From: Streptomyces sp. SCUT-3
Lineage (GTDB): Bacteria > Actinomycetota > Actinomycetes > Streptomycetales > Streptomycetaceae
Reading direction: 5' to 3'
DNA length: 64,000 nucleotides
NCBI RefSeq assembly: GCF_014083985.1
Contig: NZ_CP046907.1
Span: 3,634,501-3,698,500 of the forward strand
This document shows, piece after piece, positions 1 through 64,000 of this stretch. How positions within the stretch are numbered: the first letter of the stretch is position 1; each line of letters opens with the position of its first letter. Under the pieces are notes generated by a model that ran no database searches, had not been told where the DNA came from, and saw nothing but the letters and a program-made list of their open reading frames with translations. The position numbers were made by a program, and so were the translations under genes.

Positions 1-2482
1 GCCGGGCCACCGCGTGCCAGGCCAGCCGGCGCACCTGGGCCAGGACCTCGGGGCGGCCGTCGGAGCGCCCGTCGGGGCGGCCGTCGGGGCCGGGGAAGCG
101 GTCCAGCATGGCGAGGAGGCCGGAGCGTCCCCGGAACAGGCCCGGCTCCCGCACGAACTCGTTGGCGCAGCCGTGGCCCACGGCGGAGACGAAGCCGGCG
201 AGCTCCGGATCGTCGGCGTGGGCGAGGTAGTGCCGGGCGACGAGGGCCGGGCCGCCGCTGCCGCCGTCCAGGTAGAGGGTGTGCCGGCGGCCGTTCTTCA
301 CCTGGCGGGTGCCGTCCGGCATGGTCACGCAGTGGCCGGTCTCCCAGCGCAGCGCCTCGCGGGCGGCGCGCAGGTACCGCTTGTCGCCGACGGTCTCGTA
401 CAGCCGCAGGTGGAGCAGGGCCGCTCCGCTCATGCCGTGGATCAGGCCGGCGGTCCCGGGCAGCACGGGGGCGGGCTGCGCGCCGTCCGCGGTGCCGTCC
501 GAGGTTCCCCCCGGGGCGCCGTCCGGGTCGAGCAGGGCGGCGAGGCGGTCGGCGGTGCGGACGGCCTCGTCGAGGAGGGCGCCGTCGCCGGTGACGGCGG
601 AGAAGTGGAGCAGGGCCAGGGCCGTGCCGACCTGCCCGGAGAACATGCCGACGGCGGCGGGCCGCCGGGCGGCGCGGGCCCGCTCCAGGACCTCCAGGGC
701 CTCCTGGGTGCGGCCGAGTTCGTGGAGGACCACCGCGGTGCCGGACAGTCCGTCGTACAGGCCGGGTGCGGGCGCGGCCCGCCGGGCGGCGTCGACCAGC
801 CAGTCGGTGTACTCGGCGGGGACGGGGACCTGCGCGCGGTGCAGCGCGAACAGGACGCCGGCCGCGCCGTGGGCCAGGCCTGCGCCGCCGGAGCGGAACA
901 CCTCCGGGTCGGCGGGGAACAGGCGGTCCGTGCGCTCGGGGGTCGCGCCGGCGCGGATGCCGGCCGCCAGCCGGTCCCGCAGGGACGGCCAGTCGAGGCG
1001 GTCGGCCCCGAACAGCTCCCGCACGACGGCCTCGCCCCCGGCGGACGGCGCGGGCGCCCCGGCCGCCGCACGCCCGGCCGGGGCGGCGGGCAGGCGGGGG
1101 CCGGCGTCGGCCGGGAGGCCGAAGCGCTCGCGGACGAACGCCTCCATGGCCCCGACCTTGCCCGGTTCGCGGTCCGCCAGCTCCGGCATCGGCATGAGCA
1201 TCATCCGCCAGGCGGCGCGCAGGGCGTGCCGGTCGGCGTCGGCCCGGGACAGCCCGGCGGGGGCGGCGAAACCGGGGGCGCCCATCACCGGGCCGGCGGC
1301 CTCGTCCAGGTCCGCGGCGTACTCGAAGTCGATCAGGACGACCGAGCCGTCGGGGCGCAGCAGGATGTTGCCGGGGTGCAGGTCGCCGAAGGCGAGGCCG
1401 CGGCCGTGCACGGCGTCCAGCGCCTCCTCCAGGCGCTCGGTCACCCCGGACACCCACCGCAGGTACTCGGCGACCGCCTCGTCCGTGACGTTCCGGTGCA
1501 CCAGCGGGTACCGGGCCACCACGGCCTCGAGCAGCCGCTTCCCCTCGATGTACTCCTCGACCAGGAAGTGGTGCTCCCACACGGTGCGCACCTCGTGCAC
1601 CCGGGGCACGCAGTCCAGCCCCTCCAGCCGCCGCAGTGCCCGGTACTCGCGGTGCAGGCGTTCCACGGCGTCGGTGCCGGTGCCGTCGAGGCCGCTGTGG
1701 GGGCGGGCCTCGCGCAGCACCACTTTCTCCCCGGTGTCGCGGTGCTCGGCCAGGTAGATGCCGCCGGCGTTGGAGAAGTGCAGCGCTTCGACGACCGTGT
1801 ACGGGAAGTCGTCGTCGCGGGCTTCCCGGCGGGCCTCCAGGTGGGGTTCCAGGACGTCCGGCACGTCCACCCACTCGGGGGTGCGGAACACCGGGCCCCG
1901 GAGGTCGGGGACCAGTTCGCCCGAGGGCGCCCGCAGCGCCGGGACGGGCGTGCCGTCCTCGCCGGTGCACCAGCGTTCCACGAAAGCGCCGTAGCGCACG
2001 AAGACGGGGCCGGCGCCGATCCGCAGGTCGCTGAGGACGTAGGGGCCCCGCTGTCCGTCCAGGGCCCGCACCAGTTCGGGGAGCAGCTCACGGAACTGCT
2101 GCTCGTCGGCCGGGTAGACGGTGACGAACTTCCCGCTGCTCGAACGGCTCATGTACTTGTCGGCGGCCAGCAGCAGGGCGGTGCGGCTGCGCAGGAACTT
2201 GAACGGGACACGGCGCTCCGTGCAGATCCGGGCGGCGGTGTCGAGGGTCTTCCCGGCGTCCTCGGGGACGGCCGACAGGTGGATCTTCCAGCCCTGCTCG
2301 GCCGGCTGCGTCCCGGTGGGCACCATCGAGACCCACAGCCCCCGGGAGGAGCGCCGCCAGCCCGGCGGGACGGCGGCCTCGGCCAGGGGGTAGCGGGTGT
2401 CCTCGTCGCGCATGCGGTCCGGGGTGTCGTAGTACAGCCGGTCGGCGACGCAGTACAGCTGGGTGCTCTGGGGGTCCGGCAT
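1..2482 (-). CDS. class III lanthipeptide synthetase (LanKC), partial at left edge
   Basis: These are the first 827 codons of a LanKC enzyme; the gene runs off the window, so its C-terminus is unseen. Such enzymes phosphorylate Ser/Thr of a precursor peptide, eliminate the phosphate, and close lanthionine or labionin rings. Seen: a lyase-type N-terminus (about residues 1-215) with GPYVLSDLRIGAGPVFVRY; a kinase-like domain (about 225-490) with HGRGLAFGDLHPGN (catalytic Asp/Asn) and LIDFEYA (metal-binding Asp); then the start of a LanC-like cyclase region (from about 535) with GLFRGRSGLLAML. No W-C-x-G or C-H-G zinc motif appears in the visible part, which favours class III over class IV. ATG at 2482 has GGGAG about 7 nt upstream. 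It lies 31 nt after the MFS gene, so the two are probably co-transcribed. Its likely substrate is the 52-aa peptide at 3980-4138. Confidence 0.93.
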   Translation of the reverse strand, partial: MPDPQSTQLYCVADRLYYDTPDRMRDEDTRYPLAEAAVPPGWRRSSRGLWVSMVPTGTQPAEQGWKIHLSAVPEDAGKTLDTAARICTERRVPFKFLRSRTALLLAADKYMSRSSSGKFVTVYPADEQQFRELLPELVRALDGQRGPYVLSDLRIGAGPVFVRYGAFVERWCTGEDGTPVPALRAPSGELVPDLRGPVFRTPEWVDVPDVLEPHLEARREARDDDFPYTVVEALHFSNAGGIYLAEHRDTGEKVVLREARPHSGLDGTGTDAVERLHREYRALRRLEGLDCVPRVHEVRTVWEHHFLVEEYIEGKRLLEAVVARYPLVHRNVTDEAVAEYLRWVSGVTERLEEALDAVHGRGLAFGDLHPGNILLRPDGSVVLIDFEYAADLDEAAGPVMGAPGFAAPAGLSRADADRHALRAAWRMMLMPMPELADREPGKVGAMEAFVRERFGLPADAGPRLPAAPAGRAAAGAPAPSAGGEAVVRELFGADRLDWPSLRDRLAAGIRAGATPERTDRLFPADPEVFRSGGAGLAHGAAGVLFALHRAQVPVPAEYTDWLVDAARRAAPAPGLYDGLSGTAVVLHELGRTQEALEVLERARAARRPAAVGMFSGQVGTALALLHFSAVTGDGALLDEAVRTADRLAALLDPDGAPGGTSDGTADGAQPAPVLPGTAGLIHGMSGAALLHLRLYETVGDKRYLRAAREALRWETGHCVTMPDGTRQVKNGRRHTLYLDGGSGGPALVARHYLAHADDPELAGFVSAVGHGCANEFVREPGLFRGRSGLLAMLDRFPGPDGRPDGRSDGRPEVLAQVRRLAWHAVAR

Positions 2483-2513
2483 CGTGCTTCTCCCTGTGTG
2501 CGGGGCTGCGGGG

Positions 2514-3854
2514 CTACGGGGTCTCGGGGGTGGCGGCAGCGGCGGGCTGTTCCTGCGGGGGCCGCCGGCTCCCGGGCACCCCGGAGGTGCCGGGGGCATC
2601 GGGCACGCCGGGGGTGTCGGGCGCGCCGGGGGCGTCGGCCCGGGCCCCGGCGGCGGGGAGCGGGCGGCGCATGGACGGCGCCACGGTGATCACCACCGCG
2701 CACAGGGCGAACACCGCGGTGACGGCGCCGAAGCCGGCGGCCGGCCCCCACAGGGTCAGCGCGGTCCCGGCGGCGAGCGGGCCCAGCGGAACGACCAGGG
2801 AGGAGACGAAGGACGCCGCGCTCTGGACCCGGCCGACCAGGTCCTCGGGAGTGGCCGTGAGCAGGCTGGTGAGGAAGCCGATGTTGGCCACGGCGGCCAC
2901 CGCCAGGCAGGCCGCGACCAGGAGCCCCATGAGCAGGACGCTGCGGTGGAACAGCAGGACGCCCGCGGCCGCGGTGCAGGCCCAGCAGGTGGCGGCGATC
3001 ATCGCGCCCGGGGGGACCTTGGGGGCCACGCGGGGGGCCAGCAGGGCGCCCAGCAGCGAGCCGACGGAGGTGAGCGAGACGACGAGGCCCGCGTCGACAC
3101 CGGAGCTCCCCCCGTCGGAGGCGACGGTGAGCGCGGTGAACATCATGGCGCTGAAGGCCGCGTTCATGCCCAGGCCGAAGACGAGCAGGGCGGTGCGCAG
3201 GTAGGGCCGGCCCAGGACGAAGACGACACCGGCGGTGAGTTCCCGCCGGCTGAAGGGGGCCCTGCGGCGGGCGGGGACGGACCGCGCCCGGACCAGGGCC
3301 AGGCAGCCGACCGACAGCAGCAGCCCCACGGCCTCCGCGGCGAACGGCAGGGCCGGGTGCCACGCGAACAGCGCGCCCCCGACCGCCGGTCCGGCCAGTC
3401 GGGTGGCGGCGGACCGCGCCTGGATCCGGGAGGAGGCGGTGGCCAGCTGCTCCTCGGGCACGACGGTCCGCAGCAGGCCGAGGGCGGCCGGCCCGCACAG
3501 GCTGGTGAGCACGGCACCCGACGCGGTGACCGCCAGGATCAGCGGCAGAGGCGCGCCGCCGAGCAGCACGGCGCCCGCGAGGACGGCGGCGGCCAGGGCG
3601 ATCGCGCTCTCGCAGAGGATCACCAGCCGGCGTCGCTCGACGGCGTCGGCCAGCGCACCGCCGGGCAGCATGGTCACCAGCAGGGCGCCGACCGAGACGG
3701 TGCCGACGGCTCCCGCGACCACCGCGGAACCCGTCTGCCGCAGCACCAGCAGGGGCAGGGCGATCGAGGACAGCTGCGCGCCCAGGGTGGTCAGCAGGCC
3801 GCTGATCCACAGCAGTCGGAAGTCCCTGTTCCGGCTGAGAGGGGAGTTCTTCAT
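2514..3854 (-). CDS. MFS transporter, likely peptide exporter of the RiPP locus
   Basis: A 446-aa membrane protein of the major facilitator superfamily, MFS_3/EntS-like. The N-terminus SRNRDFRLLWISGLLTTLG is typical of this branch. About 12 hydrophobic segments follow, with an ADAVERRR loop after TM2 that matches the conserved G-x-x-x-D-x-x-x-R-R loop. The last ~45 residues are a hydrophilic Pro/Gly/Ala-rich tail with repeats such as APGAPDTPGVPDAPG, probably disordered. It sits between the precursor gene (126 nt upstream) and lanKC (31 nt downstream) on the same strand, so export of the modified peptide is the likely role; substrate is inferred from position only. ATG at 3854 has a modest GGTAGG ribosome site. 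Confidence 0.9.
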   Translation of the reverse strand: MKNSPLSRNRDFRLLWISGLLTTLGAQLSSIALPLLVLRQTGSAVVAGAVGTVSVGALLVTMLPGGALADAVERRRLVILCESAIALAAAVLAGAVLLGGAPLPLILAVTASGAVLTSLCGPAALGLLRTVVPEEQLATASSRIQARSAATRLAGPAVGGALFAWHPALPFAAEAVGLLLSVGCLALVRARSVPARRRAPFSRRELTAGVVFVLGRPYLRTALLVFGLGMNAAFSAMMFTALTVASDGGSSGVDAGLVVSLTSVGSLLGALLAPRVAPKVPPGAMIAATCWACTAAAGVLLFHRSVLLMGLLVAACLAVAAVANIGFLTSLLTATPEDLVGRVQSAASFVSSLVVPLGPLAAGTALTLWGPAAGFGAVTAVFALCAVVITVAPSMRRPLPAAGARADAPGAPDTPGVPDAPGTSGVPGSRRPPQEQPAAAATPETP

Positions 3855-3931
3855 CGCACCTACCCAGTGCTCCGGGATCTGACGGGCCGGTACCGCGGGG
3901 GAGGCCCTGGGGAAAAGGTCCGCGAACGCCG

Positions 3932-3965
3932 CGGGGCGGCTCCCCCCGAAGAGGGAGCCACCCCG
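3932..3965 (-). terminator. UUCG-capped hairpin after the precursor gene
   Basis: On the minus-strand transcript a 15-bp stem (with G-U pairs) closes on a UUCG tetraloop, 14 nt after the precursor stop codon and before the MFS gene. It has no U tract. It probably acts as a partial terminator or 3' stabiliser, so that precursor mRNA outnumbers mRNA for the transporter and synthetase. Confidence 0.65.
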
Positions 3966-3979
3966 GCCGCGGGTCGGAA

Positions 3980-4138
3980 TTACTTCGCCGACTCGACCAC
4001 GCTCAGCAGGCTGATGCAGTTGCCGTCGGCGGCGGAGTCGCCGGCGACGGAGCCGGTGCCCTGCATGTCGAGGACGGAAGCGCTGTGGGCCTCGACCTCG
4101 GCCTCGTCCTCGCGGGGGGTCTCGATGTTCTCGGCCAT
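3980..4138 (-). CDS. lanthipeptide-like precursor peptide, 52 aa
   Basis: Short acidic peptide that begins MAENIETPRED. The ATG at 4138 follows an excellent AGGAGGT site 5 nt upstream. Residues 22-26 (VLDMQ) match the hydrophobic-x-x-hydrophobic-Gln leader box recognised by class III synthetases. The probable core after about residue 27 has Thr28, Ser30, Ser35, Ser43, Ser46, Ser50 and a single Cys41 (NCISLLSVVESAK at the C-terminus). Known class III cores carry S-x-x-S-x(2-5)-C; here the only Cys precedes the S-LL-S pair, so at most one thioether ring can form, probably from Ser30/Ser35 to Cys41. It is the first gene of the precursor-MFS-lanKC unit, isolated by hairpins on both sides. Residues 11-18 (DEAEVEAH) resemble residues 49-58 of the 67-aa peptide at 9358-9561. 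Confidence 0.8.
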   Translation of the reverse strand: MAENIETPREDEAEVEAHSASVLDMQGTGSVAGDSAADGNCISLLSVVESAK

Positions 4139-4356
4139 GGTGACCTCCTGTGTGTGATGCGTGATTTCGGCCGTCCGCCGGACGATGACCCCGTGTCCGG
4201 GGCCCTGTGGCGGGGGCCGGCCGGCGGTGCCCGCCGACATGCAGAACGTTATGGAGCGAGGGTTCGAAAGGGCCCCGGAGCCGGTATGGGAGCGGTATTT
4301 CACCAGCTCACGCAGGGGTTCCCGCCCGCGCGCGGGGCGCTGGAGGAGATGCCGGA

Positions 4357-4400
4357 ACGGCGGACGGCCGGCACCCGGGAGGGTGCCGGCCGTCCGCCGT
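4357..4400. terminator. 20-bp perfect hairpin, GGGA loop
   Basis: A perfect 20-bp inverted repeat (4357-4376 with 4381-4400) around a 4-nt loop. It lies 37 nt beyond the GAF gene stop and 219 nt before the precursor start. It marks the end of the radical SAM-to-GAF transcript, so the precursor gene needs its own promoter between about 4140 and 4356. I see no confident -10/-35 pair there. Confidence 0.85.
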
Positions 4401-4436
4401 GGCTCGGTGCGCGAACAGGGGCCGGGAGCGGGCCGT

Positions 4437-5138
4437 TCAGTCGCCGCCCGGTGTTTCGAGCAGCTCCCTGAGCGCGTCGAGGAGTTCCAGCCCCCGGGCG
4501 CGGCCGGAGGCGCCGAGAGCACCGGCCGCGGCCGGGGCCCCGTCCGCGGGCAGGCGCGCCCCGCCCGCCGCCGCGCCGGCCATGGCCGCGGCGACGGTCT
4601 CGTCGCGCCGGTCCACCGCCACCCGCAGCGCGGCGGCCGCCTGCCGGGCGAACAGGGCGAGCAGGTCGAGCTCGCCCAGGCTGGACCTGGACTGCGGCAC
4701 GGGGTCGAGCACCTCCAGGACGCCCAGCACCCGGGTCCGGTGGATCAGCGGCGCGGCCATCAGCGACTCGGGGACGTACCGGGTGGACTCGGCCAGGTCA
4801 CGGGCGAAGGACTCCTCCCGGGCGAGATCGTCCACGATCATGGGTTCGCCGGACACGGCGACCCATCCCGCGATGCCGCGCCCCGCCGGGAAGCGGGTGC
4901 CGACCAGGAACTCCTCCCCCCGGCCGGAGACCGCCTGGAAGACCAGCTCGTCGGTCTCCTCGTCGAGCAGGAAGATCGAGCTGGCCTGGGCGCCGAAGAT
5001 GGCCCGGGCCGTTTCGACGATCGACTGCAGGAGCTCCCGCTCCACGGTGGTGTCCTGGACGCCCGGCGCGGTCGACGGGGCCGGTGCGGCCGGTGCGGCC
5101 GACGGGGCCGGCGGGGGGAAGGAGTCGGTCGGCTTCAA
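4437..5138 (-). CDS. GAF-domain sensor protein
   Basis: A 233-aa soluble protein. After a Pro/Ala-rich N-terminus (about 1-30), a GAF domain spans about residues 33-170, with the recognisable FGAQASSIFLLDEETDELVF and AGRGIAGWVAVSGEPMIVDD segments. The C-terminal ~60 residues are Ala-rich helical. GAF domains bind small ligands such as cyclic nucleotides or haem, or act as redox sensors; the ligand here is unknown. The start is TTG at 5138, overlapping the S8 protease stop (TTGA) with GAGGTGA upstream, so translation is coupled. Because a class III nucleotide cyclase is encoded two genes earlier in the same operon, a cyclic-nucleotide-reading role is possible but inferred. Confidence 0.85.
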   Translation of the reverse strand: MKPTDSFPPPAPSAAPAAPAPSTAPGVQDTTVERELLQSIVETARAIFGAQASSIFLLDEETDELVFQAVSGRGEEFLVGTRFPAGRGIAGWVAVSGEPMIVDDLAREESFARDLAESTRYVPESLMAAPLIHRTRVLGVLEVLDPVPQSRSSLGELDLLALFARQAAAALRVAVDRRDETVAAAMAGAAAGGARLPADGAPAAAGALGASGRARGLELLDALRELLETPGGD

Positions 5139-5980
5139 GAGTCACCTCGGTTGTCTGTCCGGACGTTGGCCGCGGAGAGGTAGAGCATGGTCTTGACCTG
5201 GAAGGGCGTCAGGTTCGGGTGCTTGCTCATGACGCGTGCGCACAGGCCGGTGATGAAGGGGGTCGCGAAGCTGTTGCCGGTGGTGCGGATCGTGGTGCCG
5301 CCGAGCCAGGGCACGGTCACGTTCTGCCCGGGGGCGAAGAACTCGACGGGCGGGGAGGGGTTGTACAGGTACAGGTCCGGGGCGTCCTCCTCGTGGCTGC
5401 CCACCGAGACGACGGAGGAGAAGCGCCAGGGGAAGCTCTCCACCGGGGTGTTGTGGGCGGACGCCACGACGACCGTCCGGCCGAAGTACGCCTCGTCGGC
5501 GAGGACGCGCAGCTCGTCGACGAAGCGGGACCGGGTGGTGGACAGGCTGAGGTTGATCACGTCGAACCGCTGCTCCACCGCCCAGCGCAGTCCGGCCAGG
5601 AGCACGTCGCCGGTCCCGGAGAACCTCTCCCCCAGGACGCGGACGCTGTACAGCTCGCAGTCGGGCGCGGCGCGGCGGATGATCCCGGCGCACGCGGTGC
5701 CGTGGCCGCAGGTGTCCCCGGTGTCGGTCTCCTCGATCCGCACGCCGTCCCCGTCCTTGACGGCGACGTAGGAGCCGTCGACGGTCCCGATCGCCGGATG
5801 GTCGCGTTCCACGCCGGTGTCCACGACGCAGACCCGCACCCCGGCGCCGGTGGATCCGCCCCAGGCCGCTTCGGGGGTGATCCGGCCGCCGCCGGCGACC
5901 AGCCGGATGTCCTCGGGGCCGCGGCCCCGCAGGCTCCAGGTCAGGGCGGAGCCGGCCGGGGGCGCGGATACGGTGCTCAT
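5135..5980 (-). CDS. S8 (subtilisin-like) serine protease, cytoplasmic
   Basis: A 281-aa subtilase with an intact catalytic set: Asp54 (VCVVDTGV), His93 (GHGTACAG), oxyanion Asn177 (ASAHN) and Ser237 (GNSFATP). No signal peptide and no long prodomain precede the catalytic domain, so it most likely works inside the cell. ATG at 5980 overlaps the stop of the upstream cyclase gene (ATGA), and its own stop overlaps the GAF start, so all three are tightly coupled. In a RiPP locus an intracellular S8 protease is a good candidate for leader removal, either from the 67-aa or the 52-aa peptide. That role is inferred from context, not from the sequence itself. Confidence 0.92.
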   Translation of the reverse strand: MSTVSAPPAGSALTWSLRGRGPEDIRLVAGGGRITPEAAWGGSTGAGVRVCVVDTGVERDHPAIGTVDGSYVAVKDGDGVRIEETDTGDTCGHGTACAGIIRRAAPDCELYSVRVLGERFSGTGDVLLAGLRWAVEQRFDVINLSLSTTRSRFVDELRVLADEAYFGRTVVVASAHNTPVESFPWRFSSVVSVGSHEEDAPDLYLYNPSPPVEFFAPGQNVTVPWLGGTTIRTTGNSFATPFITGLCARVMSKHPNLTPFQVKTMLYLSAANVRTDNRGDS

Positions 5981-8900
5981 CGGTTCGTCAGGCCTTCCTT
6001 CTGCGGTGCCGCGGCGTGCGGCGGGTTCCCGTGCGGCGGGTCTGCGGGCGGCGGGTCTGCGGGCGGGCGCTCTTCGAGCAGCCGGTCCCGGAGCGCGCGG
6101 GCCCGGGCGGCGCCGGCCCGGTACCCCTTGGCGTCGAACAGGAGGGCGGCCCCGGCGGCCGAGCCGGCGGCCTCCGCGGGCCGGCCCAGAGCGGCCAGCA
6201 CGTGCGCGCGGTCGAGGGCGGCGACGGCCTGCACGAGCGGGGAGTCGGTAGCGGCGGCGGAGGCCACGGCCCGGTCCGCCAGGGCGGCGGCGGGCCCGGT
6301 GGAGCCGGCCGACGCGGCGGTCCGGGCGCGCAGCCCGTCGAGGTCGGCGGACTCCGAGCACGACAGCCCCCCGTCCGGTGCGAGGGCCCGCCCGTCCGCC
6401 TCCGCCCGCCCGTCCGCCTCCGCCTCCGGCTGCCCGTGGTCCAGGGCGAGCCGGGTCAGGTCCCGGGAGATGCTGCCCAGCAGGCCGGCGTCCCCCAGCG
6501 CGTGGCACGCCTCCTCGGCCTTCAGGAGCAGCGTCCGGGCACGGTGGTGCCGGCCGGTGAGCGAGGCCGCGGAGGCGGCGAACAGCGGCACGAAGACGGC
6601 GGCCTCGGCGTAGCCGAGTTCCCCGGCGAGGCGCTCGGCCTCGGCCAGGCGGGCGGAGGCGTCCTCCCACTGCCCGTCCAGCGCGAGGAGCACGGCGAGC
6701 GGGCAGTTGAGGGTGACGCGCACGATGCGGCGCCCGGGGCCGTGCGCGTCGAGCAGCTCGCGGCAGCGGGCCACCGCCTCGGGCACCGGGGTCGGGCCGC
6801 GCCACAGGGAGATGCCCGTCGCGCCCAGGGCGGCGGCGCGTTCGGGTTCGGCGTCGGCCCGCACCGCGTGCTCCAGGGCCTCTTCCAGGAGCAGGCCCGC
6901 CGCGGCGTGCCGGCCGTCCAGCTGGTGCTGCTGGGCGAGTCTGAGGCAGGCCCTGGCCACGCCGAGGTCGTCCCCCGCGGCGCGGAAGACGGGCAGGGCC
7001 GTGCGCGCGGCGTCGGCGGCCGGGACCGCTCCGGGCCGGTCGTCGTGGACGGCCAGGGCGATCCGGGCGTGCGCCGCGTTGACTGCGTCCCCTGTGCTCT
7101 CCGCCGCCTCCAGGGCGTCCCGCAGCAGTGACCGACCCTGTTCGGCCCGGCCCGCCGCCAGCCGGGCCTCGCCGAGCCGGCGGGCCGCCTCCGCCCGGGC
7201 CGGCTCGCCCGGCCGGGACAGGGCCAGGGCGCGTTCCAGCAGGTCGGCGGCCCAGGCCAGGTCGGCCCTGGCCAGGGCCCGGGCGCCCGCCGCCGTGAGC
7301 CGCTCGCAGGCGTGCAGGCGCAGCCGGTCGGTGTGCGGGTCCGCCAGGCCCAGTTCGGCCCGGTACCGGTGGGCGCGTTCCAGGTGGCCGCCCACGGTCC
7401 CGTTCTCGGCGCCGTGCCGCTGCAGGACGAGGGCGGCCTGCTCGTGCCGTTCGGCCCGTGCCCGCTTGGCCATGCGCCGGTAGGCGACCTCCTGGACGAG
7501 GCCGCTGCTGAAGCGGAAGGGGGCCCGGCCGCCGAGGGCGCGGCGCGGGGGTTCGACCAGCCGGCGCCGGGTCAGGCTCCGCAGGACGGACGGCACCGCC
7601 GTGCCGCCGCGGGGTCCCCGCCGGCCGGACGCCGGGTCCGCGGCGCCCGCGGCGCCCGCTCCGGCCGCGGCCGCGGTCAGGTCGGCCAGTTCGTCGAGGT
7701 GGAACTCCCTGCCCAGGACGGCGGCCAGGTCCAGGGCGGTGCGCTCGGCGCGGTCCAGCGTGTCGAGCCGGGCGCCGATCAGCGCGTGGACGGTGGGCGG
7801 CAGGGCGTCCGCGGGGCACGCCTCGCCCGGTTCCCCCTCCGCCATCATCGACAGCAGCTGCTCCAGGTGGAGCGGGTTGCCCTCGGCCCGTTCCACGGCG
7901 AGGGCGGAGCCGGCCCGGTGGGCGGCCACCTCGTCCAGCCCGACCGCCAGCAGGGCGGACTCCTCCGGGGACAGGCCGGAGAGCATGAGCGCGGCCGAGC
8001 GCAGCCGTCCGCTGCCCCAGCCCGGGCGCAGGTCCGGCAGTTCGGGCCGCGCGACGCACACGACGAGCACCGCGGCCTGCTCCAGCTCCTCCAGGAGCCG
8101 GTCCAGCACGTCGAAGAGGACCGGGGAGGCCCAGTGGCAGTCGTCGACGGCCAGCACCACCGCGCGTTCCTGCGCCAGGACGGCCAGGACGTCGACGAGC
8201 GCCGCGCACGTGTCGTCCAGCGAGGGGTTGGGCGTGCCGTCGCGCAGCAGCCCCGACTCCAGGACGGCCAGCGCGGCCCGCATCTCCGAGCGGGCCGCGG
8301 CGTCGTCCTCCCCGGGCGGGAGCGCGGCCGCCAGGGCCTGGCGGAGCGCGTCGGCCAGCGGGGCGAGGCTGCCCGCGTCACCGTAGGGGCGGCAGCGCCC
8401 GGTGCCCTCCGTGACCGGCTCCCGGGCGCGGGTGCGGTCGAGCCACTCCCGCACCAGCCGGGTCTTGCCCATGCCCGCCTCGCCGTAGACGGTGACGAGG
8501 TGGGACGCCTGCTGGACGAGGGTCCGGCGCAGGAGGAGGTCCAGTTCGGCGAGTTCCGTCTCCCGGCCGACGAACGGGGTGTCGAACCTGCGGAGGGTCT
8601 CGGGGCCGTCGTCCCGCACGGCCAGCAGCCGGCGCGCGGCGACCGGTTCCGCCTTGCCCTTGAGCAGCAGCGGCCCCACCGGTTCGGTGACGGCGGCGGA
8701 GCCGGCCGCCCGCACGGTGGTGGGGCCGACCAGCACCTGCCCGGCGGCCGCGTTCTGCTCCAGGCGGGCCGCGACGTTCACCACCTCGCCGGAGACCAGG
8801 GCCTGGCGGGCCGAGGCGTCGGTGCCGGTGACGACCTCGCCGGTGTTGACGCCGATCCGCACGTCCAGCCGGACGCCGAGGTCCGCGGTCAGCTCCTCGT

Positions 8901-9273
8901 TCAGCTCCTCCAGCGCGGCCACCATCTGCAGGGCCGCGGCCAGGGCCCGGCGGGCGTCGTCCTCGTGCGTCACCGGCACGCCGAAGACGGCCATCACCGC
9001 GTCGCCGATGAACTTCTCCACCGTCCCGCCGTGGGCCTCCAGCCGGTCGCGCATCAGCGCGAAGTAGCGCAGGGTGACGGAGCGCAGGGCCTCCGGGTCC
9101 AGGCGCCCGGACAGCGCGGTGGAACCGACGAGGTCGCAGAAGACGACGGTGACCATCCTGCGCTCCTCGACGGAGCCGGGGCCGGGGCCGGCGGGGGAGG
9201 TGCGGGGGGCGCCGCAGTGCGGGCAGAACGACGCCTCGGCCGGAGTCGGACGTGCGCACGAGGTGCAGACCAT
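5977..9273 (-). CDS. class III adenylate/guanylate cyclase-AAA ATPase-TPR protein
   Basis: A 1098-aa multidomain regulator. Residues 1-22 form a zinc ribbon (C3-x2-C6, C17-x2-C20). A class III cyclase domain follows (about 38-220) with the metal-binding Asp residues in FCDLVGSTAL and FIGDAVMAVFG and the N-x-x-x-R pair in GEVVNVAARLEQ, so it may be catalytically active. Next come an AAA/NB-type ATPase (Walker A GEAGMGKTRL, Walker B VVLAVDDCHW) and a long C-terminal TPR-like helical region. Unlike many relatives it has no LuxR DNA-binding domain. ATG at 9273 has GAGG 12 nt upstream. It is 84 nt after the 67-aa peptide gene and overlaps the S8 gene, so it belongs to the same operon. It probably links an intracellular signal to the protease/GAF module. 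Confidence 0.9.
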   Translation of the reverse strand: MVCTSCARPTPAEASFCPHCGAPRTSPAGPGPGSVEERRMVTVVFCDLVGSTALSGRLDPEALRSVTLRYFALMRDRLEAHGGTVEKFIGDAVMAVFGVPVTHEDDARRALAAALQMVAALEELNEELTADLGVRLDVRIGVNTGEVVTGTDASARQALVSGEVVNVAARLEQNAAAGQVLVGPTTVRAAGSAAVTEPVGPLLLKGKAEPVAARRLLAVRDDGPETLRRFDTPFVGRETELAELDLLLRRTLVQQASHLVTVYGEAGMGKTRLVREWLDRTRAREPVTEGTGRCRPYGDAGSLAPLADALRQALAAALPPGEDDAAARSEMRAALAVLESGLLRDGTPNPSLDDTCAALVDVLAVLAQERAVVLAVDDCHWASPVLFDVLDRLLEELEQAAVLVVCVARPELPDLRPGWGSGRLRSAALMLSGLSPEESALLAVGLDEVAAHRAGSALAVERAEGNPLHLEQLLSMMAEGEPGEACPADALPPTVHALIGARLDTLDRAERTALDLAAVLGREFHLDELADLTAAAAGAGAAGAADPASGRRGPRGGTAVPSVLRSLTRRRLVEPPRRALGGRAPFRFSSGLVQEVAYRRMAKRARAERHEQAALVLQRHGAENGTVGGHLERAHRYRAELGLADPHTDRLRLHACERLTAAGARALARADLAWAADLLERALALSRPGEPARAEAARRLGEARLAAGRAEQGRSLLRDALEAAESTGDAVNAAHARIALAVHDDRPGAVPAADAARTALPVFRAAGDDLGVARACLRLAQQHQLDGRHAAAGLLLEEALEHAVRADAEPERAAALGATGISLWRGPTPVPEAVARCRELLDAHGPGRRIVRVTLNCPLAVLLALDGQWEDASARLAEAERLAGELGYAEAAVFVPLFAASAASLTGRHHRARTLLLKAEEACHALGDAGLLGSISRDLTRLALDHGQPEAEADGRAEADGRALAPDGGLSCSESADLDGLRARTAASAGSTGPAAALADRAVASAAATDSPLVQAVAALDRAHVLAALGRPAEAAGSAAGAALLFDAKGYRAGAARARALRDRLLEERPPADPPPADPPHGNPPHAAAPQKEGLTNR

Positions 9274-9357
9274 GGTTTCGGTTTCCTCGGGTCGGGTGGG
9301 GCCGTGCGCCCGGGCGCGCCGTCCGGGCGGGTGTCCGCGGGGCGTCGGGGCGGGGCG

Positions 9358-9561
9358 TCAGAAGAGCGCGCCGCCGGCGATCTCGCCGTGCGCCTGCACC
9401 TCCGGCTCGGCCTCGTCCAGCCGTGCCTTGATCTCCAGCAGCAGTTCCAGTTCGGCAGGGGCGAGGTCGCGGAAGACCTGCTGCTGCTCCTCGGGCAGGG
9501 AGCTCACGGTGAATCCGGCGGCCTCCAGGGCGGAGAGCACGCGGTCGTCGCGGGGGTTCAC
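9358..9561 (-). CDS. 67-aa 'aroma-sacti' type peptide, candidate RiPP precursor or carrier
   Basis: A small acidic protein starting at GTG 9561, which overlaps the HDO stop codon (GTGA), with AAGGAGAAGG upstream. The pattern AL-x-AAGF...LPEEQQQVF...LAPAELELLLEIKARLDEAE...EVQAH matches, from memory, the short actinobacterial proteins that databases name 'aroma-sacti cluster domain' and that occur near radical SAM genes. After the EVQAH box only nine residues remain (GEIAGGALF), which could be a short core or a C-terminal tail. There is no Cys, so a thioether (sactipeptide) product cannot form within it. Co-translation with the radical SAM and diiron enzymes suggests it is their substrate or carrier. 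Function otherwise unknown. Confidence 0.75.
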   Translation of the reverse strand: MNPRDDRVLSALEAAGFTVSSLPEEQQQVFRDLAPAELELLLEIKARLDEAEPEVQAHGEIAGGALF

Positions 9562-10385
9562 GGGTTTCCTTCTCCTTCCGGCGGGTGGGCGGGCGCTCCC
9601 GGCGGGTGGGCGGGCGCGGTGCCGCCGAGCCGGGCGAACAGGGCGGCCAGGGCGTCCGCGGTGTGCAGCGCGCTGACGGCGACCGCGCTCTCCTGCGCGG
9701 GGGTCAGGTCCAGCCGGTCGAGCAGCGCGTCCAGTTCGGCGCGGTGGCCGGTGTCGAGGACGGCGTGCTCGCGGACGGTCCGGAAGGCCGCCCGGGGCAG
9801 GCCGGTGGCCCCGGCCAGCCGGTCCGCCAGCCAGGGCGCGGGCGCGTTGCCCTCCAGTACCGCGATGTAGCCGAGCAGGCCGACGGGGTGGTGGTGCGCG
9901 ACCCAGTAGTACTGGGCGCCGACCAGCCGGGCGACGGCCGGCGGCGGGAGGGCGCGGGCGACCTCCCCGGGGTCGGCCCCGGCCCGGGCGGCGTCCTCCA
10001 GGAGCCAGCGGTCGTGCCCGCGCTCCTCCTCCGCGTGCTCGCGCAGGTAGGCGCCCAGCGGGGCGGCCACCGGGTCCCGGGGCATGGTGGAGCAGCGCTG
10101 CGCGGCCAGCTCCATGAGCGGCACGGAGGCGCGGACGACACCGTGCATGGCCCGCAGGTAAGCGGTGTACCGGGCGGTCAGGCCGCGGTCGTCCCGCCAC
10201 AGGCGGGCCGTGGCCGCGGCCAGCGCGGGCGCGGCCGGGGCCAGCTTGAGGCGCAGGACGGCGCTGCGGCGGCCGCCCCGGGCCGCGGCGGCGGGCTGCG
10301 CGGCGCCCCGGGCCGCGGCCCGCGGCGCACCCGGGGGCGTGTCGTCCACCGGGGCCGGCGGCGCGGCCGGCCGGGGCGGGGTCAC
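9558..10385 (-). CDS. haem-oxygenase-like diiron oxidase/oxygenase (HDO superfamily)
   Basis: A 275-aa protein of the 'iron-containing redox enzyme' family (Haem_oxygenas_2 fold). After a disordered Pro/Ala-rich N-terminus (1-40), the helical core shows the expected metal-ligand spread: Glu92 (PLMELAAQ), Glu121 and His124 (EEERGHDRW), Glu178 (AVLEGNAP), and His207-x3-Asp211-x2-His214 (HAVLDTGH). Members of this superfamily use a labile diiron site and O2 for hydroxylation, N-oxygenation or C-C cleavage, often in natural product pathways. GTG at 10385 overlaps the radical SAM stop and its own stop overlaps the 67-aa peptide start, so the three genes are translated as a coupled unit. The substrate is unknown; the neighbouring peptide is the natural candidate. 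Confidence 0.85.
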   Translation of the reverse strand: MTPPRPAAPPAPVDDTPPGAPRAAARGAAQPAAAARGGRRSAVLRLKLAPAAPALAAATARLWRDDRGLTARYTAYLRAMHGVVRASVPLMELAAQRCSTMPRDPVAAPLGAYLREHAEEERGHDRWLLEDAARAGADPGEVARALPPPAVARLVGAQYYWVAHHHPVGLLGYIAVLEGNAPAPWLADRLAGATGLPRAAFRTVREHAVLDTGHRAELDALLDRLDLTPAQESAVAVSALHTADALAALFARLGGTAPAHPPGAPAHPPEGEGNP

Positions 10386-11512
10386 GATGCGGCCCGGGGC
10401 GTCGGGGCCAGGGAGACCAGGTCCGCGTAGGGCGCGCAGCCGTAGCGGCGCAGCAGCGCGGCCGGTCCCGCCTCGGCCTGCAGCCGCGCCGTCTCCCGGT
10501 CCAGCAGGGCGCCGACCGGCCCGGAGCCGGCGCGGCCGGCCGCCTCGGCCGCGGCCGGGTGCTCGGGGAGCGCCCGGCAGGCCGCGCACGGCCCGCCGGG
10601 GAGGGCGTGGGCGGCGGACGGGGCGGGGGAGGCGGACGAGACGCGGTCCGCCTCGGCCCCGTGCCGGGCCCGGGCGTACGGGTGGGACGGGCCGGTGGTG
10701 CGGATCGTGCGCAGCAGGGGGGAGTCGAGGAGCCTGCGGCGGATCTGCGGCCAGCCGTCCTCGGCGACGTGCCCGAGGCGCAGGTGCCGCGGCACCGGCC
10801 GCCGGTCGACGACGTCCTGGTTGCAGCAGGCGACCACGGTGCCGTCGAAGGCGACGACGGGCCAGGCGGCCATCGGGCAGGGGCGTACCCGGCCGCCGTC
10901 CACCACCGCGGTGCGCGGGGCGGCCCAGGCCGCGGCCCGCCCCACGGGCCGGGTCTCGTTGACGAGCATGGGCACCCGGTCGTCGAACTCGCGGCGCACG
11001 GCCGCGGTCGCCTCGGCCAGGTACGGGTCGTCGGGCCCGGTCCCGGTGATGTGGAAGCTCGCCGCGGTTCCGGCGTCGAGGACGCGGTGCACCGCCCGGA
11101 AGACGCCGGCGCGCGGCACCTCCCGCTCGTGGAACGCGTCGAGGCTCGCGGAGAAGTGGTCGACGGCGGTGACCGCCTCCATGATGCGCGCCGGGACCGT
11201 TCCGTTCCGGGCGAAGAACATCCCGCTGAGCACGGCGCTGCGGGTGCCGGCGCGCCGCGCCTCCCGGGCCAGGGCGGTGACGGCCGCGGGCAGCAGGAGG
11301 GGCTCCCCGCCGGTGAACAGCACGACCCCGGGCCGGTCCGCGGGGGTGAAGGAGCGGACGAAGCCGGTCAGCGGTCCGACGCCGGTGTCCTCCCCGTCCG
11401 GTGTGGAGGAGGTGGAGCAGTGCGCGCAGCGCAGCGGGCAGCGCCGGGTGAGGGTCATCAGCAGGCCGCCGCCCGGGACCGGGCGCCGGCCGACCAGGTC
11501 GGCCAGTTCCAT
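10382..11512 (-). CDS. radical SAM enzyme with C-terminal Cys cluster region
   Basis: A 376-aa protein. The radical SAM [4Fe-4S] motif is Cys25-x3-Cys29-x2-Cys32 (CPLRCAHC), followed by the GGEP SAM-binding motif in VLFTGGEPLLL. The C-terminal half has further Cys residues (RPCPMAAW, VVACCNQD, then GGPCAACRALPEH), consistent with a SPASM/Twitch-like auxiliary cluster, although spacing is not classical. Such enzymes modify peptide side chains or backbones. ATG at 11512 with GGAGGT 6 nt upstream. It is the first gene of the minus-strand operon, reading away from the divergent SARP gene. The stop overlaps the HDO start. Expression by the SARP activator is likely but inferred. Confidence 0.92.
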   Translation of the reverse strand: MELADLVGRRPVPGGGLLMTLTRRCPLRCAHCSTSSTPDGEDTGVGPLTGFVRSFTPADRPGVVLFTGGEPLLLPAAVTALAREARRAGTRSAVLSGMFFARNGTVPARIMEAVTAVDHFSASLDAFHEREVPRAGVFRAVHRVLDAGTAASFHITGTGPDDPYLAEATAAVRREFDDRVPMLVNETRPVGRAAAWAAPRTAVVDGGRVRPCPMAAWPVVAFDGTVVACCNQDVVDRRPVPRHLRLGHVAEDGWPQIRRRLLDSPLLRTIRTTGPSHPYARARHGAEADRVSSASPAPSAAHALPGGPCAACRALPEHPAAAEAAGRAGSGPVGALLDRETARLQAEAGPAALLRRYGCAPYADLVSLAPTPRAAS

Positions 11513-11629
11513 GGGAACACCTCCGCGGATGTCCGGGTCGGTCCTGGTGGAGCCGGTGTCACCACCTTCGCCCCGGCGGGTTCGGTACCGGTTGGCCGAC
11601 GGTTGGTTTCCGGTATGCGAGCCGGGCGC

Positions 11630-11673
11630 CGGGACCGGAACCGGGCCGGGTGGTGGGACCGGAACCGGGCCGG
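11630..11673. repeat. 25-bp tandem repeat upstream of the radical SAM gene
   Basis: Two identical 19-bp blocks (11630-11648 and 11655-11673) spaced 25 bp apart, with a degenerate third copy around 11683. They lie about 120-160 bp before the radical SAM start, in the 795-bp gap shared with the SARP gene. SARP activators bind direct repeats, but these lack the usual TCGAG-type heptamers, so a regulatory role is only possible. Confidence 0.45.
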
Positions 11674-11928
11674 TGAGGGGGCGGGAACGGGCCGGCTGCG
11701 GGGCGGAGGGCGGCGCGGGGACGGCGTGGGGACGACGGGACGGATGCCCGGTATGCGCGCGAAGGCGGCCGATGCCCTCTTTCCGGTTTTTGCACCGGGA
11801 GGGAATTGGTGCATGCAGCATGGTGCAGCGCGCGCGCTCTACTCCGGCCGCCCTCCCGTGGGCAGCATGGGCGGTGGAAGGGGAATTCAGAAGGTGCGGG
11901 GGCCTTCGAACATTCATGGGAGGACTGC

Positions 11929-12075
11929 GTGAAGCACATCCACGGCTCTTTTCCCCGCTGTCTTTCGGCGATCGGGTCCGGGGCCTTCGGGGTTTTTCCG
12001 AAGCGTTTCGGTCCGGCCGGGGCGGGGACGGTTGCGGCCTCCGAGCACGACGACACGGCCTGGGGAGGGCAGTGA
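11929..12075 (+). CDS. possible 48-aa small protein between radical SAM and SARP genes
   Basis: Small open frame with GTG start at 11929, preceded by a strong GGGAGG site 6 nt upstream, ending TGA at 12075. The product starts VKHIHGSFPRCLSAIGSG and ends EHDDTAWGGQ; it contains one Cys and several Gly/Phe residues and has no homologue that I recognise. Third-position G/C is about three quarters, lower than real neighbours but above random expectation. It lies 232 nt before the SARP gene on the same strand. It could be a leader peptide, a cryptic third peptide of the RiPP locus, or chance. Confidence 0.3.
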   Translation: MKHIHGSFPRCLSAIGSGAFGVFPKRFGPAGAGTVAASEHDDTAWGGQ

Positions 12076-12307
12076 CCGGCCGGTGAGACCGGCCGGAACG
12101 GCCCGGAGGAATCGGTTCCGGAATTTCCCGGACGGATCCCTCCGGACTCCCGGACCGTTCCGTCGGGGGAGTTTTCATCCGGGTTCTCCGCCGTCCGGGG
12201 GGACGGCGGCCGGAATTCCTCCGGACGGTTCCTCGTGTGCCGCCACTGCCGGATTCTCCGGCGGTGGCGGCTGCCATTCGGACCGCAAACTAACGCTGGA
12301 GCGTCGG

Positions 12308-14146
12308 ATGCCAGGGGAGAACCCGGTGTTGAGATTCTCGGTCCTCGGCCCGCTGGTGGTCGAAAGCGGTGGCCGGCCCAGGGAGCTGGGCCCGCTCAAG
12401 CAGCGCCTCGTCCTGGCGGTGCTGCTGACCCGGCCCAACACCCCGGTGCCGGTGGAGATGTTGTCCGAGGCGCTCTGGGAGGGCGAACCGCCCCGGACCG
12501 CCCGCAAGAACCTGCACGTTTACGTGTCGGCCCTGCGCAAGCTCCTGGGCGGGGCGGCCGGCTCCGACCGGATCCTCCACGGCCCCGGCGGGTACGTGCT
12601 GCGCGTCGGGGCGGGCGAGTCGGACGCGCTCCGCTTCGAGGAGCTCGCCCGCGCGGGCCGGGAGGCGCTGCGGACCGGCTCCCTGGGGCAGGCGGCGGGA
12701 CTGTTCCGCGAGGCGCTCGACCTGTGGCGGGGCCCGGCACTGGCCGACCTGACCTGCTCGGACCTGCTCCGCCGGGAGGCGGACCGGTGGGGGGAGCGGT
12801 GGCTGGACGTCTACGAGGCGTGGGCCGAGACCGCGCTGCAGCTCGGCGAGGCGGAGGCGGTGGCCGACTCCGTCGGCGAGGCCGTCGAGCGCCATCCGCT
12901 CCGCGAACGGCTCCGGGCCGCGCAGATCGCGGCGCTGGAGCGCTGCGGCCGGCGCACGGAGGCGCTGGCGGCCTACGACGACCTGCGGCAGCTGCTCTCG
13001 CGCGAGCTGGGGCTGGAGCCCAGCCCCGCCCTGAAGGCGGTGTACGGGGAACTCCTCGGGGGCGGGCCGCACGCCGCGGGGCCCTCCGGGGCGTCACCGG
13101 CCGGACGCGTCCTGCTGCCCCGGGACCTGCCGGACCTGACCGGCCGGAAGGAGCAGGTGCGGGAGCTGCTCGCCGTCCTGGGCGGCGGAGACGGCGGACT
13201 GGTCGTGCTGGCCGGTCCGACGGGGGCCGGCAAGACGGCCCTCGCGGTGCACGTGGCGCACCGGCTGGAGCGGGAGTTCCCGGACGGCCGGGTGCTGGTG
13301 AGGATGCGCGCGGAGGACGGGTCGCCCCGCCCCCGGTCCTCGGTGCTGGCGGAGCTGGCCAGGCTCTTCGGGTTCGTCGCCCGCCTCCCGCACGATCCGG
13401 AGGAGGCCGGGGCGGCCTGGCGGTCCTGGGCCGCGGGCCGCCGGGTGCTGCTGCTCCTGGACGACGCCCCCGACGAGGCCGCGGTGCAGTGCCTGCTGCC
13501 CGGGGCGGGCCGGAACTCGGTCCTGGTCACGGCCCGCAGCAGGCTGGCCGGGCTGGAGGCCGCGCACCGCGTGGAGGTGCCGCCGTTCACCGTGCCGGAG
13601 GCGCTCGAACTGCTCGGGCGCATCATCGGACGCCGGCGGCTGCTGTCGGACCCGGACGCCGCCGGCCGCGTCGTGGAGGAGGCCGGACTGCTCCCGCTGG
13701 GGATCAGGGTGGCCGGGACGAAGCTGTCGATGCTGGCCCACCTGCCGCTGGGCGAGTTCGCCGAGCGGCTCGGCCGCAACGACACGCTGCTGGACGAGCT
13801 GGCCTCGGGCGGCCTGGCCGTCCGGTCCCGGCTGGCGGGCGCGTGGCGGGACCTCGCCGGGCCGTCCCGTTCCGTCCTGCAGGCCCTCGGGGCCCTGCCA
13901 GCGCCGCGGTTCACCCTCGACGAGGCGATGGCCGCGCTCGGCCTGGGCAGGGAGGACACCCAGCGGGCTCTGGAGTCGCTGATGGAGTCGTGCACCGTCT
14001 CCGCGGCCCCGGACGCCTCCGCGGCGCACCCGGTGCGCTTCGAACTGCCCAGGGTGGTTCACCTCTTCGCCAGGGAGCGTGCGTCGGAGGCGGTGCCGGG
14101 GGGATCCCGCGGTGTCGTCGCGGTGCTGCCCAGGGCGGCGGGGTGA
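12308..14146 (+). CDS. SARP-family transcriptional activator with NB-ARC-like ATPase domain
   Basis: A 612-aa AfsR/SARP regulator. An OmpR-type winged helix (about 5-95) is followed by the bacterial transcriptional activator domain (about 100-250, with the typical DLWRGPALADL) and an NB-ARC-like NTPase (Walker A GPTGAGKTAL near 303, Walker B VLLLLDDAPD near 383). The C-terminus is short and lacks the TPR tail of AfsR. ATG at 12308 with GGAG 6 nt upstream was chosen because the conserved LRFSVLGPL start of the domain follows directly. SARPs bind direct repeats near -35 and recruit RNA polymerase, usually to activate natural product clusters. It is divergent from the radical SAM operon and most likely its pathway-specific activator. 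Confidence 0.93.
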   Translation: MPGENPVLRFSVLGPLVVESGGRPRELGPLKQRLVLAVLLTRPNTPVPVEMLSEALWEGEPPRTARKNLHVYVSALRKLLGGAAGSDRILHGPGGYVLRVGAGESDALRFEELARAGREALRTGSLGQAAGLFREALDLWRGPALADLTCSDLLRREADRWGERWLDVYEAWAETALQLGEAEAVADSVGEAVERHPLRERLRAAQIAALERCGRRTEALAAYDDLRQLLSRELGLEPSPALKAVYGELLGGGPHAAGPSGASPAGRVLLPRDLPDLTGRKEQVRELLAVLGGGDGGLVVLAGPTGAGKTALAVHVAHRLEREFPDGRVLVRMRAEDGSPRPRSSVLAELARLFGFVARLPHDPEEAGAAWRSWAAGRRVLLLLDDAPDEAAVQCLLPGAGRNSVLVTARSRLAGLEAAHRVEVPPFTVPEALELLGRIIGRRRLLSDPDAAGRVVEEAGLLPLGIRVAGTKLSMLAHLPLGEFAERLGRNDTLLDELASGGLAVRSRLAGAWRDLAGPSRSVLQALGALPAPRFTLDEAMAALGLGREDTQRALESLMESCTVSAAPDASAAHPVRFELPRVVHLFARERASEAVPGGSRGVVAVLPRAAG

Positions 14147-14190
14147 CGGGCCTTCGGGGGCGGCGCGGGGACGCGGCGGGGCCGGCCGGC

Positions 14191-15222
14191 TCACGCGTCC
14201 GGGGCAGGGGTGCGTGCGCGGGTCAGGAAACCGGCCTGGAAACGGCTGGCGGCGCCGAGCCCCTCCATGATCTCGGCGATGTGCTTGCGGCAGGTGCGCA
14301 GGGACATGCCGAGCCTGCGGGCGATCATCTCGTCCTTCATGCCCTCCGAGAGGAGGCGGACGATGGCCTGCTTGATCTCGTCGAGGGACGAGTCGTCCGG
14401 CCGCGCCGGGCTGTACGGCTCGGCCAGCGACCAGGCGTGGTCGAAGACGGAGCACAGGTAGGAGACCGTGGAGGGGTCGCGGACGACGACGGCGCCGTCG
14501 CGCGCCTCCCGGTGCGGCACGAAGACCACCTCGCCGTCGAAGGCGATCATCCTCCCGAACAGCTCGCTGAGCGTGCGCACCTGGGCTCCCGCGTCCGTGA
14601 TCCGTCGGACGTACTCCTGGGTCGGCGCGTGGTGCCGGGCGGTGTGCTGGTAGAGCGTGCGCATGCGCACGCCGCGCTGGAGCATGGCGTAGTCGCGCGC
14701 GAACGCCTGCTCCAGGAGGCTCGGGGACCGCCCGCCGCCGGGCTGGCAGGTGAGGACCTCGTCCTGGCACCGGGCGGCCGCGTCCGCGATCAGGCCGATG
14801 ACGGTGTCCAGCTCCAGCACCTGGCTGAGTGGTTCCGAGGAACGCTGCCGGCGCTGCCCCCTGGCGTACAGGGGGGACAGCATCGTCAGTTCGCCGCGTA
14901 AGCGTTCGATGTCGGCCAACTGCCTCCGCAGGGAGGCCTCCAGCGGTGACACGAGGCTGGCCGCGGCGGCTTCGGGCACCACGGGGACCACCTGGCCCCG
15001 GGGGCCGGGCAGGCGGCGGAGCAGGTGCAGGGAGAGCAGGTCCGAGACCGCCGCGCCGATCCGGTCGTCCGGCAGTCCGAGTTCCGCGCCCGCCTCCTCG
15101 GCGTCGAGCTCCCCGCGGTGCGCGACCCACTCGAAGAGGCGGACGGCGTCGTCGTCCAGGCGCGGCAGGCTGCCGGCGTCGTCGGTCGGCGCCCAGGTCG
15201 CGGCTTCGGCGTCCTGGCTCAT
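14191..15222 (-). CDS. LuxR-type HTH transcriptional regulator
   Basis: A 343-aa regulator without a receiver domain. The N-terminus looks like a TrmB-type winged helix (VRLFEWVAHRGELDAEE..., about 25-80). The middle has the phospholipase-D-like fold seen in many actinobacterial relatives (YQHTARHHAPTQEYVRR). The C-terminus is a LuxR-type helix-turn-helix (about 275-335) with EGMKDEMIARRLGMSLRTCR. ATG at 15222 with GGGAG upstream. The gene converges with the SARP gene; the 44 bp between them hold no clear terminator. Regulators of this type are frequent at the edges of lanthipeptide and other RiPP clusters in Streptomyces. The effector is unknown. Confidence 0.88.
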   Translation of the reverse strand: MSQDAEAATWAPTDDAGSLPRLDDDAVRLFEWVAHRGELDAEEAGAELGLPDDRIGAAVSDLLSLHLLRRLPGPRGQVVPVVPEAAAASLVSPLEASLRRQLADIERLRGELTMLSPLYARGQRRQRSSEPLSQVLELDTVIGLIADAAARCQDEVLTCQPGGGRSPSLLEQAFARDYAMLQRGVRMRTLYQHTARHHAPTQEYVRRITDAGAQVRTLSELFGRMIAFDGEVVFVPHREARDGAVVVRDPSTVSYLCSVFDHAWSLAEPYSPARPDDSSLDEIKQAIVRLLSEGMKDEMIARRLGMSLRTCRKHIAEIMEGLGAASRFQAGFLTRARTPAPDA

Positions 15223-15303
15223 GCGTGCTCCCAGCCCGTGGTTCCGGCGTTTCCGTCAGGGAACCGGAGTCTCGATCGTGCGAAGAGAAGGAAAGTATTC
15301 AGT

Positions 15304-15444
15304 ATGTATTTCGTGAAAGTAAAGGACGGGATGAGAGCGGATCACAGGGGCGGACAGCCCTCGTCCCGGCCGGCGCTCCCGCGCCGGCCGGCGCCCCGGT
15401 ACCGCAGGAGCGGGCAGTCCCGGGCACGGCGGCCGTGGGCGTGA
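15304..15444 (+). CDS. possible 46-aa small basic protein
   Basis: A small open frame beginning MYFVKVKDGMRADHRGG and becoming very Arg/Pro/Ser-rich. Its start lies in an AT-richer stretch after GAAGGAAAG, which could serve as a weak ribosome site 10 nt upstream. Its TGA (15442-15444) overlaps the GTG start of the next small frame (15441), the same GTGA arrangement used by proven neighbours. No homology recognised. It is divergent from the LuxR-type gene. Confidence 0.3.
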   Translation: MYFVKVKDGMRADHRGGQPSSRPALPRRPAPRYRRSGQSRARRPWA

Positions 15445-15644
15445 AGAACGGAATCGGACCGGTCGCGGCGGCGGCCGGCGCCGTGGCGACGACCGCCCGT
15501 GCGACCGCGGTCCTCCTCGGGGTCCTCCTCGGGACCCTGACAGGGCGCGAACGCCGCCGCAGACGGCAGCTGGCCAACGCCCGCGAAGTCCTCACCGGCG
15601 CGTCCGACGGCACGGCGCGCCGCCCGGAGCTGCCCCGCTGGTGA
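15441..15644 (+). CDS. possible 67-aa membrane-anchored small protein
   Basis: GTG at 15441 overlaps the stop of the preceding small frame. The product has one hydrophobic segment (about residues 6-33, ending LLGVLLGTL), then a basic RERRRRRQ stop-transfer stretch and a polar tail ending ELPRW. About 90% of third positions are G or C, as in real genes here. No independent ribosome site is clear, so it would depend on coupling to the upstream frame. Function unknown. Confidence 0.35.
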   Translation: MKNGIGPVAAAAGAVATTARATAVLLGVLLGTLTGRERRRRRQLANAREVLTGASDGTARRPELPRW

Positions 15645-15934
15645 ACCCCGCCGGACGGCGCCCCGCCCGGCCCGGCCCGGCAGCGCGTGCCGTCACCGCC
15701 CGCGGCGGTGACGGCACGCCGTCCGTGCGGGCCGGCGAGAAGACGGAAAACCGGTTGCCGGGGACCTCGGGCGCCGGTAGAACGGGGCGGGACCTCCGCC
15801 CGGTGGGGGCGGGGGCCGTGAGACGGAGAGGAGGGACGAGCGATGTCCGCAGCATTGACCGCGCCCGTCGCCTCCCGGGGCGCGGAACGCATCTGACCCC
15901 GGAACGGGCGGGCGCACCCTCGACGGAGAGTGCC

Positions 15935-16933
15935 TTGACCGCAGTACCGAACGACCTGACGAACAACCTGACGATCCGCCCGATCACCGGGCGCGAGGAG
16001 CTCGACCTCTTCCGCCGGTTCCCCTACGTGCTGAACGAGGAACTGGCAGGAGACCTGGAGGCGGGCCGCCGGCGGCCCGAATGGATGTGGGTGGCCCTGC
16101 GCGGCGGCCGCCTCGTGGCCCGCGCCGGCTGGTGGGGGAGGGACGGCGACACCGAGCCGTTCCTGCTCAACGTCTTCGACGTCGACGACACCGACCCGGA
16201 GCGGGTCGCGATCGGCGTGCGGCTCCTGGAGGCCGCGGCGGCCGAGGTCGTCCCGCGGGGCGCCCGCATGCCGGAGTACGACCGGATGCTGCCGCCCGAC
16301 TGGCGGGAGGACGCGGCGGTCCGGAGGGCCGTCGAGGACCGGGTGACGGTCCTGGAACGGACCGGGGCGCGGCTCCTCGTGGAACGGCTGCGCCTGGAGT
16401 GGCGGCCGGGGACGCCGCTGGCCGCCCCGAGCGGGCGGCTGCGGTTCCGGCCCGTGCGCGACCGCGAGGAACTGGTCGGGCTGATGGCCCGGGCCCTGGA
16501 GGGCACACTCGACGCCCACAGCATCGACGACCTGGCGAGGACGGCCACCGCCGAGGAGGCCGCCACCGCCCACTACGAGGACGAGATCCGGGGTTACGAG
16601 CGGTGGCGCGACCGGTGGCGCGTCGCCACCCTCCCCGACGGCACGCCGGTGGGCTTCGTCGCCCCCGGCCGCAACAGCTACAACGCGACCATCGGCTACC
16701 TGGCCGTACTCCCGGAGCACCGGGGCAACGGCTACGTCGACGACATCCTCGCCGAGGGCACCCGGACCGTCGCGGCACAGGACGTCCCCAGGATCAGGGC
16801 GTCCACGGACGTCGGGAACGCGCCGATGGCGGCGGCCTTCCGGCGGGCCGGCTACGTCGTCTTCGAACGCATGATCAACATGGTCTGGGACCGACCGCCC
16901 GAAGCATCCGGAACGATCCCGGCATCGTCCTGA
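15935..16933 (+). CDS. GNAT-family N-acetyltransferase
   Basis: A 332-aa protein with two GNAT-like halves. The C-terminal half carries the acetyl-CoA-binding signature (IGYLAVLPEHRGNGYVDDI, matching Q/R-x-x-G-x-G/A) followed by DVGNAPMAAAFRRAGY, typical of motif A/B. The N-terminal half (about 10-160) looks like a degenerate GNAT copy. A TTG start at 15935 was preferred because GGAG lies 6 nt before it and the conserved fold (LTIRPITGREELDLFRRFP) begins soon after; longer in-frame options lack a ribosome site. The substrate cannot be read from sequence. No operon partner is close on either side. Confidence 0.82.
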   Translation: MTAVPNDLTNNLTIRPITGREELDLFRRFPYVLNEELAGDLEAGRRRPEWMWVALRGGRLVARAGWWGRDGDTEPFLLNVFDVDDTDPERVAIGVRLLEAAAAEVVPRGARMPEYDRMLPPDWREDAAVRRAVEDRVTVLERTGARLLVERLRLEWRPGTPLAAPSGRLRFRPVRDREELVGLMARALEGTLDAHSIDDLARTATAEEAATAHYEDEIRGYERWRDRWRVATLPDGTPVGFVAPGRNSYNATIGYLAVLPEHRGNGYVDDILAEGTRTVAAQDVPRIRASTDVGNAPMAAAFRRAGYVVFERMINMVWDRPPEASGTIPASS

Positions 16934-16996
16934 GCCCGCGGGCGGACGCGGTGAGGAACTGGAGGTCCGACGATCCGGTACAGCAAGTGGTCCGAA

Positions 16997-17302
16997 GTGA
17001 AGCAGCGGCTGCGCGAAAGCAGTCCGGAACTCTCCGATGCGGAATGGGAGTCCCGGAAGCAGGCGGCGCGCACGGCCACCGAGGCGTACGTCCTGGGGCA
17101 CCATCTGCGCGAGCTGCGCAAGGAGCAGGGGCTCACTCAGGCACAGGCGGGTGCTTCTCTGGGCATCTCCCAGGCGCGGGTCTCGCAGATCGAGAACGGC
17201 GAGATCCACAACCTCGAAACCATGCGCACCTATGCTGCTGCGCTCGGGGCACGGATCACGGTGTCGATCGAGTACGGCGACCGGATCATCGGGGCGGCCT
17301 GA
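16997..17302 (+). CDS. XRE-family (HigA-like) transcriptional regulator
   Basis: About 101 aa. A helix-turn-helix of the Cro/C1 type covers residues ~37-92 (LRELRKEQGLTQAQAG, then ISQARVSQIENGEIHNLET). It resembles HigA antitoxins that act with a HigB toxin, but no toxin gene adjoins it: upstream is the GNAT gene and downstream a terminator. The open frame continues upstream of GTG 16997 with plausible protein sequence (TIRYSKWSEV), and a GGAGG at 16961-16965 is well placed for a start at ACG 16970 or ATC 16973. The true start may therefore be a rare non-ATG/GTG codon. Orphan regulator or remnant of a TA module. Confidence 0.8.
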   Translation: MKQRLRESSPELSDAEWESRKQAARTATEAYVLGHHLRELRKEQGLTQAQAGASLGISQARVSQIENGEIHNLETMRTYAAALGARITVSIEYGDRIIGAA

Positions 17303-17304
17303 CG

Positions 17305-17353
17305 GCCGTGCCCGGGAGGGGGAAGCGCTCGTCGCCTCCCTCCCGGGCACGGC
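17305..17353. terminator. bidirectional terminator hairpin
   Basis: A perfect 15-bp stem (17305-17319 with 17339-17353) between the convergent XRE and DUF305 genes. No U tract, as usual in this genome type. Confidence 0.75.
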
Positions 17354-17366
17354 ACGCGGGGCGCCG

Positions 17367-18224
17367 TCAGCCGGTGGCGGCGCCGCGTTCGGCGAGCATG
17401 CGGGCCATGAGGTTGATCTCGGACGCCTGGCCCTCGACCATGCCGGCGGCGAGGTCCCTGATCTCCTCGGTGCCGGCCATCTCCTCGCCCGCCTCGGCCA
17501 TGTCGACGCCGGCGCGGTGGTGCTCGGTCATCAGCCGCAGGTAGAGCACCTCGGCCTCCTCGCCCTCGGCCTCGCGCAGCTGCTCCAGCTCGGCCTCGGT
17601 GGCCATGCCGGGCATGAGCGCGCCGCCGCCGGAGCCGGCCGGGGCGTCCCGGCCGTCCGGGGCGGCGGAGCCGTGCTGCCCGCCGTGCTGCCCGCCGGAT
17701 CCGCCGGATCCGCCGGACCGGCCGTGCTCCATCCACTGCATCGGCGGGGTGTTGGAGCCGATCGTCACGCCCCAGGAGTCCAGCCAGCCGAGCATCATGC
17801 CGCGCTGGTTGGCCTGGGTGTTGATGACGTCGTAGGCGAACCGGCGCACGTCCTCGTCGTCGGTGCGGTCCCGGACGATGAACGACATCTCCACCGCCTG
17901 CTGGTGGTGGATCGCCATGTCGCGGGCGAAGCCGACGTCCGCGGAGTCCTCGCCGGGCACGGAAGGGCCGTCGGAGCCGGTGAGGGCGAGCGTCAGCAGG
18001 GCGCCCGCCAGGGCGGCGGCCAGGACGCCGGCCACGGCGCCGACGGAGAGGAGGGGCCGGGACAGACGCCCGCCCCGGCCCCCGGGCGGGGACTCGGGCA
18101 GGTCGTCCGGCAGGTCGTCCGGCAGGGTCTCCTCCAGGGGCTCGCCCCCGGGCGTGCCCCTGGTGTCCCCGGCGGCGGGGGAGTCCGCGCCGGTGTGTCC
18201 GCCGGTGCGTCCGTCGCCGGTCAC
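17367..18224 (-). CDS. DUF305 membrane-anchored protein
   Basis: A 285-aa protein with an N-terminal cytoplasmic acidic segment, one transmembrane helix (about 57-82) and an extracytoplasmic four-helix DUF305 domain. The two family signatures are visible: FARDMAIHHQQAVEMS and LRLMTEHHRAGVDMAE. A His/Gly-rich loop (GGQHGGQHG) separates the two halves. The family is often linked with copper or other metal handling, but no biochemical role is firmly known. GTG at 18224 overlaps the stop of the DUF3105 gene (GTGA), so the two are co-translated. Confidence 0.9.
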   Translation of the reverse strand: MTGDGRTGGHTGADSPAAGDTRGTPGGEPLEETLPDDLPDDLPESPPGGRGGRLSRPLLSVGAVAGVLAAALAGALLTLALTGSDGPSVPGEDSADVGFARDMAIHHQQAVEMSFIVRDRTDDEDVRRFAYDVINTQANQRGMMLGWLDSWGVTIGSNTPPMQWMEHGRSGGSGGSGGQHGGQHGSAAPDGRDAPAGSGGGALMPGMATEAELEQLREAEGEEAEVLYLRLMTEHHRAGVDMAEAGEEMAGTEEIRDLAAGMVEGQASEINLMARMLAERGAATG

Positions 18225-18859
18225 GCTCCGACCCCGCCGGTGCAGGCGGCGCCGGGCTCGGGGGTCTGCGGGCCCTGGACGTACTGCTTGAAGAAGCGGT
18301 CGATGCGCGGGTCGGAGGCGTCCTTCACCTCGAGCCGGTGTCCCCAGGCGCTGAGGGCGATGGGGGACTCCTGGTCCTTGTAGGGGCTCATCAGGCTGTA
18401 GGGGGTGGCCGAGACCTTGTCGGAGAGCTTCTCCACGTCGGCCTCGGCGGCCTTGCTGTTGTAGGTGACCCAGACGGCGCCGTGCTCGAGCGAGTGGACG
18501 GCGTTCTCGTTCGGTATCTCCTTGTCGTAGACGTCGGCGTTGCAGTTCATCCAGGCCGGGCTGTGGTCCCCGCCGGCGGGCGGCGCCATCTTGTAGGAGA
18601 CGGCCTTGTCGACGTGCTCGCGGCCCAGGTCCTTCCAGGTCCGCACGCCCTCGACCGGGGCGGCGTCGGCCTTCTGCTTCTCCTCGGCGGCGGTGAACAG
18701 GTAGGTGCCCCCGACGACCAGGGCGGCGACGACCGCGACGGAGGCCGTGACGGTGATGATCCGGTTGCGTCGGTCGCGCGCCCGCGCCTGGCGGCGCATC
18801 TCGTCGAGCCTGGCCCGGCGGTCGTTGGGGAGCGGCTTGTTCTGCTTTGCGGAACCCAT
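18221..18859 (-). CDS. DUF3105 membrane-anchored protein
   Basis: A 212-aa protein. A basic cytoplasmic N-terminus (RRQARARDRRNR) precedes a single transmembrane helix (about 34-56). The extracytoplasmic domain has the DUF3105 hallmarks PAWMNCNADVYDKEIPNENA and VHSLEHGAVWVTYN, with His residues and one Cys pair (NCN...AACTGG). ATG at 18859 with AGGA upstream. Actinobacterial DUF3105 and DUF305 genes commonly travel together, as here; joint function in metal or redox homeostasis at the membrane is inferred. Confidence 0.9.
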   Translation of the reverse strand: MGSAKQNKPLPNDRRARLDEMRRQARARDRRNRIITVTASVAVVAALVVGGTYLFTAAEEKQKADAAPVEGVRTWKDLGREHVDKAVSYKMAPPAGGDHSPAWMNCNADVYDKEIPNENAVHSLEHGAVWVTYNSKAAEADVEKLSDKVSATPYSLMSPYKDQESPIALSAWGHRLEVKDASDPRIDRFFKQYVQGPQTPEPGAACTGGVGA

Positions 18860-19014
18860 GAGGTGTGTCCTCGTCCCCGCCGCGCCCGGGGCGCGGCGGC
18901 AGGAAGAAAGGGATGGGGGAGTGGGGGTGTCGCGGTGATGCGGTGCTCCCGCGCCGCGGGGCGGCGCGGAGGTACGCAGGGGCGCCGGAGGGCGCCGGGC
19001 GCGGACGCTCTCCT

Positions 19015-19467
19015 CTAGGTCCGCTGGACCTGCAGCCGGTGCAGGTCGACCGAGGGCGCGGCGTCGTGGGAGGGGCCGCGGATGCCCTCGCCGCCGGCCG
19101 TCCGGTCGGTGGCGGGTGAAGGGGCGGTGACGGCCTGGACCGCGGGGGCGGGCGGGAGCAGCACCTGTACCGTGCGGTGCTTCTCGCCGTGGCAGGTGCT
19201 GCCGTCCCGGTCGGCGTCGGCGGGGCCGTGGTCGCCGGCGGGACGATCGCGGTGGCTCTCGGGACCGTGCACGGGGCGGCCGTCCCGGTCCGCGGTGCCG
19301 GCGCGGTCGGCGGTGCCGGTACGGTCCGCGGCGATCGCGTCCGGGGACGGTGCGGAGCCGGTCGAGGCCCAGGAGCAGCAGAACAGGGACACTGCGGCGA
19401 GCAGGCAGCACAGCAGGGCGGTGCGTGCCGCCGCACCGCTCCGTCCGTGGTTCCGTCGCCCGTTCAC
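19015..19467 (-). CDS. secreted or membrane-anchored hypothetical protein
   Basis: A 150-aa product from GTG 19467. Residues ~12-32 form a hydrophobic, Cys-containing segment (ALLCCLLAAVSLFCCSWAS), either a signal peptide or an anchor. The mature part is rich in Asp, Arg, His and Gly, with a C-H-G-E-K-H patch that could bind metal. No family recognised. It lies 155 nt before the DUF3105 gene on the same strand, so it may be part of that operon. A DRDG/DRAG-like repeated section suggests weak constraint. Confidence 0.6.
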   Translation of the reverse strand: MNGRRNHGRSGAAARTALLCCLLAAVSLFCCSWASTGSAPSPDAIAADRTGTADRAGTADRDGRPVHGPESHRDRPAGDHGPADADRDGSTCHGEKHRTVQVLLPPAPAVQAVTAPSPATDRTAGGEGIRGPSHDAAPSVDLHRLQVQRT

Positions 19468-19545
19468 AGCCGCCCATCGTAAAGGCGGGAGTGCGCCGGT
19501 GGGCAGGGGTGACGGGCGCGGATTCGGACTGCGCGGGCCCGGACG

Positions 19546-20412
19546 TCAGCCGCCGACGGGCTCATGCCCCGGGTCCGTCCCCGCCTGTCCCGTCCCCGTC
19601 CCCGCCTGTCCCGGGGCAGGTCCCGGGCCCGGGTCGAGGCCGGGCCCGGCCTCGGGAGCGGCCCCGGGGCCGGGGCGCAGGAGGGTGTCGATCTCGGCCC
19701 GGATGCGCCGGTCCATGGCCATGGCCAGTTCGGCCTGGACGACCTCGCCCGCCACCGGGCGCAGCCGTTCCAGCGCCTCGGCCAGGCGGGCGGCCTCGCC
19801 GGGGAGGAGTTTGGCCTCGTCGAGGTTGAGGACGTGGGTGCGGAACAGTTCGACGAACCGTTCGGCCATGGCGTCCACGTGCTCGCGCACGTGGCGGCCC
19901 GCGTCGAGGACGGCGGTCAGGGGCACGCCCTCGCCCATCAGGGTGGTGGTGGCGTCGAGGAGGCGGCGGCTGACGTGGGTGGCGCCCTCCTCGTCGAGGG
20001 CCACGTAGCCGAGGCCGACGGCTGCGTCGAGGGCCTCGTCGGTGAGCTGTTCGCCGAAGGTCTCTGCGGCCTCGTCCCAGGTCAGCCGCACCGGTGTCTC
20101 GTCGGACCAGCGGGTGGTGATCGCGGCCTCCAGGCCGAGGAGCTCGGCGACGTCGCGGCCCTCCTCCCAGGCGCCGAGGAGTTCGGCTATGCCGCCGAGG
20201 GTGTGGCCGCGGTCCAGCAGGGCGGCTATCACCTTGAGCCGGGCCAGGTGCTCCTCCGAGTACCAGGCCACGCGGCCCTCGCGGCGCGGGGCCGGCAGCA
20301 GCCTGCGCTCGCGGTAGAAGCGCAGTGTGCGCACCGTTATGCCGGCCGCCTCGGCCAGCTCCTCCACGCGGTACTCGCGCCGGGACCTGGGCGCTTCTGG
20401 GTCTTCAGCCAC
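19546..20412 (-). CDS. MerR-family transcriptional regulator
   Basis: A 288-aa regulator starting at GTG 20412. The winged HTH (about 13-82) is classical: YRVEELAEAAGITVRTLRFY and the arm WYSEEHLARLKVIAALLDRG. The C-terminal ~190 residues are helical with no Cys metal-binding loop, so a small organic ligand or protein partner is more likely than a metal. The last 45 residues are a Pro/Gly/Thr-rich repeat (PGPGPAPGQAGTGTGQAGT). It is divergent from the monooxygenase operon across 220 bp, and is the obvious candidate regulator of that operon and of itself. Confidence 0.88.
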   Translation of the reverse strand: MAEDPEAPRSRREYRVEELAEAAGITVRTLRFYRERRLLPAPRREGRVAWYSEEHLARLKVIAALLDRGHTLGGIAELLGAWEEGRDVAELLGLEAAITTRWSDETPVRLTWDEAAETFGEQLTDEALDAAVGLGYVALDEEGATHVSRRLLDATTTLMGEGVPLTAVLDAGRHVREHVDAMAERFVELFRTHVLNLDEAKLLPGEAARLAEALERLRPVAGEVVQAELAMAMDRRIRAEIDTLLRPGPGAAPEAGPGLDPGPGPAPGQAGTGTGQAGTDPGHEPVGG

Positions 20413-20588
20413 GCCGGTCAGCTTAGTTGGGGCCGGACGGGGCGGCCCGGCGTCGCGGGGGGAGCGGGACGGGAAGGGAAGGGGGCAGCGCGGGGAGGGA
20501 CGGGGGAGGGGGAGTGCGGTGGCGGAGCAGATTGCCCGCCGCAGACCCCTACCGCCGGTAACGCCAGTGCTCTACCCTCCGAGAAACG

Positions 20589-20606
20589 TGCCAGTGATTG
20601 CTGGCA
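20589..20606. promoter_or_regulatory. dyad element before the monooxygenase operon
   Basis: TGCCAG-6 nt-CTGGCA, a perfect 6-bp inverted repeat 26 bp before the monooxygenase start and just after a TACCCT (-10-like) hexamer. Placed to act as an operator, perhaps for the divergent MerR protein or another repressor. The rest of the 220-bp gap is plain. Confidence 0.45.
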
Positions 20607-20632
20607 GAGTCGTGAGTGCGGGAGGCGACGGC

Positions 20633-22192
20633 ATGGCAGCACAAGCGGCCGGAGGAAAGGCCGAGCACGTCCGGGTGGCGGTGATCGGCTCCGGGTTCGG
20701 CGGGCTCGGCGCCGGGGTGAGGCTGCGCCGCGAGGGCGTCACGGACTTCGTGATCCTCGAGCGCGCGGACGCGGTCGGCGGGACCTGGCGCGACAACACC
20801 TATCCCGGGTGCGCGTGCGACGTGCCCTCCCACCTGTACTCGTTCTCCTTCGCCCGCAACGCCGAGTGGCCGCGCAGCTTCTCCGGGCAGCCGGACATCC
20901 GCGCCTACCTGGAGAAGGTCACCGACACCTTCGGCCTGCGCCCGCACCTGCGGTTCGGCGCCGAGGTGCGCGGCGCCCGCTGGAACGGCGAGGAGTCCCA
21001 CTGGGAGCTGGACACGGCCGCCGGCCGCTGGACCGCCGACATGGTCGTCTCCGCCACCGGCCCGCTGTCCGACCCGCAGATCCCCGACGTCCCCGGGCTG
21101 GCGGACTTCCCCGGCAAGGTCTTCCACTCCTCCCGCTGGGACCACGACTACGACCTGGCCGGCAAGCGGGTCGCGATGGTCGGCACCGGGGCCTCGGCCA
21201 TCCAGATTGTCCCCTCGATCCAGCCGCTGGTGAAGCGGCTGACCGTCCTGCAGCGCACGCCCGCCTGGGTGATGCCGCGGATGGACCGCCCGGTCACCGG
21301 GCTCGAGAGGAAGCTGCACGGCGTCCTGCCGGCCACCTCGGCCGCGCGCCGCGCGCTGCTGTGGATCGTCCGGGAGATGCAGGTCGGCGCCTTCGTCAAG
21401 CGCCCGGTGATGATGAAGACCGTCGAGCAGCTGGCCAAGAACCACCTGTACCGCGCGGTCAAGGACAAGGAGCTGCGGGCCAAGCTGCTGCCGGACTACA
21501 CCATCGGCTGCAAGCGGATCCTGCTGTCCAACACCTACTACCCGGCGCTGACGCGGCCCAACTGCGAGGTCGTCGCCTCCGGGCTGAAGGAGGTCCGCGG
21601 CAGCAGCGTCGTCGCCTCCGACGGCACCGAGCGCGAGGTCGACGCGATCGTCTTCGGCACCGGCTTCCACGTCACCGACATGCCGATCGCCCACCGGGTC
21701 ACCGGCGCGCGCGGCACCACCCTCGCCGAGGAGTGGAAGGAGGACGGGATGCGGGCGCTGCGCGGCACCACGGTCGACGGCTTCCCCAACTTCCTGATGA
21801 TCATCGGCCCCAACACGGGTCTGGGCAACAGCTCGATGATCCTGATGATCGAGTCCCAGCTGAACTACATGGCCGACTACCTGCGGACCCTGGACCGCAC
21901 CGGCCACAAGGCGCTGCAGCCCACGGCCGCAGCCGTGAAGGAGTGGACCGACGGCGTGCAGAAGGCCATGGAGACCACCGTGTGGAAGACCGGAGGCTGC
22001 AACAGTTGGTACCTCGACGACAAGGGCCGCAACACCACCGCCTGGCCGGGCACCACCGGCGCCTTCCGCAGGGCCACCCGCAACGTCACCCTGTCGGAGT
22101 ACGAGCCGGTGCCGGCCGGCACCTCCGCCGCCCCCGCTCCCGCCCGCGCCGGCCTGCCGGTGCCCGCCGCCGCAGGGGAGGGCGCCGCGTGA
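20633..22192 (+). CDS. flavin-containing (Baeyer-Villiger type) monooxygenase
   Basis: A 519-aa FAD/NADPH enzyme. FAD-binding GSGFGGLGAG lies near residue 20; the Baeyer-Villiger fingerprint F-x-G-x3-H-x3-W is present as FPGKVFHSSRWDHD, and a second Rossmann motif GTGASAIQ binds NADPH. IVFGTGFHVTD is the usual C-terminal ATG-type motif. It should insert an oxygen next to a ketone, giving an ester or lactone. ATG at 20633 with GGAGG 8 nt upstream. The stop overlaps the hydrolase start (GTGA). The monooxygenase-hydrolase-SDR order resembles lipid-modifying operons such as mycobacterial mymA, a comparison from memory. Confidence 0.93.
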   Translation: MAAQAAGGKAEHVRVAVIGSGFGGLGAGVRLRREGVTDFVILERADAVGGTWRDNTYPGCACDVPSHLYSFSFARNAEWPRSFSGQPDIRAYLEKVTDTFGLRPHLRFGAEVRGARWNGEESHWELDTAAGRWTADMVVSATGPLSDPQIPDVPGLADFPGKVFHSSRWDHDYDLAGKRVAMVGTGASAIQIVPSIQPLVKRLTVLQRTPAWVMPRMDRPVTGLERKLHGVLPATSAARRALLWIVREMQVGAFVKRPVMMKTVEQLAKNHLYRAVKDKELRAKLLPDYTIGCKRILLSNTYYPALTRPNCEVVASGLKEVRGSSVVASDGTEREVDAIVFGTGFHVTDMPIAHRVTGARGTTLAEEWKEDGMRALRGTTVDGFPNFLMIIGPNTGLGNSSMILMIESQLNYMADYLRTLDRTGHKALQPTAAAVKEWTDGVQKAMETTVWKTGGCNSWYLDDKGRNTTAWPGTTGAFRRATRNVTLSEYEPVPAGTSAAPAPARAGLPVPAAAGEGAA

Positions 22193-23178
22193 ACCGCTTC
22201 GCACCCGTGACCCCGGCCCGGGAGTTCCGCGTCGTCTCCTCCGCGGGGACCCCCCTGCACGTCGAGGTCCACGGCCCCGAGGGCGCCCCGACCGTGGTGC
22301 TCAGCCACGGCTGGACCTGCTCCACCGTCTTCTGGGCGCCGGTCGTGCGCGACCTGGCCGCCGACCACCGCGTGGTCCTGTACGACCAGCGAGGCCACGG
22401 CCGCAGTGCGGCACCGGGCAGGGACGGGTACAGCACCACGGCCCTGGCCGACGACCTCGAGGCCGTCCTGGACGCCGCCGTCGACCGCGGTGAACGCGTC
22501 CTGCTCGCCGGGCACAGCATGGGCGGCATGACGATCATGGCCGCCGCCGACCGGCCCGCGGTGCGCGACCGCGCCGCGGCCGTGCTGCTGGCCAACACCG
22601 GCGCGGGCAGCCTGGTGGCCGAGGCCACGGTGCTGCCGCTGCGCGCCGGGGCGCTGCGCCACGCCCTGCAGAAGGCGGTGCTGTCGTCCGCGCTTCCGCT
22701 CGGACCGATCAGCGCGGTCAGCCGTGCGGCCCTGAAGTACGGGACCATGGGCCCGGACTCGGCGAAGGACGCGGTGCAGGCCTGCGCGCGGCTGGTGCAC
22801 GCCTGCCCGCGCAGGGTCCGCGCCGGCTGGGGGCGGATGCTGGCAGCCCTGGAGGTGGAGGCCAACCTCGTCCACCTGACCGCGCCCACCGCCGTGCTGA
22901 CGTCCACCGTGGACAGGCTGACCCCGCCCGTGCTGGCCCGGCGCATCGCCGACGCGCTGCCGAACTGCGTCGGCGTGACCGAGCTTCCCGGCCTGGGGCA
23001 CATGACCCCGCTGGAGGACCCGGACGCCGTCGTCGGCCTCCTGCGCAAACTGTCCGCCGACCACCTGTCCGCCGGCCGTCCGTCCGACGACCGCCCGCGC
23101 GGCGCCGCCGTCCCCCGCGCCGCCGCTTCCGAGCCCGTCACCGCCACCGCGCCCGTCGCCGAAGGAGAGAACGCGTGA
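22189..23178 (+). CDS. alpha/beta-fold hydrolase
   Basis: A 329-aa hydrolase. The oxyanion segment is VVLSHGWTCS, the nucleophile elbow GHSMGG places Ser110, and a C-terminal GLGHMTPLE supplies the catalytic His; an Asp in the loop TSTVDRLTPP completes the triad. A disordered tail (about 300-329) rich in Ala/Pro/Arg follows. GTG at 22189 overlaps the monooxygenase stop, and its stop overlaps the SDR start. It probably hydrolyses the ester produced by the monooxygenase; substrate unknown. Confidence 0.9.
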   Translation: MNRFAPVTPAREFRVVSSAGTPLHVEVHGPEGAPTVVLSHGWTCSTVFWAPVVRDLAADHRVVLYDQRGHGRSAAPGRDGYSTTALADDLEAVLDAAVDRGERVLLAGHSMGGMTIMAAADRPAVRDRAAAVLLANTGAGSLVAEATVLPLRAGALRHALQKAVLSSALPLGPISAVSRAALKYGTMGPDSAKDAVQACARLVHACPRRVRAGWGRMLAALEVEANLVHLTAPTAVLTSTVDRLTPPVLARRIADALPNCVGVTELPGLGHMTPLEDPDAVVGLLRKLSADHLSAGRPSDDRPRGAAVPRAAASEPVTATAPVAEGENA

Positions 23179-24092
23179 AGAAGGACCTGAACGGACAGGT
23201 GGTCGTCATCACCGGCGCGGCCCGCGGCGTCGGCGCGATGCTGGCGCGCAAGCTCGCCCGGCGCGGCGCGAAGCTCGCGCTGGTCGGCCTGGAGCCGGTG
23301 GAGCTGAAGCAGGTCGCCGAGAGCTGCGGGCCCGACGCGGGCGCCTGGGAGGCGAACGTCACCGACCGCGCCGCGATGGCGGAGGCGGCCGGGCAGATCC
23401 TCGCCCGCTACGGCCGGGTCGACGTCGTGGTCGCCAACGCGGGCATCGCCACCGGGGGCCCGTTCCTGGACAGCGACGCGGACGCCTTCGACCGCGTCAT
23501 CGAGGTGAACCTGCTGGGCAGCGTCGCCACCGCCCGGGCCTTCCTGCCCGCACTGGTGGCCAGCAGGGGCTACTACCTGCAGATCGCCTCCCTGGCCGCG
23601 CTGACACCGGCGCCGATGATGGCCGCCTACTGCGCCAGCAAGTCCGGCGTGGAGGCGTTCGCGCACAGCCTGCGCACGGAGGTCGCGCACAAGGGCGTGC
23701 GGGTCGGCGTCGGCTACCTGAGCTGGACCGACACCGACATGGTGCGCGGGGCCGACGAGGACGACGTGCTGCGCGAGCTGCGGTCGCGGCTGCCCTGGCC
23801 GACCAACCGCACCTACCCGCTGGAGCCGGCCGTCGACCGGATCGTCGCCGGGATCGGGCGCCGCTCGGTGCACGTCTACGCCCAGTGGTGGCTGCGCGGC
23901 ATGCAGTCGGTGCGCGGGTACGTCCCCTCGGTCGTGGCCACCGTCGGGAAGAAGGAGATGAAGCGCTTCGAGCCGAGGCTGCGGGCCACGGTCGGCACGC
24001 GCGGCAAGCTCGTCGGGCGGGGCGGCCAGGCCGACGCGCAGGCCGGTGCACGGGCCGGCGCACGGACCGGCGGGGCCGGCGGGCCGGCGTGA
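23175..24092 (+). CDS. short-chain dehydrogenase/reductase
   Basis: A 305-aa SDR. The cofactor motif TGAARGVG (residues 13-20), the structural VANAG, and the catalytic Ser/Tyr/Lys (Ser139, Y152-CAS-K156) are all present. The C-terminal ~70 residues extend past the usual SDR fold with basic and Gly/Ala-rich sequence ending GAGGPA. GTG at 23175 overlaps the hydrolase stop. As the last gene of the three-gene operon it would supply or remove the ketone acted on by the monooxygenase. Confidence 0.92.
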   Translation: MKKDLNGQVVVITGAARGVGAMLARKLARRGAKLALVGLEPVELKQVAESCGPDAGAWEANVTDRAAMAEAAGQILARYGRVDVVVANAGIATGGPFLDSDADAFDRVIEVNLLGSVATARAFLPALVASRGYYLQIASLAALTPAPMMAAYCASKSGVEAFAHSLRTEVAHKGVRVGVGYLSWTDTDMVRGADEDDVLRELRSRLPWPTNRTYPLEPAVDRIVAGIGRRSVHVYAQWWLRGMQSVRGYVPSVVATVGKKEMKRFEPRLRATVGTRGKLVGRGGQADAQAGARAGARTGGAGGPA

Positions 24093-24230
24093 CGGCGTGA
24101 CGGCGTGACGCGGGGCCGCGCACCCGGCGGGGGACCGGGGAGGAACCGGGACGGAAAGCCCGAAATGCGCCGTGTGTTCGCCTGTGCAAGCCTGGTTGGG
24201 CCCGAACAACCGTCCCCTCAGGGAGTGATC

Positions 24231-24449
24231 ATGGGCATCGGCGACCAGTTCAAGCACAAGGCCCAGGAGATGGCCGAAGAGGCCAAGAGGCGCATGGCCG
24301 AGCGCAAGGGCGAGCACGGGGGCGAGCACAAGGGCACCTCGCGCGGCACCGAGGGCGAGGGCCAGGAGGGCATGCAGGGCAAGATGCAGGACCTCCGGGA
24401 AAAGGGCGAGCAGAGGACGGACGAGGGCCGGGAGCGGTTCGACCGCTGA
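24231..24449 (+). CDS. small hydrophilic CsbD/LEA-like protein
   Basis: A 72-aa, highly charged peptide (MGIGDQFKHKAQEMAEEAKR then Glu/Lys/Gly-rich to the end). It has no hydrophobic core and looks intrinsically disordered or amphipathic-helical. The start resembles short Streptomyces stress proteins related to CsbD, but identity is weak. ATG at 24231 with AGGGAG upstream. It stands alone, followed by a terminator. Confidence 0.75.
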   Translation: MGIGDQFKHKAQEMAEEAKRRMAERKGEHGGEHKGTSRGTEGEGQEGMQGKMQDLREKGEQRTDEGRERFDR

Positions 24450-24459
24450 GGCACGCTCC

Positions 24460-24517
24460 GCGGGGAGGGGCGCACCCCGGGAGGGGCGCACCCCGGGCGG
24501 GGCGCGCCCCTCCCCGC
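24460..24517. terminator. hairpin with internal 16-bp repeat
   Basis: A 14-bp stem (24460-24473 with 24504-24517). Between the arms the 16-bp unit gaggggcgcaccccgg occurs twice in tandem (24465-24480, 24481-24496), each itself a small hairpin. It separates the small hydrophilic gene from the convergent tricorn-type gene. Confidence 0.75.
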
Positions 24518-24568
24518 ACGCTCTCCTCCCGAGCCCGGCCGCCGCTCCCGCCCCGCCCGGCCCCCGGG

Positions 24569-27500
24569 TCAGGGTGCGGGCCGGGGCGGGAGCGGCGGCC
24601 GACTGCGGTCCGGGAGGCCGGACAGTCCGGGCGGGCCGGACACCGGGTGTTCCTCCAGCAGCTCCAGCGCCGTGCGGACCGCCGCCGACAGCTGCGAGTT
24701 CCTGCCCTCGGCCCAGTCCACGGGGGTGCGCAGCACCTCGATGTCCGGCTCCACCCCGTGGTTCTCGACCGACCAGCCGTAGGCGTCGAACCAGGCGGCG
24801 TTCATGGGCACGGTGATGACCGTGCCGTCGCCCAGGCGGTGCCGCCCGGTCGTCCCGACCACCCCGCCCCAGGTGCGGACGCCCACCACGGGCCCCAGGC
24901 CCAGGAGCTTGAACGCGGCGGTGATCATGTCCCCGTCGGAGGAGGTGGCCTCGTCCGCCAGCGCCACCACCGGGCCGCGCGGGGCGTTCGAGGCGTACGA
25001 GACGGGCTCGGCGTCGCGGGTGTGGTCCCAGCCGAGGATCGTGCGGGTCAGCTTGTCCACCACCAGCTCGCTGATGTGGCCGCCCGCGTTGCCGCGCACG
25101 TCCACGATCAGCGCGGGCAGGGAGACCTCGGTCCGCAGGTCCCGGTTGAACTGGGCCCAGCCGGAACCGCCCATGTCCGGGATGTGCAGGTAGCCGCAGC
25201 GCCCCCCGCTCGTCTCCCGCACCACCCGGCGCCGGTGGGCCACCCAGTCCTGGTAGCGCAGGGCCCGGTCGTCGACCAGCGGGACCACCGCGACGCGGCG
25301 CGGCGGACGCGGCGGGCGCGGCGGGTCGGAGGGGGCGGGGGCGAACGTCAGCTCCACGGTGGTCCCGCCCGCACCGGACAGCAGCGGCCAGGGGCCGGCC
25401 GACGGGTCGACCGGGCGGCCGTCGACGCGGACCAGCAGGTCGCCCTCGCGGACGCCGGTGCCGGCGAGCGGGGAACGGGCCCGCGGGTCCGACGACTCCC
25501 CCGGCAGGATCCGCGCGACGGCCCACGAACCGTCGGGGGTGCGGCGGAAGTCGGCGCCGAGCAGACCGATGGGCCGCTGGTAGTGCGGCGGCCCCTCGCT
25601 GCGCCGGGACGGGGTGACGTAGGCGTGCGAGGTGCCCAGCTCGCCCATGACCTCGCGCAGCAGGTCGGCGAACTCGCCGGGCGAGGCGACCCGTTCGACC
25701 AGCGGCCGGTACTGCTCCAGCACGGCCGGCCAGTCGATTCCGCCCATTCCCGGGTCCCAGAAGTGGTCCCGCACGATCCGGCCGGCCTCCGCGTACGCCT
25801 GCCGCCACTCCGCCGCCGGGTCGGCCTCGTGCAGGATCCGCCGCAGGTCGACCACGACCTCCGCGGAGGCGTCCCGCTCGGTCGCCGGCACCACCCGCAG
25901 CTCGCCCGCGTCCTCCACCACCAGGTGCATGCCGTCCCCGCCGACCCGGAACCGGTCGACGTGCGCGGCCAGCTCGGTGCGCACGCCCTTGGCCGGGTCG
26001 AAGTGCTCCAGGGCCGGACGCCCCGAGGTGTCCGCCGGGTTGGCGAAGGTCTCGCCCAGCACGCCGGAGAGCGGCCACCGCAGCCAGACCAGCCCGCCGT
26101 GGACCGGCGCCAGCGAGGAGTACTTCGAGGCGGACACCGGGAACGGCACCACCCGGCTCGCCAGCCCCTCCGGCTCCACCACCACCCGGCCGTCCCCGCC
26201 AGACCCGCCGGGGACCGCCCCGGCGCCGCCCGGCCTGCCGTCCACCGGCAGCGCGAACGGCGACGGGACGTCCGCGGACAGCGGCACCAGGTAAGGACGG
26301 CACCCGAGCGGGAACGACAGGTCGCCGGTGTGCACGTCGTAGACCGGGTCGAACCCCCGCCAGGACAGGAACGCCAGGTACTTGCCGTCCCGGGTGAACA
26401 CCGGCTGCTCGTCCTCGAACCGGTCGTCCGTCACGTCGACCAGGCGGCGCTCCCCGGACAGCTCCGCCATCCTGATCCGGCGCAGGGAGCGCCCGACCCC
26501 GGGATGGGACCAGGCCAGCCAGCCGGAGTCGGGCGCGAACGCCAGGTGGCGGACGGGCCCGTTGGACGCCCGGACCAGCTCGGTGACCTCGCCCGTCGCG
26601 GCGGAGACCAGCAGCAGGCGCCCGTCGTGGGCGGCGACGGCCAGGGTGCGGCCGTCGGGGGAGGAGACCAGTTCGCGCACCCTGCCCAGCCGCCCGGCGG
26701 CCAGCCGCACCGCTGCACCGCGGGACGCGCCGGACGGCGTGCCGCGGGACGCGCCGCCCGCTGAGCCGCCCGCCGCGTCGCCCGGGGTGCCGCCCGCCGT
26801 GTCGCGGGAGCCGGGGGAGGTGCCGGGCTCCGGGGGTTCGGCCGCGCCGGCCTGGTCGGCGAAGAGTTCCGCCGGGACTGCGGGGGCCTCCTGCCCGGGC
26901 AGGTCGGCGGTCTCGATCGCGTCCTCCCCCTCCGCGTCGGTGACCCAGGCGACGCGGCCGGAGGTGCCGAGCATCTCCGGCAGCCGGACCCGGACCCCCG
27001 GCACGTCGGAGAGCACCCGCGCCGGACCGTCGCGGTGGGTGATCCAGTACAGGCTGCCGCGCACGCACACCGCGCTCGCGCGGCCCGCGGTGTCGCAGGC
27101 GAAGTCGTCCAGGTTGGCGGCGGCCGGCACCTGGTGGGCGCGGCGGCCGGTGCGCGGCCCGCCGAGGCGGACGTCGAGGCGGCGGGGCACGGCCGCCGGG
27201 TCCTCGAGGTCGTCGGCCAGCCACAGGCCGCCCGCGCACTGGTAGACCACCCGGCGGCCGTCGGTGGAGGCGTGGCGGGCGTAGAACGCGTCGTGGTCGG
27301 TGTGCCGCCGCAGGTCGCTGCCGTCGGCCCGGCAGGAGTAGAGGTTGCCGATGCCCTCGTGGTCGGAGAGGAAGGCGACGCGGCCGGCGACGATCATCGG
27401 GTCGGAGACGCTCCCGCGCAGTCCGGGCAGCAGCCGGGTGCCCTGCAGCCACAGCCGTCCCGTCGCCCCGCCGCGGTACCGCTTCCACGATGCCGGTTCG

Positions 27501-28003
27501 TGGGGCGGGCGGCCGGTGAGCAGCAGCGTCTGCCGCCGGCCCTCCAGGGTGCCGACGGCGATGTCCGAGACCGGCCCCCACGGCTGCCGGGCGCCCGGGC
27601 CGCCCTCGGGCGGCACCGCGTAGGCCCAGGAGAAGTGGGGGAACGGCTGGGCGTGCGAGGAGACGGCCAGCACCTGGTCCCGCGTCCCCTCCCCGGTGCG
27701 GTGCAGCCACCCGCACACCCGGGCGTCGACGCTGCCCCAGTGGGTCAGGCGGCGGGCCGGGCCCCCGCCGACCGGGACGAGGTGGATCTCCGGGTCGAGA
27801 CTGCGCCAGTGCGTGCAGGCGATGGAGGAGCCGTCCGGGGAGAAGCGCGGGGGGCCCGTGCGGGTCCGGTCCGCGGTCAGCCGCCAGGCCCTCGCGGTGC
27901 CGCCGCCGGGAGCCAGGGGGGCCAGCCACAGGTCGTCCTCGGCGACGAAGCAGAGCAGGTCGCCGTGGAGGTGCGGGAACCTCAGGTACGCCTCGTCGCT
28001 CAC
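24569..28003 (-). CDS. tricorn-type S41 protease
   Basis: A 1144-aa protein, close to the usual length of tricorn protease homologues (about 1050-1100). The N-terminal ~690 residues form WD/propeller-like repeats (AYLRFPHLHGDLLCFVAEDD at the start; RGSVSDPMIVAGRVAFLSDHE and similar blades). A low-complexity Ala/Gly/Pro/Ser insert (~385-430) lies between propellers. A C1/PDZ region follows (IGLLGADFRRTPDGSWAV, AGTGVREGDLLVRVDGRPV), then the S41 core with the nucleophile region DEATSSDGDMI and GVRTWGGVVGT. These enzymes degrade peptides released by the proteasome. GTG at 28003 was chosen by the conserved SDEAYLRF start; the ribosome site is weak. Divergent from the metal-transport operon. Confidence 0.92.
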   Translation of the reverse strand: MSDEAYLRFPHLHGDLLCFVAEDDLWLAPLAPGGGTARAWRLTADRTRTGPPRFSPDGSSIACTHWRSLDPEIHLVPVGGGPARRLTHWGSVDARVCGWLHRTGEGTRDQVLAVSSHAQPFPHFSWAYAVPPEGGPGARQPWGPVSDIAVGTLEGRRQTLLLTGRPPHEPASWKRYRGGATGRLWLQGTRLLPGLRGSVSDPMIVAGRVAFLSDHEGIGNLYSCRADGSDLRRHTDHDAFYARHASTDGRRVVYQCAGGLWLADDLEDPAAVPRRLDVRLGGPRTGRRAHQVPAAANLDDFACDTAGRASAVCVRGSLYWITHRDGPARVLSDVPGVRVRLPEMLGTSGRVAWVTDAEGEDAIETADLPGQEAPAVPAELFADQAGAAEPPEPGTSPGSRDTAGGTPGDAAGGSAGGASRGTPSGASRGAAVRLAAGRLGRVRELVSSPDGRTLAVAAHDGRLLLVSAATGEVTELVRASNGPVRHLAFAPDSGWLAWSHPGVGRSLRRIRMAELSGERRLVDVTDDRFEDEQPVFTRDGKYLAFLSWRGFDPVYDVHTGDLSFPLGCRPYLVPLSADVPSPFALPVDGRPGGAGAVPGGSGGDGRVVVEPEGLASRVVPFPVSASKYSSLAPVHGGLVWLRWPLSGVLGETFANPADTSGRPALEHFDPAKGVRTELAAHVDRFRVGGDGMHLVVEDAGELRVVPATERDASAEVVVDLRRILHEADPAAEWRQAYAEAGRIVRDHFWDPGMGGIDWPAVLEQYRPLVERVASPGEFADLLREVMGELGTSHAYVTPSRRSEGPPHYQRPIGLLGADFRRTPDGSWAVARILPGESSDPRARSPLAGTGVREGDLLVRVDGRPVDPSAGPWPLLSGAGGTTVELTFAPAPSDPPRPPRPPRRVAVVPLVDDRALRYQDWVAHRRRVVRETSGGRCGYLHIPDMGGSGWAQFNRDLRTEVSLPALIVDVRGNAGGHISELVVDKLTRTILGWDHTRDAEPVSYASNAPRGPVVALADEATSSDGDMITAAFKLLGLGPVVGVRTWGGVVGTTGRHRLGDGTVITVPMNAAWFDAYGWSVENHGVEPDIEVLRTPVDWAEGRNSQLSAAVRTALELLEEHPVSGPPGLSGLPDRSRPPLPPRPAP

Positions 28004-28098
28004 CCACCCATGGTTCGCGGCCCGCCGGGAGCGGGCAACTCGGTGCGCGGAGAGCACGCGGCTGCGGCGAGAAGCACGGAAGAGCGGTGCGGAAGCTC

Positions 28099-28115
28099 TT
28101 GCAACAGGGTTGCAA
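28099..28115. promoter_or_regulatory. Nur box (nickel-responsive Fur-family operator)
   Basis: TTGCAA-CAGGG-TTGCAA: two hexamers with 5-nt spacing, an exact match to the Nur consensus tTGCaa-N5-ttGCAA described for Streptomyces coelicolor. It lies 45 bp before cbiM and overlaps its probable -35. Nur binds with nickel and represses nickel uptake genes, so the operon downstream is most likely a nickel importer. Confidence 0.85.
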
Positions 28116-28137
28116 CAGGGCATTACCATCGTATGGT
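28110..28137 (+). promoter_or_regulatory. probable promoter of the CbiMQO operon
   Basis: TTGCAA (28110-28115) and TATGGT (28132-28137) are separated by 16 bp, a good vegetative -35/-10 pair. The -35 is also the right half of the Nur box, so bound Nur would block polymerase. The -10 lies in an ACCAT-CGT-ATGGT dyad (28125-28137). Predicted leader is about 17 nt. Confidence 0.6.
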
Positions 28138-28160
28138 CCAACAACCTGGAGAGGCCGGCG

Positions 28161-28868
28161 ATGCACGTACCCGACGGATTCATCGACGCACCCGTCTCCG
28201 TGGCCACGGGGGTCGTCGCCGCGGCCGGCGTGGCCGTGGCCCTGCGAGGCTCCCGCCGCGAGCTGGACGACCGGACCGCGCCGCTGGCCGGCCTGGTGGC
28301 GGCGTTCGTCTTCGCCGCCCAGATGCTCAACTTCCCCGTGGCGGCCGGCACCAGCGGGCACCTGCTGGGCGGTGCGCTGGCCGCGATCCTGGTGGGGCCG
28401 TGGACGGGCATCCTGTGCGTGTCCGTGGTGCTGCTGATGCAGGCGGTCCTGTTCGCCGACGGCGGGCTGACCGCGCTCGGCGTCAACATCACGGACATGG
28501 CCCTGGTCACCGTCGTCGTCGCCTACGGGCTCTTCCGGCTGCTGGTGAAGACCCTGCCGCGGACCCGGGCGAGCGTCACCGCGGCCTCGTTCGTCGCCGC
28601 CCTGGTCTCCGTGCCGGCCTCGGCCCTGGCGTTCACCGGCTTCTACGCCCTCGGCGGCACCACCGACGTGCCGATGGGCACGGTCGCCGGCGCGATGGTC
28701 GGCGTGCACGTCCTGATCGGCCTGGGCGAGGCGGCGATCACCGCGCTGACCGTCGGCGCGGTCGTGGCCGTGCGGCCGGACCTGGTGTACGGCGCGCGTG
28801 ACCTCGTGGCCCCCCTGGAACTGCGCACCGCCCCTGCCGGGAACGGCACCGAGACGAAGGCGGCCTGA
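28161..28868 (+). CDS. CbiM/NikM-type ECF transporter substrate-binding membrane protein
   Basis: A 235-aa polytopic protein. The N-terminal MHVPDGFIDAPVS is the hallmark of CbiM/NikM, whose free N-terminus and His2 coordinate Co2+ or Ni2+. QMLNFPVAAGTSGHLLGG is the second family signature and also carries a conserved His. About 6-7 transmembrane segments follow. ATG at 28161 with GGAG upstream. First gene of an M-PDGLE-Q-O operon under a Nur box, so nickel is the expected substrate. Confidence 0.95.
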   Translation: MHVPDGFIDAPVSVATGVVAAAGVAVALRGSRRELDDRTAPLAGLVAAFVFAAQMLNFPVAAGTSGHLLGGALAAILVGPWTGILCVSVVLLMQAVLFADGGLTALGVNITDMALVTVVVAYGLFRLLVKTLPRTRASVTAASFVAALVSVPASALAFTGFYALGGTTDVPMGTVAGAMVGVHVLIGLGEAAITALTVGAVVAVRPDLVYGARDLVAPLELRTAPAGNGTETKAA

Positions 28869-28872
28869 CACC

Positions 28873-29316
28873 GTGGACACCAACGCCAACGCCAACGCCA
28901 ACGCCAGTGCCGGCACCGGGACCGCCGTCGGTGCCGGAACCGCCGTCGGCAACGGCGGGCGGAGCGCGCGGACCCTGTGGGTCGTCGGCGTCGTGCTCGC
29001 GCTCGTCCTGGCCGGTTTCGTGAGCTTCTACGCCTCCTCGTCCCCCGACGGGCTGGAGAAGGTCGCGGCCGACCACGGCATCGACGAGAAGGCCGAGGAG
29101 CACGCCCTCGGGAACTCCCCGCTGGCGGACTACCGAACCGAGGACGTCGACGACGCGCGCCTGTCCGGCGGCCTCGCCGGAGTGGTCGGCGTCGGCGCGA
29201 CGCTGGCCGTCGGCACCGGTGTCTTCTGGCTGGTCCGCCGCCGCCCGGCAGCCCCGGCCGCCCGGAACGCCTCCTCCGCCCCGGCCCCGGCCGCCGACAC
29301 GCGCCCGAAGGTCTGA
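28873..29316 (+). CDS. PDGLE-domain (CbiN-like) component of metal ECF transporter
   Basis: A 147-aa membrane protein. Two transmembrane helices (about 34-52 and 95-118) enclose an extracytoplasmic loop with the SSPDGLEKVAADHGI signature. PDGLE proteins replace or are fused to CbiN in many Ni/Co ECF transporters. The N-terminus NANANANAS comes from a tandem AACGCC hexamer (about 28880-28903), and TAVGAGTAVGNG is a second repeat; both lie before TM1 and may vary in length. GTG at 28873, 5 nt after the cbiM stop. Confidence 0.9.
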   Translation: MDTNANANANASAGTGTAVGAGTAVGNGGRSARTLWVVGVVLALVLAGFVSFYASSSPDGLEKVAADHGIDEKAEEHALGNSPLADYRTEDVDDARLSGGLAGVVGVGATLAVGTGVFWLVRRRPAAPAARNASSAPAPAADTRPKV

Positions 29317-29317
29317 C

Positions 29318-30082
29318 GTGGGAGCCGGGCACGCGCACAGGCTCTACCGCGAGGGCTCCTCGCCGGTGCACCGGCTGCCGCCGCACTGCAAGATCGCCGC
29401 GACGTTCCTCTTCGTGCTGGTCGTCGTCTCCACGCCGCGCGAGGCGTTCGCGGCGTTCGCGGGCCACGCGGTGCTCCTGGGCACGGTGGCGGTGCTGGCC
29501 CGCGTCCCGGCGGGCTTCCTGCTGAAGCGGCTGCTGATCGAGGTGCCCTTCGTGGGCTTCGCGGTGCTGCTGCCGTTCGTCGCCCGGGGCGAGCAGATCG
29601 AGGTGCTGGGGCTGTCGCTGAGCGTCTCCGGCCTGTGGGGGGCGTGGAACATCCTGGTCAAGGGCACCCTGGGCGTCGCCGCGTCCGTCCTGCTGGCGTC
29701 CACCACCGAACTGCGCGAGCTGCTGCTGGGCCTGCAGCGGCTGCGGATGCCCCCGACCCTGGTGCAGATCGCCTCGTTCATGATCCGCTACATGGACGTG
29801 GTCTCCGGGGAGATGCGGCGGATGCGGATCGCCCGCGAGTCCCGGGGCTTCGAGACCCGCGGGATCCGGCAGTGGAGCGTGCTCGCCAAGTCCGCGGGAG
29901 CCCTGTTCATCCGCTCCTACGAGCGGGGAGAGCGGGTCCACCTGGCCATGGTCAGCCGCGGCTACGCGGGGACGATGCCGGTGATCGACGCGGCCGTCGC
30001 GAGCCGCGCCCAGTGGGCGCGGGCCTGTGCGCTGCCGGCCGCCGCGCTCGGCGTGTGCCTGATGGGATGGTTGGTCCCGTGA
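29318..30082 (+). CDS. CbiQ-type ECF transporter T component
   Basis: A 254-aa integral membrane protein. Several transmembrane helices and the conserved coupling motifs IARESRGFETRG and MVSRGYAGTMP, which contact the ATPase grooves, identify it as CbiQ/NikQ. The early PPHCKIAATFLFVL stretch is also typical of the family. GTG at 29318 is 2 nt after the PDGLE stop, and its stop overlaps the ATPase start (GTGA). Confidence 0.93.
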   Translation: MGAGHAHRLYREGSSPVHRLPPHCKIAATFLFVLVVVSTPREAFAAFAGHAVLLGTVAVLARVPAGFLLKRLLIEVPFVGFAVLLPFVARGEQIEVLGLSLSVSGLWGAWNILVKGTLGVAASVLLASTTELRELLLGLQRLRMPPTLVQIASFMIRYMDVVSGEMRRMRIARESRGFETRGIRQWSVLAKSAGALFIRSYERGERVHLAMVSRGYAGTMPVIDAAVASRAQWARACALPAAALGVCLMGWLVP

Positions 30083-30858
30083 ACGCTTCCTCCTCCCCCT
30101 CCGCTTCCCCCGTCCCCTCGCTGGAGGTCACCGGGCTCGCGTACGCCTACCCCGACGGGCACCAGGCCCTCTTCGGCGTCGACCTGACCGTCGGCGCGGG
30201 CGAGCGGGTCGCCCTGCTGGGTCCGAACGGGGCGGGCAAGACCACCCTGGTCCTCCACCTCAACGGCATCCTCACCGGTGGCCTGGGCGGGGTGCGGGTC
30301 GGCGGGCTGCCGGTGGAGAAGAAGAACCTCGCGGAGATCCGCCGGCGGGTCGGGATCGTCTTCCAGGATCCGGACGACCAGCTCTTCATGCCCACCGTCC
30401 GGGAGGACGTGGCCTTCGGCCCGGCCGCCTCCGGGCTGCGCGGACCGGAGCTGGAGGCCCGGGTCCGGCGGGCGCTGGAGCAGGTCGGCATGGAGGAGTT
30501 CGCCGACCGGCCGCCGCACCACCTGTCCTTCGGGCAGCGGCGGCGGGTGGCGGTGGCGACGGTGCTCGCCATGGAGCCGCAGATCCTCGTCCTGGACGAG
30601 CCCTCGTCCAACCTCGACCCGGCGTCCCGCCGGGAGCTCGCCGACATCCTGCGGTCCCTGGACGTGACGGTGCTCATGGTCACGCACGACCTGCCGTACG
30701 CGCTGGAGCTGTGCCCGCGCTCGGTGGTGCTCTCGGGCGGGGTGATCGCCGCCGACGGGCCCACCCGGGACCTGCTGTGCGACGAGGAGCTGATGCGCCG
30801 GCACCGGCTGGAGCTGCCCTTCGGCTTCGACCCGAGGACGGTCACCGTCCCGGCGTGA
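30079..30858 (+). CDS. CbiO-type ECF transporter ATPase
   Basis: A 259-aa ABC ATPase. Walker A GPNGAGKTTL, Q-loop VFQDPDDQLF (the D-P-D-D-Q form typical of ECF ATPases), signature LSFGQRRRVAVA, Walker B ILVLDEPSSNLDP and switch His in MVTHDLPYAL are all present. GTG at 30079 overlaps the CbiQ stop. It energises nickel/cobalt uptake with the preceding three proteins. A single ATPase gene implies a homodimer. Confidence 0.95.
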   Translation: MNASSSPSASPVPSLEVTGLAYAYPDGHQALFGVDLTVGAGERVALLGPNGAGKTTLVLHLNGILTGGLGGVRVGGLPVEKKNLAEIRRRVGIVFQDPDDQLFMPTVREDVAFGPAASGLRGPELEARVRRALEQVGMEEFADRPPHHLSFGQRRRVAVATVLAMEPQILVLDEPSSNLDPASRRELADILRSLDVTVLMVTHDLPYALELCPRSVVLSGGVIAADGPTRDLLCDEELMRRHRLELPFGFDPRTVTVPA

Positions 30859-30900
30859 CGGCGCTCCCGCCGGGGCGGGGGACGCGGACAGCACGAAGCA

Positions 30901-30936
30901 CGGGGCGCTTCCGCCCCCCACGGTGGAAGCGCCCCG
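30901..30936 (+). terminator. terminator of the metal-transport operon
   Basis: A perfect 12-bp stem (30901-30912 with 30925-30936) and 12-nt loop, 42 nt after the CbiO stop. Confidence 0.8.
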
Positions 30937-31124
30937 GTCCGTACCGCCCTGTGAGGCAGGCAACAGAACTGTCCCACGTTCAACGTCTCTCAGGGAAGAG
31001 GCAGGATGTGGTGAAGAGACCCGGTGCGTGCCCGCCGACGCACGCGTGCACCATGGAGGGGTGAGCGACGGCCGCCCCCGGGCGGCCGTCGCCGTGCGGA
31101 CAGCCGACCAGGAGAGCAGGAACA

Positions 31125-32435
31125 GTGGAGCAGGTCCGGATCCACGGAGCCGTGGACGACGGCTACGAGGCCGTCCGTGAGGCGTTCGCCGCCAACTTCG
31201 CGGAGCGCGGCGAGCGCGGTGCGGCGTTCGCCCTCTACCGCGACGGGCGCAAGGTCGTGGACCTGTGGGGCGGCACCGCCGACGCCGCAGCCGACGCAGG
31301 CACCGACGCCGCAGCCGGAACCGACGCCGGAACCGACGCCGGAACCGGCGTTGACGCAGGCGGGGCGGCCGGCGCCGAGCCCTGGCGGGCGGGAACGGCG
31401 CAGATCGTGCGCTCCGCCACCAAGGGCCCCGCGGCCGCCTGCCTGCTCCTGCTGTCCCAGCGGGGCCTGCTGGACCTGGACGCCCCGGTGGGCACCTACT
31501 GGCCCGAGTTCAAGGCGGCCGGCAAGGACCGCCTCCCGGTGCGCCACCTGCTGTCCCACCGGGCCGGCCTGCCGGCCCTGGACACCCCGCTCACCCCCGC
31601 GCAGGCCGTCGACGGCGTCAGCGGACCCGCGGCGGTCGCCGCGCAGCGCCCGCAGTGGGAACCCGGCACCGCGCACGGCTACCACGCGCACACCTTCGGC
31701 TGGCTGGTCGGCGAACTGGTGCTGCGCGTCACCGGGCGCACCCTGGGGCGCTGGCTGGCCGAGGAGATCGCGGGCCCGCTGGGCCTGGACCTGTGGGTCG
31801 GCCTGCCCGAGGAGATGCGGCACCGGGCCGGCCGGGTCGCCGAGACCGCTCCCCCCGCACCGCGGACCGGCACGGGCCGGGGCTTCGACCCCGCCCTGCG
31901 GATGCGGCCCAAGAGGTCCGTCACCGAGGCGTGGTCCGACCCGGATTCGCTCACCCGCCGCGCGTTCGCCGCGATCACCCCGTCCCCCGACGAGAACGAC
32001 CCCGCCTACCGGGCGGCCGAACTCCCCTCCTCCAACGGCATCGCCACCGCCCGCGCGCTGGCCCGCTTCTACGCCGCCCTCCTGGGGGACGTCGAGGGCG
32101 AGGGGGAGGGGTCGGCCGCGTCCGGCGGCGCCCGGCGGCTGTTCGCCCCGGCCACGCTCACCGCGATGCGGACCGAGGAGTCGGCCGGCCCGGACCGCGT
32201 GCTGGTGGTCGGCACCCGCTTCGGCCTGGGCTGCATGCTGCACGGCCCGGCGTCGCCGATGTCCTCCCCGGCGGCCTTCGGCCACCCGGGCCGCGGCGGC
32301 TCCCTCGGCTTCGCCGACCCGGACCTCGGCATCGGCTTCGGCTACGTCACCAACGGACTGCAGCCCACCGTGACCGCCGACCCGCGCGCCCAGGCGCTGG
32401 TGCGGGCCGTCCGCAAGTCCCTCCGGGAACACTGA
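31125..32435 (+). CDS. beta-lactamase-fold serine hydrolase (EstB/class C-like)
   Basis: A 436-aa protein of the beta-lactamase/esterase family. Nucleophile motif S-x-x-K is Ser97-ATK100; the Tyr motif is Y-H-A-H (GTAHGYHAHTFGW) and a C-terminal FGHPGRGGSLG resembles the H/K-x-G motif. No signal peptide, so a cytoplasmic esterase is more likely than a penicillin-degrading enzyme. Residues ~52-86 are an Ala/Asp/Gly/Thr-rich insert from a short tandem repeat (units like GTDAAA, GTDAG) absent from usual family members. GTG at 31125 with GGAGAGCAGG upstream. Stand-alone gene; the SDR follows after ~105 nt. Confidence 0.88.
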   Translation: MEQVRIHGAVDDGYEAVREAFAANFAERGERGAAFALYRDGRKVVDLWGGTADAAADAGTDAAAGTDAGTDAGTGVDAGGAAGAEPWRAGTAQIVRSATKGPAAACLLLLSQRGLLDLDAPVGTYWPEFKAAGKDRLPVRHLLSHRAGLPALDTPLTPAQAVDGVSGPAAVAAQRPQWEPGTAHGYHAHTFGWLVGELVLRVTGRTLGRWLAEEIAGPLGLDLWVGLPEEMRHRAGRVAETAPPAPRTGTGRGFDPALRMRPKRSVTEAWSDPDSLTRRAFAAITPSPDENDPAYRAAELPSSNGIATARALARFYAALLGDVEGEGEGSAASGGARRLFAPATLTAMRTEESAGPDRVLVVGTRFGLGCMLHGPASPMSSPAAFGHPGRGGSLGFADPDLGIGFGYVTNGLQPTVTADPRAQALVRAVRKSLREH

Positions 32436-32540
32436 CCCCGGAGGGCCGGTCCACTCCGTCCGGGCCGGTCCGCTCCGTCTGATCCGCGACGGGGCGGGGA
32501 ACAACCGGTGGAGGACTCACCGACCGGACGGAGACGGACA

Positions 32541-33323
32541 GTGGCGCGGTTCGACGGACACGGAGTACTGGTCACCGGCGCGGGCCGGGGCATCGGCGAG
32601 GCGACGGCGCACCGCCTGGCCGCCGAGGGGGCCCGGGTGCTGGTCACCGACCTCGACCCGGAGCGCGCGCGCCGGACCGCCGCCGCGGTCGCCGCGGCCG
32701 GCGGACGTGCGCACGCGCGGCAGTGCGACGTCACCGACCGCGCGTCCGTCGCCGGGGCGGTGGAGGAGGCGGTGGAGCGTTTCGGCGGCCTCGACGTCCT
32801 GGTCAACAACGCCTACGCCAACCACCCCGACCCCGTGTACGGCACGCCCGAGGAGCAGGTCGAGCGGGAGTGGGAGGAGATCGTCGGGGCCACGCTGACC
32901 GGCGCCCACCGCTGCACGCGGGCCGCCCTGCCGCACCTGGCCGCCTCCGGGCGCGGCGCTGTGGTGAGCATCGGCTCGGTCAACGGCATGCTCGGCCTGG
33001 GCGGGCACGCCTACAGCGCGGCCAAGGCGGGGCTGGCGAGCCTGACCCGCACCATGGCGGTCGAGCACGCCGAACGCGGCGTGCGGGTCAACCTGGTGGC
33101 CCCCGGGACGGTCGCCACCCCGGTGTGGGAGGGGAGGCCGCAGGTGCTGGAACGCGCGGCCGGCCACTACCCGCTGGGCAGGGTGGGCCGCCCGCAGGAC
33201 ATCGCCGCCGCCGTCGCCTTCCTCGCCTCCTCCGACGCCTCCTGGATCACCGGGGTCGTCCTCCCCGTCGACGGAGGCCTCACCGCGAGCAACCTCGGCC
33301 TGAACCGCGCCATGCAGGACTGA
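32541..33323 (+). CDS. short-chain dehydrogenase/reductase
   Basis: A 260-aa SDR: cofactor motif TGAGRGIG, structural NNAY, catalytic Ser (SIGSVNG) and Y-S-A-A-K. PVDGGLTASN near the C-terminus is typical of classical SDRs. GTG at 32541 has GGAG 7 nt upstream and places the Rossmann strand at the usual distance; a GTG at 32508 would add 11 residues and cannot be excluded. It may be co-transcribed with the upstream hydrolase. Substrate unknown. Confidence 0.9.
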   Translation: MARFDGHGVLVTGAGRGIGEATAHRLAAEGARVLVTDLDPERARRTAAAVAAAGGRAHARQCDVTDRASVAGAVEEAVERFGGLDVLVNNAYANHPDPVYGTPEEQVEREWEEIVGATLTGAHRCTRAALPHLAASGRGAVVSIGSVNGMLGLGGHAYSAAKAGLASLTRTMAVEHAERGVRVNLVAPGTVATPVWEGRPQVLERAAGHYPLGRVGRPQDIAAAVAFLASSDASWITGVVLPVDGGLTASNLGLNRAMQD

Positions 33324-33392
33324 CAACCGTCCCGCTCGCAGCCCCCCGCACCCCGCGATCCGTCCCGGAGGCCGCGTCCGCCCCGGGCCGGA

Positions 33393-33421
33393 TTGCCCAA
33401 CCCCCGCCCCGGATGTATCTT
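33393..33421 (+). promoter_or_regulatory. vegetative-type promoter of the VOC gene
   Basis: TTGCCC (33393-33398), 17-bp spacer, TATCTT (33416-33421), in an unusually AT-rich stretch that extends to about 33452. Expected transcript start about 33428, giving a ~37-nt leader with GGAGGG before the start codon. Confidence 0.6.
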
Positions 33422-33464
33422 TCTGGTAAGAGGTTCAAATTCGACCAATCATCCGGAGGGCACC

Positions 33465-33965
33465 GTGCCCGTACGCCGCCTCAACCACGCAGTGCTCTAC
33501 GTCCGCGACGCGTCCCGCTCCGCCGCCTTCTACGGCGAGGTCTTCGACTTCAAGGTCGACATGGAGATCCCCGGGCGCGCCGTCTTCCTCAGCGCCGCGG
33601 ACACCCTCAACGACCACGACCTGGGGCTGTTCACGGTCGGCGAGGGAGCCCCCGCACAGCCGCGCGGCGGTGTCGGCCTCTACCACCTGGCCTGGGAGGT
33701 CGGCACGCTCCGCGAACTCCACGAGATCGCCGGGCGGCTGCAGAAGGCCGGCGCGCTGGCCGGCGCCAGCGACCACCTCGTCTCCAAGTCCCTGTACGGC
33801 AAGGACCCCGACGGCATCGAGTTCGAGGTCATGTGGCGGGTCCCGCGCGAGGACTGGCCGAAGGAGGACGGCGGCGCCGCCGTCCTCCCCCTCGACCTCC
33901 AGGCCGCCCTCGACACCTGGGGTCCCGACCTGGCCACCGGAGCCGCAGCCGGCTCACCCACCTGA
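33465..33965 (+). CDS. VOC-family (glyoxalase/extradiol dioxygenase-like) protein
   Basis: A 166-aa single-module-pair vicinal oxygen chelate protein. Candidate metal ligands are His8 (LNHAVLYVRD), His74 (GLYHLAWEV) and Glu119/Glu121 (DPDGIEFEVMW), the standard arrangement for catechol 2,3-dioxygenase-like members. GTG at 33465 with GGAGGG 5 nt upstream, behind its own promoter. The stand-alone context gives no substrate. A conserved stem-loop repeat follows 26 bp after the stop. Confidence 0.88.
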   Translation: MPVRRLNHAVLYVRDASRSAAFYGEVFDFKVDMEIPGRAVFLSAADTLNDHDLGLFTVGEGAPAQPRGGVGLYHLAWEVGTLRELHEIAGRLQKAGALAGASDHLVSKSLYGKDPDGIEFEVMWRVPREDWPKEDGGAAVLPLDLQAALDTWGPDLATGAAAGSPT

Positions 33966-33991
33966 CCCGCCCCGCTGCCGTCCTGGGGAAA

Positions 33992-34057
33992 CCGGGGTGG
34001 CAAAACGCAGAAAACCTGTCCGTTTCGCCTCTTTCGTTCTGCGGTTTGCCGCCCCGG
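33992..34057. repeat. 66-bp dispersed stem-loop repeat, copy A
   Basis: A 21-bp inverted repeat (33992-34012 with 34037-34057, two mismatches) enclosing a 24-nt loop that begins AACCTGTCCGTT and ends TTCG. Located between the convergent VOC and PBP genes, so it may serve as a bidirectional terminator. Copy B at 42142-42207 has the same arm and loop lengths. Confidence 0.8.
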
Positions 34058-34120
34058 TCCGGTTGAACCGCCGCGCCCCGCCGCGCCCCGCCGCGCCCCG
34101 CCGTGCCCCGCCGCGGCGGG

Positions 34121-35734
34121 TCAGCCTGCGGCGAGGACGGCTCTGACCAGCGGGCCGGCCGAGTCCACGCCGTGGCCGCCCCGCTCCACGACGGCCGCCA
34201 CCGCCACGTCCCCCCGGTAGGCGATCAGCCACCCGTTGGCGGTGTCCTGCCCGTCCACCTCGGCCGATCCCGTCTTCGCCCCCACGTCCCCGCCGAGGCC
34301 GGCCAGGGCCGACGCGGCCGTTCCGCTGGTCGCGGTGAGCCGCATCATGGAGCGCAGCTGGTCGAGCACGCCGGGGGAGAGGGTGCGCGCCGCCGCGACC
34401 TGCTCCTGGCCGGGCACCAGCACGGGCTGGCGGAACCGGCCGCTGCGCACCGTCGCCGCGACCGACGCCATGGCCAGCGGATTGGCCTGCACCCTGCCCT
34501 GGCCGATCATCGTCGCGGCCTTCTCCACCGGGTCGCCGCCCGGCGGCGGCACCGAGGCGTCCCGGGACTCCACGCCCGTGTGCCACTCCAGGCCCAGGCC
34601 GAAGACGTCGCGTGCGGTGGAGGTCAGGGCGTCGTCGGGCAGGCGGTCGCGCAGCGAGATGAAGGCGGTGTTGCACGAGGCGGCGAAGTCCTGGGCGAGG
34701 GTGGCCCGCGCGGCACTGCCGCCCTCGGAGTTGTGGAACTCCTTGCCGTTCACGTACAGCTGCGCCGGGCAGGGGAGCGACGTGCCGGAGGAGGCGCCCC
34801 GCTCCAGCAGGGCGGCCGCGGTGACCACCTTGAAGGTCGAGCCGGGCGCCCAGCTCCCGGAGAACGCGCCGTTGAACCCGCCCGCCGGATTGTTGGCGAC
34901 GGCCAGGACGCCCCCGGTGGCGGAGTCGACCGCCACCAGGGAGGAGGTCTCCCGCCGCGAGGCCACGGCCTCCTCCGCCGCCCGCTGCAGGTCCGCGTCG
35001 ATCGTCGTCCTCAGCGGCTTCCCGGGCTTCCCCTTCGCGAGGGTGTGCAGGGTGCGGACCGTCTCGCCGGAGCCGTCCCGGACCACGCGGACCTCGGTCC
35101 CCGGCGTGCCCTCCGGCCCGTCGCCGGCCTGCGCCCGCAGCCGCGGGAGGATCCCGGACAGCGACGGGAGCTCCTGGAGGTCCAGGGCCCGCCCGTCGCG
35201 GTCGTGCACCACTCCCGGCGGGGCGTCCGAGGGGCCGGCGGCCAGGTGCTGCCCGCTCTCCAGGGACGGGTGCAGCACTGCGGGGGCCCAGGAGACCACG
35301 GCCCGGCCGTCGGCCCCGTCGCGCACCACGGTCAGCGAGGACTCGTACGACCACTCGGCCTTCCCGTCCCCGGCCGGCAGCGACACCTTCACGGTGAAGG
35401 GCACCCGGGTGCCGGACGGGCGGCGGACGGTCGTCCTCATCGAGCCGGCGTCCAGGACGTCCCAGTACTCGGCCACCGCCTGCTGCGCGCGGGACGGCGC
35501 GTCGGTCAGCGCCGCGGCGCCCGCCGCGTCCTCCCCGGCCCACGCCTTCAGGAAGCCGCGCGCCGCGTCCCGGACCTCCTGCGCGTCCGGCGGACCGGTG
35601 CGGGCCGGCGCCGGCCCGGCGTCCGGGCCGCCCGCGCCCGCGAACTCGTACACCCCGTACCCGGCGGCGCCCACCATCGCGGCGAACACCACCGACACCA
35701 CGGCGATCCCGGCCCCTCGGCCCACGGCCACCAC
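34121..35734 (-). CDS. penicillin-binding protein (class B transpeptidase with NTF2-like domain)
   Basis: A 537-aa membrane-anchored transpeptidase. One N-terminal transmembrane helix (about 8-32) is followed by an NTF2-like MecA_N domain (about 45-165), a linker/dimerisation region, and the transpeptidase domain. Active-site motifs: S-T-F-K (PGSTFKV, Ser near 296), S-C-N (near 351) and K-T-G (AKTGSAEV, near 486). It cross-links peptidoglycan outside the membrane. The MecA_N domain is common in actinobacterial PbpA-like proteins involved in division or sporulation. Start ATG 35734; a shorter ATG slightly downstream would remove part of the anchor and is less likely. Confidence 0.92.
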   Translation of the reverse strand: MVAVGRGAGIAVVSVVFAAMVGAAGYGVYEFAGAGGPDAGPAPARTGPPDAQEVRDAARGFLKAWAGEDAAGAAALTDAPSRAQQAVAEYWDVLDAGSMRTTVRRPSGTRVPFTVKVSLPAGDGKAEWSYESSLTVVRDGADGRAVVSWAPAVLHPSLESGQHLAAGPSDAPPGVVHDRDGRALDLQELPSLSGILPRLRAQAGDGPEGTPGTEVRVVRDGSGETVRTLHTLAKGKPGKPLRTTIDADLQRAAEEAVASRRETSSLVAVDSATGGVLAVANNPAGGFNGAFSGSWAPGSTFKVVTAAALLERGASSGTSLPCPAQLYVNGKEFHNSEGGSAARATLAQDFAASCNTAFISLRDRLPDDALTSTARDVFGLGLEWHTGVESRDASVPPPGGDPVEKAATMIGQGRVQANPLAMASVAATVRSGRFRQPVLVPGQEQVAAARTLSPGVLDQLRSMMRLTATSGTAASALAGLGGDVGAKTGSAEVDGQDTANGWLIAYRGDVAVAAVVERGGHGVDSAGPLVRAVLAAG

Positions 35735-35882
35735 CCCCCCGTCGGCGACTCTAGGACAGGTGTCCGAACGAGGGGGCTTCTTTCCGGAACGCCCCGGCCC
35801 CCGGAACGCCCCGGCCCCCGGCGGGTACGGCCCCCGGCGGGTACGGCCCCCGGTGGGCCCGCCCTCCGGTCCGGGCCGGGTG

Positions 35883-37637
35883 TCAGATCCAGGTGTCGAA
35901 CCACATGCGGGCCCGCCACTCCGCCATGGGGATCGTCTCGCCGGTGTAGATCGGGAAGAAGTAGGCGAAGTTCCAGGCGATCAGCAGCCCCAGCGCGCCC
36001 GCCGCCGCCGCGCCCCACAGCCGCCGCCGCTCGGACGCGCCCGCCGGGCCGAGGAGCGCGCCCAGCATCATCGCCACGGCCAGGCACAGGAAGGGGACGA
36101 AGACGACCGCGTAGAACAGGAAGATCGTCCGCTCCTGGAAGAAGAACCACGGCACCAGGCCCGCGGCGGTCCCGCACAGGATCGCCCCGGACCGCCAGTC
36201 CCGCCGGAAGAACCACCGGTACAGCATGTACAGCAGGGCGAAACACGCCGTCCACCACAGCAGCGGCGTGCCCATCCCCAGGACCTCGCGGGCGCACTCG
36301 GAGGCCTCGCAGCCGTCCTCGCCGCGCCGGGGGGACTCGTAGAAGTACGACACCGGCCGGCCCAGCACCAGCCAGCTCCACGGGTTCGACTCGTAGTTGT
36401 GCGGGGTGGAGAGGCTGGTGTGGAACTTCAGCATCTGCGCGTGGTAGTCCCACAGGCTGCGCAGCGCGTTCCACGGGCCGGCCCCGCCCCAGTCGCGGTG
36501 GTAGCCGTCGTCGGTGGCGAACCAGCCGGCCCAGGAGGCGACGTAGACCCCGGCCGCCACCGGCACCGTGGAGGCGAACGCCGGGCCCGCGTCGCGCAGC
36601 AGCATCGAGGCGAAGGGGGAGCGGGACCCGGCCAGGCGGCGCGACCCCATGTCCCACAGGACCGTCATGACGCCGAACGCGGCCAGCACGTAGGCGCCGT
36701 TCCACTTGGTGGCGCAGGCCAGGCCCAGGAACAGCCCGGCGGCGAGCCGCCACGGGCGGGCGCCCAGGGACAGGCGGGAGGCGACCGCGTCGTCGGGCCG
36801 CCCGCCGGGCAGGGCCGCGGCCAGCCGGGCCCGGGCGCGGTCCCGGTCGACCAGCAGGCAGCCGAAGGCCGCCACGATCCAGAACATCACGATCAGGTCG
36901 AGCAGCGCGGTGCGGCTCATGACGAAGTGCAGGCCGTCGACCGCCAGCAGCGCCCCGGCCACGCACCCCAGGGCGGTCGAGCGGAACAGCCGCCGCCCGA
37001 TCCGGCAGAGCATCAGGACCGACAGGGTGCCCAGCAGCGCGGTCATGAACCGCCACCCCAGAGGCTCCAGGCCGAACAGCTGCTCGCCCAGGCCGATCAC
37101 CCACTTGCCCACCGGCGGATGCACGATGTACGAGGGGTCGGGGGACAGCGGGATCACCTGGGGGTCGGCGAGGATCTTCGCGTTGGCGTCGTCCGGCCAG
37201 GTGCCCTCGTAGCCGAGGCGCCACAGCGACCAGGCGTCCTTGGCGTAGTACGTCTCGTCGAATATCACCGCCCGGGGACTGCCCAGGTGCCGGAACCGGA
37301 GCACCCCGGCGACGAGCGCCACGAGCACCGGGCCGATCCACCCCCACCAGCGGGCCGGCACGGCGGCCAGGGCCCGGACCGCCCCCGCCGCCAGGGACCG
37401 CAGCCCGTGGGAGGGCAGCGACGCCCCGACGGCCTTCAGTGTCCGCACCCCGTCGGCCGGGTCCGGGAACGGCGGCACCAGCCGTTCGTGCAGCGGCGTG
37501 CGGGCCGGGGCCCGGTACCCGAAGCGCAGCAGGCCGCGCCGCCACGCGGCGGCGCCGGGGCTCTCGCCCGGTGCGCCGGGCCGGCCCCCGTCGGCGGCCT
37601 GGTCCTGCCGGTCCCCTGTCGCGGTCTCACTGGTCAC
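35883..37637 (-). CDS. pmt: polyprenyl-phosphate-mannose-protein mannosyltransferase
   Basis: A 584-aa polytopic GT39 enzyme. The first lumenal loop has the catalytic acidic motif IFDETYYAKDAWS, followed by the conserved HPPVGKWVIGLGE. About 10-11 transmembrane segments can be seen, and the C-terminal loops (FHTSLSTPHNYESNPWSW, FFQERTIFLFY) are typical of the actinobacterial Pmt. It transfers mannose from polyprenyl phosphate to Ser/Thr of secreted proteins as they leave the Sec pore; in Streptomyces it also creates phage receptors. GTG at 37637 is supported by the family N-terminus, though the ribosome site is weak. It is divergent from rsmI across 105 bp, an arrangement conserved in Streptomyces. 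Confidence 0.93.
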   Translation of the reverse strand: MTSETATGDRQDQAADGGRPGAPGESPGAAAWRRGLLRFGYRAPARTPLHERLVPPFPDPADGVRTLKAVGASLPSHGLRSLAAGAVRALAAVPARWWGWIGPVLVALVAGVLRFRHLGSPRAVIFDETYYAKDAWSLWRLGYEGTWPDDANAKILADPQVIPLSPDPSYIVHPPVGKWVIGLGEQLFGLEPLGWRFMTALLGTLSVLMLCRIGRRLFRSTALGCVAGALLAVDGLHFVMSRTALLDLIVMFWIVAAFGCLLVDRDRARARLAAALPGGRPDDAVASRLSLGARPWRLAAGLFLGLACATKWNGAYVLAAFGVMTVLWDMGSRRLAGSRSPFASMLLRDAGPAFASTVPVAAGVYVASWAGWFATDDGYHRDWGGAGPWNALRSLWDYHAQMLKFHTSLSTPHNYESNPWSWLVLGRPVSYFYESPRRGEDGCEASECAREVLGMGTPLLWWTACFALLYMLYRWFFRRDWRSGAILCGTAAGLVPWFFFQERTIFLFYAVVFVPFLCLAVAMMLGALLGPAGASERRRLWGAAAAGALGLLIAWNFAYFFPIYTGETIPMAEWRARMWFDTWI

Positions 37638-37742
37638 CGGGCCATCGTAGGGAAACGGCGCGGAGGAGTCGTGGGGTGCGGGCCCGGGGCGGGTCCCGGC
37701 CGCGTTTCGCCCCGGGCGCCCCCGGACTGCGAGGATGGCCGG

Positions 37743-38597
37743 GTGAACGGTGTGCTGGTACTCGCAGGGACCCCCATCGGCGACGTCGCGGACGCCCCGC
37801 CGCGGCTGGCGCAGGAGCTGGCGTCGGCCGACGTCGTGGCCGCGGAGGACACCCGGCGGCTGCGCCGCCTGACGGCCGCGCTCGGGGTCGTCCCCACCGG
37901 GCGGATCGTCTCCTACTTCGAGGGCAACGAGGCGGCCCGCACCCCCGAGCTGGTCGACGCGCTGACCGGCGGCGCACGTGTGCTGCTGGTCACCGACGCC
38001 GGGATGCCCTCGGTCTCCGACCCCGGATACCGGCTGGTCGCCGCGGCCGTGGAGAAGGACGTGCGCGTCACCGCCGTGCCGGGGCCGTCCGCGGTGCTCA
38101 CCGCGCTCGCCCTGTCCGGGCTGCCCGTGGACCGCTTCTGCTTCGAGGGGTTCCTGCCCCGCAAGGCGGGCGAGCGGATGTCCCGGCTGAAGGAGGTCGC
38201 GGACGAGCGGCGCACCCTCGTCTACTTCGAGGCGCCGCACCGGCTGGACGACACCCTCGCCGCGATGGCCGCGGCGTTCGGCGACGGGCGGCGGGCGGCG
38301 GTGTGCCGGGAGCTGACCAAGACCTACGAGGAGGTCCGCCGCGGGACGCTGGGCGAACTGGCCGCCTGGGCGGCCGAGGGCGTGCGCGGCGAGATCACCG
38401 TGGTGGTGGAGGGCGCCGAGCCGCCCGGGCCGCAGGACCTGGGCCCCGGGGAGCTGGCCCGCAGGGTCGCGCTGCGCGAGGAGGCCGGGGAGCGGCGCAA
38501 GGAGGCGATCGCGGCGGTGGCGGCGGAGGCCGGGCTGCCCAAGCGGGAGGTCTTCGACGCCGTCGTCGCGGCGAAGAACGCCGCGGCGGGCGGATGA
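37743..38597 (+). CDS. rsmI: 16S rRNA (cytidine(1402)-2'-O)-methyltransferase
   Basis: A 284-aa SAM-dependent methyltransferase of the tetrapyrrole-methylase fold. Diagnostic stretches: LAGTPIGDVADAP at the N-terminus, ADVVAAEDTRRLRRL, VLLVTDAGMPSVSDPGYRLV and VPGPSAVLTALALSGLP. It methylates the ribose of C1402 in 16S rRNA with RsmH methylating the base. GTG at 37743 is set by the conserved N-terminus. The C-terminal ~60 residues carry the Lys-Arg-x-x-hydrophobic helix pair usual for RsmI. Confidence 0.95.
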   Translation: MNGVLVLAGTPIGDVADAPPRLAQELASADVVAAEDTRRLRRLTAALGVVPTGRIVSYFEGNEAARTPELVDALTGGARVLLVTDAGMPSVSDPGYRLVAAAVEKDVRVTAVPGPSAVLTALALSGLPVDRFCFEGFLPRKAGERMSRLKEVADERRTLVYFEAPHRLDDTLAAMAAAFGDGRRAAVCRELTKTYEEVRRGTLGELAAWAAEGVRGEITVVVEGAEPPGPQDLGPGELARRVALREEAGERRKEAIAAVAAEAGLPKREVFDAVVAAKNAAAGG

Positions 38598-38935
38598 CGG
38601 GCGCGGCTGCGGGCACGGTGCGGAGGTCTGCGGGGGCGGCCGCGGGCACGGCGTGTCGCCCGGCGGGGGCGGCTCGGCCGGGGCGGCCCGTTCGCGGGTA
38701 AAGGTCTACCCTGGGAAGGCAAAACGCCCCGGTCCGTTCCCTCCCGGAAGGGCCAACGGGGCCCCAAGAACCTCCTAGAACATGGAAATCCCGGCATCCT
38801 TGCCCGGCCGCGAGGCATCACCCTTTCAGCGTATTAATCGGACCGGATTCCGCATCCGGTGGTCGAATGGCCGAGCGGCCCGGCGGTCGGACCGACCGTG
38901 CGGCCGAGCGGCCGGAGTGGCTGAGGGGAGCTGAT
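38598..38935 (+). other. 338-bp intergenic region with possible small RNA or long 5' leader
   Basis: No convincing protein gene. A TACCCT -10-like hexamer (38708-38713) precedes an AT-richer stretch with an imperfect hairpin (arms GCCCC...GGGGC around 38728-38766), then a CCTCCT anti-Shine-Dalgarno-like hexamer near 38774 and a second small hairpin (CCCGGC...GCCCGG) near 38791. A 50-codon open frame from ATG 38780 ends just before the next gene but has no ribosome site. It could be a small RNA or a structured leader for the zinc-ribbon gene. Confidence 0.3.
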
Positions 38936-39442
38936 ATGACCGACATCCCGGTGTCCTCGGACGAGAGCGTGCACGAGTCCTACTCGTTCGCCTGCATGAG
39001 GTGCGGCTACGGCTGGGAGCAGGAGTACGACATCAAGCACCACCCCGGTGCCGGCGGGCGCACCGTGTACGTCTACTACACCGACGGAGTGCCGGTCCCC
39101 TCACCGCTCACCCGGCCGATGTGCGTCAACTGCGGCAGCCAGAAGGTGCGCATCCTGCAGGCCGGCTCCGTCGCCAAGGTCCCCCCGGACTGGCCGGGGC
39201 CCGAGCCGGCCCGGGGACGCCCGCGCAGCGACGGCGCCGCGAGCGACCGGGTGGTGCGCGGGCCGGGCGGAACCGGCGCCCCGCCCCCCGGCGTGCGGGC
39301 CTCCGCCGCCCGGGAGGCCGCGCAGGAGACCGGCGCCCACGCGGCCGGCGCTCCGGAGAGCGGGGGCCGGGAGGAGGAGGGGCACGGGGAGCACCGCCGG
39401 CACTTCCCGCACTTCCACCTCCCCCACCTCTTCCGCCGCTGA
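38936..39442 (+). CDS. zinc-ribbon hypothetical protein
   Basis: A 168-aa protein. An N-terminal zinc ribbon has C-x2-C (ACMRCGYGWEQEYDI) and a second pair C-x2-C (PMCVNCGSQKVRI) about 35 residues later. The C-terminal ~100 residues are disordered, Ala/Gly/Glu-rich, and finish with a His/Phe-rich tail (HRRHFPHFHLPHLFRR) that might bind metal or membranes. Homologues, as I recall them, are conserved next to metG in Streptomyces but have no assigned function. ATG at 38936 with GGGGAG 6 nt upstream. Confidence 0.85.
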   Translation: MTDIPVSSDESVHESYSFACMRCGYGWEQEYDIKHHPGAGGRTVYVYYTDGVPVPSPLTRPMCVNCGSQKVRILQAGSVAKVPPDWPGPEPARGRPRSDGAASDRVVRGPGGTGAPPPGVRASAAREAAQETGAHAAGAPESGGREEEGHGEHRRHFPHFHLPHLFRR

Positions 39443-39491
39443 GTCACCGCCGGGCCGCCGGGTCACCGCCGGGCCGCCGGGAGGGGTGTCC

Positions 39492-39551
39492 GCCCTCCGC
39501 ACCGTTTCGCCACGCGGACGCGCGTCCGCGTGGCGAAACGGTGCGGAGGGC
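39492..39551. repeat. 60-bp perfect palindrome before metG
   Basis: All 30 base pairs from 39492/39551 to the centre at 39521/39522 match, with no spacer. It begins 50 nt after the zinc-ribbon stop and ends 29 nt before metG. In RNA it would be an extremely stable 28-bp hairpin with a CGCG-type tip, so terminator of the upstream gene is the simplest reading. Confidence 0.95.
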
Positions 39552-39580
39552 ATCCCCGCGCGGCCGATAGGATTTCGACC

Positions 39581-41197
39581 ATGGCGGCCACTGGAACCGA
39601 GCAGCAGGGGACGAAGGCGTTCTACGTCACGACCCCCATCTACTACGTCAACGACGCTCCCCACCTGGGCCACGCCTACACGACCGTCGCAGGCGACGTG
39701 CTCACCCGCTGGCACCGTCAGCGCGGCGAGAAGGTGTGGTACCTCACCGGCACGGACGAGCACGGTCAGAAAGTCATGCGCACCGCGGACGCGAACGGGG
39801 TGACCCCGCAGGAGTGGTGCGACAAGCTCGTCGAGGAGGCGTGGAAGCCCCTCTGGGAGCACCTGGAGATCGCGAACGACGACTTCATCCGCACCACGCA
39901 GGAGCGGCACACCGCCCGCGTCCAGGAGTTCGTGCAGGACCTGTACGACAAGGGCGAGATCTACAAGGGCGGCTACGAGGGCCCGTACTGCGTCGGCTGC
40001 GAGGAGTTCAAGGCGCCCGGGGACCTGCTGGACGGCGAGGGCGACCTCGCGGGCCAGAAGCTGTGCCCGGTGCACAAGAAGCCAGTGGAGATGCTCCAGG
40101 AGGAGAACTACTTCTTCAAGCTCTCCGAGTACGGCCCGAAGCTGCTGGAGTTCTACGCGGCCAACCCCGACTTCGTCCAGCCGGAGTCGGCGCGCAACGA
40201 GGTCGTGCGGTTCGTCGAGCAGGGCCTGCAGGACCTGTCGATCTCCCGCTCCGCCTTCGACTGGGGCGTGCCGGTCCCGTGGGACGACAAGCACGTCATC
40301 TACGTGTGGGTCGACGCGCTGCTCAACTACGCCAGCGCCGTCGGCTACGGCACGGACCAGGCGAGGTTCGACGCCACCTTCCCGGCCGACGTCCACCTGG
40401 TCGGCAAGGACATCCTGCGCTTCCACGCCGTCATCTGGCCCGCCATGCTCATGGCCCAGGGGCTGCCGCTGCCGGGCAAGGTCTTCGCCCACGGCTGGCT
40501 GATGGTCGGCGGCGAGAAGATGAGCAAGTCCAACCTGACCGGCATCAAGCCGCAGGACCTCACCTCGCACTTCGGCGTCGACGCCTACCGCTGGTACTTC
40601 CTGCGCGGCATCCAGTTCGGCCAGGACGGCTCGTTCTCCTGGGAGGACTTCACCGCCCGCTACACCAGCGAGCTGGCCAACGACTTCGGCAACCTCGCCT
40701 CCCGGGTCGCCGCCATGGTCGGCAAGTACTTCGGCGGCACCCTGCCGGAGGCCACCGCGCACGGCGACGCCGAGCAGGCCCTCGCCGACGCCCTCGCCGA
40801 GGCCGCGGCCGCGGCGGACGAGCGGATCGGCGAGCACCTGGACTTCGCCGGCGGCATCGCGGCCGTCTTCGACTTCATCAAGAAGGTCAACGGCTACCTG
40901 ACCGAGCAGGCCCCCTGGAAGGTCGCCAAGGACGACTCCCCCGAGGCGCAGGCCCGGCTGGCGACAATCCTCTACACCGCCGCCGAGTCGCTGCGCGCCT
41001 GCGCGGTGCTGCTCAACCCGGTGATGCCGTCCACCGCCGAGAAGCTGTGGGCCTCGCTCGGCGCCGAGGAGCACCTGGGCGGCCTCGCCGACCAGCGCAT
41101 CGGCACCGTCGCGCGCTGGGGCACCCTGCCGGCCGGCGTCACCGTCACCAAGGGCGAGATCCTCTTCCCCCGGCTGGAGGAGCCCAAGTCCGCGTGA
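39581..41197 (+). CDS. metG: methionyl-tRNA synthetase
   Basis: A 538-aa class I aminoacyl-tRNA synthetase. The HIGH motif is HLGHAY in YYVNDAPHLGHAYTT, the KMSKS motif is GEKMSKSN, and one zinc-knuckle pair CVGC is followed by KLCPVHKKP, giving the short MetRS2-like insertion. The C-terminal dimerisation domain of some MetRS is missing, as expected for this length. It charges initiator and elongator tRNA-Met. ATG at 39581 directly follows a GATTTCGACC leader with no strong ribosome site, so translation may rely on a short leader. It overlaps tatD (GTGA). Confidence 0.97.
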   Translation: MAATGTEQQGTKAFYVTTPIYYVNDAPHLGHAYTTVAGDVLTRWHRQRGEKVWYLTGTDEHGQKVMRTADANGVTPQEWCDKLVEEAWKPLWEHLEIANDDFIRTTQERHTARVQEFVQDLYDKGEIYKGGYEGPYCVGCEEFKAPGDLLDGEGDLAGQKLCPVHKKPVEMLQEENYFFKLSEYGPKLLEFYAANPDFVQPESARNEVVRFVEQGLQDLSISRSAFDWGVPVPWDDKHVIYVWVDALLNYASAVGYGTDQARFDATFPADVHLVGKDILRFHAVIWPAMLMAQGLPLPGKVFAHGWLMVGGEKMSKSNLTGIKPQDLTSHFGVDAYRWYFLRGIQFGQDGSFSWEDFTARYTSELANDFGNLASRVAAMVGKYFGGTLPEATAHGDAEQALADALAEAAAAADERIGEHLDFAGGIAAVFDFIKKVNGYLTEQAPWKVAKDDSPEAQARLATILYTAAESLRACAVLLNPVMPSTAEKLWASLGAEEHLGGLADQRIGTVARWGTLPAGVTVTKGEILFPRLEEPKSA

Positions 41198-42069
41198 GCA
41201 GCAAGAAGGACGCGTCGGGTCCGCCTCCGCCGCCCCGGCCGCTGGGCGTGGCGGTGGCGGACTCGCACACCCATCTCGACATGCAGGAGGGCTCCGTCGA
41301 GGAGGCCCTCGCCAAGGCCGCCTCGGTCGGCGTCACCACCGTGGTCCAGGTCGGCTGCGACGTGCCCGGCTCCCGCTGGGCGGCCGAGACCGCCGCCGCG
41401 CACGACGCCGTGTGGGCGGCCGTCGCCCTGCACCCCAACGAGGCCCCGCGCCTCGTCCACGGCGACCCGGACGGCTGGTCCGGGCAGCGCCGCGCGCCCG
41501 GCGGCCGCGCGGCCCTCGACGAAGCACTGGAGCAGATCGACGCCCTCGCGGCCCTCCCGCAGGTCCGCGCCGTCGGCGAGACCGGCCTGGACTACTTCCG
41601 CACCGGCCCCGAGGGCGTGGAGGAGCAGCAGTACTCCTTCCGCCGCCACATCGGCATCGCCAAGGAGCGCGGGAAGGCGCTGGTGATCCACGACCGCGAC
41701 GCCCACGAGGACGTCCTGCGGGTCCTGGACGAGGAGGGCGCCCCCGCCCGGGTCGTCTTCCACTGCTACTCCGGCGACGCCGCGATGGCGAAGACCTGCG
41801 CCGACAAGGGCTACTACATGTCCTTCGCCGGCAACGTCACCTTCAAGAACGCGCAGCCGCTGCGCGACGCCCTCGCCGTCGCCCCGCCCGAACTGATCCT
41901 GGTGGAGACCGACGCCCCGTTCCTCACCCCCGCCCCCTACCGGGGCCGCCCCAACGCGCCCTACCTCGTCCCCTACACCCTGCGGGCGATGGCGCAGGTC
42001 AAGGGCATGGACGAGGACGAACTGGCGGCCGCCGTCGCCGCCAACACCGCCCGCGCCTTCGACTACTGA
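41194..42069 (+). CDS. tatD: TatD-family metal-dependent DNase
   Basis: A 291-aa TIM-barrel hydrolase. Metal ligands are visible in order: H-x-H (SHTHLD), Glu (VGETGLDYF), His (LVIHDRDAHED), His (VFHCYSGD) and Asp (LVETDAPFLTP). TatD enzymes are 3'-exonucleases involved in DNA repair and quality control. GTG at 41194 overlaps the metG stop, a gene pairing conserved in many actinobacteria. Followed by a GC-rich hairpin near 42075-42105. Confidence 0.95.
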   Translation: MSSKKDASGPPPPPRPLGVAVADSHTHLDMQEGSVEEALAKAASVGVTTVVQVGCDVPGSRWAAETAAAHDAVWAAVALHPNEAPRLVHGDPDGWSGQRRAPGGRAALDEALEQIDALAALPQVRAVGETGLDYFRTGPEGVEEQQYSFRRHIGIAKERGKALVIHDRDAHEDVLRVLDEEGAPARVVFHCYSGDAAMAKTCADKGYYMSFAGNVTFKNAQPLRDALAVAPPELILVETDAPFLTPAPYRGRPNAPYLVPYTLRAMAQVKGMDEDELAAAVAANTARAFDY

Positions 42070-42141
42070 CGGCCGCCGGGGCGGCGGCCGGGGCCGGCCG
42101 CCCCGGTCCGTCGCCCCGGTCCCGTCGTCGCACCGCCGGAA

Positions 42142-42207
42142 CCGGGGCGGCAAAGCGCAGAAAACCTGTCCGTTCCGTCCCATTCGTGCTGCGGTTCGCC
42201 ACCGCGG
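42142..42207. repeat. 66-bp dispersed stem-loop repeat, copy B
   Basis: Arms 42142-42162 and 42187-42207 with a 24-nt loop that shares AACCTGTCCGTT and the closing TTCG with copy A (33992-34057). It lies between tatD and ksgA, 115 bp before ksgA, so here it is between genes in the same direction. Confidence 0.8.
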
Positions 42208-42321
42208 TCCGGCTGCTCCGCCGTCCGGCCCGCGGGCGTACGTGCGGGGCGGGCGGCGGGCACGCCGCGGACGGTCCCGTGCCGTGCGTCCGGAGGCTTC
42301 CGGCGCCCGTAGGCTTTCGGT

Positions 42322-43260
42322 GTGAGCACCACAGGTCCCTCCTCCGAGTCCACCGAGACCACCTCCGCGTCCTCCGGCCCCGCCGGGGCCCCGGACGCCG
42401 GCGCACCCGCCGCCCGGGACTCCCTCCTCGGCCCCGCCGACGTCCGGGAGCTGGCGGCGGCGCTCGGCGTGCGTCCCACCAAGACCCTCGGCCAGAACTT
42501 CGTCATTGACGCCAACACCGTCCGCCGCATCGTGCGCACCGCCGGGGTCGGCCCGGACGACACGGCGGTCGAGGTCGGCCCCGGTCTCGGCTCGCTGACC
42601 CTGGCCCTGCTGGAGACCGCGAAGAGCGTGGTCGCGGTCGAGATCGACCCGGTGCTCGCCGCCGCACTGCCGGCCACGGTCGCCGCCCGGCTGCCCGGGC
42701 GCGCCGACCGCTTCTCCCTCGTCCACTCCGACGCCATGGCGGTCACCGAACTCCCCGGCCCGCCGCCCACCGCCCTGGTGGCCAACCTGCCCTACAACGT
42801 CGCCGTCCCCGTGCTCCTGCACATGCTCGAGACCTTCCCGAGCATCGAGCGGACCCTGGTCATGGTCCAGTCCGAGGTCGCCGACCGGCTCGCCGCCGCC
42901 CCCGGCAGCAAGGTCTACGGCGTCCCCTCGGTCAAGGCCAACTGGTACGCCGCAGTCAAGCGGGCCGGGGCCATCGGGCGCAACGTCTTCTGGCCCGCGC
43001 CCAACGTCGACTCCGGCCTGGTCTCCCTGGTGCGCCGCGACCCGCCGGCCACCACGGCCACCCGCAAGGAGGTCTTCGCCGTCGTCGACGCCGCCTTCGC
43101 CCAGCGCCGCAAGACCCTGCGCGCCGCACTGGCCGGCTGGGCCGGCTCGGCGGCCGCTGCCGAGGCCGCGCTGGTCGCGGCCGGGGTCTCCCCGCAGGCC
43201 CGCGGCGAGGCACTGACCGTCGAGCAGTTCGCCGCGATCGCCGAGCACAAGCCGGACTGA
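42322..43260 (+). CDS. ksgA: 16S rRNA dimethyladenosine transferase
   Basis: A 312-aa SAM-dependent methyltransferase (RsmA/KsgA). Signature motifs: [15 protein letters not shown]-binding [26 protein letters not shown] and the catalytic [19 protein letters not shown] is at the usual C-terminal place. It dimethylates A1518 and A1519 of 16S rRNA late in 30S assembly. The first ~38 residues are a Ser/Thr/Ala-rich extension, common in Streptomyces. GTG at 42322 gives this length. ispE follows after 205 bp. Confidence 0.96.
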
Positions 43261-43465
43261 CCGTCCGGCGTCCGGTGCCTCGCGTCCGGCGCCCGGTGTC
43301 CGGTGCCCGCGCCGACGGCCGGGAGGGCCCGGTCCCGGCCCCGGCCCCGGTCCCGTCCCGGTACCCGCCGGCCGCCCGCGCCCGTGCGGGTGTCCGCCCC
43401 GGCGCCCCGCCCAGCCCCGCCCCGCCCCGCCCTTCCGTCGCCACACGTCCAGGAGTCCCGCAGCC

Positions 43466-44437
43466 GTGCCCGCCGCATCCGCCCCCGCACCCGCGTCCGC
43501 CGCCGTCACCGTCCGCGTCCCCGCGAAGGTCAACGCCCAGCTCGCGGTCGGCGGGCTGCGCCCGGACGGCTTCCACGACCTGGCCAACGTCTTCCTCGCC
43601 GTCGGCCTGTACGACGAGGTGACCGCCGCCCCCGCCGACGGGCTGCGGATCACCGTCTCCGGCCCCGACGCGGCACACGTCCCCGCCGACGACTCCAACC
43701 TGGCCGCCCGCGCCGCCCGGGCGCTCGCCGAACGGCGCGGCCTGCGCCCCGACGTCCACCTGCACATCGCCAAGGACATCCCCGTCGCGGGCGGCATGGC
43801 CGGCGGCAGCGCCGACGCCGCGGCCGCCCTCCTGGCCTGCGACACCCTGTGGGGCGGGGGGACCTCCCGCGAGGAACTGCTCGCGATCTGCGCCGAACTG
43901 GGCAGCGACGTGCCCTTCAACCTGGTCGGCGGCGCCGCCCTGGGCCGGGGCAGGGGCGAGCTGCTCGAACCCCTGGAGGTCGGCGGCACCTTCCACTGGG
44001 TCTTCGCCGTGGCCGAGGGCGGCCTGTCCACCCCGGCCGTCTACCGCGAGTGCGACCGGCTGCGCGTGGCCGCGGGCGGCGGCGCCACGACCGCCGACGT
44101 CCCCGACCCCCAGCCCGACCCCGCCCTCCTGGAGGCCCTGCGCACCGGGGACACCGCGGCCCTGGCCGCGGCGCTCACCGCGGGCGGTTCCTCCAACGAC
44201 CTGCAGGCCGCCGCCGTCTCCCTGCGCCCCTCCCTCGCAGGCACCCTCGCCGCCGGCACGGAAGCCGGGGCCCTGGCCGCCCTCGTCTCCGGCTCCGGCC
44301 CCACCTGCGCCTTCCTGGTCGGGGACGAGGCGGCCGCCGTCGCCGTCGCCGACGCCCTGACCGCCTCCGGCACCTGCCGCACCGCCCGCCCCACCACCGC
44401 CCCCGCCCCCGGCGCCCACGTCGTCCGCCGCGGCTGA
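43466..44437 (+). CDS. ispE: 4-diphosphocytidyl-2-C-methyl-D-erythritol kinase
   Basis: A 323-aa GHMP kinase. Motif 1 VRVPAKVNAQLAVGGLRPDG, the ATP-binding loop PVAGGMAGGSADAAA and motif 3 VSGSGPTCAFLV are all present. It phosphorylates the 2-hydroxyl of CDP-methylerythritol in the MEP isoprenoid pathway. GTG at 43466 with AGGAG 10-11 nt upstream. Its position after ksgA is typical for actinobacteria. GG[T/S]-type motif 1 has Asn-Ala-Gln in place of Asn-Leu-x, a minor variation. Confidence 0.95.
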   Translation: MPAASAPAPASAAVTVRVPAKVNAQLAVGGLRPDGFHDLANVFLAVGLYDEVTAAPADGLRITVSGPDAAHVPADDSNLAARAARALAERRGLRPDVHLHIAKDIPVAGGMAGGSADAAAALLACDTLWGGGTSREELLAICAELGSDVPFNLVGGAALGRGRGELLEPLEVGGTFHWVFAVAEGGLSTPAVYRECDRLRVAAGGGATTADVPDPQPDPALLEALRTGDTAALAAALTAGGSSNDLQAAAVSLRPSLAGTLAAGTEAGALAALVSGSGPTCAFLVGDEAAAVAVADALTASGTCRTARPTTAPAPGAHVVRRG

Positions 44438-44484
44438 CCCGCGCCGGTGGGGGCGGCCCCGGTGGCGCGGGCAGTCGTTCACCC

Positions 44485-44514
44485 TTGACTTCGGATCGTA
44501 TTCCGAACTAGTGT
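44485..44514 (+). promoter_or_regulatory. promoter and operator of the toxin-antitoxin pair
   Basis: TTGACT (44485-44490), 18-bp spacer, TAGTGT (44509-44514). A perfect dyad TTCGGA-6 nt-TCCGAA (44490-44507) fills the spacer, ideally placed for auto-repression by the antitoxin. The expected start of transcription (about 44521) coincides with the ATG and no ribosome site exists, so the mRNA is probably leaderless. Confidence 0.75.
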
Positions 44515-44520
44515 CATTTC

Positions 44521-44982
44521 ATGTCCGTTCCTACTGTTTCGTTCTCGGACTTGTCGAAGAGTTCCAAGAAGGTCGCCGAAGTCGTGGAGCGGGCCCAACG
44601 TGTCCACGTCACGCGGCGCGACGGTGAGGACCTCTACCTCACCACGGAGCACCACGACCGTCAGCGGGAGGAGACCGCCGATGTCACGGCGCGCCTGTTC
44701 GCCGCATTGATCAGCAGCGACGAAGGCGCACGGGCCGTCCTGCTCGCGCTGCCCGAGGTCTTCCCCTGGACCCGGCACCTGTCGGCCGAGGAAGTGCGCG
44801 AGTTCGTCGTGGATCTCGTCGACGCCACTCGCGACGCAGTGGAACTGGACGTGCACTCCACCCTGCACCGGGTCGTGGTCGAGTGGCGTGCCACTGCCAG
44901 GATCCTCGCCGACCCCGAGTTGGCGGCGCAGCTGACGACCCCCCTGCCGGACGAGGACCACGGTGAGGTGCTCGCTCCGTGA
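44521..44982 (+). CDS. Phd/YefM-like antitoxin with extended C-terminus
   Basis: A 153-aa protein. Residues ~1-48 match the Phd/YefM DNA-binding fold (VPTVSFSDLSKSSKKVAEVV, then VHVTRRDGEDLYLTT). The C-terminal ~100 residues are much longer than the short toxin-binding tail of ordinary Phd antitoxins and form a helical Asp/Glu/Val-rich domain. Base composition is visibly less GC-rich than the neighbours, suggesting acquisition. Its stop overlaps the toxin start (GTGA 44979-44982). Likely binds the palindrome upstream. Confidence 0.8.
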   Translation: MSVPTVSFSDLSKSSKKVAEVVERAQRVHVTRRDGEDLYLTTEHHDRQREETADVTARLFAALISSDEGARAVLLALPEVFPWTRHLSAEEVREFVVDLVDATRDAVELDVHSTLHRVVVEWRATARILADPELAAQLTTPLPDEDHGEVLAP

Positions 44983-45335
44983 GTCCCAAACGCGGCGACG
45001 ACGTGCCCGCTCCGCCCGTCGGTGACGAATGGAGGCTCAAATTCGCCACGAACGAAGCAGCCAAGGGTTGGGGAGATCTGTGCGCGGAGGCCCCCGGCAA
45101 CACCCGGCGCTGCTACGAGGCGCTGCGCAGCGACCCGCTCTCCACACGTGAGCCTGACCGGCAGCACCGGCTGCGCGGACGTCTGGCAACCAGTCGGCTG
45201 GGCGGGGCGGACTACCCGCAGTGGGAGTACGAGGTGACTGCCGGCGGCCGCGTGCGCTACCTCGTCGACGAGCCCCGCCGCACCGTGCACCTCGTCCACG
45301 CCTCCACCCGGCACCCGAAGGACACCGAGGGCTGA
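44979..45335 (+). CDS. RelE/ParE-like toxin
   Basis: A 118-aa basic protein. The C-terminal part (PQWEYEVTAGGRVRYLVDE, then TVHLVHASTRHPKDTEG) has the strand order of the RelE/ParE fold ending with the common H-x-K-Y-like position changed to R-H-P-K. The middle is a helical hairpin (NEAAKGWGDLCAEAPGNTRR). GTG at 44979 overlaps the antitoxin stop. Antitoxin-first order with coupling is standard for type II modules. Target (mRNA or gyrase) cannot be decided from sequence. Confidence 0.75.
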   Translation: MSPKRGDDVPAPPVGDEWRLKFATNEAAKGWGDLCAEAPGNTRRCYEALRSDPLSTREPDRQHRLRGRLATSRLGGADYPQWEYEVTAGGRVRYLVDEPRRTVHLVHASTRHPKDTEG

Positions 45336-45409
45336 GCCCCCGCCGGCCGGCCGGGCCCCGGCCTGCACCATGTCGTTCCACCCCCGGGCGTCGGGCCCGG
45401 TCGTCGCAG

Positions 45410-45811
45410 TCAGTCCGCGATGCTGCCGACCACGACCCACGGGACGACCAGCAGCAGCATCGCCATCGGCCACAGCAGGCCCCGGCCGGGCCTGCGGGAG
45501 AGCGCCCCGTAGGTGCCCAGGCAGGCCGCGAGCAGGGCGACCCCCATGGGGAAGTGGACCGCGAAGCCGGCGAACCAGTCCGTGCACACGGTGCGGGCGC
45601 GGTTCTCCTCGAAGTCGCAGTCGCCCGTGGCCATGGAGCCGCCCAGCGCGACGGCGAACCAGGTGAACCAGGAGGCGCCGAGGAGCACCAGCACCCCCGC
45701 GACGCGCACCGCCCAGCCCGCTGCGCCGCGGGGCTCGCGGGCCCCGGGGGCCCCGGGGGTCCCGGGAGCGGGGGAGGGCCGGGGGCCGGGGGCGTTCTGC
45801 GGGAAGGTCAT
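45410..45811 (-). CDS. small membrane protein of unknown function
   Basis: A 133-aa protein with a Pro/Gly/Ala-rich N-terminus (about 1-33) and three to four hydrophobic segments (WAVRVAGVLVLLGASWFTWF, WFAGFAVHFPMGVALLA, LLWPMAMLLLVVPWVVVG). Two Cys residues lie in the extracytoplasmic loop (DCDFEENRARTVC). No family recognised. It is divergent from the ABC-F gene and convergent with the toxin gene. Confidence 0.7.
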   Translation of the reverse strand: MTFPQNAPGPRPSPAPGTPGAPGAREPRGAAGWAVRVAGVLVLLGASWFTWFAVALGGSMATGDCDFEENRARTVCTDWFAGFAVHFPMGVALLAACLGTYGALSRRPGRGLLWPMAMLLLVVPWVVVGSIAD

Positions 45812-45979
45812 GGCCGGGAAGCTACCGGCCCGGCGGTGGCGTGTCCTCCGTACGGGTACTCGGGCGCGTACCCGCGCGTCCGCCCGCCCGGCCCCGGCGG
45901 GCGCCCCGGCCGGCCGTCCCGGGAGGGGGCGCGGGGAGACTACGCTGGGGTGCGCAACGTTCCGCACGACAGGAGTGAG

Positions 45980-47773
45980 ATGGCGGCCAACCTCGTCAAC
46001 CTCGAATCGGTCGGCAAGGTCTACGGCACCCGTTCCTTGCTCGACAGCGTGTCCCTCGGCGTCTCCGAGGGGGACAGGATCGGCGTCGTCGGCCGCAACG
46101 GCGACGGCAAGACCACCCTGATCCGCATCCTGGCGAAGCTGGAGGACGCAGACACCGGCCGCGTCACCCACGCCGGCGACCTGCGCATCGGCGTGCTGAC
46201 CCAGCACGACTCCCTGGACCCGGCCGCCACCGTGCGGCACGAGGTCGTCGGCGACCGGGCCGACCACCAGTGGGCCGGCGACGCCCGCATCCGCGACGTG
46301 CTCACCGGCCTGTTCGGCGGGCTCGACCTGCCCGGTTTTTCGCAGGGCCTGGACACCGTGATCGGCCCGCTGTCCGGCGGCGAGCGCCGCCGCATCGCGC
46401 TCGCCAAGCTGCTCATCGCCGAGCAGGACCTGATCGTCCTGGACGAGCCCACCAACCACCTCGACGTCGAGGGCATCGCCTGGCTCGCCGGGCACCTGCA
46501 GGCCCGCCGCTCCGCGCTCGTCGTCGTCACCCACGACCGCTGGTTCCTCGACCAGGTCGCCACCCGCATGTGGGACGTGCAGCGCGGCGCCGTCTACGAG
46601 TACGAGGGCGGCTACTCGGACTACGTCTTCGCCCGCGCCGAGCGGGAGCGCATCGCGGCCACCGAGGAGGCCAAGCGGCAGAACCTGATGCGCAAGGAGC
46701 TGGCCTGGCTGCGCCGCGGGGCCCCCGCGCGCACCTCCAAGCCGCGCTACCGCATCGAGGCCGCCAACGCGCTGATCGCCGACGTGCCGCCGCCGCGCGA
46801 CCGCGTCGAGCTGATGAAGTTCGCCAACTCCCGCCTGGGCAAGACCGTCTTCGACCTGGAGGACGTCACCGTCCAGGCCGGGCCGAAGGTGCTGCTGGAG
46901 CACCTCACCTGGCAGCTCGGCCCCGGCGACCGGATCGGCCTGGTCGGGGTCAACGGCGCCGGCAAGACCTCCCTGCTGCGCGTTCTGCGGGCCGCTGCCG
47001 AGTCCGGCGGCGAGACGCAGCCGCCCCGCGGGCGGGTCGTCGTCGGAAAGACCGTCAGGCTCGCCTACCTCTCCCAGGAGGTCGCCGAACTCGACCCCGC
47101 CTGGCGGGTCCTGCAGGCCGTCGAGCAGGTCCGCCAGCGGGTGGACCTGGGCAAGGGCCGGGAGATGACGGCCTCCCAGCTGTGCGAGAGGTTCGGCTTC
47201 ACCAAGGAGAAGCAGTGGACGCCGGTCGGCGACCTCTCCGGCGGCGAGCGCCGGCGGCTGCAGCTCCTGCGCCTGCTCATGGACGAGCCCAACGTCCTGC
47301 TGTTCGACGAGCCGACCAACGACCTCGACATCGAGACCCTCACCCAGCTCGAGGACCTGCTCGACGGCTGGCCCGGCTCGATGATCGTCATCAGCCACGA
47401 CCGCTACTTCGTCGAGCGCACCACGGACACCGTGATGGCGCTGCTGGGCGACCGCACCCTGCGGATGCTGCCGGGCGGCATCGACGAGTACCTCGAGCGG
47501 CGCCGCCGGGCGGCCGAGGCGCCGGCGCCCGTGCCGGCCCAGGCCGCGCCGAAGCCCAAGGGCGGCGGTGACAACCGGGCCGCGAAGAAGGACATGCAGC
47601 GCATCGAGCGCCGGCTGGACCGGATCGAGGAGGAGGAGTCCAAGCTGCACGGCCAAATGGCCGAGTGCGCAACGGACTTCGGGAAGGTCGCCGAACTGGA
47701 CGCGAAGCTCCGGGCGTTGAAGGACGAGCGCGAGGAGCTGGAAATGCGCTGGCTGGAGCTCGCCGAGGCGTAA
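45980..47773 (+). CDS. ABC-F family ATPase
   Basis: A 597-aa soluble protein with two ABC domains and no membrane segments. First domain: Walker A GRNGDGKTTL, signature LSGGERRRIAL, Walker B LIVLDEPTNHLDVE. An interdomain linker (about 235-305) includes LRRGAPARTSKPRYR. Second domain: GVNGAGKTSLL, LSGGERRRLQLL, VLLFDEPTNDLDIE. The C-terminal ~70 residues are a coiled coil (KKDMQRIERRLDRIEEEES). ABC-F proteins act on ribosomes, either as translation factors or for antibiotic protection; this Uup-like layout points to a housekeeping factor. ATG at 45980 with AGGAG; TACGCT at 45941 is a probable -10. Confidence 0.93.
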   Translation: MAANLVNLESVGKVYGTRSLLDSVSLGVSEGDRIGVVGRNGDGKTTLIRILAKLEDADTGRVTHAGDLRIGVLTQHDSLDPAATVRHEVVGDRADHQWAGDARIRDVLTGLFGGLDLPGFSQGLDTVIGPLSGGERRRIALAKLLIAEQDLIVLDEPTNHLDVEGIAWLAGHLQARRSALVVVTHDRWFLDQVATRMWDVQRGAVYEYEGGYSDYVFARAERERIAATEEAKRQNLMRKELAWLRRGAPARTSKPRYRIEAANALIADVPPPRDRVELMKFANSRLGKTVFDLEDVTVQAGPKVLLEHLTWQLGPGDRIGLVGVNGAGKTSLLRVLRAAAESGGETQPPRGRVVVGKTVRLAYLSQEVAELDPAWRVLQAVEQVRQRVDLGKGREMTASQLCERFGFTKEKQWTPVGDLSGGERRRLQLLRLLMDEPNVLLFDEPTNDLDIETLTQLEDLLDGWPGSMIVISHDRYFVERTTDTVMALLGDRTLRMLPGGIDEYLERRRRAAEAPAPVPAQAAPKPKGGGDNRAAKKDMQRIERRLDRIEEEESKLHGQMAECATDFGKVAELDAKLRALKDEREELEMRWLELAEA

Positions 47774-47786
47774 CGGCGATGTCTCA

Positions 47787-47823
47787 ACTCCTCTCCCGCC
47801 TTGTACCGAAAGGCCGGAGGAGT
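47787..47823 (+). terminator. hairpin after the ABC-F gene
   Basis: ACTCCTC (47787-47793) pairs with GAGGAGT (47817-47823), continued inward by CCGCCTT/AAGGC-CGG with one bulge. It starts 13 nt after the stop. A second small GGGG/CCCC hairpin follows at 47842-47862, just before the ribosome site of the next gene. Confidence 0.6.
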
Positions 47824-47876
47824 ACAACCGGGTGATACAAAGAGGGGTCTTTAACTCCCCTTTACGAGGTACGCCG

Positions 47877-49847
47877 ATGTCGCAGCCGCCCACGCCGCCC
47901 CAGGGCGGTTCTCCGCACGACATGCCGACGCAGATGGCCGGGCCGGTCGTCCCGCCGTCGTCACCGTCCCCGGCCGGACCGCCTCCGCCGCCCCCGCCGC
48001 CCGGTGCCCCGAAGGGGCCCGAGGCGGCCAAGGCGGCCGGGGCCCCGGAAGCCCCCCGGCCGGACCGGACGCCCTCCGCCCCGCCGCAGCAGCCCGGGGG
48101 CTACGGCTACCCGCAGGCGCCGCAGCAGGGCGGCGGCTACGGCTACCCCCAGCCGGCGCAGCCCCAGCCGCAGGCCGGGGGTTACGGCTACCCGCAGCAG
48201 CCCCAGTCCCAGCCGCAGGCCGGAGGCTACGGCTCCCCGCAGCAGGTGCCCCCGCAGCAGGTGTCCCCGCAGGCCCCGCCGCAGTCCCCGTACGGCTACC
48301 CGCAGCAGCCGCAGGCCGGGCAGGCACCGCAGTACGGGCAGGCACCGCAGGCCGGGCAGGCGCCGCAGTACGGCTACCCGCAGCAGGCCCCCGGCGCGCA
48401 GCCGCAGCAGGGCTGGGGGGCGCCGAACCCCTACGGTCAGCCGCAGCAGCAGGGCTGGGGCGGGCAGGGGCAGTTCCCGCAGGGGCCCGCGTCCGGCGGA
48501 AGCGGCGGCGGGGGCGGCAGGGCGGCCGTGATCATCGGCGTGGTGGTCGCGGTGGTCCTGGCCGTGGGCGGCGGCGTCTGGGCGCTGGCGGCGCTCGGCG
48601 GCGACGAGGGGAACACCCAGGGGCAGGGGAGCAGCGGCGGCAGTGGCGGCACCGGCGGCGACGGTGACGGCGGCAGCCCGGGGCTGCTGTGGAAGCTCGA
48701 CGTGCCCCCGGTGCAGCAGGACATCCAGCCGACACCCGGCACCTGGTTCGTCGGCGACAACCTGGTCAAGGCCGAACCGCGGCAGATCAACGCCTACGAC
48801 CAGGCCACGGGCGAGAAGGCGTGGAGCCTGGACCTCCCCGGCGAGCTGTGCACCTCGGCCATCACCCCGGCCAAGAACAGGACGGCGGTGCTGTACGAGA
48901 AGAACGGCGCCTGCAACAACCTGATGACGGTCGACCTGGCCTCCGGCAAGAAGATATGGGCGACGGAGGGGCTCAAGGCGTCCGAGTACAGCTCGGCGAA
49001 GAACACCTACCAGTACGCCGAGGTCGCGGTCAGCGGGGACGTCGTCGCGGTCTCCTCGACGGCGCCCTCGGTCGCCTACCGGATCAGCTCGGGCAAGAAG
49101 CTGTGGAGCTTCAAGAAGGACTCCGAGTGCAAGGACGAGGGGTTCGCGGGCGGTGAGACGATGCTGAGCATCGTCCGCTGCGACTACGAGGACTACTACC
49201 TGCAGAAGATCGACCCGGTCACCGGCAAGGGCAGTTGGACCTGGCAGGCCCCGGACAACACCAGGATCACCAACATCGTCTCCTCGGAGCCCGCGATCGT
49301 GGCCCTGGACACCGGCGAGTACAAGGTCTCCGACCTGATCACCCTGGACTCCTCGGGCAAGACCAAGGCGCGCATCGGCCTCGGCGACAAGTACGCGCCC
49401 GGGTGCAGCGTCGACGTGACGGCCGTCTGCAACCGCATGGTCGTCGAGGGCGACACCGCCTACGTGGCCACCAAGGAGCACGAGAGCACCAACTCCGACT
49501 ACACCAACGAGATCACCGCGTTCGACGTGAACACCGGCAAGGCCAAGTGGAACGCCAGCGCCGGCAGCGACCGCATCGTGATGCCGGTCGCCGTCGAGGA
49601 CGGCAAGCTCGTCGGCTACGCCCGCGCCGACTTCAGGACCGGCGGGCAGCTGCTGAAGTTCGGCCTCTCCGACGGCAAGGGCAAGGTCTACCAGAAGCAC
49701 CCCGACTCGCTGAGCGACGACGAGTACTCGCACGGGCTCCAGAGCTACATGACCCCGTACCTGCACGACGGGCGGCTCTTCCTGGTCTCCGGGCAGATCT
49801 ACAAGTCCACCTCCTCGGGGAAGTACCTGATCCTCACCTTCGGCTGA
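47877..49847 (+). CDS. membrane-anchored PQQ-like beta-propeller protein
   Basis: A 656-aa protein. Residues ~1-210 are a cytoplasmic low-complexity region rich in Pro, Gln, Gly and Tyr (repeats such as GGYGYPQ and QAPQYGQAPQAGQ). One transmembrane helix (about 218-240, VIIGVVVAVVLAVGGGVW) leads to a Gly/Ser linker and an extracytoplasmic PQQ-like propeller with blade motifs INAYDQATGEKAWSLDL, VDLASGKKIWATEG and FDVNTGKAKWNASA. No PQQ-dehydrogenase residues are evident, so a binding or scaffold role is more likely; some relatives are fused to Ser/Thr kinases. ATG at 47877 with GAGG upstream. Confidence 0.85.
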   Translation: MSQPPTPPQGGSPHDMPTQMAGPVVPPSSPSPAGPPPPPPPPGAPKGPEAAKAAGAPEAPRPDRTPSAPPQQPGGYGYPQAPQQGGGYGYPQPAQPQPQAGGYGYPQQPQSQPQAGGYGSPQQVPPQQVSPQAPPQSPYGYPQQPQAGQAPQYGQAPQAGQAPQYGYPQQAPGAQPQQGWGAPNPYGQPQQQGWGGQGQFPQGPASGGSGGGGGRAAVIIGVVVAVVLAVGGGVWALAALGGDEGNTQGQGSSGGSGGTGGDGDGGSPGLLWKLDVPPVQQDIQPTPGTWFVGDNLVKAEPRQINAYDQATGEKAWSLDLPGELCTSAITPAKNRTAVLYEKNGACNNLMTVDLASGKKIWATEGLKASEYSSAKNTYQYAEVAVSGDVVAVSSTAPSVAYRISSGKKLWSFKKDSECKDEGFAGGETMLSIVRCDYEDYYLQKIDPVTGKGSWTWQAPDNTRITNIVSSEPAIVALDTGEYKVSDLITLDSSGKTKARIGLGDKYAPGCSVDVTAVCNRMVVEGDTAYVATKEHESTNSDYTNEITAFDVNTGKAKWNASAGSDRIVMPVAVEDGKLVGYARADFRTGGQLLKFGLSDGKGKVYQKHPDSLSDDEYSHGLQSYMTPYLHDGRLFLVSGQIYKSTSSGKYLILTFG

Positions 49848-49873
49848 CACCGGCCCCGCCGGTCCCGCCCGGG

Positions 49874-49930
49874 CCGCCGGCCGCCACGGACACGGGTGCG
49901 CACGCACCCGGCGCCCGCGGCGGCCGGCGG
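49874..49930. terminator. nested hairpin after the PQQ-like gene
   Basis: A 12-bp outer stem (49874-49885 with 49919-49930) encloses a smaller hairpin CGGGTGCG/CGCACCCG, followed by TTTCC. It begins 27 nt after the stop. The rest of the 293-bp gap to the next gene shows only a possible -10 (TAGCTT near 50017). Confidence 0.7.
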
Positions 49931-50140
49931 TTTCCGTGTTTCCGGGGCGGCCCGGTCCCCGGCACCGGGGAGGACTTCTTCCCGGTAAGGGCCGCAGGGC
50001 GTCGAACGAGCGTGTAGCTTCCGGTGCCAGAAACCGGCCGTGGCCCGGGCGGGGCGTCGCCGCCGACGGCGCGGCGCGGCGGGGAGCGGCCGGTGCGCGG
50101 GCCGCCCCCGTCGCCGGCGAGGGGGGGGAGGGGCCCGGCG

Positions 50141-50830
50141 ATGGGCGTGAGACTGGTGGTGGCCGACGACCACCGGCTGCTCGCGGAGGCGCTCGCCTCC
50201 GCGCTGACGCTGCGCGGCCACCAGGTGCTGGCCGCCGGGGCGCCGAGCACGGGCGCGGCGGACCTGGTGGCCGGCCGGTCGCCGGAGGTGTGCCTGCTGG
50301 GCACGAGCGCACAGGACCCGGCGGCCCTGGAGACGGTGGCGCGGATCGCGCGCGAGCGGCCGCAGGTGGCGGTGGTCGTGCTCGGCCCGGTGACCGACCC
50401 CCGCGCGGTGGCGGCGGCGTTCGCCGCCGGAGCCTCGGGGTACGTGCGGCACGACGAGCGCATCGAGGGCGTGGAGAGGGCGATGGCCAGGGCACGGGCC
50501 GGGGAGGCCGCGGTCGCCCCGCAGCTGCTGCGGTCGGCGTTCGCCTCCCTGCTCGCCCCCGCCCCCGAGAGGGACGACGAGGGTGCGCGGCTGCTGCGGC
50601 TGCTGACCCCGCGCGAGGCGGAGGTGCTGCTGAGGGTGGCCGACGGCGAGGACACCCGCTCGATCGCGGCGGGGATGCGGATCGCGCCGAGCACCGCGCG
50701 CACCCACGTGCAGCGGGTGCTGATGAAGCTGGGCGTGGGCTCCCGCCTGGAGGCCGCGGCGGTCGCCGCCCGCACCGGCCTGCTGGACCGGGCCGCGCCG
50801 GACCGCGCAGGCGGACCGGGACCGGACTGA
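50141..50830 (+). CDS. NarL/LuxR-type response regulator lacking the phospho-acceptor Asp
   Basis: A 229-aa protein. The receiver-like N-terminus has the acidic pair Asp9-Asp10 ([14 protein letters not shown]), but the site normally occupied by phosphorylatable Asp reads CLLGTSAQD, with Gly54 in its place. The LuxR-type HTH (about 158-215) is intact: [20 protein letters not shown] and [19 protein letters not shown]. No sensor kinase gene is adjacent. It therefore probably works without Asp phosphorylation, as an aspartate-less regulator. ATG at 50141 follows a long G-rich ribosome site. Confidence 0.88.
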
Positions 50831-50913
50831 CGGGTCTCCCGCCGGGCGGCCGCCGGACGCGGGGTCCCGACGTCGGGTCCCGACCTGGGGTCCCGACGCG
50901 GGGTTCCGCCGCG

Positions 50914-51054
50914 CGCCTCGAGCTTTTCACCGGCCGACGCACTTCCGGCAAGCTGGAGTTCCCCGCGGGTTCCGGATCCGGCATGAACGTGTTCACCGAC
51001 GACGTGCCGCCGGAGACCGCGGCACGCAGACTGCGAGAGGTTGCGGACGAGTGA
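50914..51054 (+). pseudogene. 3' remnant of galT (galactose-1-phosphate uridylyltransferase)
   Basis: The last ~46 codons before galE read in frame as [16 protein letters not shown]...[28 protein letters not shown]. This closely matches, from memory, the C-terminus of actinobacterial GalT (R-x-x-x-K-L-x-F/Y-x-A-G-S-x-S-G-M-x-x-F-x-x-D-x-x-P-E-x-A-A-x-R-L-R). The TGA overlaps the galE start, the normal galT-galE junction. Upstream there is no GalT sequence (no H-P-H active site); a short tandem repeat and the LuxR-type regulator gene occupy the place. Most of galT thus appears deleted, leaving a coding stub. Confidence 0.6.
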
Positions 51055-52034
51055 GCGTGAGCGGCAAGCGGTATCTGGTGACCGGGGGCGCGGGCTACGT
51101 GGGCGGTGCGGTCGCCGCCCACCTGCTGGAGGCGGGCCACCGGGTGACGGTGCTGGACGACCTGTCCACCGGGTTCGCCGAGGGCGTCCCCGAGGGCGCG
51201 GAGTTCGTCCGGGGGAGGGTCCAGGACGCCGCGCGGGTCCTGGACCCCTCCTACGACGCCGTGCTGCACTTCGCGGCGTTCTCCCAGGTGGGGGAGTCGG
51301 TCGCCGACCCGGAGAAGTACTGGCGCAACAACGTGGGCGGCAGCATGGACCTGCTGGCGGCCATGCGCGGGGCCGGGGTGCGCCGCCTGGTGTTCTCCTC
51401 CACCGCCGCGACCTACGGCGAGCCGTCCTCGGTGCCGATCACCGAGGACGCGCCCACGGCGCCGACCTCGCCCTACGGCGCCTCGAAGCTGGCGGTGGAC
51501 CACATGATCGCCGGGGAGTGCGCCGCGCACGGCCTGGCCGCCGTCTCCCTGCGGTACTTCAACGTGGCCGGCGCCCACGGGCGGTTCGGGGAGCGGCACG
51601 ACCCCGAGTCGCACCTGATCCCCCTGGTCCTCCAGGTCGCCCTGGGGCGCAGGGAGGCGATCTCCGTCTACGGGGACGACTACCCCACCCCGGACGGCAC
51701 CTGCGTGCGCGACTACATCCACGTCTCCGACCTGGCCGAGGCGCACCTGCTGGCGGTCGAGAAGGCCGTCCCCGGCGAGCACCTGGTGTGCAACCTGGGC
51801 AACGGCGCCGGATTCTCGGTGCGCGAGGTGATCGACACCGTCCGGAAGGTGACCGGGCACCCGGTGCCCGAGGTCGTCGCGCCGCGCCGCGGCGGGGACC
51901 CCGCGGTGCTGGTCGCCTCGGCCGACCGCGCCCGGGAGCGGCTGGGCTGGAAGCCGGCCCGCACGGACCTGGCCGCCATCGTCGCCGACGCGTGGGACTT
52001 CGCCCGGCAGCGCGAGGACCACCGCCGCGGCTGA
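51051..52034 (+). CDS. galE: UDP-glucose 4-epimerase
   Basis: A 327-aa extended SDR. NAD-binding GGAGYVGG, catalytic Ser/Thr in [10 protein letters not shown]-x3-K in [11 protein letters not shown], and ASKLAVDHM with [10 protein letters not shown] are all diagnostic for GalE. It interconverts UDP-glucose and UDP-galactose for the Leloir pathway and for cell-surface polysaccharide precursors. GTG at 51051 overlaps the galT-remnant stop. With galT lost and no galK nearby, the gene more likely serves UDP-galactose supply than galactose catabolism. Confidence 0.93.
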
Positions 52035-52099
52035 GCGGCTCCGCCCGCCCCTTTCCCCCGCCTCTTTCCGCCCCCGCCCCTTCCGTCCCCTTCCGCCCC

Positions 52100-52145
52100 C
52101 CGCCCCGCCCCGGCGCCCGTGCCGCGGCGGGGGCGGGGCGGTTTT
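52100..52145 (+). terminator. intrinsic-type terminator with T tract
   Basis: A 12-bp stem (52100-52111 with 52130-52141) followed by TTTT, 65 nt after galE. One of few hairpins here with a T run. The rest of the 336-bp gap contains a TACTCTGATTG stretch (~52180) and no other clear signal. Confidence 0.8.
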
Positions 52146-52370
52146 CCGCAAACGCTCCCCCCGCGGCGGGCGCCGGTCGTACTCTGATTGCGGTGCCGGT
52201 GGGGGCCGGCACTGCAGGGGGCGAGACAAGCAGGTACGGCACCCGGGGTGGGGTGGGCGTAGATGCGGGACCGCGGCGGCGGCCCCCGCAACCAACATCT
52301 CCGCCGTTCGCACCGCATCCCGGGGCCGCACCTGTGGGAACCGCTCCCCGACCCTGGGAGAGAGCCGACG

Positions 52371-53186
52371 ATGGGGCGGATCCGCGTCCTGGTGGCCGAC
52401 GGCCACCGCATCTTCGCCGAGTCGCTCGCGGCCGCGCTGGCCGCCGAGCCCGGTGTCGAGGTGTCCGCCGCGGGCAGCGGCGCAGCCGCTCAGCGCTGCC
52501 TGGACCGGGCCGCCGTCGACGGCCGCCGCTACGACGTCCTGCTCGTGGACGCCGACCTCGGTGCAGGGGCCCCCGGCGCAGGGGCTCCGGCCCCGGCGGC
52601 CACCGCGGCCGCGGCGGGCGCTCCCACCGCGGCGGGTGCTTTCGCGCGGCCCTCCTCCGCGCCCTCCTCCGCATCCTCCGCACCCTCCGTCCGGCAGGCG
52701 GAGCGGCCCGCGCCCGACGGCATGGGGCTGCTCCTGCGTGTCCGCGCCGACCACCCGGGCACCCGCGCCGTCGTCCTGGCCGAGCGGGACGATCCCCGCC
52801 GCGCCACGCAGGCGCTCCAGGCCGGTGCCCTCGGCTGGGTGGCCAAGGACTGCTCCCTCGACCGCCTGCTCGCCGTGGTGCGCGGCGTCCTGCGGGACGA
52901 GACGCACCTGCCGCCCGCCCTGCTCACCGGCGTCCTGCGGGAGCTCACCGCGACCCGCCGCCACCGCACGGAGAGCGAGCGGCTGGTGGAGTCCCTCACC
53001 CCGCGGGAGCAGGAAGTGCTGCGGTGCATGGTGGCCGGCCTGGGGCGCCAGGCGGTCGCCGAGCGCCTCTACCTCTCCCCGCACACCGTGCGCACCCACA
53101 TGCAGAACGTCCTGGGGAAGCTGGGCGTGCACTCCACCCTCGCGGCGGTGGCCCTGGCCCGCCGGGCCGGGGTCGAGCCCGTCTGA
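52371..53186 (+). CDS. NarL/LuxR-type response regulator with low-complexity insert
   Basis: A 271-aa protein. The receiver begins RIRVLVADGHRIFAESL and keeps the acceptor Asp60 (YDVLLVDADL), although the second acidic-pocket residue is Gly11. Between beta-3 and alpha-3 about 45 residues of Ala/Pro/Ser/Gly repeats (64-108) are inserted. The second half of the receiver resumes with GMGLLLRVRADHPGTRAVVL, and the HTH (about 205-262) has LTPREQEVLRCMVAGLGRQA and SPHTVRTHMQNVLGKLGVHS. No adjacent sensor kinase. ATG at 52371 with GGGAGAGAG upstream. It is close in type to the regulator at 50141 and may be its paralogue. Confidence 0.88.
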   Translation: MGRIRVLVADGHRIFAESLAAALAAEPGVEVSAAGSGAAAQRCLDRAAVDGRRYDVLLVDADLGAGAPGAGAPAPAATAAAAGAPTAAGAFARPSSAPSSASSAPSVRQAERPAPDGMGLLLRVRADHPGTRAVVLAERDDPRRATQALQAGALGWVAKDCSLDRLLAVVRGVLRDETHLPPALLTGVLRELTATRRHRTESERLVESLTPREQEVLRCMVAGLGRQAVAERLYLSPHTVRTHMQNVLGKLGVHSTLAAVALARRAGVEPV

Positions 53187-53257
53187 CCCGCACGGCCGTC
53201 CGCCGGTCCTGCCCCGCCAGTTCTGCCGGTCCTGCCGGTCCTGCTGCGTCGGCCGTG

Positions 53258-53755
53258 TCAGCCGGGGACGTTGTCGAACGGGGCGGTCAGCTGCCGCAGC
53301 AGCCCGGCCAGCACCTCCCGCTGCTCCGGCGACAGCTCGCCGAGGATGGCGCGTTCCTGGGCCAGCAGTCCGGCCAGCGCCTGGTCCGCCCGGTCCCGGC
53401 CCAGGCCGGTGAGCCGGACGAGGACCCCGCGCCGGTCGGTGGGGTCGGGCAGCCGCTCCACCAGGCCCTTCTTGGCCAGCCGGTCGATGCGGTTGGTCAT
53501 GGTGCCCGAGGTCACCAGGGTCTGGGTCAGCAACTGGCCGGGGGAGAGCTGGTAGGGGTCGCCCGCGCGGCGCAGTGCGGTGAGGACATCGAACTCCCAC
53601 GGCTCCAGGCAGTGCTCGGAGAACGCCAGCCGCCGGGCGCGGTCCAGGTGCCGGGCCAGCCGGCTGACCCGGCTGAGTACCTCGAGCGGCTCCACGTCGA
53701 GGTCCGGGCGCTCACGGCGCCACGCAGCCACCAGGCGGTCGACCTCGTCCTCCAT
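53258..53755 (-). CDS. MarR-family transcriptional regulator
   Basis: A 165-aa winged-helix repressor. The DNA-binding part is clear: PGQLLTQTLVTSGTMTNRID and LAKKGLVERLPDPTDRRGVL, with helix dimerisation segments on both sides. ATG at 53755 was chosen because longer starts run into the operator. It is divergent from the tam-like methyltransferase gene over 122 bp that contain a good MarR palindrome, so it probably represses both genes. The ligand is unknown. Confidence 0.92.
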   Translation of the reverse strand: MEDEVDRLVAAWRRERPDLDVEPLEVLSRVSRLARHLDRARRLAFSEHCLEPWEFDVLTALRRAGDPYQLSPGQLLTQTLVTSGTMTNRIDRLAKKGLVERLPDPTDRRGVLVRLTGLGRDRADQALAGLLAQERAILGELSPEQREVLAGLLRQLTAPFDNVPG

Positions 53756-53789
53756 GGCGATCAGTGTAGTGGTTCTGTCGATGTGAAGT

Positions 53790-53807
53790 CTCTTGACGTC
53801 GAGATAC
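53790..53807. promoter_or_regulatory. MarR-type operator
   Basis: TCTTGACGTCGAGATA (53791-53806) is a near-perfect palindrome, CT[T/C]GAC-GTC[G/A]AG, of the ATCTTGA-TCAAGAT type bound by many MarR proteins. It lies 35 bp before the repressor gene and 71 bp before the methyltransferase. Confidence 0.65.
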
Positions 53808-53877
53808 CTTGCGCGGTGCAATGACGGTGGCCCCGGCAGTACCGCGAAGCGCCGGAACGACCCGGAAAGAGGCAGCG

Positions 53878-54693
53878 ATGTCCGACACCACCTGGGACCC
53901 CGAACAGTACCTCCGCCACGCCGACCACCGGACCCGCGCGCTCCGCGACCTCCTGGCCCGCGTCCCGGCCCTCCCCGGCGACCCGCCCCGCATCACCGAC
54001 GTCGGCTGCGGCCCCGGCAACACCACGGCCCTCCTCACCGACCGGTGGCCCACCGCCCTCGTCACCGGCCTGGACAACTCGGCCGAGATGCTCGCCGCCG
54101 CCCGCCGGTACGCCGGCCCCACCCCGGGCGGCGGCCGCATCGACTTCCGGCCCGCCGACGCCACCGAGTGGTCCCCGTCCCCGGACGAGCCCTGCGACCT
54201 GATCGTCACCAACGCCGCGCTCCAGTGGGTCCCCGGCCACCCCGACCGCTTCCCCGACTGGATCGCCGGCCTCGCGCCCGGCGGCGTCCTCGCCCTCCAG
54301 GTCCCCGACAACTTCGACGCCCCCACCCACACCCTCCTCGCCGAGCTCCTCTCCTCGCCCCGCTGGAAGGCCCGCCTGGGCCGGCTCGCCCACCGCCCCG
54401 TGCACATCCTCGACCCCGCCGGATACCTGGACCGGCTCGTCGCGCTCGGCTGCACCGCCGACGTCTGGCAGACCACCTACCTCCAGTTGCTCCACGGGGA
54501 GGACGCCGTCCTCGAATGGACCAAGGGCACGGCCCTCCGACCCGCCCTCACCGCCCTGGCCGACGACCCGGCGGCCCGCGAGGAACTCGTCGGCCAGTAC
54601 CGCGACCTGCTCCGCGACGCCTACCCGCCCGGCCCCGCGGGCACCGTCCTGCCCTTCCGCCGCACCTTCGCCGTCGCCCGCAAGGAGGCGTGA
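53878..54693 (+). CDS. trans-aconitate 2-methyltransferase-like SAM methyltransferase
   Basis: A 271-aa class I methyltransferase. SAM motif ITDVGCGPGNTTALL, post-I acidic VTGLDNSAEML, and the Tam-specific segments SDTTWDPEQYLRHADHRTR at the N-terminus, VTNAALQWVPGHPD and TYLQLLHGEDAVLEWTKGTA identify the family. Tam esterifies trans-aconitate, relieving inhibition of the citric acid cycle. ATG at 53878 with AAAGAGG upstream; an ATG at 53809 would run through the promoter. Probably regulated by the divergent MarR protein. Confidence 0.9.
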   Translation: MSDTTWDPEQYLRHADHRTRALRDLLARVPALPGDPPRITDVGCGPGNTTALLTDRWPTALVTGLDNSAEMLAAARRYAGPTPGGGRIDFRPADATEWSPSPDEPCDLIVTNAALQWVPGHPDRFPDWIAGLAPGGVLALQVPDNFDAPTHTLLAELLSSPRWKARLGRLAHRPVHILDPAGYLDRLVALGCTADVWQTTYLQLLHGEDAVLEWTKGTALRPALTALADDPAAREELVGQYRDLLRDAYPPGPAGTVLPFRRTFAVARKEA

Positions 54694-54809
54694 CGCGGCA
54701 GGCCCTCGGCCCCGCACTTCCCCGGCCCCGCACTTCCCCGGCCCCGCACTTCCCCGGCCCCGTGCGGCCCCGGTCCCGTACGGCCCACGTTCGGGCCCGG
54801 GTACGCGAA

Positions 54810-54842
54810 CGGGGAGCCGCAGCGTGGTGCTGCGGCTCCCCG
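54810..54842. terminator. bidirectional terminator hairpin
   Basis: A perfect 14-bp stem (54810-54823 with 54829-54842), 5-nt loop, between the convergent methyltransferase and TetR genes. A run of ccccggccccgcactt repeats (54708-54760) precedes it. Confidence 0.85.
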
Positions 54843-54887
54843 GACGGTGGCGGCGGTGCGGGCGGTGCGCCCGCCCCGCGGCTCGGC

Positions 54888-55589
54888 TCAGCTCTTGCGG
54901 TGCCCTATCAGGCGCGGCTTGGGCTCCATGCCGTCGAGGCCGTGCCACGCCAGGTTCACCAGGTGCGCGGCGACCTCGGCCTTCTTCGGCTTGCGCACGT
55001 CCAGCCACCACTGGCCGGTCAGCGCCACCATGCCCACCAGCATCTGCGCGTACATGGGTGCCAGCTTCGGGTCGAAGCCCCGGTTCTTGAACTCCATCCC
55101 CAGGATGTCCTCCACCTGGGTGGCGATGTCGCTGATCAGCGAGGCGAACGTGCCGGTCGACTGTGCGACGGGGGAGTCGCGGACCAGGATCCGGAAGCCG
55201 TCCGTCGACTGCTCGATGTAGTCCAGCAGCGCGAACGCCGCCTGCTCCAGCAGCTCCCGGGGGTGCCCCCCGGTCAGAGCGCCCGTCACCATGTCCAACA
55301 GCATCCGCATCTCCCTGTCCACCACGACGGCGTACAGGCCCTCCTTGCCGCCGAAGTGCTCGTACACCACCGGTTTGGAGACTCCCGCCTTCGAGGCGAT
55401 CTCCTCCACCGACGTGCCCTCGAAGCCGCGCTCGGCGAACAGGGCCCGGCCGACGTCCAGGAGCTGCTCGCGGCGCTCCTTGCCCGTCATCCGCACCCGG
55501 GCACGACCCGCGGGCCGGGTGCGCCGGCCGTTCGTCCTGCTCTCGGTGCTTCCGTTGCCGCTGTCGTCGATCGCCACGACAACCATCAT
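54888..55589 (-). CDS. TetR-family regulator of the desaturase operon
   Basis: A 233-aa TetR protein. After a basic, Ser/Thr/Arg-rich N-terminus (about 1-35) the HTH is textbook: LFAERGFEGTSVEEIASKAG and SKPVVYEHFGGKEGLYAVVV. The ligand domain has WWLDVRKPKKAEVAAHLVN. ATG at 55589 overlaps the desaturase stop (ATGA), so the repressor is co-expressed with its probable target. This desaturase-TetR pairing suggests an acyl-CoA-sensing repressor of membrane-lipid unsaturation. Confidence 0.92.
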   Translation of the reverse strand: MMVVVAIDDSGNGSTESRTNGRRTRPAGRARVRMTGKERREQLLDVGRALFAERGFEGTSVEEIASKAGVSKPVVYEHFGGKEGLYAVVVDREMRMLLDMVTGALTGGHPRELLEQAAFALLDYIEQSTDGFRILVRDSPVAQSTGTFASLISDIATQVEDILGMEFKNRGFDPKLAPMYAQMLVGMVALTGQWWLDVRKPKKAEVAAHLVNLAWHGLDGMEPKPRLIGHRKS

Positions 55590-56596
55590 GCCGCCTTGGC
55601 GGGCGTCTCCTCCCGGAGGACCGCCCCCTGGCGGCGGGCGGCGATCCGGTCCGCGTCCGGCCAGCGCACGTGCGACGCCCAGCCCAGCTGCTCGAACCAG
55701 CGGATCAGCCGGGCGCTGGAGTCGACCTGCCCCCTCAGCACGCCGTGCCGTGCGCTGGTCGGGTCCGCGTGGTGCAGGTTGTGCCAGGACTCGCCGCACG
55801 ACAGGACCGCGAGCCACCACACGTTCCCGGAGCGGTCGCGGGACCGGAACGGGCGCTTGCCCACCGCGTGGCAGATGGAGTTGATCGACCAGGTCACGTG
55901 GTGCAGCAGCGCCACCCGGACCAGGGAGCCCCAGAAGAACGCCGTCAGCGCGCCCGTCCACGACATGGTCACCAGGCCGCCCACCAGCGGCGGGATCGCC
56001 AGGGAGACGACGGTCCACAGGGCGAACTGCCGGGAGATCCGGCGGATCGCCGGGTCCTTGATCAGGTCCGGTGCGTACTTGTGCTGCGGCGTCCGCTCCT
56101 CGTCGAACATCCAGCCCATGTGGGCCCACCACAGGCCCTTCAGCAGCGCGGGAACCGTCTCCCCGTACCGCCACGGGGAGTGGGGGTCGCCCTCGGCGTC
56201 GGAGAACTTGTGGTGCTTGCGGTGGTCGGCGACCCAGCGCACGACCGGTCCCTCGACGGCCAGCGAGCCGGCGATCGCCAGGGCGATCCGCAGCGGCCGC
56301 TTGGCCCGGAACGAGCCGTGGGTGAAGTAGCGGTGGAAGCCGACGGTGATGCCGTGGCAGCCGATGAAGTACATGACGACCATCAGGGTGAGGTCCAGCC
56401 AGCTCACCCCCCACCCCCAGGCCAGCGGCACCGCCGCGACCAGTGCGAGGAACGGCACTGCGATGAACAGTCCCAGGGTGATCTGTTCGAGCGATCCCTT
56501 GCGGTCCCCGCCGAGGGTGGCGCTGGGGAGGGGGGTGACGGTGGTGTCGGGGCTCCGTCCGGGAGCGTCGTCGATCACGTTGGGGGGTGGGGTCAT
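55586..56596 (-). CDS. membrane fatty acid/acyl-CoA desaturase
   Basis: A 336-aa Delta-9-type desaturase. Three His boxes ligate the diiron centre: HRYFTH (88-93), HRKHH (125-129) and HNLHH (272-276). Four transmembrane segments surround them. It introduces a cis double bond into acyl chains to adjust membrane fluidity. ATG at 56596. A cluster of TACGG/CCGTA inverted repeats 35-60 bp upstream and the overlapping tetR gene indicate feedback control. Confidence 0.95.
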   Translation of the reverse strand: MTPPPNVIDDAPGRSPDTTVTPLPSATLGGDRKGSLEQITLGLFIAVPFLALVAAVPLAWGWGVSWLDLTLMVVMYFIGCHGITVGFHRYFTHGSFRAKRPLRIALAIAGSLAVEGPVVRWVADHRKHHKFSDAEGDPHSPWRYGETVPALLKGLWWAHMGWMFDEERTPQHKYAPDLIKDPAIRRISRQFALWTVVSLAIPPLVGGLVTMSWTGALTAFFWGSLVRVALLHHVTWSINSICHAVGKRPFRSRDRSGNVWWLAVLSCGESWHNLHHADPTSARHGVLRGQVDSSARLIRWFEQLGWASHVRWPDADRIAARRQGAVLREETPAKAA

Positions 56597-56629
56597 GTGG
56601 GGGTCCTGCCTGGGGGGTCGGTACGTGCC

Positions 56630-56657
56630 TACGGAACCGTAAGTTACGGCAACGTAA
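56630..56657. promoter_or_regulatory. overlapping inverted repeats, TetR operator array
   Basis: Three overlapping dyads: TACGG-AA-CCGTA (56630-56641), CCGTAA-G-TTACGG (56637-56649) and TTACG-GCAA-CGTAA (56644-56657). They lie 34-61 bp before the desaturase start. Tandem sites for the co-transcribed TetR protein are the simplest reading. Confidence 0.7.
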
Positions 56658-56718
56658 GTATGCAGGTCTCAGGCTCGCCGGGACAGCCCCGTGCAATCCC
56701 TTCGTCGGACGGGAGGGT

Positions 56719-56766
56719 CGCGGGGAGGGATGCGGGGAGGGGTGCGGGGAGGGGTGCGGGGAGGGA
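56719..56766. repeat. four tandem 12-bp G-rich repeats
   Basis: Unit tgcggggagggg repeated four times with small variations (56719-56730, 56731-56742, 56743-56754, 56755-56766). Runs of 3-4 G recur every few bases, so the + strand could form G-quadruplexes. It sits between the desaturase promoter and tRNA-Gln. Confidence 0.8.
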
Positions 56767-56902
56767 AACCGGGCCTGTTCGGCCGTCCGGGTGACCCGAA
56801 GTGCCGGGCCGTATCGTCGCGTGGAGGGGCGGCGGTGCGGCATAGTAGGTTCCGCGCGAGGCGCGCCGCCCGGAGAACGGGCACGGCGTCCTTTTTTGTC
56901 CA

Positions 56903-56973
56903 TCCCGGGTCGTCCAAGGGCAGGACCGCTGATTTTGGTTCAGCAGATGGGGGTTCGAGTCCTCCCCCGGGAG
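56903..56973 (+). tRNA. tRNA-Gln (anticodon TTG)
   Basis: A full cloverleaf can be folded: acceptor TCCCGGG/CCCGGGA, D stem GTCC/GGAC, anticodon stem GCTGA/TCAGC with loop TTTTGGT (anticodon TTG, reads CAA/CAG), and T arm GGGGG-TTCGAGT-CCTCC with one G-U pair. Discriminator is G73; CCA is not encoded. CTTTTTT lies just upstream. The position before glmU is conserved in Streptomyces, as I recall. Confidence 0.95.
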
Positions 56974-57088
56974 CAGGGGACGCAACCGGGTCCCGGCCGC
57001 ACGGCCGGGACCCGGCCGTGTGTCGGGAGCGGGGCACCCCGGTATCCTGCGGATGTCCAGCACCCGAAAGCGCCGAGGAGCCACTGCA

Positions 57089-58537
57089 GTGAGCCCCACC
57101 CGTCCGGCTGCCGTCGTCGTCCTCGCCGCGGGTGAGGGCACCCGCATGAAGTCGGCCACCCCCAAGGTCCTGCACACCCTGTGCGGACGGTCCCTCCTGG
57201 GCCACGTCGTGGCGTCGGCGTCGGCGCTGGAGCCCGAACACGTCGTCGTGGTCGTCGGCCACCGGCGCGAGCTGGTCGCCGGGCACCTGGCCGAGATCGC
57301 CCCCGGCGTGCGCACCGCGGTGCAGGAGGAGCAGAACGGCACCGGCCACGCCGTGCGCACGGCGCTGGAGTCGCTGGCCGCCGAGGGCCTGACGTTCGAC
57401 GGCACGGTCGTGGTCACCTGCGGCGACACCCCGCTGCTGACGCCGGCCACCCTCCGGGCGCTGGCCGACGCGCACGCCGCCGAGGGCAACGCGGTCACCG
57501 TGCTCAGCGCGAAGCTCCCCGACCCCACCGGCTACGGCCGGATCGTGCGCGAGAGCGACGGCTCGGTCTCGGGGATCGTGGAGCACAAGGACGCCACCCA
57601 CGAGCAGCGGACGGTCGACGAGATCAACTCCGGCGTCTACGCCTTCGACGGCCGCCTGCTGGGCGAGGCGCTCTCGCGGGTGACCACGGACAACGTCCAG
57701 GGCGAGGAGTACCTCACCGACACCCTGGCGATCCTGCGCGCGGCCGGCCACCGGGTCGGCGCGGTGGTCGCCGCCGACCACCGGGAGATCCTGGGCATCA
57801 ACGACCGGGTCCAACTGGCGGCCGCCCGGCGGATCCTGAACGACCGCCTGCTCGAGGACGCGATGCGGGCCGGGGTGACGGTGGTCGACCCGGCGTCCAC
57901 CTGGCTGGACGTCACCGTCACCGTCGAGCAGGACGTGCTGGTGCACCCCAACACCCGCCTGTACGGGGCGACGCACCTGGCGACGGGGTGCGAGGTCGGC
58001 CCGGACTGCACGCTGACCGACACCTCGGTGGGCGCGGGCGCGCGGGTGCAGAGCACGGTGGCGGACGGCGCGGAGATCGGCGAGGAGGCGGGCGTCGGCC
58101 CGTTCGCCTACCTGCGCCCCGGAACCAGGCTCGGCCGGAAGGCCAAGGCGGGCGCGTACGTGGAGATGAAGAACGCCGAGGTCGGCGAGGGCTCCAAGGT
58201 GCCGCACCTGTCCTACGTGGGCGACGCCACGATCGGCGAGTACAGCAACATCGGCGCGGCGAGCGTGTTCGTCAACTACGACGGGGTCGAGAAGCACCGC
58301 ACCACGATCGGCAGCCACTGCCGGACCGGCTCGGACAACATGTTCGTGGCCCCGGTCGCAGTCGGGGACGGCGCGTACACCGCGGCGGGCTCCGTGATCA
58401 CCAGGAACGTCCCGCCCGGTGCGCTGGCGGTCGCCCGCGGCCAGCAGCGCAACATCGAGGGGTGGGTGGCCCGCAAGCGCCCCGGCACCGCCGCGGCGAA
58501 GGCGGCCGAGGAAGCCGCAGGACCGGAAGAAGCGTGA
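57089..58537 (+). CDS. glmU: bifunctional GlmU (glucosamine-1-P acetyltransferase/UDP-GlcNAc pyrophosphorylase)
   Basis: A 482-aa enzyme that makes UDP-GlcNAc for peptidoglycan. N-terminal nucleotidyltransferase (about 10-240) with the [11 protein letters not shown] motif, QNGTGHAV and CGDTPLL; C-terminal left-handed beta-helix (about 260-460) with hexapeptide repeats, [20 protein letters not shown] and the acetyltransferase His/Tyr region [13 protein letters not shown] basic/Ala-rich tail follows. GTG at 57089 with GGAG 9 nt upstream gives the usual length; longer starts lack support. prs follows after 133 bp. Confidence 0.97.
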
Positions 58538-58670
58538 CGCGGAGCACGGTACCGGGAGGCCCGCCCGGCGTCCGTCACGGCCCGGCGGGGCTTACCGTAT
58601 TTAGTGCACATATATCCACAGGCGGGCATCGTGGGGGCGCCGCCGCAGTGAACACCGAGGAGCCTGTGCT

Positions 58671-59648
58671 GTGACCGGGATCAAGACGACCGGTGAGAAG
58701 AAGCTGATGCTCTTCTCCGGCCGCGCCCACCCCGAACTGGCGGAGGAGGTGGCACGGCGGCTGGGTATCAACCTGGTGCCGACCAAGGCCTTCGACTTCG
58801 CCAACGGCGAGATCTACGTCCGCTTCATGGAGTCGGCGCGAGGCAGCGACGCCTTCGTCATCCAGAGCCACACCGCTCCGATCAACAAGTGGATCATGGA
58901 GCAGCTGATCATGGTCGACGCGCTCAAGCGGGCCTCCGCCAAGCGCATCACCGTGATCGTCCCGTTCTACGGCTACGCCCGCCAGGACAAGAAGCACCGC
59001 GGACGCGAGCCGATCTCGGCCCGCCTGATGGCCGACCTGTTCAAGACCGCGGGCGCCGACCGCCTGCTCGCGGTGGACCTGCACACCTCGCAGATCCAGG
59101 GCTTCTTCGACGGCCCCGTGGACCACATGTTCGCGCTGCCGCTGCTGGCCGACTACGTCGGCACCAAGGTGGACCGGTCGAAGCTGACCGTGGTCTCCCC
59201 GGACGCCGGCCGGGTGCGCGTGGCGGACCAGTGGTGCGACCGCCTCGGCGCGCCGCTGGCGATCGTGCACAAGCGCCGCGACCCGGACGTGGCCAACCAG
59301 GTGTCGGTGCACGAGGTCGTCGGTGACGTGAAGGGCCGCGTCTGCGTCCTCGTGGACGACATGATCGACACCGGCGGCACGATCTGCGCCGCCGCGGACG
59401 CCCTGTTCGCCAACGGCGCCGAGGACGTCATCGTGGCCGCGACCCACGGCGTGCTCTCCGGCCCGGCCGCGGACCGGCTGAAGAACTCCAAGGTGAGCGA
59501 GTTCATCTTCACCGACACCCTGCCGACGCCGGGCGAGCTGGAGCTGGACAAGATCACGGTCCTGTCGATGGCCCCGACGATCGCCAACGCGATCCGCGAG
59601 GTCTTCGAGGACGGCTCGGTGACCAGCCTCTTCGAGGGCGCCCACTGA
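58671..59648 (+). CDS. prs: ribose-phosphate pyrophosphokinase
   Basis: A 325-aa class I PRPP synthetase. Motifs: MLFSGRAHPELAEEVARRLG, flexible loop YGYARQDKKHRGREPISA, metal site VDLHTSQIQGFFDGPVDH and the PRPP-binding loop VLVDDMIDTGGTI. It makes PRPP for nucleotides, His and Trp. GTG at 58671 with GAGGAG upstream. An unusual AT-rich island (58590-58620) about 50-80 bp upstream probably holds the promoter. Confidence 0.97.
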   Translation: MTGIKTTGEKKLMLFSGRAHPELAEEVARRLGINLVPTKAFDFANGEIYVRFMESARGSDAFVIQSHTAPINKWIMEQLIMVDALKRASAKRITVIVPFYGYARQDKKHRGREPISARLMADLFKTAGADRLLAVDLHTSQIQGFFDGPVDHMFALPLLADYVGTKVDRSKLTVVSPDAGRVRVADQWCDRLGAPLAIVHKRRDPDVANQVSVHEVVGDVKGRVCVLVDDMIDTGGTICAAADALFANGAEDVIVAATHGVLSGPAADRLKNSKVSEFIFTDTLPTPGELELDKITVLSMAPTIANAIREVFEDGSVTSLFEGAH

Positions 59649-59709
59649 CCCGGTACCCCTGACCCGGTACCACTGACCCGGACCGCCCGTGCGGCCCCGT
59701 CGGTCCTGT

Positions 59710-59743
59710 CCGCCCCGGCCCCGGCCCCCCGGTGCCGGGGCGG
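59710..59743 (+). terminator. terminator after prs
   Basis: A 10-bp stem (59710-59719 with 59734-59743) followed by TCCGATTTCG. Before it the unit ctgacccggtacc is repeated three times (59647-59683). TAGACT at 59774-59779 may be the -10 of rplY. Confidence 0.7.
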
Positions 59744-59902
59744 TCCGATTTCGTCCGTTGCCTCCCCGCCGGGTAGACTCACCGGGTTGCTCGGCGAGGG
59801 AGGCCGCGCCCGTTCGCGGCACTCCGTTATCGACGCGCCATTCGTACGCCCGTCGCGGGCCCGAGCGACTGTGTCCCATCCGGTTGTCTCGTAGGAGTTC
59901 CC

Positions 59903-60490
59903 GTGTCCGAGGTCCGTATCGTCGCAGAGTCCCGCACCGAGTTCGGCAAGGGTGCCGCCCGCCGCGCCCGCCGTGAGGGCAAGGTCCCCGGTGTCGTCTA
60001 CGGGCACGGCGCCGAGCCGCAGCACGTCAACCTTCCGGGCCACGAGCTGATGCTCGCCCTGAAGACCCCCAACGTCCTGATCGCCCTCGAGGTGGACGGC
60101 AAGACCGAGCTGGTCCTGCCGAAGGCCGTGCAGCGCGAGGCCATCCGCGGCTTCCTGCGCCACGTCGACCTGCTCCAGGTCAAGCGCGGCGAGAAGGTCA
60201 CCGTCGAGATCCCGGTGCACGTCGAGGGCGACCTGGCCCCGGGTGCCTTCCTGGTCGAGAACGTGCTGAGCACCCTGCCGGTCGAGGCCGAGGCCACCCA
60301 CCTGCCGGAGTCGGTCACCGTCTCCGTCGAGGGCCTGGCAGCCGGCGACTCGATCGCCGCCAAGGACGTCGTGCTGCCCAAGGGCACCACGCTGGCCGTC
60401 GACGAGGACGCCGTGGTCGTCCAGATCCTGGCCGCGCAGGCCGAGGAGCCCGCGGGCGAGGGTGCCGAGGCCGAGGGCGCCGAGGCCTGA
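59903..60490 (+). CDS. rplY: 50S ribosomal protein L25/general stress protein Ctc
   Basis: A 195-aa long-form L25 (Ctc/TL5). The N-terminal 5S-rRNA-binding domain (about 1-95) has [34 protein letters not shown]; the C-terminal TL5 domain (about 96-180) follows, and an acidic Glu/Ala tail ends the protein ([14 protein letters not shown]). GTG at 59903 with AGGAG 5 nt upstream. It is followed by pth, the order seen in many actinobacteria. Confidence 0.97.
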
Positions 60491-60512
60491 TCCCCGCAGC
60501 ACCACGCACCGG

Positions 60513-60556
60513 CCGCCGCCCCTCCGCGCACCCACGTGCGCGGAGCAGGGCGGCGG
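60513..60556 (+). terminator. 19-bp hairpin between rplY and pth
   Basis: CCGCCGCCC (60513-60521) pairs with GGGCGGCGG (60548-60556), and CTCCGCGCAC (60522-60531) with GTGCGCGGAG (60536-60545), 4-nt loop. It is 22 nt after rplY and 37 nt before pth, so it may attenuate rather than fully end the transcript. Confidence 0.75.
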
Positions 60557-60593
60557 TCGCGCACGGCACACCCGGAGCAGGAGGACCGAACGG

Positions 60594-61181
60594 ATGAGTA
60601 CGCCGGTGGACGCGGCCGAGGGGCCGTGGCTGGTGGTGGGCCTGGGCAACCCCGGACCCGAGTACGCGGGCAACCGCCACAACGTGGGCTTCATGGTCGT
60701 GGACCTGCTGGCCGAGCGGATCGGCGGCCGGTTCAAGAGCCACAAGAGCCGGGCGCAGGTGCTGGAGGGCCGCCTGGCCGGACGGCGCGTGGTGCTGGCG
60801 AAGCCGATGTCGTTCATGAACGTCTCGGGCGGCCCGGTCACCGCGCTGCGCGACTTCTACAAGGTGCCCCTCGGCAACATCGTGGTGGTCCACGACGAGC
60901 TGGACATCGACTACGGGACGCTGCGCCTGAAGACCGGGGGCGGCGACAACGGGCACAACGGACTGAAGTCGATCACGAAGTCGCTGGGCCCCGACTACGG
61001 GCGCGTGCGGTTCGGCATCGGCCGCCCGCCGGGCCGGATGGACGTGGCGGCCTTCGTGCTCAAGGACTTCTCGGCGACCGAGCGCAAGGAACTGGACTAC
61101 TTCGTGGACCGGGCCGCCGACGCGGTGGAGGCGTTCGTGGAGCACGGGCTGGAGCGGGCGCAGAGCGCCTACAACTCCTGA
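60594..61181 (+). CDS. pth: peptidyl-tRNA hydrolase
   Basis: A 195-aa Pth. Conserved stretches: [20 protein letters not shown] with catalytic His, [32 protein letters not shown] (catalytic Asp) and GHNGLKSI. It recycles peptidyl-tRNA released from stalled ribosomes. ATG at 60594 with AGGAGGA upstream. Confidence 0.97.
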
Positions 61182-61250
61182 CCGGCCGGAACCCGCGGAC
61201 ACCCGTTCGGATATTGACTCGCCGGTAGCTTGTGGCCAAGGATCTCCGGC

Positions 61251-61760
61251 ATGCCGAAGCCGAAGCCGAAGCCGAAGAGGAGCCGGGCACGACGGGTCGG
61301 GGAGAGCGCGTTCGGACTGCTGCTGCTCCTGGGCCGGGCGGTGGCGGCCGTCGTGGTCCTGGTGCTGCTCGCGGCCGGGGTGCGGACCTCCTGGGGCACG
61401 GCGCAGCACGTACTGCTCAACGGCCGCGAGCAGGGCACCGTGACGGCGGCCTCCTGCGGGGAGGACGTCTGCCGCGGCCGGTTCGTCCCGGAACTGGAGG
61501 GCGGGCGGGAGCGCACCGTGCGGATCGACGCCTCCCAGGTGCGCCGTGACGGCGGTGAAGTGGACGTCGCCGTGGTGCCGGGCTCGGACGAGGTGGTGCG
61601 CACCGGGTGGGGCGGCGGCCTGCACGCCTGGACGCCGCTGGGCGGCGCGCTGCTGCTGGCGTCACCGGTGATGGCCGGCGGACTCGGCCTGCGCCGCACC
61701 GCATGGGCCGCCGCGGGTGCCGGACTGGCACTGCTGGGAGCCGCGTTCCTCCTGCTGTGA
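61251..61760 (+). CDS. small membrane protein of unknown function
   Basis: A 169-aa protein starting MPKPKPKPKRSRARR, a basic cytoplasmic tail, then a transmembrane helix (about 21-48), an extracytoplasmic domain with one Cys pair (ASCGEDVCRG) and two C-terminal transmembrane helices (about 113-138 and 144-169). No family recognised. The ATG at 61251 (AAGGA upstream) is preferred over an upstream TTG. Confidence 0.75.
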   Translation: MPKPKPKPKRSRARRVGESAFGLLLLLGRAVAAVVVLVLLAAGVRTSWGTAQHVLLNGREQGTVTAASCGEDVCRGRFVPELEGGRERTVRIDASQVRRDGGEVDVAVVPGSDEVVRTGWGGGLHAWTPLGGALLLASPVMAGGLGLRRTAWAAAGAGLALLGAAFLLL

Positions 61761-61887
61761 GTCGTTCCTCCCGTTGTGAACCGGTCGGCGGAGCGGTGGC
61801 CGTGAGGCGATCGTCACGGGATCATTCCGGAAACTGTCGGACAATCACCTCGTAAGATGACGCACCCCCCTTGACGGCGCGTAGTAG

Positions 61888-64000
<2,113 letters not shown>

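Follow-up and report, generated by a model that had tools for sequence, protein, structure and literature searches.

Two sets of RiPP genes lie side by side in Streptomyces sp. SCUT-3, at the start of the window (the whole stretch of DNA analysed here, 64,000 nucleotides), and their proximity raises the question of whether they form two clusters or one system. An earlier note had described two peptide genes with a LanKC and a radical SAM/HDO modification system on one strand beside a SARP gene, and had proposed either abutting clusters or one hybrid pathway that oxidises a lanthipeptide. Gene calls and family scans agree with that description and add an MFS gene. The linkage of the two halves is supported, because they co-localise far above chance, have a [DE]VxAH motif in common and recur together in 47 of 80 related loci, whereas the proposed oxidation of the lanthipeptide is not supported.

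Organisation of the locus

Genes were called with a codon model and protein family scans. LanKC, MFS and LanA genes are accompanied by a GAF–S8 protease–cyclase/AAA–aroma-sacti peptide–HDO–radical SAM operon, all on the minus strand, with the MFS gene located between LanA and LanKC, and a SARP gene adjoins the RiPP locus on the plus strand. In window coordinates, the features are:

2-2482, minus strand: LanKC, class III lanthionine synthetase (NF038151, 898 bits, cut-off 575; RamC_N, Pkinase, LANC_like)
2514-3854, minus strand: MFS transporter, probable exporter (PF07690, 94 bits)
3980-4138, minus strand: LanA precursor, 52 aa (open reading frame, codon score and relatives; no family match)
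4437-5138, minus strand: GAF-domain protein (PF01590, 72 bits)
5135-5980, minus strand: S8 (subtilisin-like) protease (PF00082, 102.5 bits)
5977-9273, minus strand: zinc ribbon, nucleotide cyclase and AAA_16 protein, regulatory/signalling (PF00211, PF13191)
9358-9561, minus strand: aroma-sacti precursor, 67 aa (NF045560, 70.6 bits, cut-off 30)
9558-10385, minus strand: haem-oxygenase-like (HDO-type) oxidase (PF14518, 44.6 bits, cut-off 28.9)
10382-11512, minus strand: radical SAM enzyme with a SPASM/twitch-like Cys set (PF04055)
12308-14146, plus strand: SARP-type regulator (BTAD, Trans_reg_C, NB-ARC)
14191-15222, minus strand: LuxR-type HTH regulator (GerE)

The codon model agrees with the ends of the GAF, S8, HDO and radical SAM genes, and the coordinates place 4-nt overlaps at the radical SAM/HDO, HDO/aroma, cyclase/S8 and S8/GAF junctions. 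LanKC extends past the window edge to about G000:C1:3634410, its final ~30 codons lying in a different frame in the present assembly, and it reaches 374 bits against the LanL model (cut-off 650). By eye, no hydrophobic N-terminus was seen in the S8 protease. The cyclase/AAA protein was rejected as a TOMM kinase/cyclase (TIGR03903, 148 bits, cut-off 705), a Pfam scan having found no kinase domain in it.

The window LanA combines an EVEAH motif and a SVLDMQ leader motif with the core ...GNCISLLSVVESAK. Its LDMQ is one residue off LxLQ, and relatives carry LDLQ, LSLQ and similar. By eye, this core follows a CxSxxS pattern and does not match the canonical SxxSx2-5C; among 64 distinct tails from related loci, a list that includes a few non-precursor tails, 33 show only CxSxxS, 23 only the canonical pattern, one both and seven neither. 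Partner precursor cores vary among related loci, unlike the aroma core.

The aroma peptide and its candidate enzymes

The leader of the aroma-sacti precursor ends in EVQAH and is followed by the core GEIAGGALF. This core is nearly invariant, with a GGALF tail in 76 of 79 peptides, and Cys is absent both from it and from all 79 tails compared. The nature of the tail correlates with the presence of the enzymes: it ends in F or W in 35/35 peptides with a radical SAM gene in the locus and in 1/16 without. The single exception (L081) comes from a genome in which radical SAM, HDO and S8 genes lie ~18 kb off.

The radical SAM enzyme carries CPLRCAHC together with invariant C212, C229, C309 and C312, and in the HDO, E121, H124, E178, H207, D211 and H214 are invariant across 26 sequences. 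The HDO is placed in its superfamily by a haem-oxygenase-like fold and a candidate 3His/3carboxylate set whose ligands are assigned by pattern only; Foldseek matches its fold to 3dde, UndA and CADD. In sequence it matches the uncharacterised 3dde (E 1.8e-11), and MboA (E 0.025) and AetD (0.18) weakly. On the best reading, the substrate of the radical SAM enzyme and HDO would be the aroma peptide and not the lanthipeptide, and their chemistry would fall on the C-terminal aromatic tail (GGALF) of its short core.

The constant peptide might instead yield a small cofactor-like or signalling molecule that is tied to its partner solely through a shared protease. PQQ and mycofactocin derive from short precursor peptides, and such a fate would suit a tail so much less variable than the partner cores as well as the cyclase, GAF and SARP genes, which suggest signalling; however, membership of the PqqE family was rejected (TIGR02109, 24.6 bits, cut-off 381), and we regard this alternative as rather unlikely. 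We hold it highly improbable that the two enzymes act directly on the lanthipeptide to give one oxidised hybrid product, an idea that draws on the single locus and strand in the window and on the motif in common. Radical SAM and HDO occur where the aroma peptide has an aromatic tail, both persist whatever the partner, be it LanKC, LanB or a radical SAM enzyme of SPASM type, and three loci (L104, L204 and L209) have LanKC and a VxAH-bearing LanA without them. The tail correlation and these LanKC loci likewise disfavour LanA oxidation as their main role.

A shared motif, a protease module and exchangeable partners

[DE]VxAH is common to both window precursors, as EVEAH in LanA and EVQAH in the aroma peptide, and precursors of LxLQ type with VxAH are found in 45 of 47 LanKC loci. 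It was sought in 20 control LanKC loci, which were hand-picked rather than drawn at random. LanA-like ORFs occur in 14 of the 19 control loci that lack an S8/cyclase/GAF match, in no case with VxAH, and no small VxAH ORF passed the scan in 187 kb of these 19 loci, a looser scan giving one incidental match. The twentieth is the sole control with VxAH and also the sole control with cyclase/S8/GAF genes. The S8 protease was also surveyed in 150 family genomes. The motif tracks the protease module, because S8 loci without aroma, radical SAM and HDO genes keep VxAH precursors (9/9 readable loci). Related loci that encode multi-core precursors show it repeated ahead of the cores, and VxAH-bearing LanAs were also found in LanKC loci L184 and L186, which one filter had missed. 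VxAH is absent from the LxLQ-type LanAs of L117 and from those beside the LanKCs of L108, which is the same genome region as L133. The raw motif scan of the 80 loci returned 151 non-aroma small ORFs with VxAH, some of them C-terminal pieces of SARP genes (EVTAHA..Y..P) that were removed in a later precursor count. We propose that S8 is the common processing protease and would cleave at VxAH. In window-type LanAs, VxAH precedes the LxLQ-like motif, and ~22 residues separate it from the core Cys downstream; cutting at VxAH alone would therefore leave a leader remnant.

The six-gene operon is intact, colinear and on one strand in 70 of the 80 related loci, and the other 10 are cut off by the end of their contig. 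A LanKC gene is found no more than 10 kb away in 47/80. An additional radical SAM enzyme, of SPASM type (d8), is present in 21/80, together with LanKC in three; it replaces LanKC in most non-LanKC loci, lies just outside seven further loci, and LanB is the partner in one case. MFS was detected in 63 of the 80 loci, GAF in 70, SARP in 59 and LuxR-type relatives in 14. LanKC is found within 15 kb of the operon in 17/31 sampled genomes against 0.32 expected (16/30 without the window's own genome; one of the LanKCs counted, in G081, is broken across frames); the genomes behind these co-localisation and locus counts are not phylogenetically independent. LanKCs adjoining the aroma operon form two groups, and 0/19 control LanKCs fall within either. 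On the radical SAM tree, the LanKC label needs seven changes, three of them forced by starred branches.

On these counts and the shared motif, we reject chance abutment. That the two halves are independent RiPP clusters which simply adjoin is highly improbable, even with 33/80 loci lacking LanKC in the stretch examined and with S8 modules that carry LanKC or d8 in the absence of aroma, radical SAM and HDO genes: the observed co-localisation far exceeds the expected, VxAH is missing from control LanA loci, and LanKC's place is usually taken by another VxAH-bearing RiPP module. The radical SAM-to-GAF block without LanKC, which the earlier note took as the sign of independent clusters, does occur in many genomes, but another RiPP enzyme with VxAH precursors usually substitutes. 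The aroma operon of L115 is present in a genome with no LanKC or d8 match anywhere, and no partner was found within the 20 kb of L050.

A proposed modular model and its relation to known systems

We favour, as the probable explanation, one modular two-precursor RiPP system with a constant arm, an exchangeable partner arm and a shared S8 processing module. The constant arm would comprise the radical SAM enzyme, HDO and aroma-sacti peptide, and the exchangeable arm, here LanKC and LanA, would give a class III-type lanthipeptide; in other species a radical SAM enzyme of SPASM type takes the place of this arm, as LanB does in one case. [DE]VxAH of both precursors would be read by the S8 protease, whose gene lies with those for cyclase/AAA and GAF; MFS may export the product and SARP may control expression. 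For the constant peptide, the likeliest role is that of a fixed signal or helper. More tentatively, a near-invariant aromatic-tailed peptide, modified by radical SAM and HDO, may be the fixed half of many RiPPs whose other half is swapped between lanthipeptide chemistry (class III, in one case class I) and that of SPASM radical SAM enzymes, around one protease and one motif. If so, this fixed half might serve the variable product as a signal, carrier or activating partner common to all.

The motif with the S8/cyclase/GAF block offers a search rule for precursors of several RiPP classes together and connects a class III lanthipeptide with a protease encoded in its cluster. For the HDO beside a RiPP radical SAM enzyme, GGALF offers a minimal, conserved candidate substrate on which their chemistry can be tested directly. 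The natural exchange of entire modification modules around a single protease also provides a pattern to follow when RiPP chemistries are to be combined. Among the matches listed from a search of titles and abstract beginnings, with most subscription journals outside its coverage, none describes this locus; no literature use of the name 'aroma-sacti' was found in the search, and the sole match to the motif and core strings was unrelated.

The locus resembles class III lanthipeptide systems in a LanKC above the curated cut-off; the leader motif of LanA and its relatives is LxLQ-like, with LDMQ in the window. It differs in that the window-type core has Cys ahead of Ser (CxSxxS), whereas PMC7268733 gives the class III core pattern as Sx2Sx3C, and in that the S8 protease is encoded in the cluster and the aroma-sacti operon is a recurrent neighbour. 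The aroma precursor scores above the cut-off of the NCBIfam 'aroma-sacti' domain family (NF045560), but its core has no Cys; a Cys-derived sactionine thioether is therefore impossible on it, and assignment as a sactipeptide was rejected. In both sequence (E about 1e-10) and fold (ranks 1-9), EpeE/YydG of the epipeptides is the closest solved relative of the radical SAM enzyme, and the EpeE Cys pair holding C223 aligns with CCNQ of the window enzyme; however, EpeE D210 is unmatched, an HDO is added here, and YydG/EpeE membership was rejected (TIGR04078, 30 bits, cut-off 300). Cyanobactin maturation follows a recognition-sequence logic, and the likeness extends to an S8 protease (PatA) and to a short motif repeated before cores in related multi-core precursors, although the window precursors are single-core; a PatA-type protease was rejected (TIGR03895, 28.5 bits, cut-off 421). 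With the HDO oxidases UndA, CADD, AetD and MboA, the window enzyme shares the fold and the candidate 3His/3carboxylate set, but it matches characterised members weakly in sequence and is here constantly paired with a RiPP radical SAM enzyme.

Layout and spread of the operon

The coordinates and gene list proposed in the earlier note were borne out by family scans and by a codon model trained on the window's own clear genes; an MFS gene, absent from that note, joins the list. The genes placed in this way are as follows.

Genes of the composite locus in the window
2-2482, minus strand, LanKC
2514-3854, minus strand, MFS
3980-4138, minus strand, LanA
4437-5138, minus strand, GAF
5135-5980, minus strand, S8 protease
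5977-9273, minus strand, cyclase/AAA
9358-9561, minus strand, aroma-sacti peptide
9558-10385, minus strand, HDO
10382-11512, minus strand, radical SAM
12308-14146, plus strand, SARP
14191-15222, minus strand, LuxR-type gene

The window spans positions 3634501-3698500 of a single contig of 6.08 Mb (G000:C1), whose genome holds one aroma-sacti match and one LanKC above cut-off. LanKC's final ~30 codons fall left of the window, in a different reading frame of the assembly (G000:C1:3634410-3634493; L010:11910-11993 in the fetched stretch), reflecting either a sequencing error or a real truncation. Farther left is an amino-acid permease-like gene (L010:10213-11775; translation judged by eye only). 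Elsewhere in the window, an FMO-like monooxygenase, a hydrolase and a short-chain dehydrogenase stand in a tight row (20675-24092), followed by a tricorn-like protease (24569-28003).

The aroma-sacti model exceeded its cut-off in 44 of 150 same-family genomes (45 at E <= 0.001). For the family set, 43 of these genomes supplied 45 stretches, none longer than 20 kb and two each from G049 and G036; the window's genome and G035, with a weak match, were not among the 43. Relatives of both the radical SAM enzyme and the HDO were found by tblastn in 31 of these stretches, most of which share the order radical SAM-HDO-aroma-cyclase-S8-GAF by gene clusters. Scanning the GTDB species collection with radical SAM alignment A1 gave 114 relatives, and the best 80 loci were retained. 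Of these, 70 carry all six genes as a colinear, single-strand block, and the other ten are cut off by a contig end. LanKC is found in 47 of the 80 and d8 (a second radical SAM enzyme) in 21, three loci having both; 63 have an MFS gene and 59 a SARP. Nearly all records are from Streptomycetaceae; those outside are a Catenulispora MAG (L169), Actinospica (L179) and Phytohabitans maris (L193). L144, an actinomycete MAG, is unplaced.

LanKC and its replacements

By match coordinates, 17 of 31 sampled genomes with the radical SAM/HDO operon have a LanKC no more than 15 kb from their aroma gene, against 0.32 expected from 83 LanKC matches (E <= 1e-60) and genome sizes (P ~4e-27, presuming random placement and ignoring kinship). 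Excluding the window's own genome leaves 16 of 30. LanKC counts are possibly slightly low, at most six candidates having been scored per genome, and in one of the 17 (G081) LanKC is broken across frames.

Among the 33 of the best 80 loci whose stretch contains no LanKC, 18 carry d8, a SPASM-type enzyme scoring below the cut-offs of its nearest families, NF038107 and TIGR04463. Seven more (L136, L139, L146, L162, L173, L177, L182), assigned by coordinates, have a d8 homologue just past the fetched end, and L187 has LanKC ~1.3 kb past its end. L124, L128, L179 and L192 are short contigs with LxLQ/VxAH precursors, L165 is likewise on a short contig and its genome encodes a d8 homologue at another place, L116 shows a VxAH peptide and no recognised enzyme, and a search of the L115 genome for LanKC and d8 matched neither. 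Since the LanKC label requires at least seven changes on a quick radical SAM tree, three forced by starred branches (L187 scored as LanKC and the seven outside cases as d8), the tree indicates that the operon's partner has been swapped repeatedly.

Operon-adjacent LanKCs (56 rows, some genomes twice) form two groups that include none of 19 control LanKCs, on a quick tree built without a mixture model and carrying a long-branch warning. The LanKC of L104, a locus with S8 but no aroma gene, falls among them.

Two further arrangements were also seen. L083 contains d8 and a full class I LanB dehydratase, which, with a VEGH-bearing peptide, adjoins the aroma operon (L083:3225-6089). In L108 (genome G018), two LanKCs and d8 adjoin one aroma operon, with a third LanKC on the opposite side.

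A motif shared by the two precursors

Both window precursors carry the motif [DE]VxAH (VxAH), as EVQAH at the end of the aroma leader and EVEAH in LanA. Precursors of the LxLQ type, named for the class III leader motif, contain [DE][VI]x[AG]H in 45 of 47 LanKC loci. In the exceptions, L117 and L133, the motif is missing from the LxLQ-type LanAs (for L133 as seen in L108, a stretch that overlaps it), and both loci also have d8 with d8-type VxAH precursors. As controls we hand-picked 20 LanKC loci that are not close to an aroma gene. Fifteen of them have a recognisable LanA-like ORF, with VxAH only in L104. No control but L104 gave a cyclase hit, and L106, a longer stretch of that locus, contains S8 and GAF and lacks aroma, radical SAM and HDO. 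No small VxAH ORF passed the scan in the 187 kb of the other 19, and a looser scan gave one incidental match (L092).

S8 matched at E <= 1e-60 in 51 of 150 family genomes, and we fetched eleven S8 places where no aroma gene had previously been found. L205 and L208 are contig ends with no partner seen, and L211 proved to contain radical SAM and HDO. The remaining eight, with L104/L106, make nine S8 loci without aroma, radical SAM or HDO, partnered by LanKC (L104, L204, L209) or d8 (L203, L206, L207, L210, L212, L213); in L212 and L213, S8 is a more distant relative (48-51% identity) and the cyclase hit is absent. All nine have VxAH precursors, six passing the filtered scan, those of L206 and L210 found only by the looser scan and that of L203 running off the contig end. 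Because these loci keep the motif, VxAH goes with the S8 module (S8, cyclase/AAA and GAF) and not with radical SAM/HDO.

VxAH is repeated before the cores of multi-core precursors (e.g. L044, L060, L122, L152, L207), as a processing signal would be, and we infer cleavage there. Its position in the window's LanA type counts against this role, as VxAH there precedes an LxLQ-like motif (relatives included) and maturation would require additional trimming.

Candidate chemistry and comparison with known systems

The aroma tail is nearly invariant among 79 peptides of the best 80 loci (GGALF 76, GAALF 2, GATLF 1). In the family set including the window, F or W is the last residue of all 35 aroma peptides whose locus contains radical SAM, and of one of the 16 others; this exception, L081, has radical SAM/HDO/S8 ~18 kb off. 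HDO was found wherever radical SAM was found (tblastn, family set). Because the F/W tail tracks radical SAM and HDO tracks it too, the two enzymes most likely act on this aromatic tail. Two other aroma subtypes were seen. One, with tail IKLA (L042, L046, L047, L048, L063, L064), is without this kind of radical SAM/HDO and adjoins SARP, d8 and MFS (SARP only in the short L063); the other ends in Cys (L057, L068, L073, L076) beside d8, a CoaC/LanD-like flavoprotein, a B12 radical SAM enzyme and an ATP-grasp gene.

HDO residues E121, H124, E178, H207, D211 and H214 are kept in 26 sequences, and its predicted structure (pLDDT 88.5) resembles 3dde, UndA and CADD. In the radical SAM enzyme (predicted structure, pLDDT 91.2), C212, C229, C309 and C312 occur in every one of the 29 rows. 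CxxxCxxC is present in almost every row, two of them being N-terminally short. The enzyme's nearest solved relative is the epimerase EpeE, whose C223 aligns with the second Cys of CCNQ, whereas EpeE D210 has no counterpart; the weight given to both residues rests on mutant titles. An oxidative change at the C-terminal aromatic residue is the leading candidate chemistry, at somewhat less than even odds, and epimerisation in the core would be the second choice.

The individual parts are of known kinds. Passages of PMC7268733 note radical SAM genes in lanthipeptide clusters generally, and 3His/3carboxylate HDOs have been described, with a role in ribosomal peptide modification mentioned in a passage of PMC13108848. 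Other features differ from what passages of PMC7268733 describe: a protease is usually missing from class III clusters of actinobacteria, whereas the window locus encodes S8, and the class III motif is Sx2Sx3C, the reverse of the order in LanA cores like the window's (3980-4138; L123, L138, L157 and many more), where Cys precedes Ser (CxSxxS). A search of the accessible literature by titles, abstract beginnings and result listings found no description of the composite locus; its fixed combination of parts appears to be new, as does the shared motif.

What the first reader, a model, noticed from the sequence alone, without database searches (positions are those of the whole stretch)
9358..11512. 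Translationally coupled radical SAM-HDO-67-aa peptide trio
All three genes are linked by 4-bp GTGA overlaps. The peptide has no Cys, so a sactipeptide cannot form in it despite the usual family name. With only GEIAGGALF after the conserved domain, the protein could be a carrier or recognition partner, or its short tail could be the modified core. The HDO ligand set is complete, so O2 chemistry is expected.
Basis: partly seen in the sequence, partly recalled or inferred. Interest (0 to 1): 0.7.

Follow-up and report, generated by a model that had tools for sequence, protein, structure and literature searches.

The report
Peptide-maturation cassette with aromatic-tailed precursor
A Streptomyces-type bacterium carries a conserved gene set in which a radical enzyme and an oxygen-using iron enzyme very probably modify the invariant last residues (ending in Phe or Trp) of a tiny protein, pointing to an uncharacterised class of gene-encoded peptide products.

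Summary
A radical SAM gene, an HDO gene and a Cys-free 67-aa gene lie at 9358-11512 on the minus strand, joined by two GTGA overlaps. They belong to a conserved unit, rSAM-HDO-peptide-cyclase/ATPase-S8 protease-GAF; 60 loci keep the order of the first five. Across 56 loci the tail AGGALF has pN/pS 0.007, against 0.57 for the leader domain. All 78 peptides at HDO loci end exactly in Phe or Trp; 25 of 27 related peptides at loci without HDO do not. None of 18 genomes with only non-aromatic peptides holds this HDO. GG-hydrophobic-Trp tails persist in Burkholderiales, where the leader has diverged. Tail type also tracks rSAM number: AG[GA]ALF goes with one, other tails with two. The HDO has the full 3H/3C diiron ligand set; the rSAM's closest fold is the peptide epimerase EpeE. 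Best reading: a RiPP-type pathway in which the short C-terminal tail is the modified core, the HDO gripping the free C-terminal carboxylate and oxidising the last residue. The exact reactions are inferred. It is not a sactipeptide: no Cys, and below the StsA model's cut-off.

The parts
10382..11512 (-). radical SAM enzyme (376 aa): CxxxCxxC (C25, C29, C32) plus one predicted auxiliary cluster (C212, C229, C309, C312) and C230 aligned with the EpeE H-donor Cys223
9558..10385 (-). heme-oxygenase-like diiron oxidase/oxygenase (HDO, 275 aa); predicted ligands E121, H124, E178, H207, D211, H214
9358..9561 (-). 67-aa precursor peptide, no Cys, NF045560 leader domain
9388..9405 (-). PEVQAH motif (residues 53-58), conserved end of leader; possible cleavage or recognition site
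   Evidence: pN/pS 0.037
9361..9378 (-). AGGALF invariant C-terminal tail (residues 62-67), proposed core
   Evidence: (pN/pS 0.007)
5977..9273 (-). zinc-ribbon / class III nucleotide cyclase / AAA_16 ATPase protein (1098 aa), conserved cassette member
5135..5980 (-). S8 subtilase (281 aa), Asp/His/Ser motifs intact, no obvious signal peptide or propeptide; proposed leader protease
4437..5045 (-). GAF-domain protein (202 aa), present in 66 of 67 HDO loci
2514..3854 (-). MFS transporter, related protein in 39 of 67 HDO loci; possible exporter
12308..14146 (+). divergent SARP/BTAD regulator, related protein in 53 of 67 HDO loci

Best explanation
The locus is a RiPP-type maturation cassette. The 67-aa protein is the precursor: residues about 9-58 are a leader, and the last 6-9 residues (GEI-AGGALF) are the core. 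The EpeE-like rSAM abstracts a hydrogen in the tail, most simply a C-alpha hydrogen, giving epimerisation (EpeE's donor Cys223 corresponds to C230). The HDO binds the free C-terminal carboxylate at its diiron site, as other HDOs bind carboxylate substrates, and oxidises the terminal Phe (Trp in sister loci), most likely by desaturation or oxidative decarboxylation. The S8 protease then frees a short modified peptide near PEVQAH. Shown: gene unit, invariant tail and free aromatic end, strict co-occurrence with HDO, tail type tracking rSAM number, metal-ligand sets, predicted folds. Inferred: that the tail is covalently modified, the order of steps, each reaction, and the protease's role. The invariant core and the constant cyclase/ATPase partner suggest a conserved signal or cofactor rather than a diversifying antibiotic (weak inference).
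For: Tail AGGALF pN/pS 0.007 against leader 0.57 and linker 1.04. 78/78 peptides at HDO loci end in F or W; 25 of 27 peptides at loci without HDO end in A, L, C, G or E, and the two exceptions (IGGLLF) come from genomes that do have the rSAM1-rSAM2-HDO-cyclase-S8 set 22-23 kb away. HDO absent in 18/18 genomes with only non-aromatic peptides; of 24 peptide-less or marginal genomes 21 had none and 3 had weak distant hits. Burkholderiales peptides keep VGGFVW with a diverged leader. Several peptides per cluster with variable spacers before GG..W. AG[GA]ALF tails: 59/59 without second rSAM; other tails: 18/19 with one. HDO ligands match MboA's, and carboxylate ligation of Fe1 is published for MboA, AetD, UndA, HrmI and PolF (PMC13185094). 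rSAM model: nine best PDB hits are EpeE. VarO is a precedent for a heme-oxygenase-like protein in RiPP maturation (PMC6511847).
Against: No product, mass shift or enzyme assay is known to me. Tail conservation could be for docking rather than modification. Distant rSAM-less HDO+peptide loci end in V, L, I or F, so aromaticity is not universal for this HDO family. EpeE Asp210 is not conserved, and a CC pair after G-x-V is, to my knowledge, common in SPASM-type proteins, so 'epimerase' is weak. Related genomes are not independent samples.
Confidence: 0.72

Rival explanations
1. The small protein is an unmodified recognition partner or regulatory subunit of the HDO/rSAM; AGGALF is a docking tail inserted in the HDO or rSAM, and the real substrate is a small molecule.
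For: The tail is almost invariant, as a docking motif would be; the enzyme trio is conserved as a unit.
Against: Multiple peptide copies per cluster with different spacers and tails; the tail ends exactly at the aromatic residue, suiting carboxylate ligation; tail type follows rSAM number; an S8 protease without obvious signal peptide is part of the unit; sister peptides of the same domain have quite different short tails.
Confidence: 0.18
2. Mycofactocin-like logic: the rSAM itself carries out the decarboxylation or crosslink at the C-terminal hydrophobic-aromatic pair, and the HDO acts later, for example on the released fragment. (A variant within the tail-as-core reading, so it overlaps with the best explanation.)
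For: In mycofactocin one rSAM decarboxylates a Tyr and then links it to the adjacent Val (PMC8326336); here the tail also ends in aliphatic-aromatic (LF, VW, LW).
Against: No mycofactocin model among the NCBIfam matches shown; one auxiliary cluster's Cys set; the fold is closest to EpeE; rSAM-less relatives keep HDO+peptide.
Confidence: 0.2
3. It is a sactipeptide of the StsA kind, as the family name suggests.
For: NF045560 is named after the aroma-sacti cluster; a weak match to the StsA-related model.
Against: No Cys in the window peptide; only 1 of 78 HDO-locus peptides has any Cys from the domain on; 26.8 bits against cut-off 75; the rSAM gives 17.5 bits to StsB against 625.
Confidence: 0.02
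4. Pearlin-type scaffold: an amino acid is added to the C-terminus of the small protein, modified by HDO/rSAM and cleaved off.
For: Free C-terminus and modifying oxidase; a pearlin pathway uses an iron enzyme on the added residue and a protease to release it (PMC11002830).
Against: No peptide-aminoacyl-tRNA ligase among the window genes assigned by Pfam or in the conserved unit; the terminal residue is genetically fixed as F/W.
Confidence: 0.05

Closest known systems
EpeE (YydG) epipeptide radical SAM epimerase
   Same: Best sequence-profile and fold match of the rSAM; the CC motif aligns with C222-C223, where C223 is the proposed H-donor
   Different: EpeE Asp210 not conserved; only 30 bits to TIGR04078 (cut-off 300); different precursor; HDO partner
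VarO of thiovarsolin biosynthesis
   Same: Heme-oxygenase-like protein in a Streptomyces RiPP pathway, proposed to introduce a double bond in a residue (PMC6511847)
   Different: YcaO/TfuA pathway, Arg residue, repeated precursor; no rSAM among the seven genes listed as sufficient
MboA / UndA / AetD / PolF (HDOs)
   Same: 3H/3C diiron ligands; substrate carboxylate ligates Fe1 (PMC13185094); UndA and CADD among best folds after 3dde
   Different: These act on amino or fatty acids or a small peptide, not on a ribosomal precursor; extra conserved His (H81, H117, H164, H166) here
StsA/StsB/StsC sactipeptide cluster and NCBIfam aroma-sacti domain
   Same: Leader domain family NF045560; actinobacterial rSAM RiPP setting (PMC12710340)
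   Different: No Cys core; a different rSAM; HDO present; no sacti chemistry possible
Mycofactocin (MftA/MftC)
   Same: Aliphatic-aromatic pair (Val, Tyr) of a small precursor modified with decarboxylation by rSAM
   Different: No mycofactocin model matched; HDO instead

Membership tests
NCBIfam NF045560 aroma-sacti cluster domain protein | score over curated cut-off 30 | tested here: met
   70.6 bits
StsA-related sactipeptide (NF045559) | score over cut-off 75 | tested here: not met
   26.8 bits
StsA-related sactipeptide (NF045559) | Cys in core for thioether | tested here: not met
   no Cys in 67 aa
HDO superfamily | heme-oxygenase fold | tested here: met
   AF2 pLDDT 89; 3dde, UndA, CADD among best
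HDO superfamily | 3H/3C diiron ligands | tested here: met
   E121, H124, E178, H207, D211, H214, in 44-45 of 45 homologues; placed by spacing to MboA ligands, the MboA step D176-H181 being 5 against 3 here
HDO superfamily | O2-dependent oxidation of substrate | not testable with these tools
   needs enzyme assay
EpeE epipeptide epimerases | TIGR04078 cut-off | tested here: not met
   30 bits against 300
EpeE epipeptide epimerases | H-donor Cys223 equivalent | tested here: met
   C230, 40 of 44; the exceptions are in two-rSAM loci whose second rSAM keeps CC
EpeE epipeptide epimerases | Asp210 equivalent | tested here: not met
   W217/P218 invariant at the aligned site
RiPP pathway | precursor gene next to modifying enzymes and protease | tested here: met
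RiPP pathway | short peptide product carrying modifications from the precursor | not testable with these tools
   needs mass spectrometry
Mycofactocin | MftC-type rSAM | tested here: not met
   no mycofactocin model among the 25 of 28 NCBIfam matches shown

The most novel reading that the evidence does not exclude
A new RiPP class, spanning Actinomycetota, Burkholderiales and Planctomycetes, in which an HDO grips the free C-terminal carboxylate of a ribosomal precursor and oxidatively decarboxylates or desaturates the terminal Phe/Trp, next to rSAM-made D-residues, to make a conserved small signal or cofactor.
Probability: 0.3. Interest if true: 0.8.

Novelty: new variant of a known kind. Interest (0 to 1): 0.62.

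Why it matters
If true, it joins radical SAM and diiron-oxygen chemistry on one ribosomal peptide and gives HDOs a C-terminal peptide substrate with a sequence rule (G-G-x-x-Phe/Trp-COOH) that can be tested in one co-expression. It also corrects the 'sacti' label for a widespread streptomycete protein family, and the near-invariant core hints at a signal or cofactor shared by many species.

Tried and rejected
I first thought the two IGGLLF peptides without a nearby HDO (L110, L115) had replaced it by a P450, a TauD-like oxygenase and a sedolisin. A search of those genomes found the rSAM1-rSAM2-HDO-cyclase-S8 set 22-23 kb away, so replacement is rejected. The sactipeptide reading was rejected (no Cys). 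'Aroma-sacti' gave no paper in the library, the 2023 Sts paper and the SznF structure paper are not held, and no paper found describes this trio. Whole-family HDO searches failed technically and were replaced by handle-restricted controls. A complex prediction was not possible with the single-chain tool.

Full report
Observation. The peptide is an NF045560 'aroma-sacti cluster domain' protein (70.6 bits, cut-off 30) with GEIAGGALF after the domain and no Cys. HDO: PF14518; rSAM: PF04055 with weak SPASM. The genome has one copy.

Family. NF045560 occurs over its cut-off in 87 of 395 sampled genomes of the same family, but only rarely in the rest of the phylum (4 of 396 over the cut-off, including three genomes of the same family). 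I took 95 stretches around the hits. Sixty loci of this set, the window counted, have exactly rSAM>HDO>peptide>cyclase/ATPase>S8; four more have three peptides in tandem. A GAF gene is present in 66 of 67 HDO loci, a related MFS in 39 and a SARP in 53. The 4-bp overlaps are themselves conserved: 53 of 63 at each junction, both in 47.

The tail test. In 56 codon-aligned peptides of the ALF type, AGGALF has pN/pS 0.007 (pS 0.42, so not recent identity), PEVQAH 0.037, the three residues between them 1.04, and the leader 0.57. All 78 peptides in HDO loci end in F (66) or W (12), with nothing after: GGALF 58, GGLFF 5, GGVVW 5, GGLVW 4, GALLW 3, and GAALF, GAGIF and GVGIF once each. Of 27 related peptides at loci without HDO, 25 end in A, L, C, G or E. 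The other two end in IGGLLF, and there I looked for and found the HDO elsewhere in the genome, in an rSAM1-rSAM2-HDO-cyclase-S8 set 22-23 kb away. None of 18 genomes that hold only non-aromatic peptides has this HDO. Of 24 further genomes (20 without a peptide, 4 with only marginal domain hits), three gave weak distant hits (71, 54 and 21 bits, against about 300 for family members).

Two-rSAM loci. Loci whose tail is not AG[GA]ALF carry a second rSAM between rSAM1 and HDO: 18 of 19 peptides, the exception (L112) on a cut contig; AG[GA]ALF peptides: 0 of 59. The putative H-donor Cys (C230) is present in every single-rSAM locus checked. Where rSAM1 lacks it, rSAM2 keeps the CC pair. These are correlations among related genomes and not independent events.

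Wider relatives. A scan of 84,980 species genomes with the HDO gave 80 loci. Burkholderiales (L140, L196) have peptide-rSAM1-rSAM2-HDO; in L140 the three enzyme genes overlap by 4 bp, and the peptides end ADTVGGFVW although the leader scores only 23-28 bits with my family profile. A Planctomycetaceae locus (L200) has an upstream small ORF ending NGYIYF, then rSAM and HDO. Other Actinomycetota and an acidobacterial MAG have HDO plus small protein (often with the cyclase) and no rSAM in the stretch held; those proteins end in V, L, I or F. So the HDO-peptide pair looks older than the rSAM, and the strict F/W rule holds for rSAM-containing loci.

Enzymes. HDO: AF2 model pLDDT 89; best PDB folds 3dde, UndA, TenA, CADD. 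MboA's published ligands (Glu86, His89, Glu143, His172, Asp176, His181; PMC13185094) map by motif and spacing (3, 54, 4) to E121, H124, E178, H207, D211, H214, conserved in 44-45 of 45 homologues; the last step is 3 here and 5 in MboA. D125 matches MboA Asp90. In MboA, AetD, UndA, HrmI and PolF the substrate carboxylate ligates iron, which would explain why the aromatic residue must be the free C-terminus; this link is my inference. rSAM: AF2 pLDDT 92; the nine best PDB hits are EpeE (E down to 8e-12), the next SpeY at 1e-8; a profile search agrees (1e-11). EpeE CC222-223 aligns with C229-C230 (chain numbering minus 25, my inference, consistent with the D210A entry); Asp210 does not. One auxiliary cluster's worth of Cys is invariant: C212, C229, C309, C312.

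Mechanism. I commit to a RiPP-type pathway with the tail as core (0.72 overall). Within it, HDO desaturation or decarboxylation of the terminal residue (about 0.45) and EpeE-like epimerisation by the rSAM (about 0.35) are the likeliest single reactions. The S8 protease has intact Asp, His and Ser motifs and is the candidate leader protease. No product is known to me.

Known or new. The peptide domain has an NCBI name, EpeE-type rSAMs and HDOs are known, and VarO is a precedent for a heme-oxygenase-like protein in a RiPP pathway. No paper found in the open library describes rSAM+HDO on an aromatic-tailed precursor; that library lacks most subscription papers. Hence: new variant of a known kind.

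Noticed in passing
L040, L052-L054, L059, L071, L083, L085-L087: Aroma-sacti domain peptides ending IKLA at loci without HDO; in L053 they sit beside a SARP and a different SPASM-type rSAM.
   Followed up: partly
L074, L091, L094, L099, L103: Divergent pairs of aroma-sacti peptides, one ending KLL and one ending in Cys (NVLC, NTVC, NVVC), beside cyclase/ATPase and mostly S8 genes.
   Followed up: no
L110 and L115: IGGLLF peptides lie beside a sedolisin-like protease, a P450 and a TauD-like oxygenase, 22-23 kb from the rSAM1-rSAM2-HDO-cyclase-S8 set: a larger combined cluster.
   Followed up: partly
L130/L134, L132/L136, L212: Distant precursors have an N-terminal stretch that resembles nitrile-hydratase-type leaders (DPxFRxA...; resemblance from memory, not tested).
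   Followed up: no
window 9558-10385: Besides the predicted ligands, four further His (H81, H117, H164, H166) are almost invariant in this HDO family; unexplained.
   Followed up: no
window 5977-9273: The cyclase/AAA ATPase protein accompanies the peptide even in most rSAM-less distant loci (L134-L136, L180, L202, L209, L212), so it may sense or act on the product.
   Followed up: partly
L122: A Cys-containing aroma-sacti peptide (ends AAMLCACGVWSGSGHAAE) near an S8/cyclase pair, perhaps a true StsA-like member.
   Followed up: no
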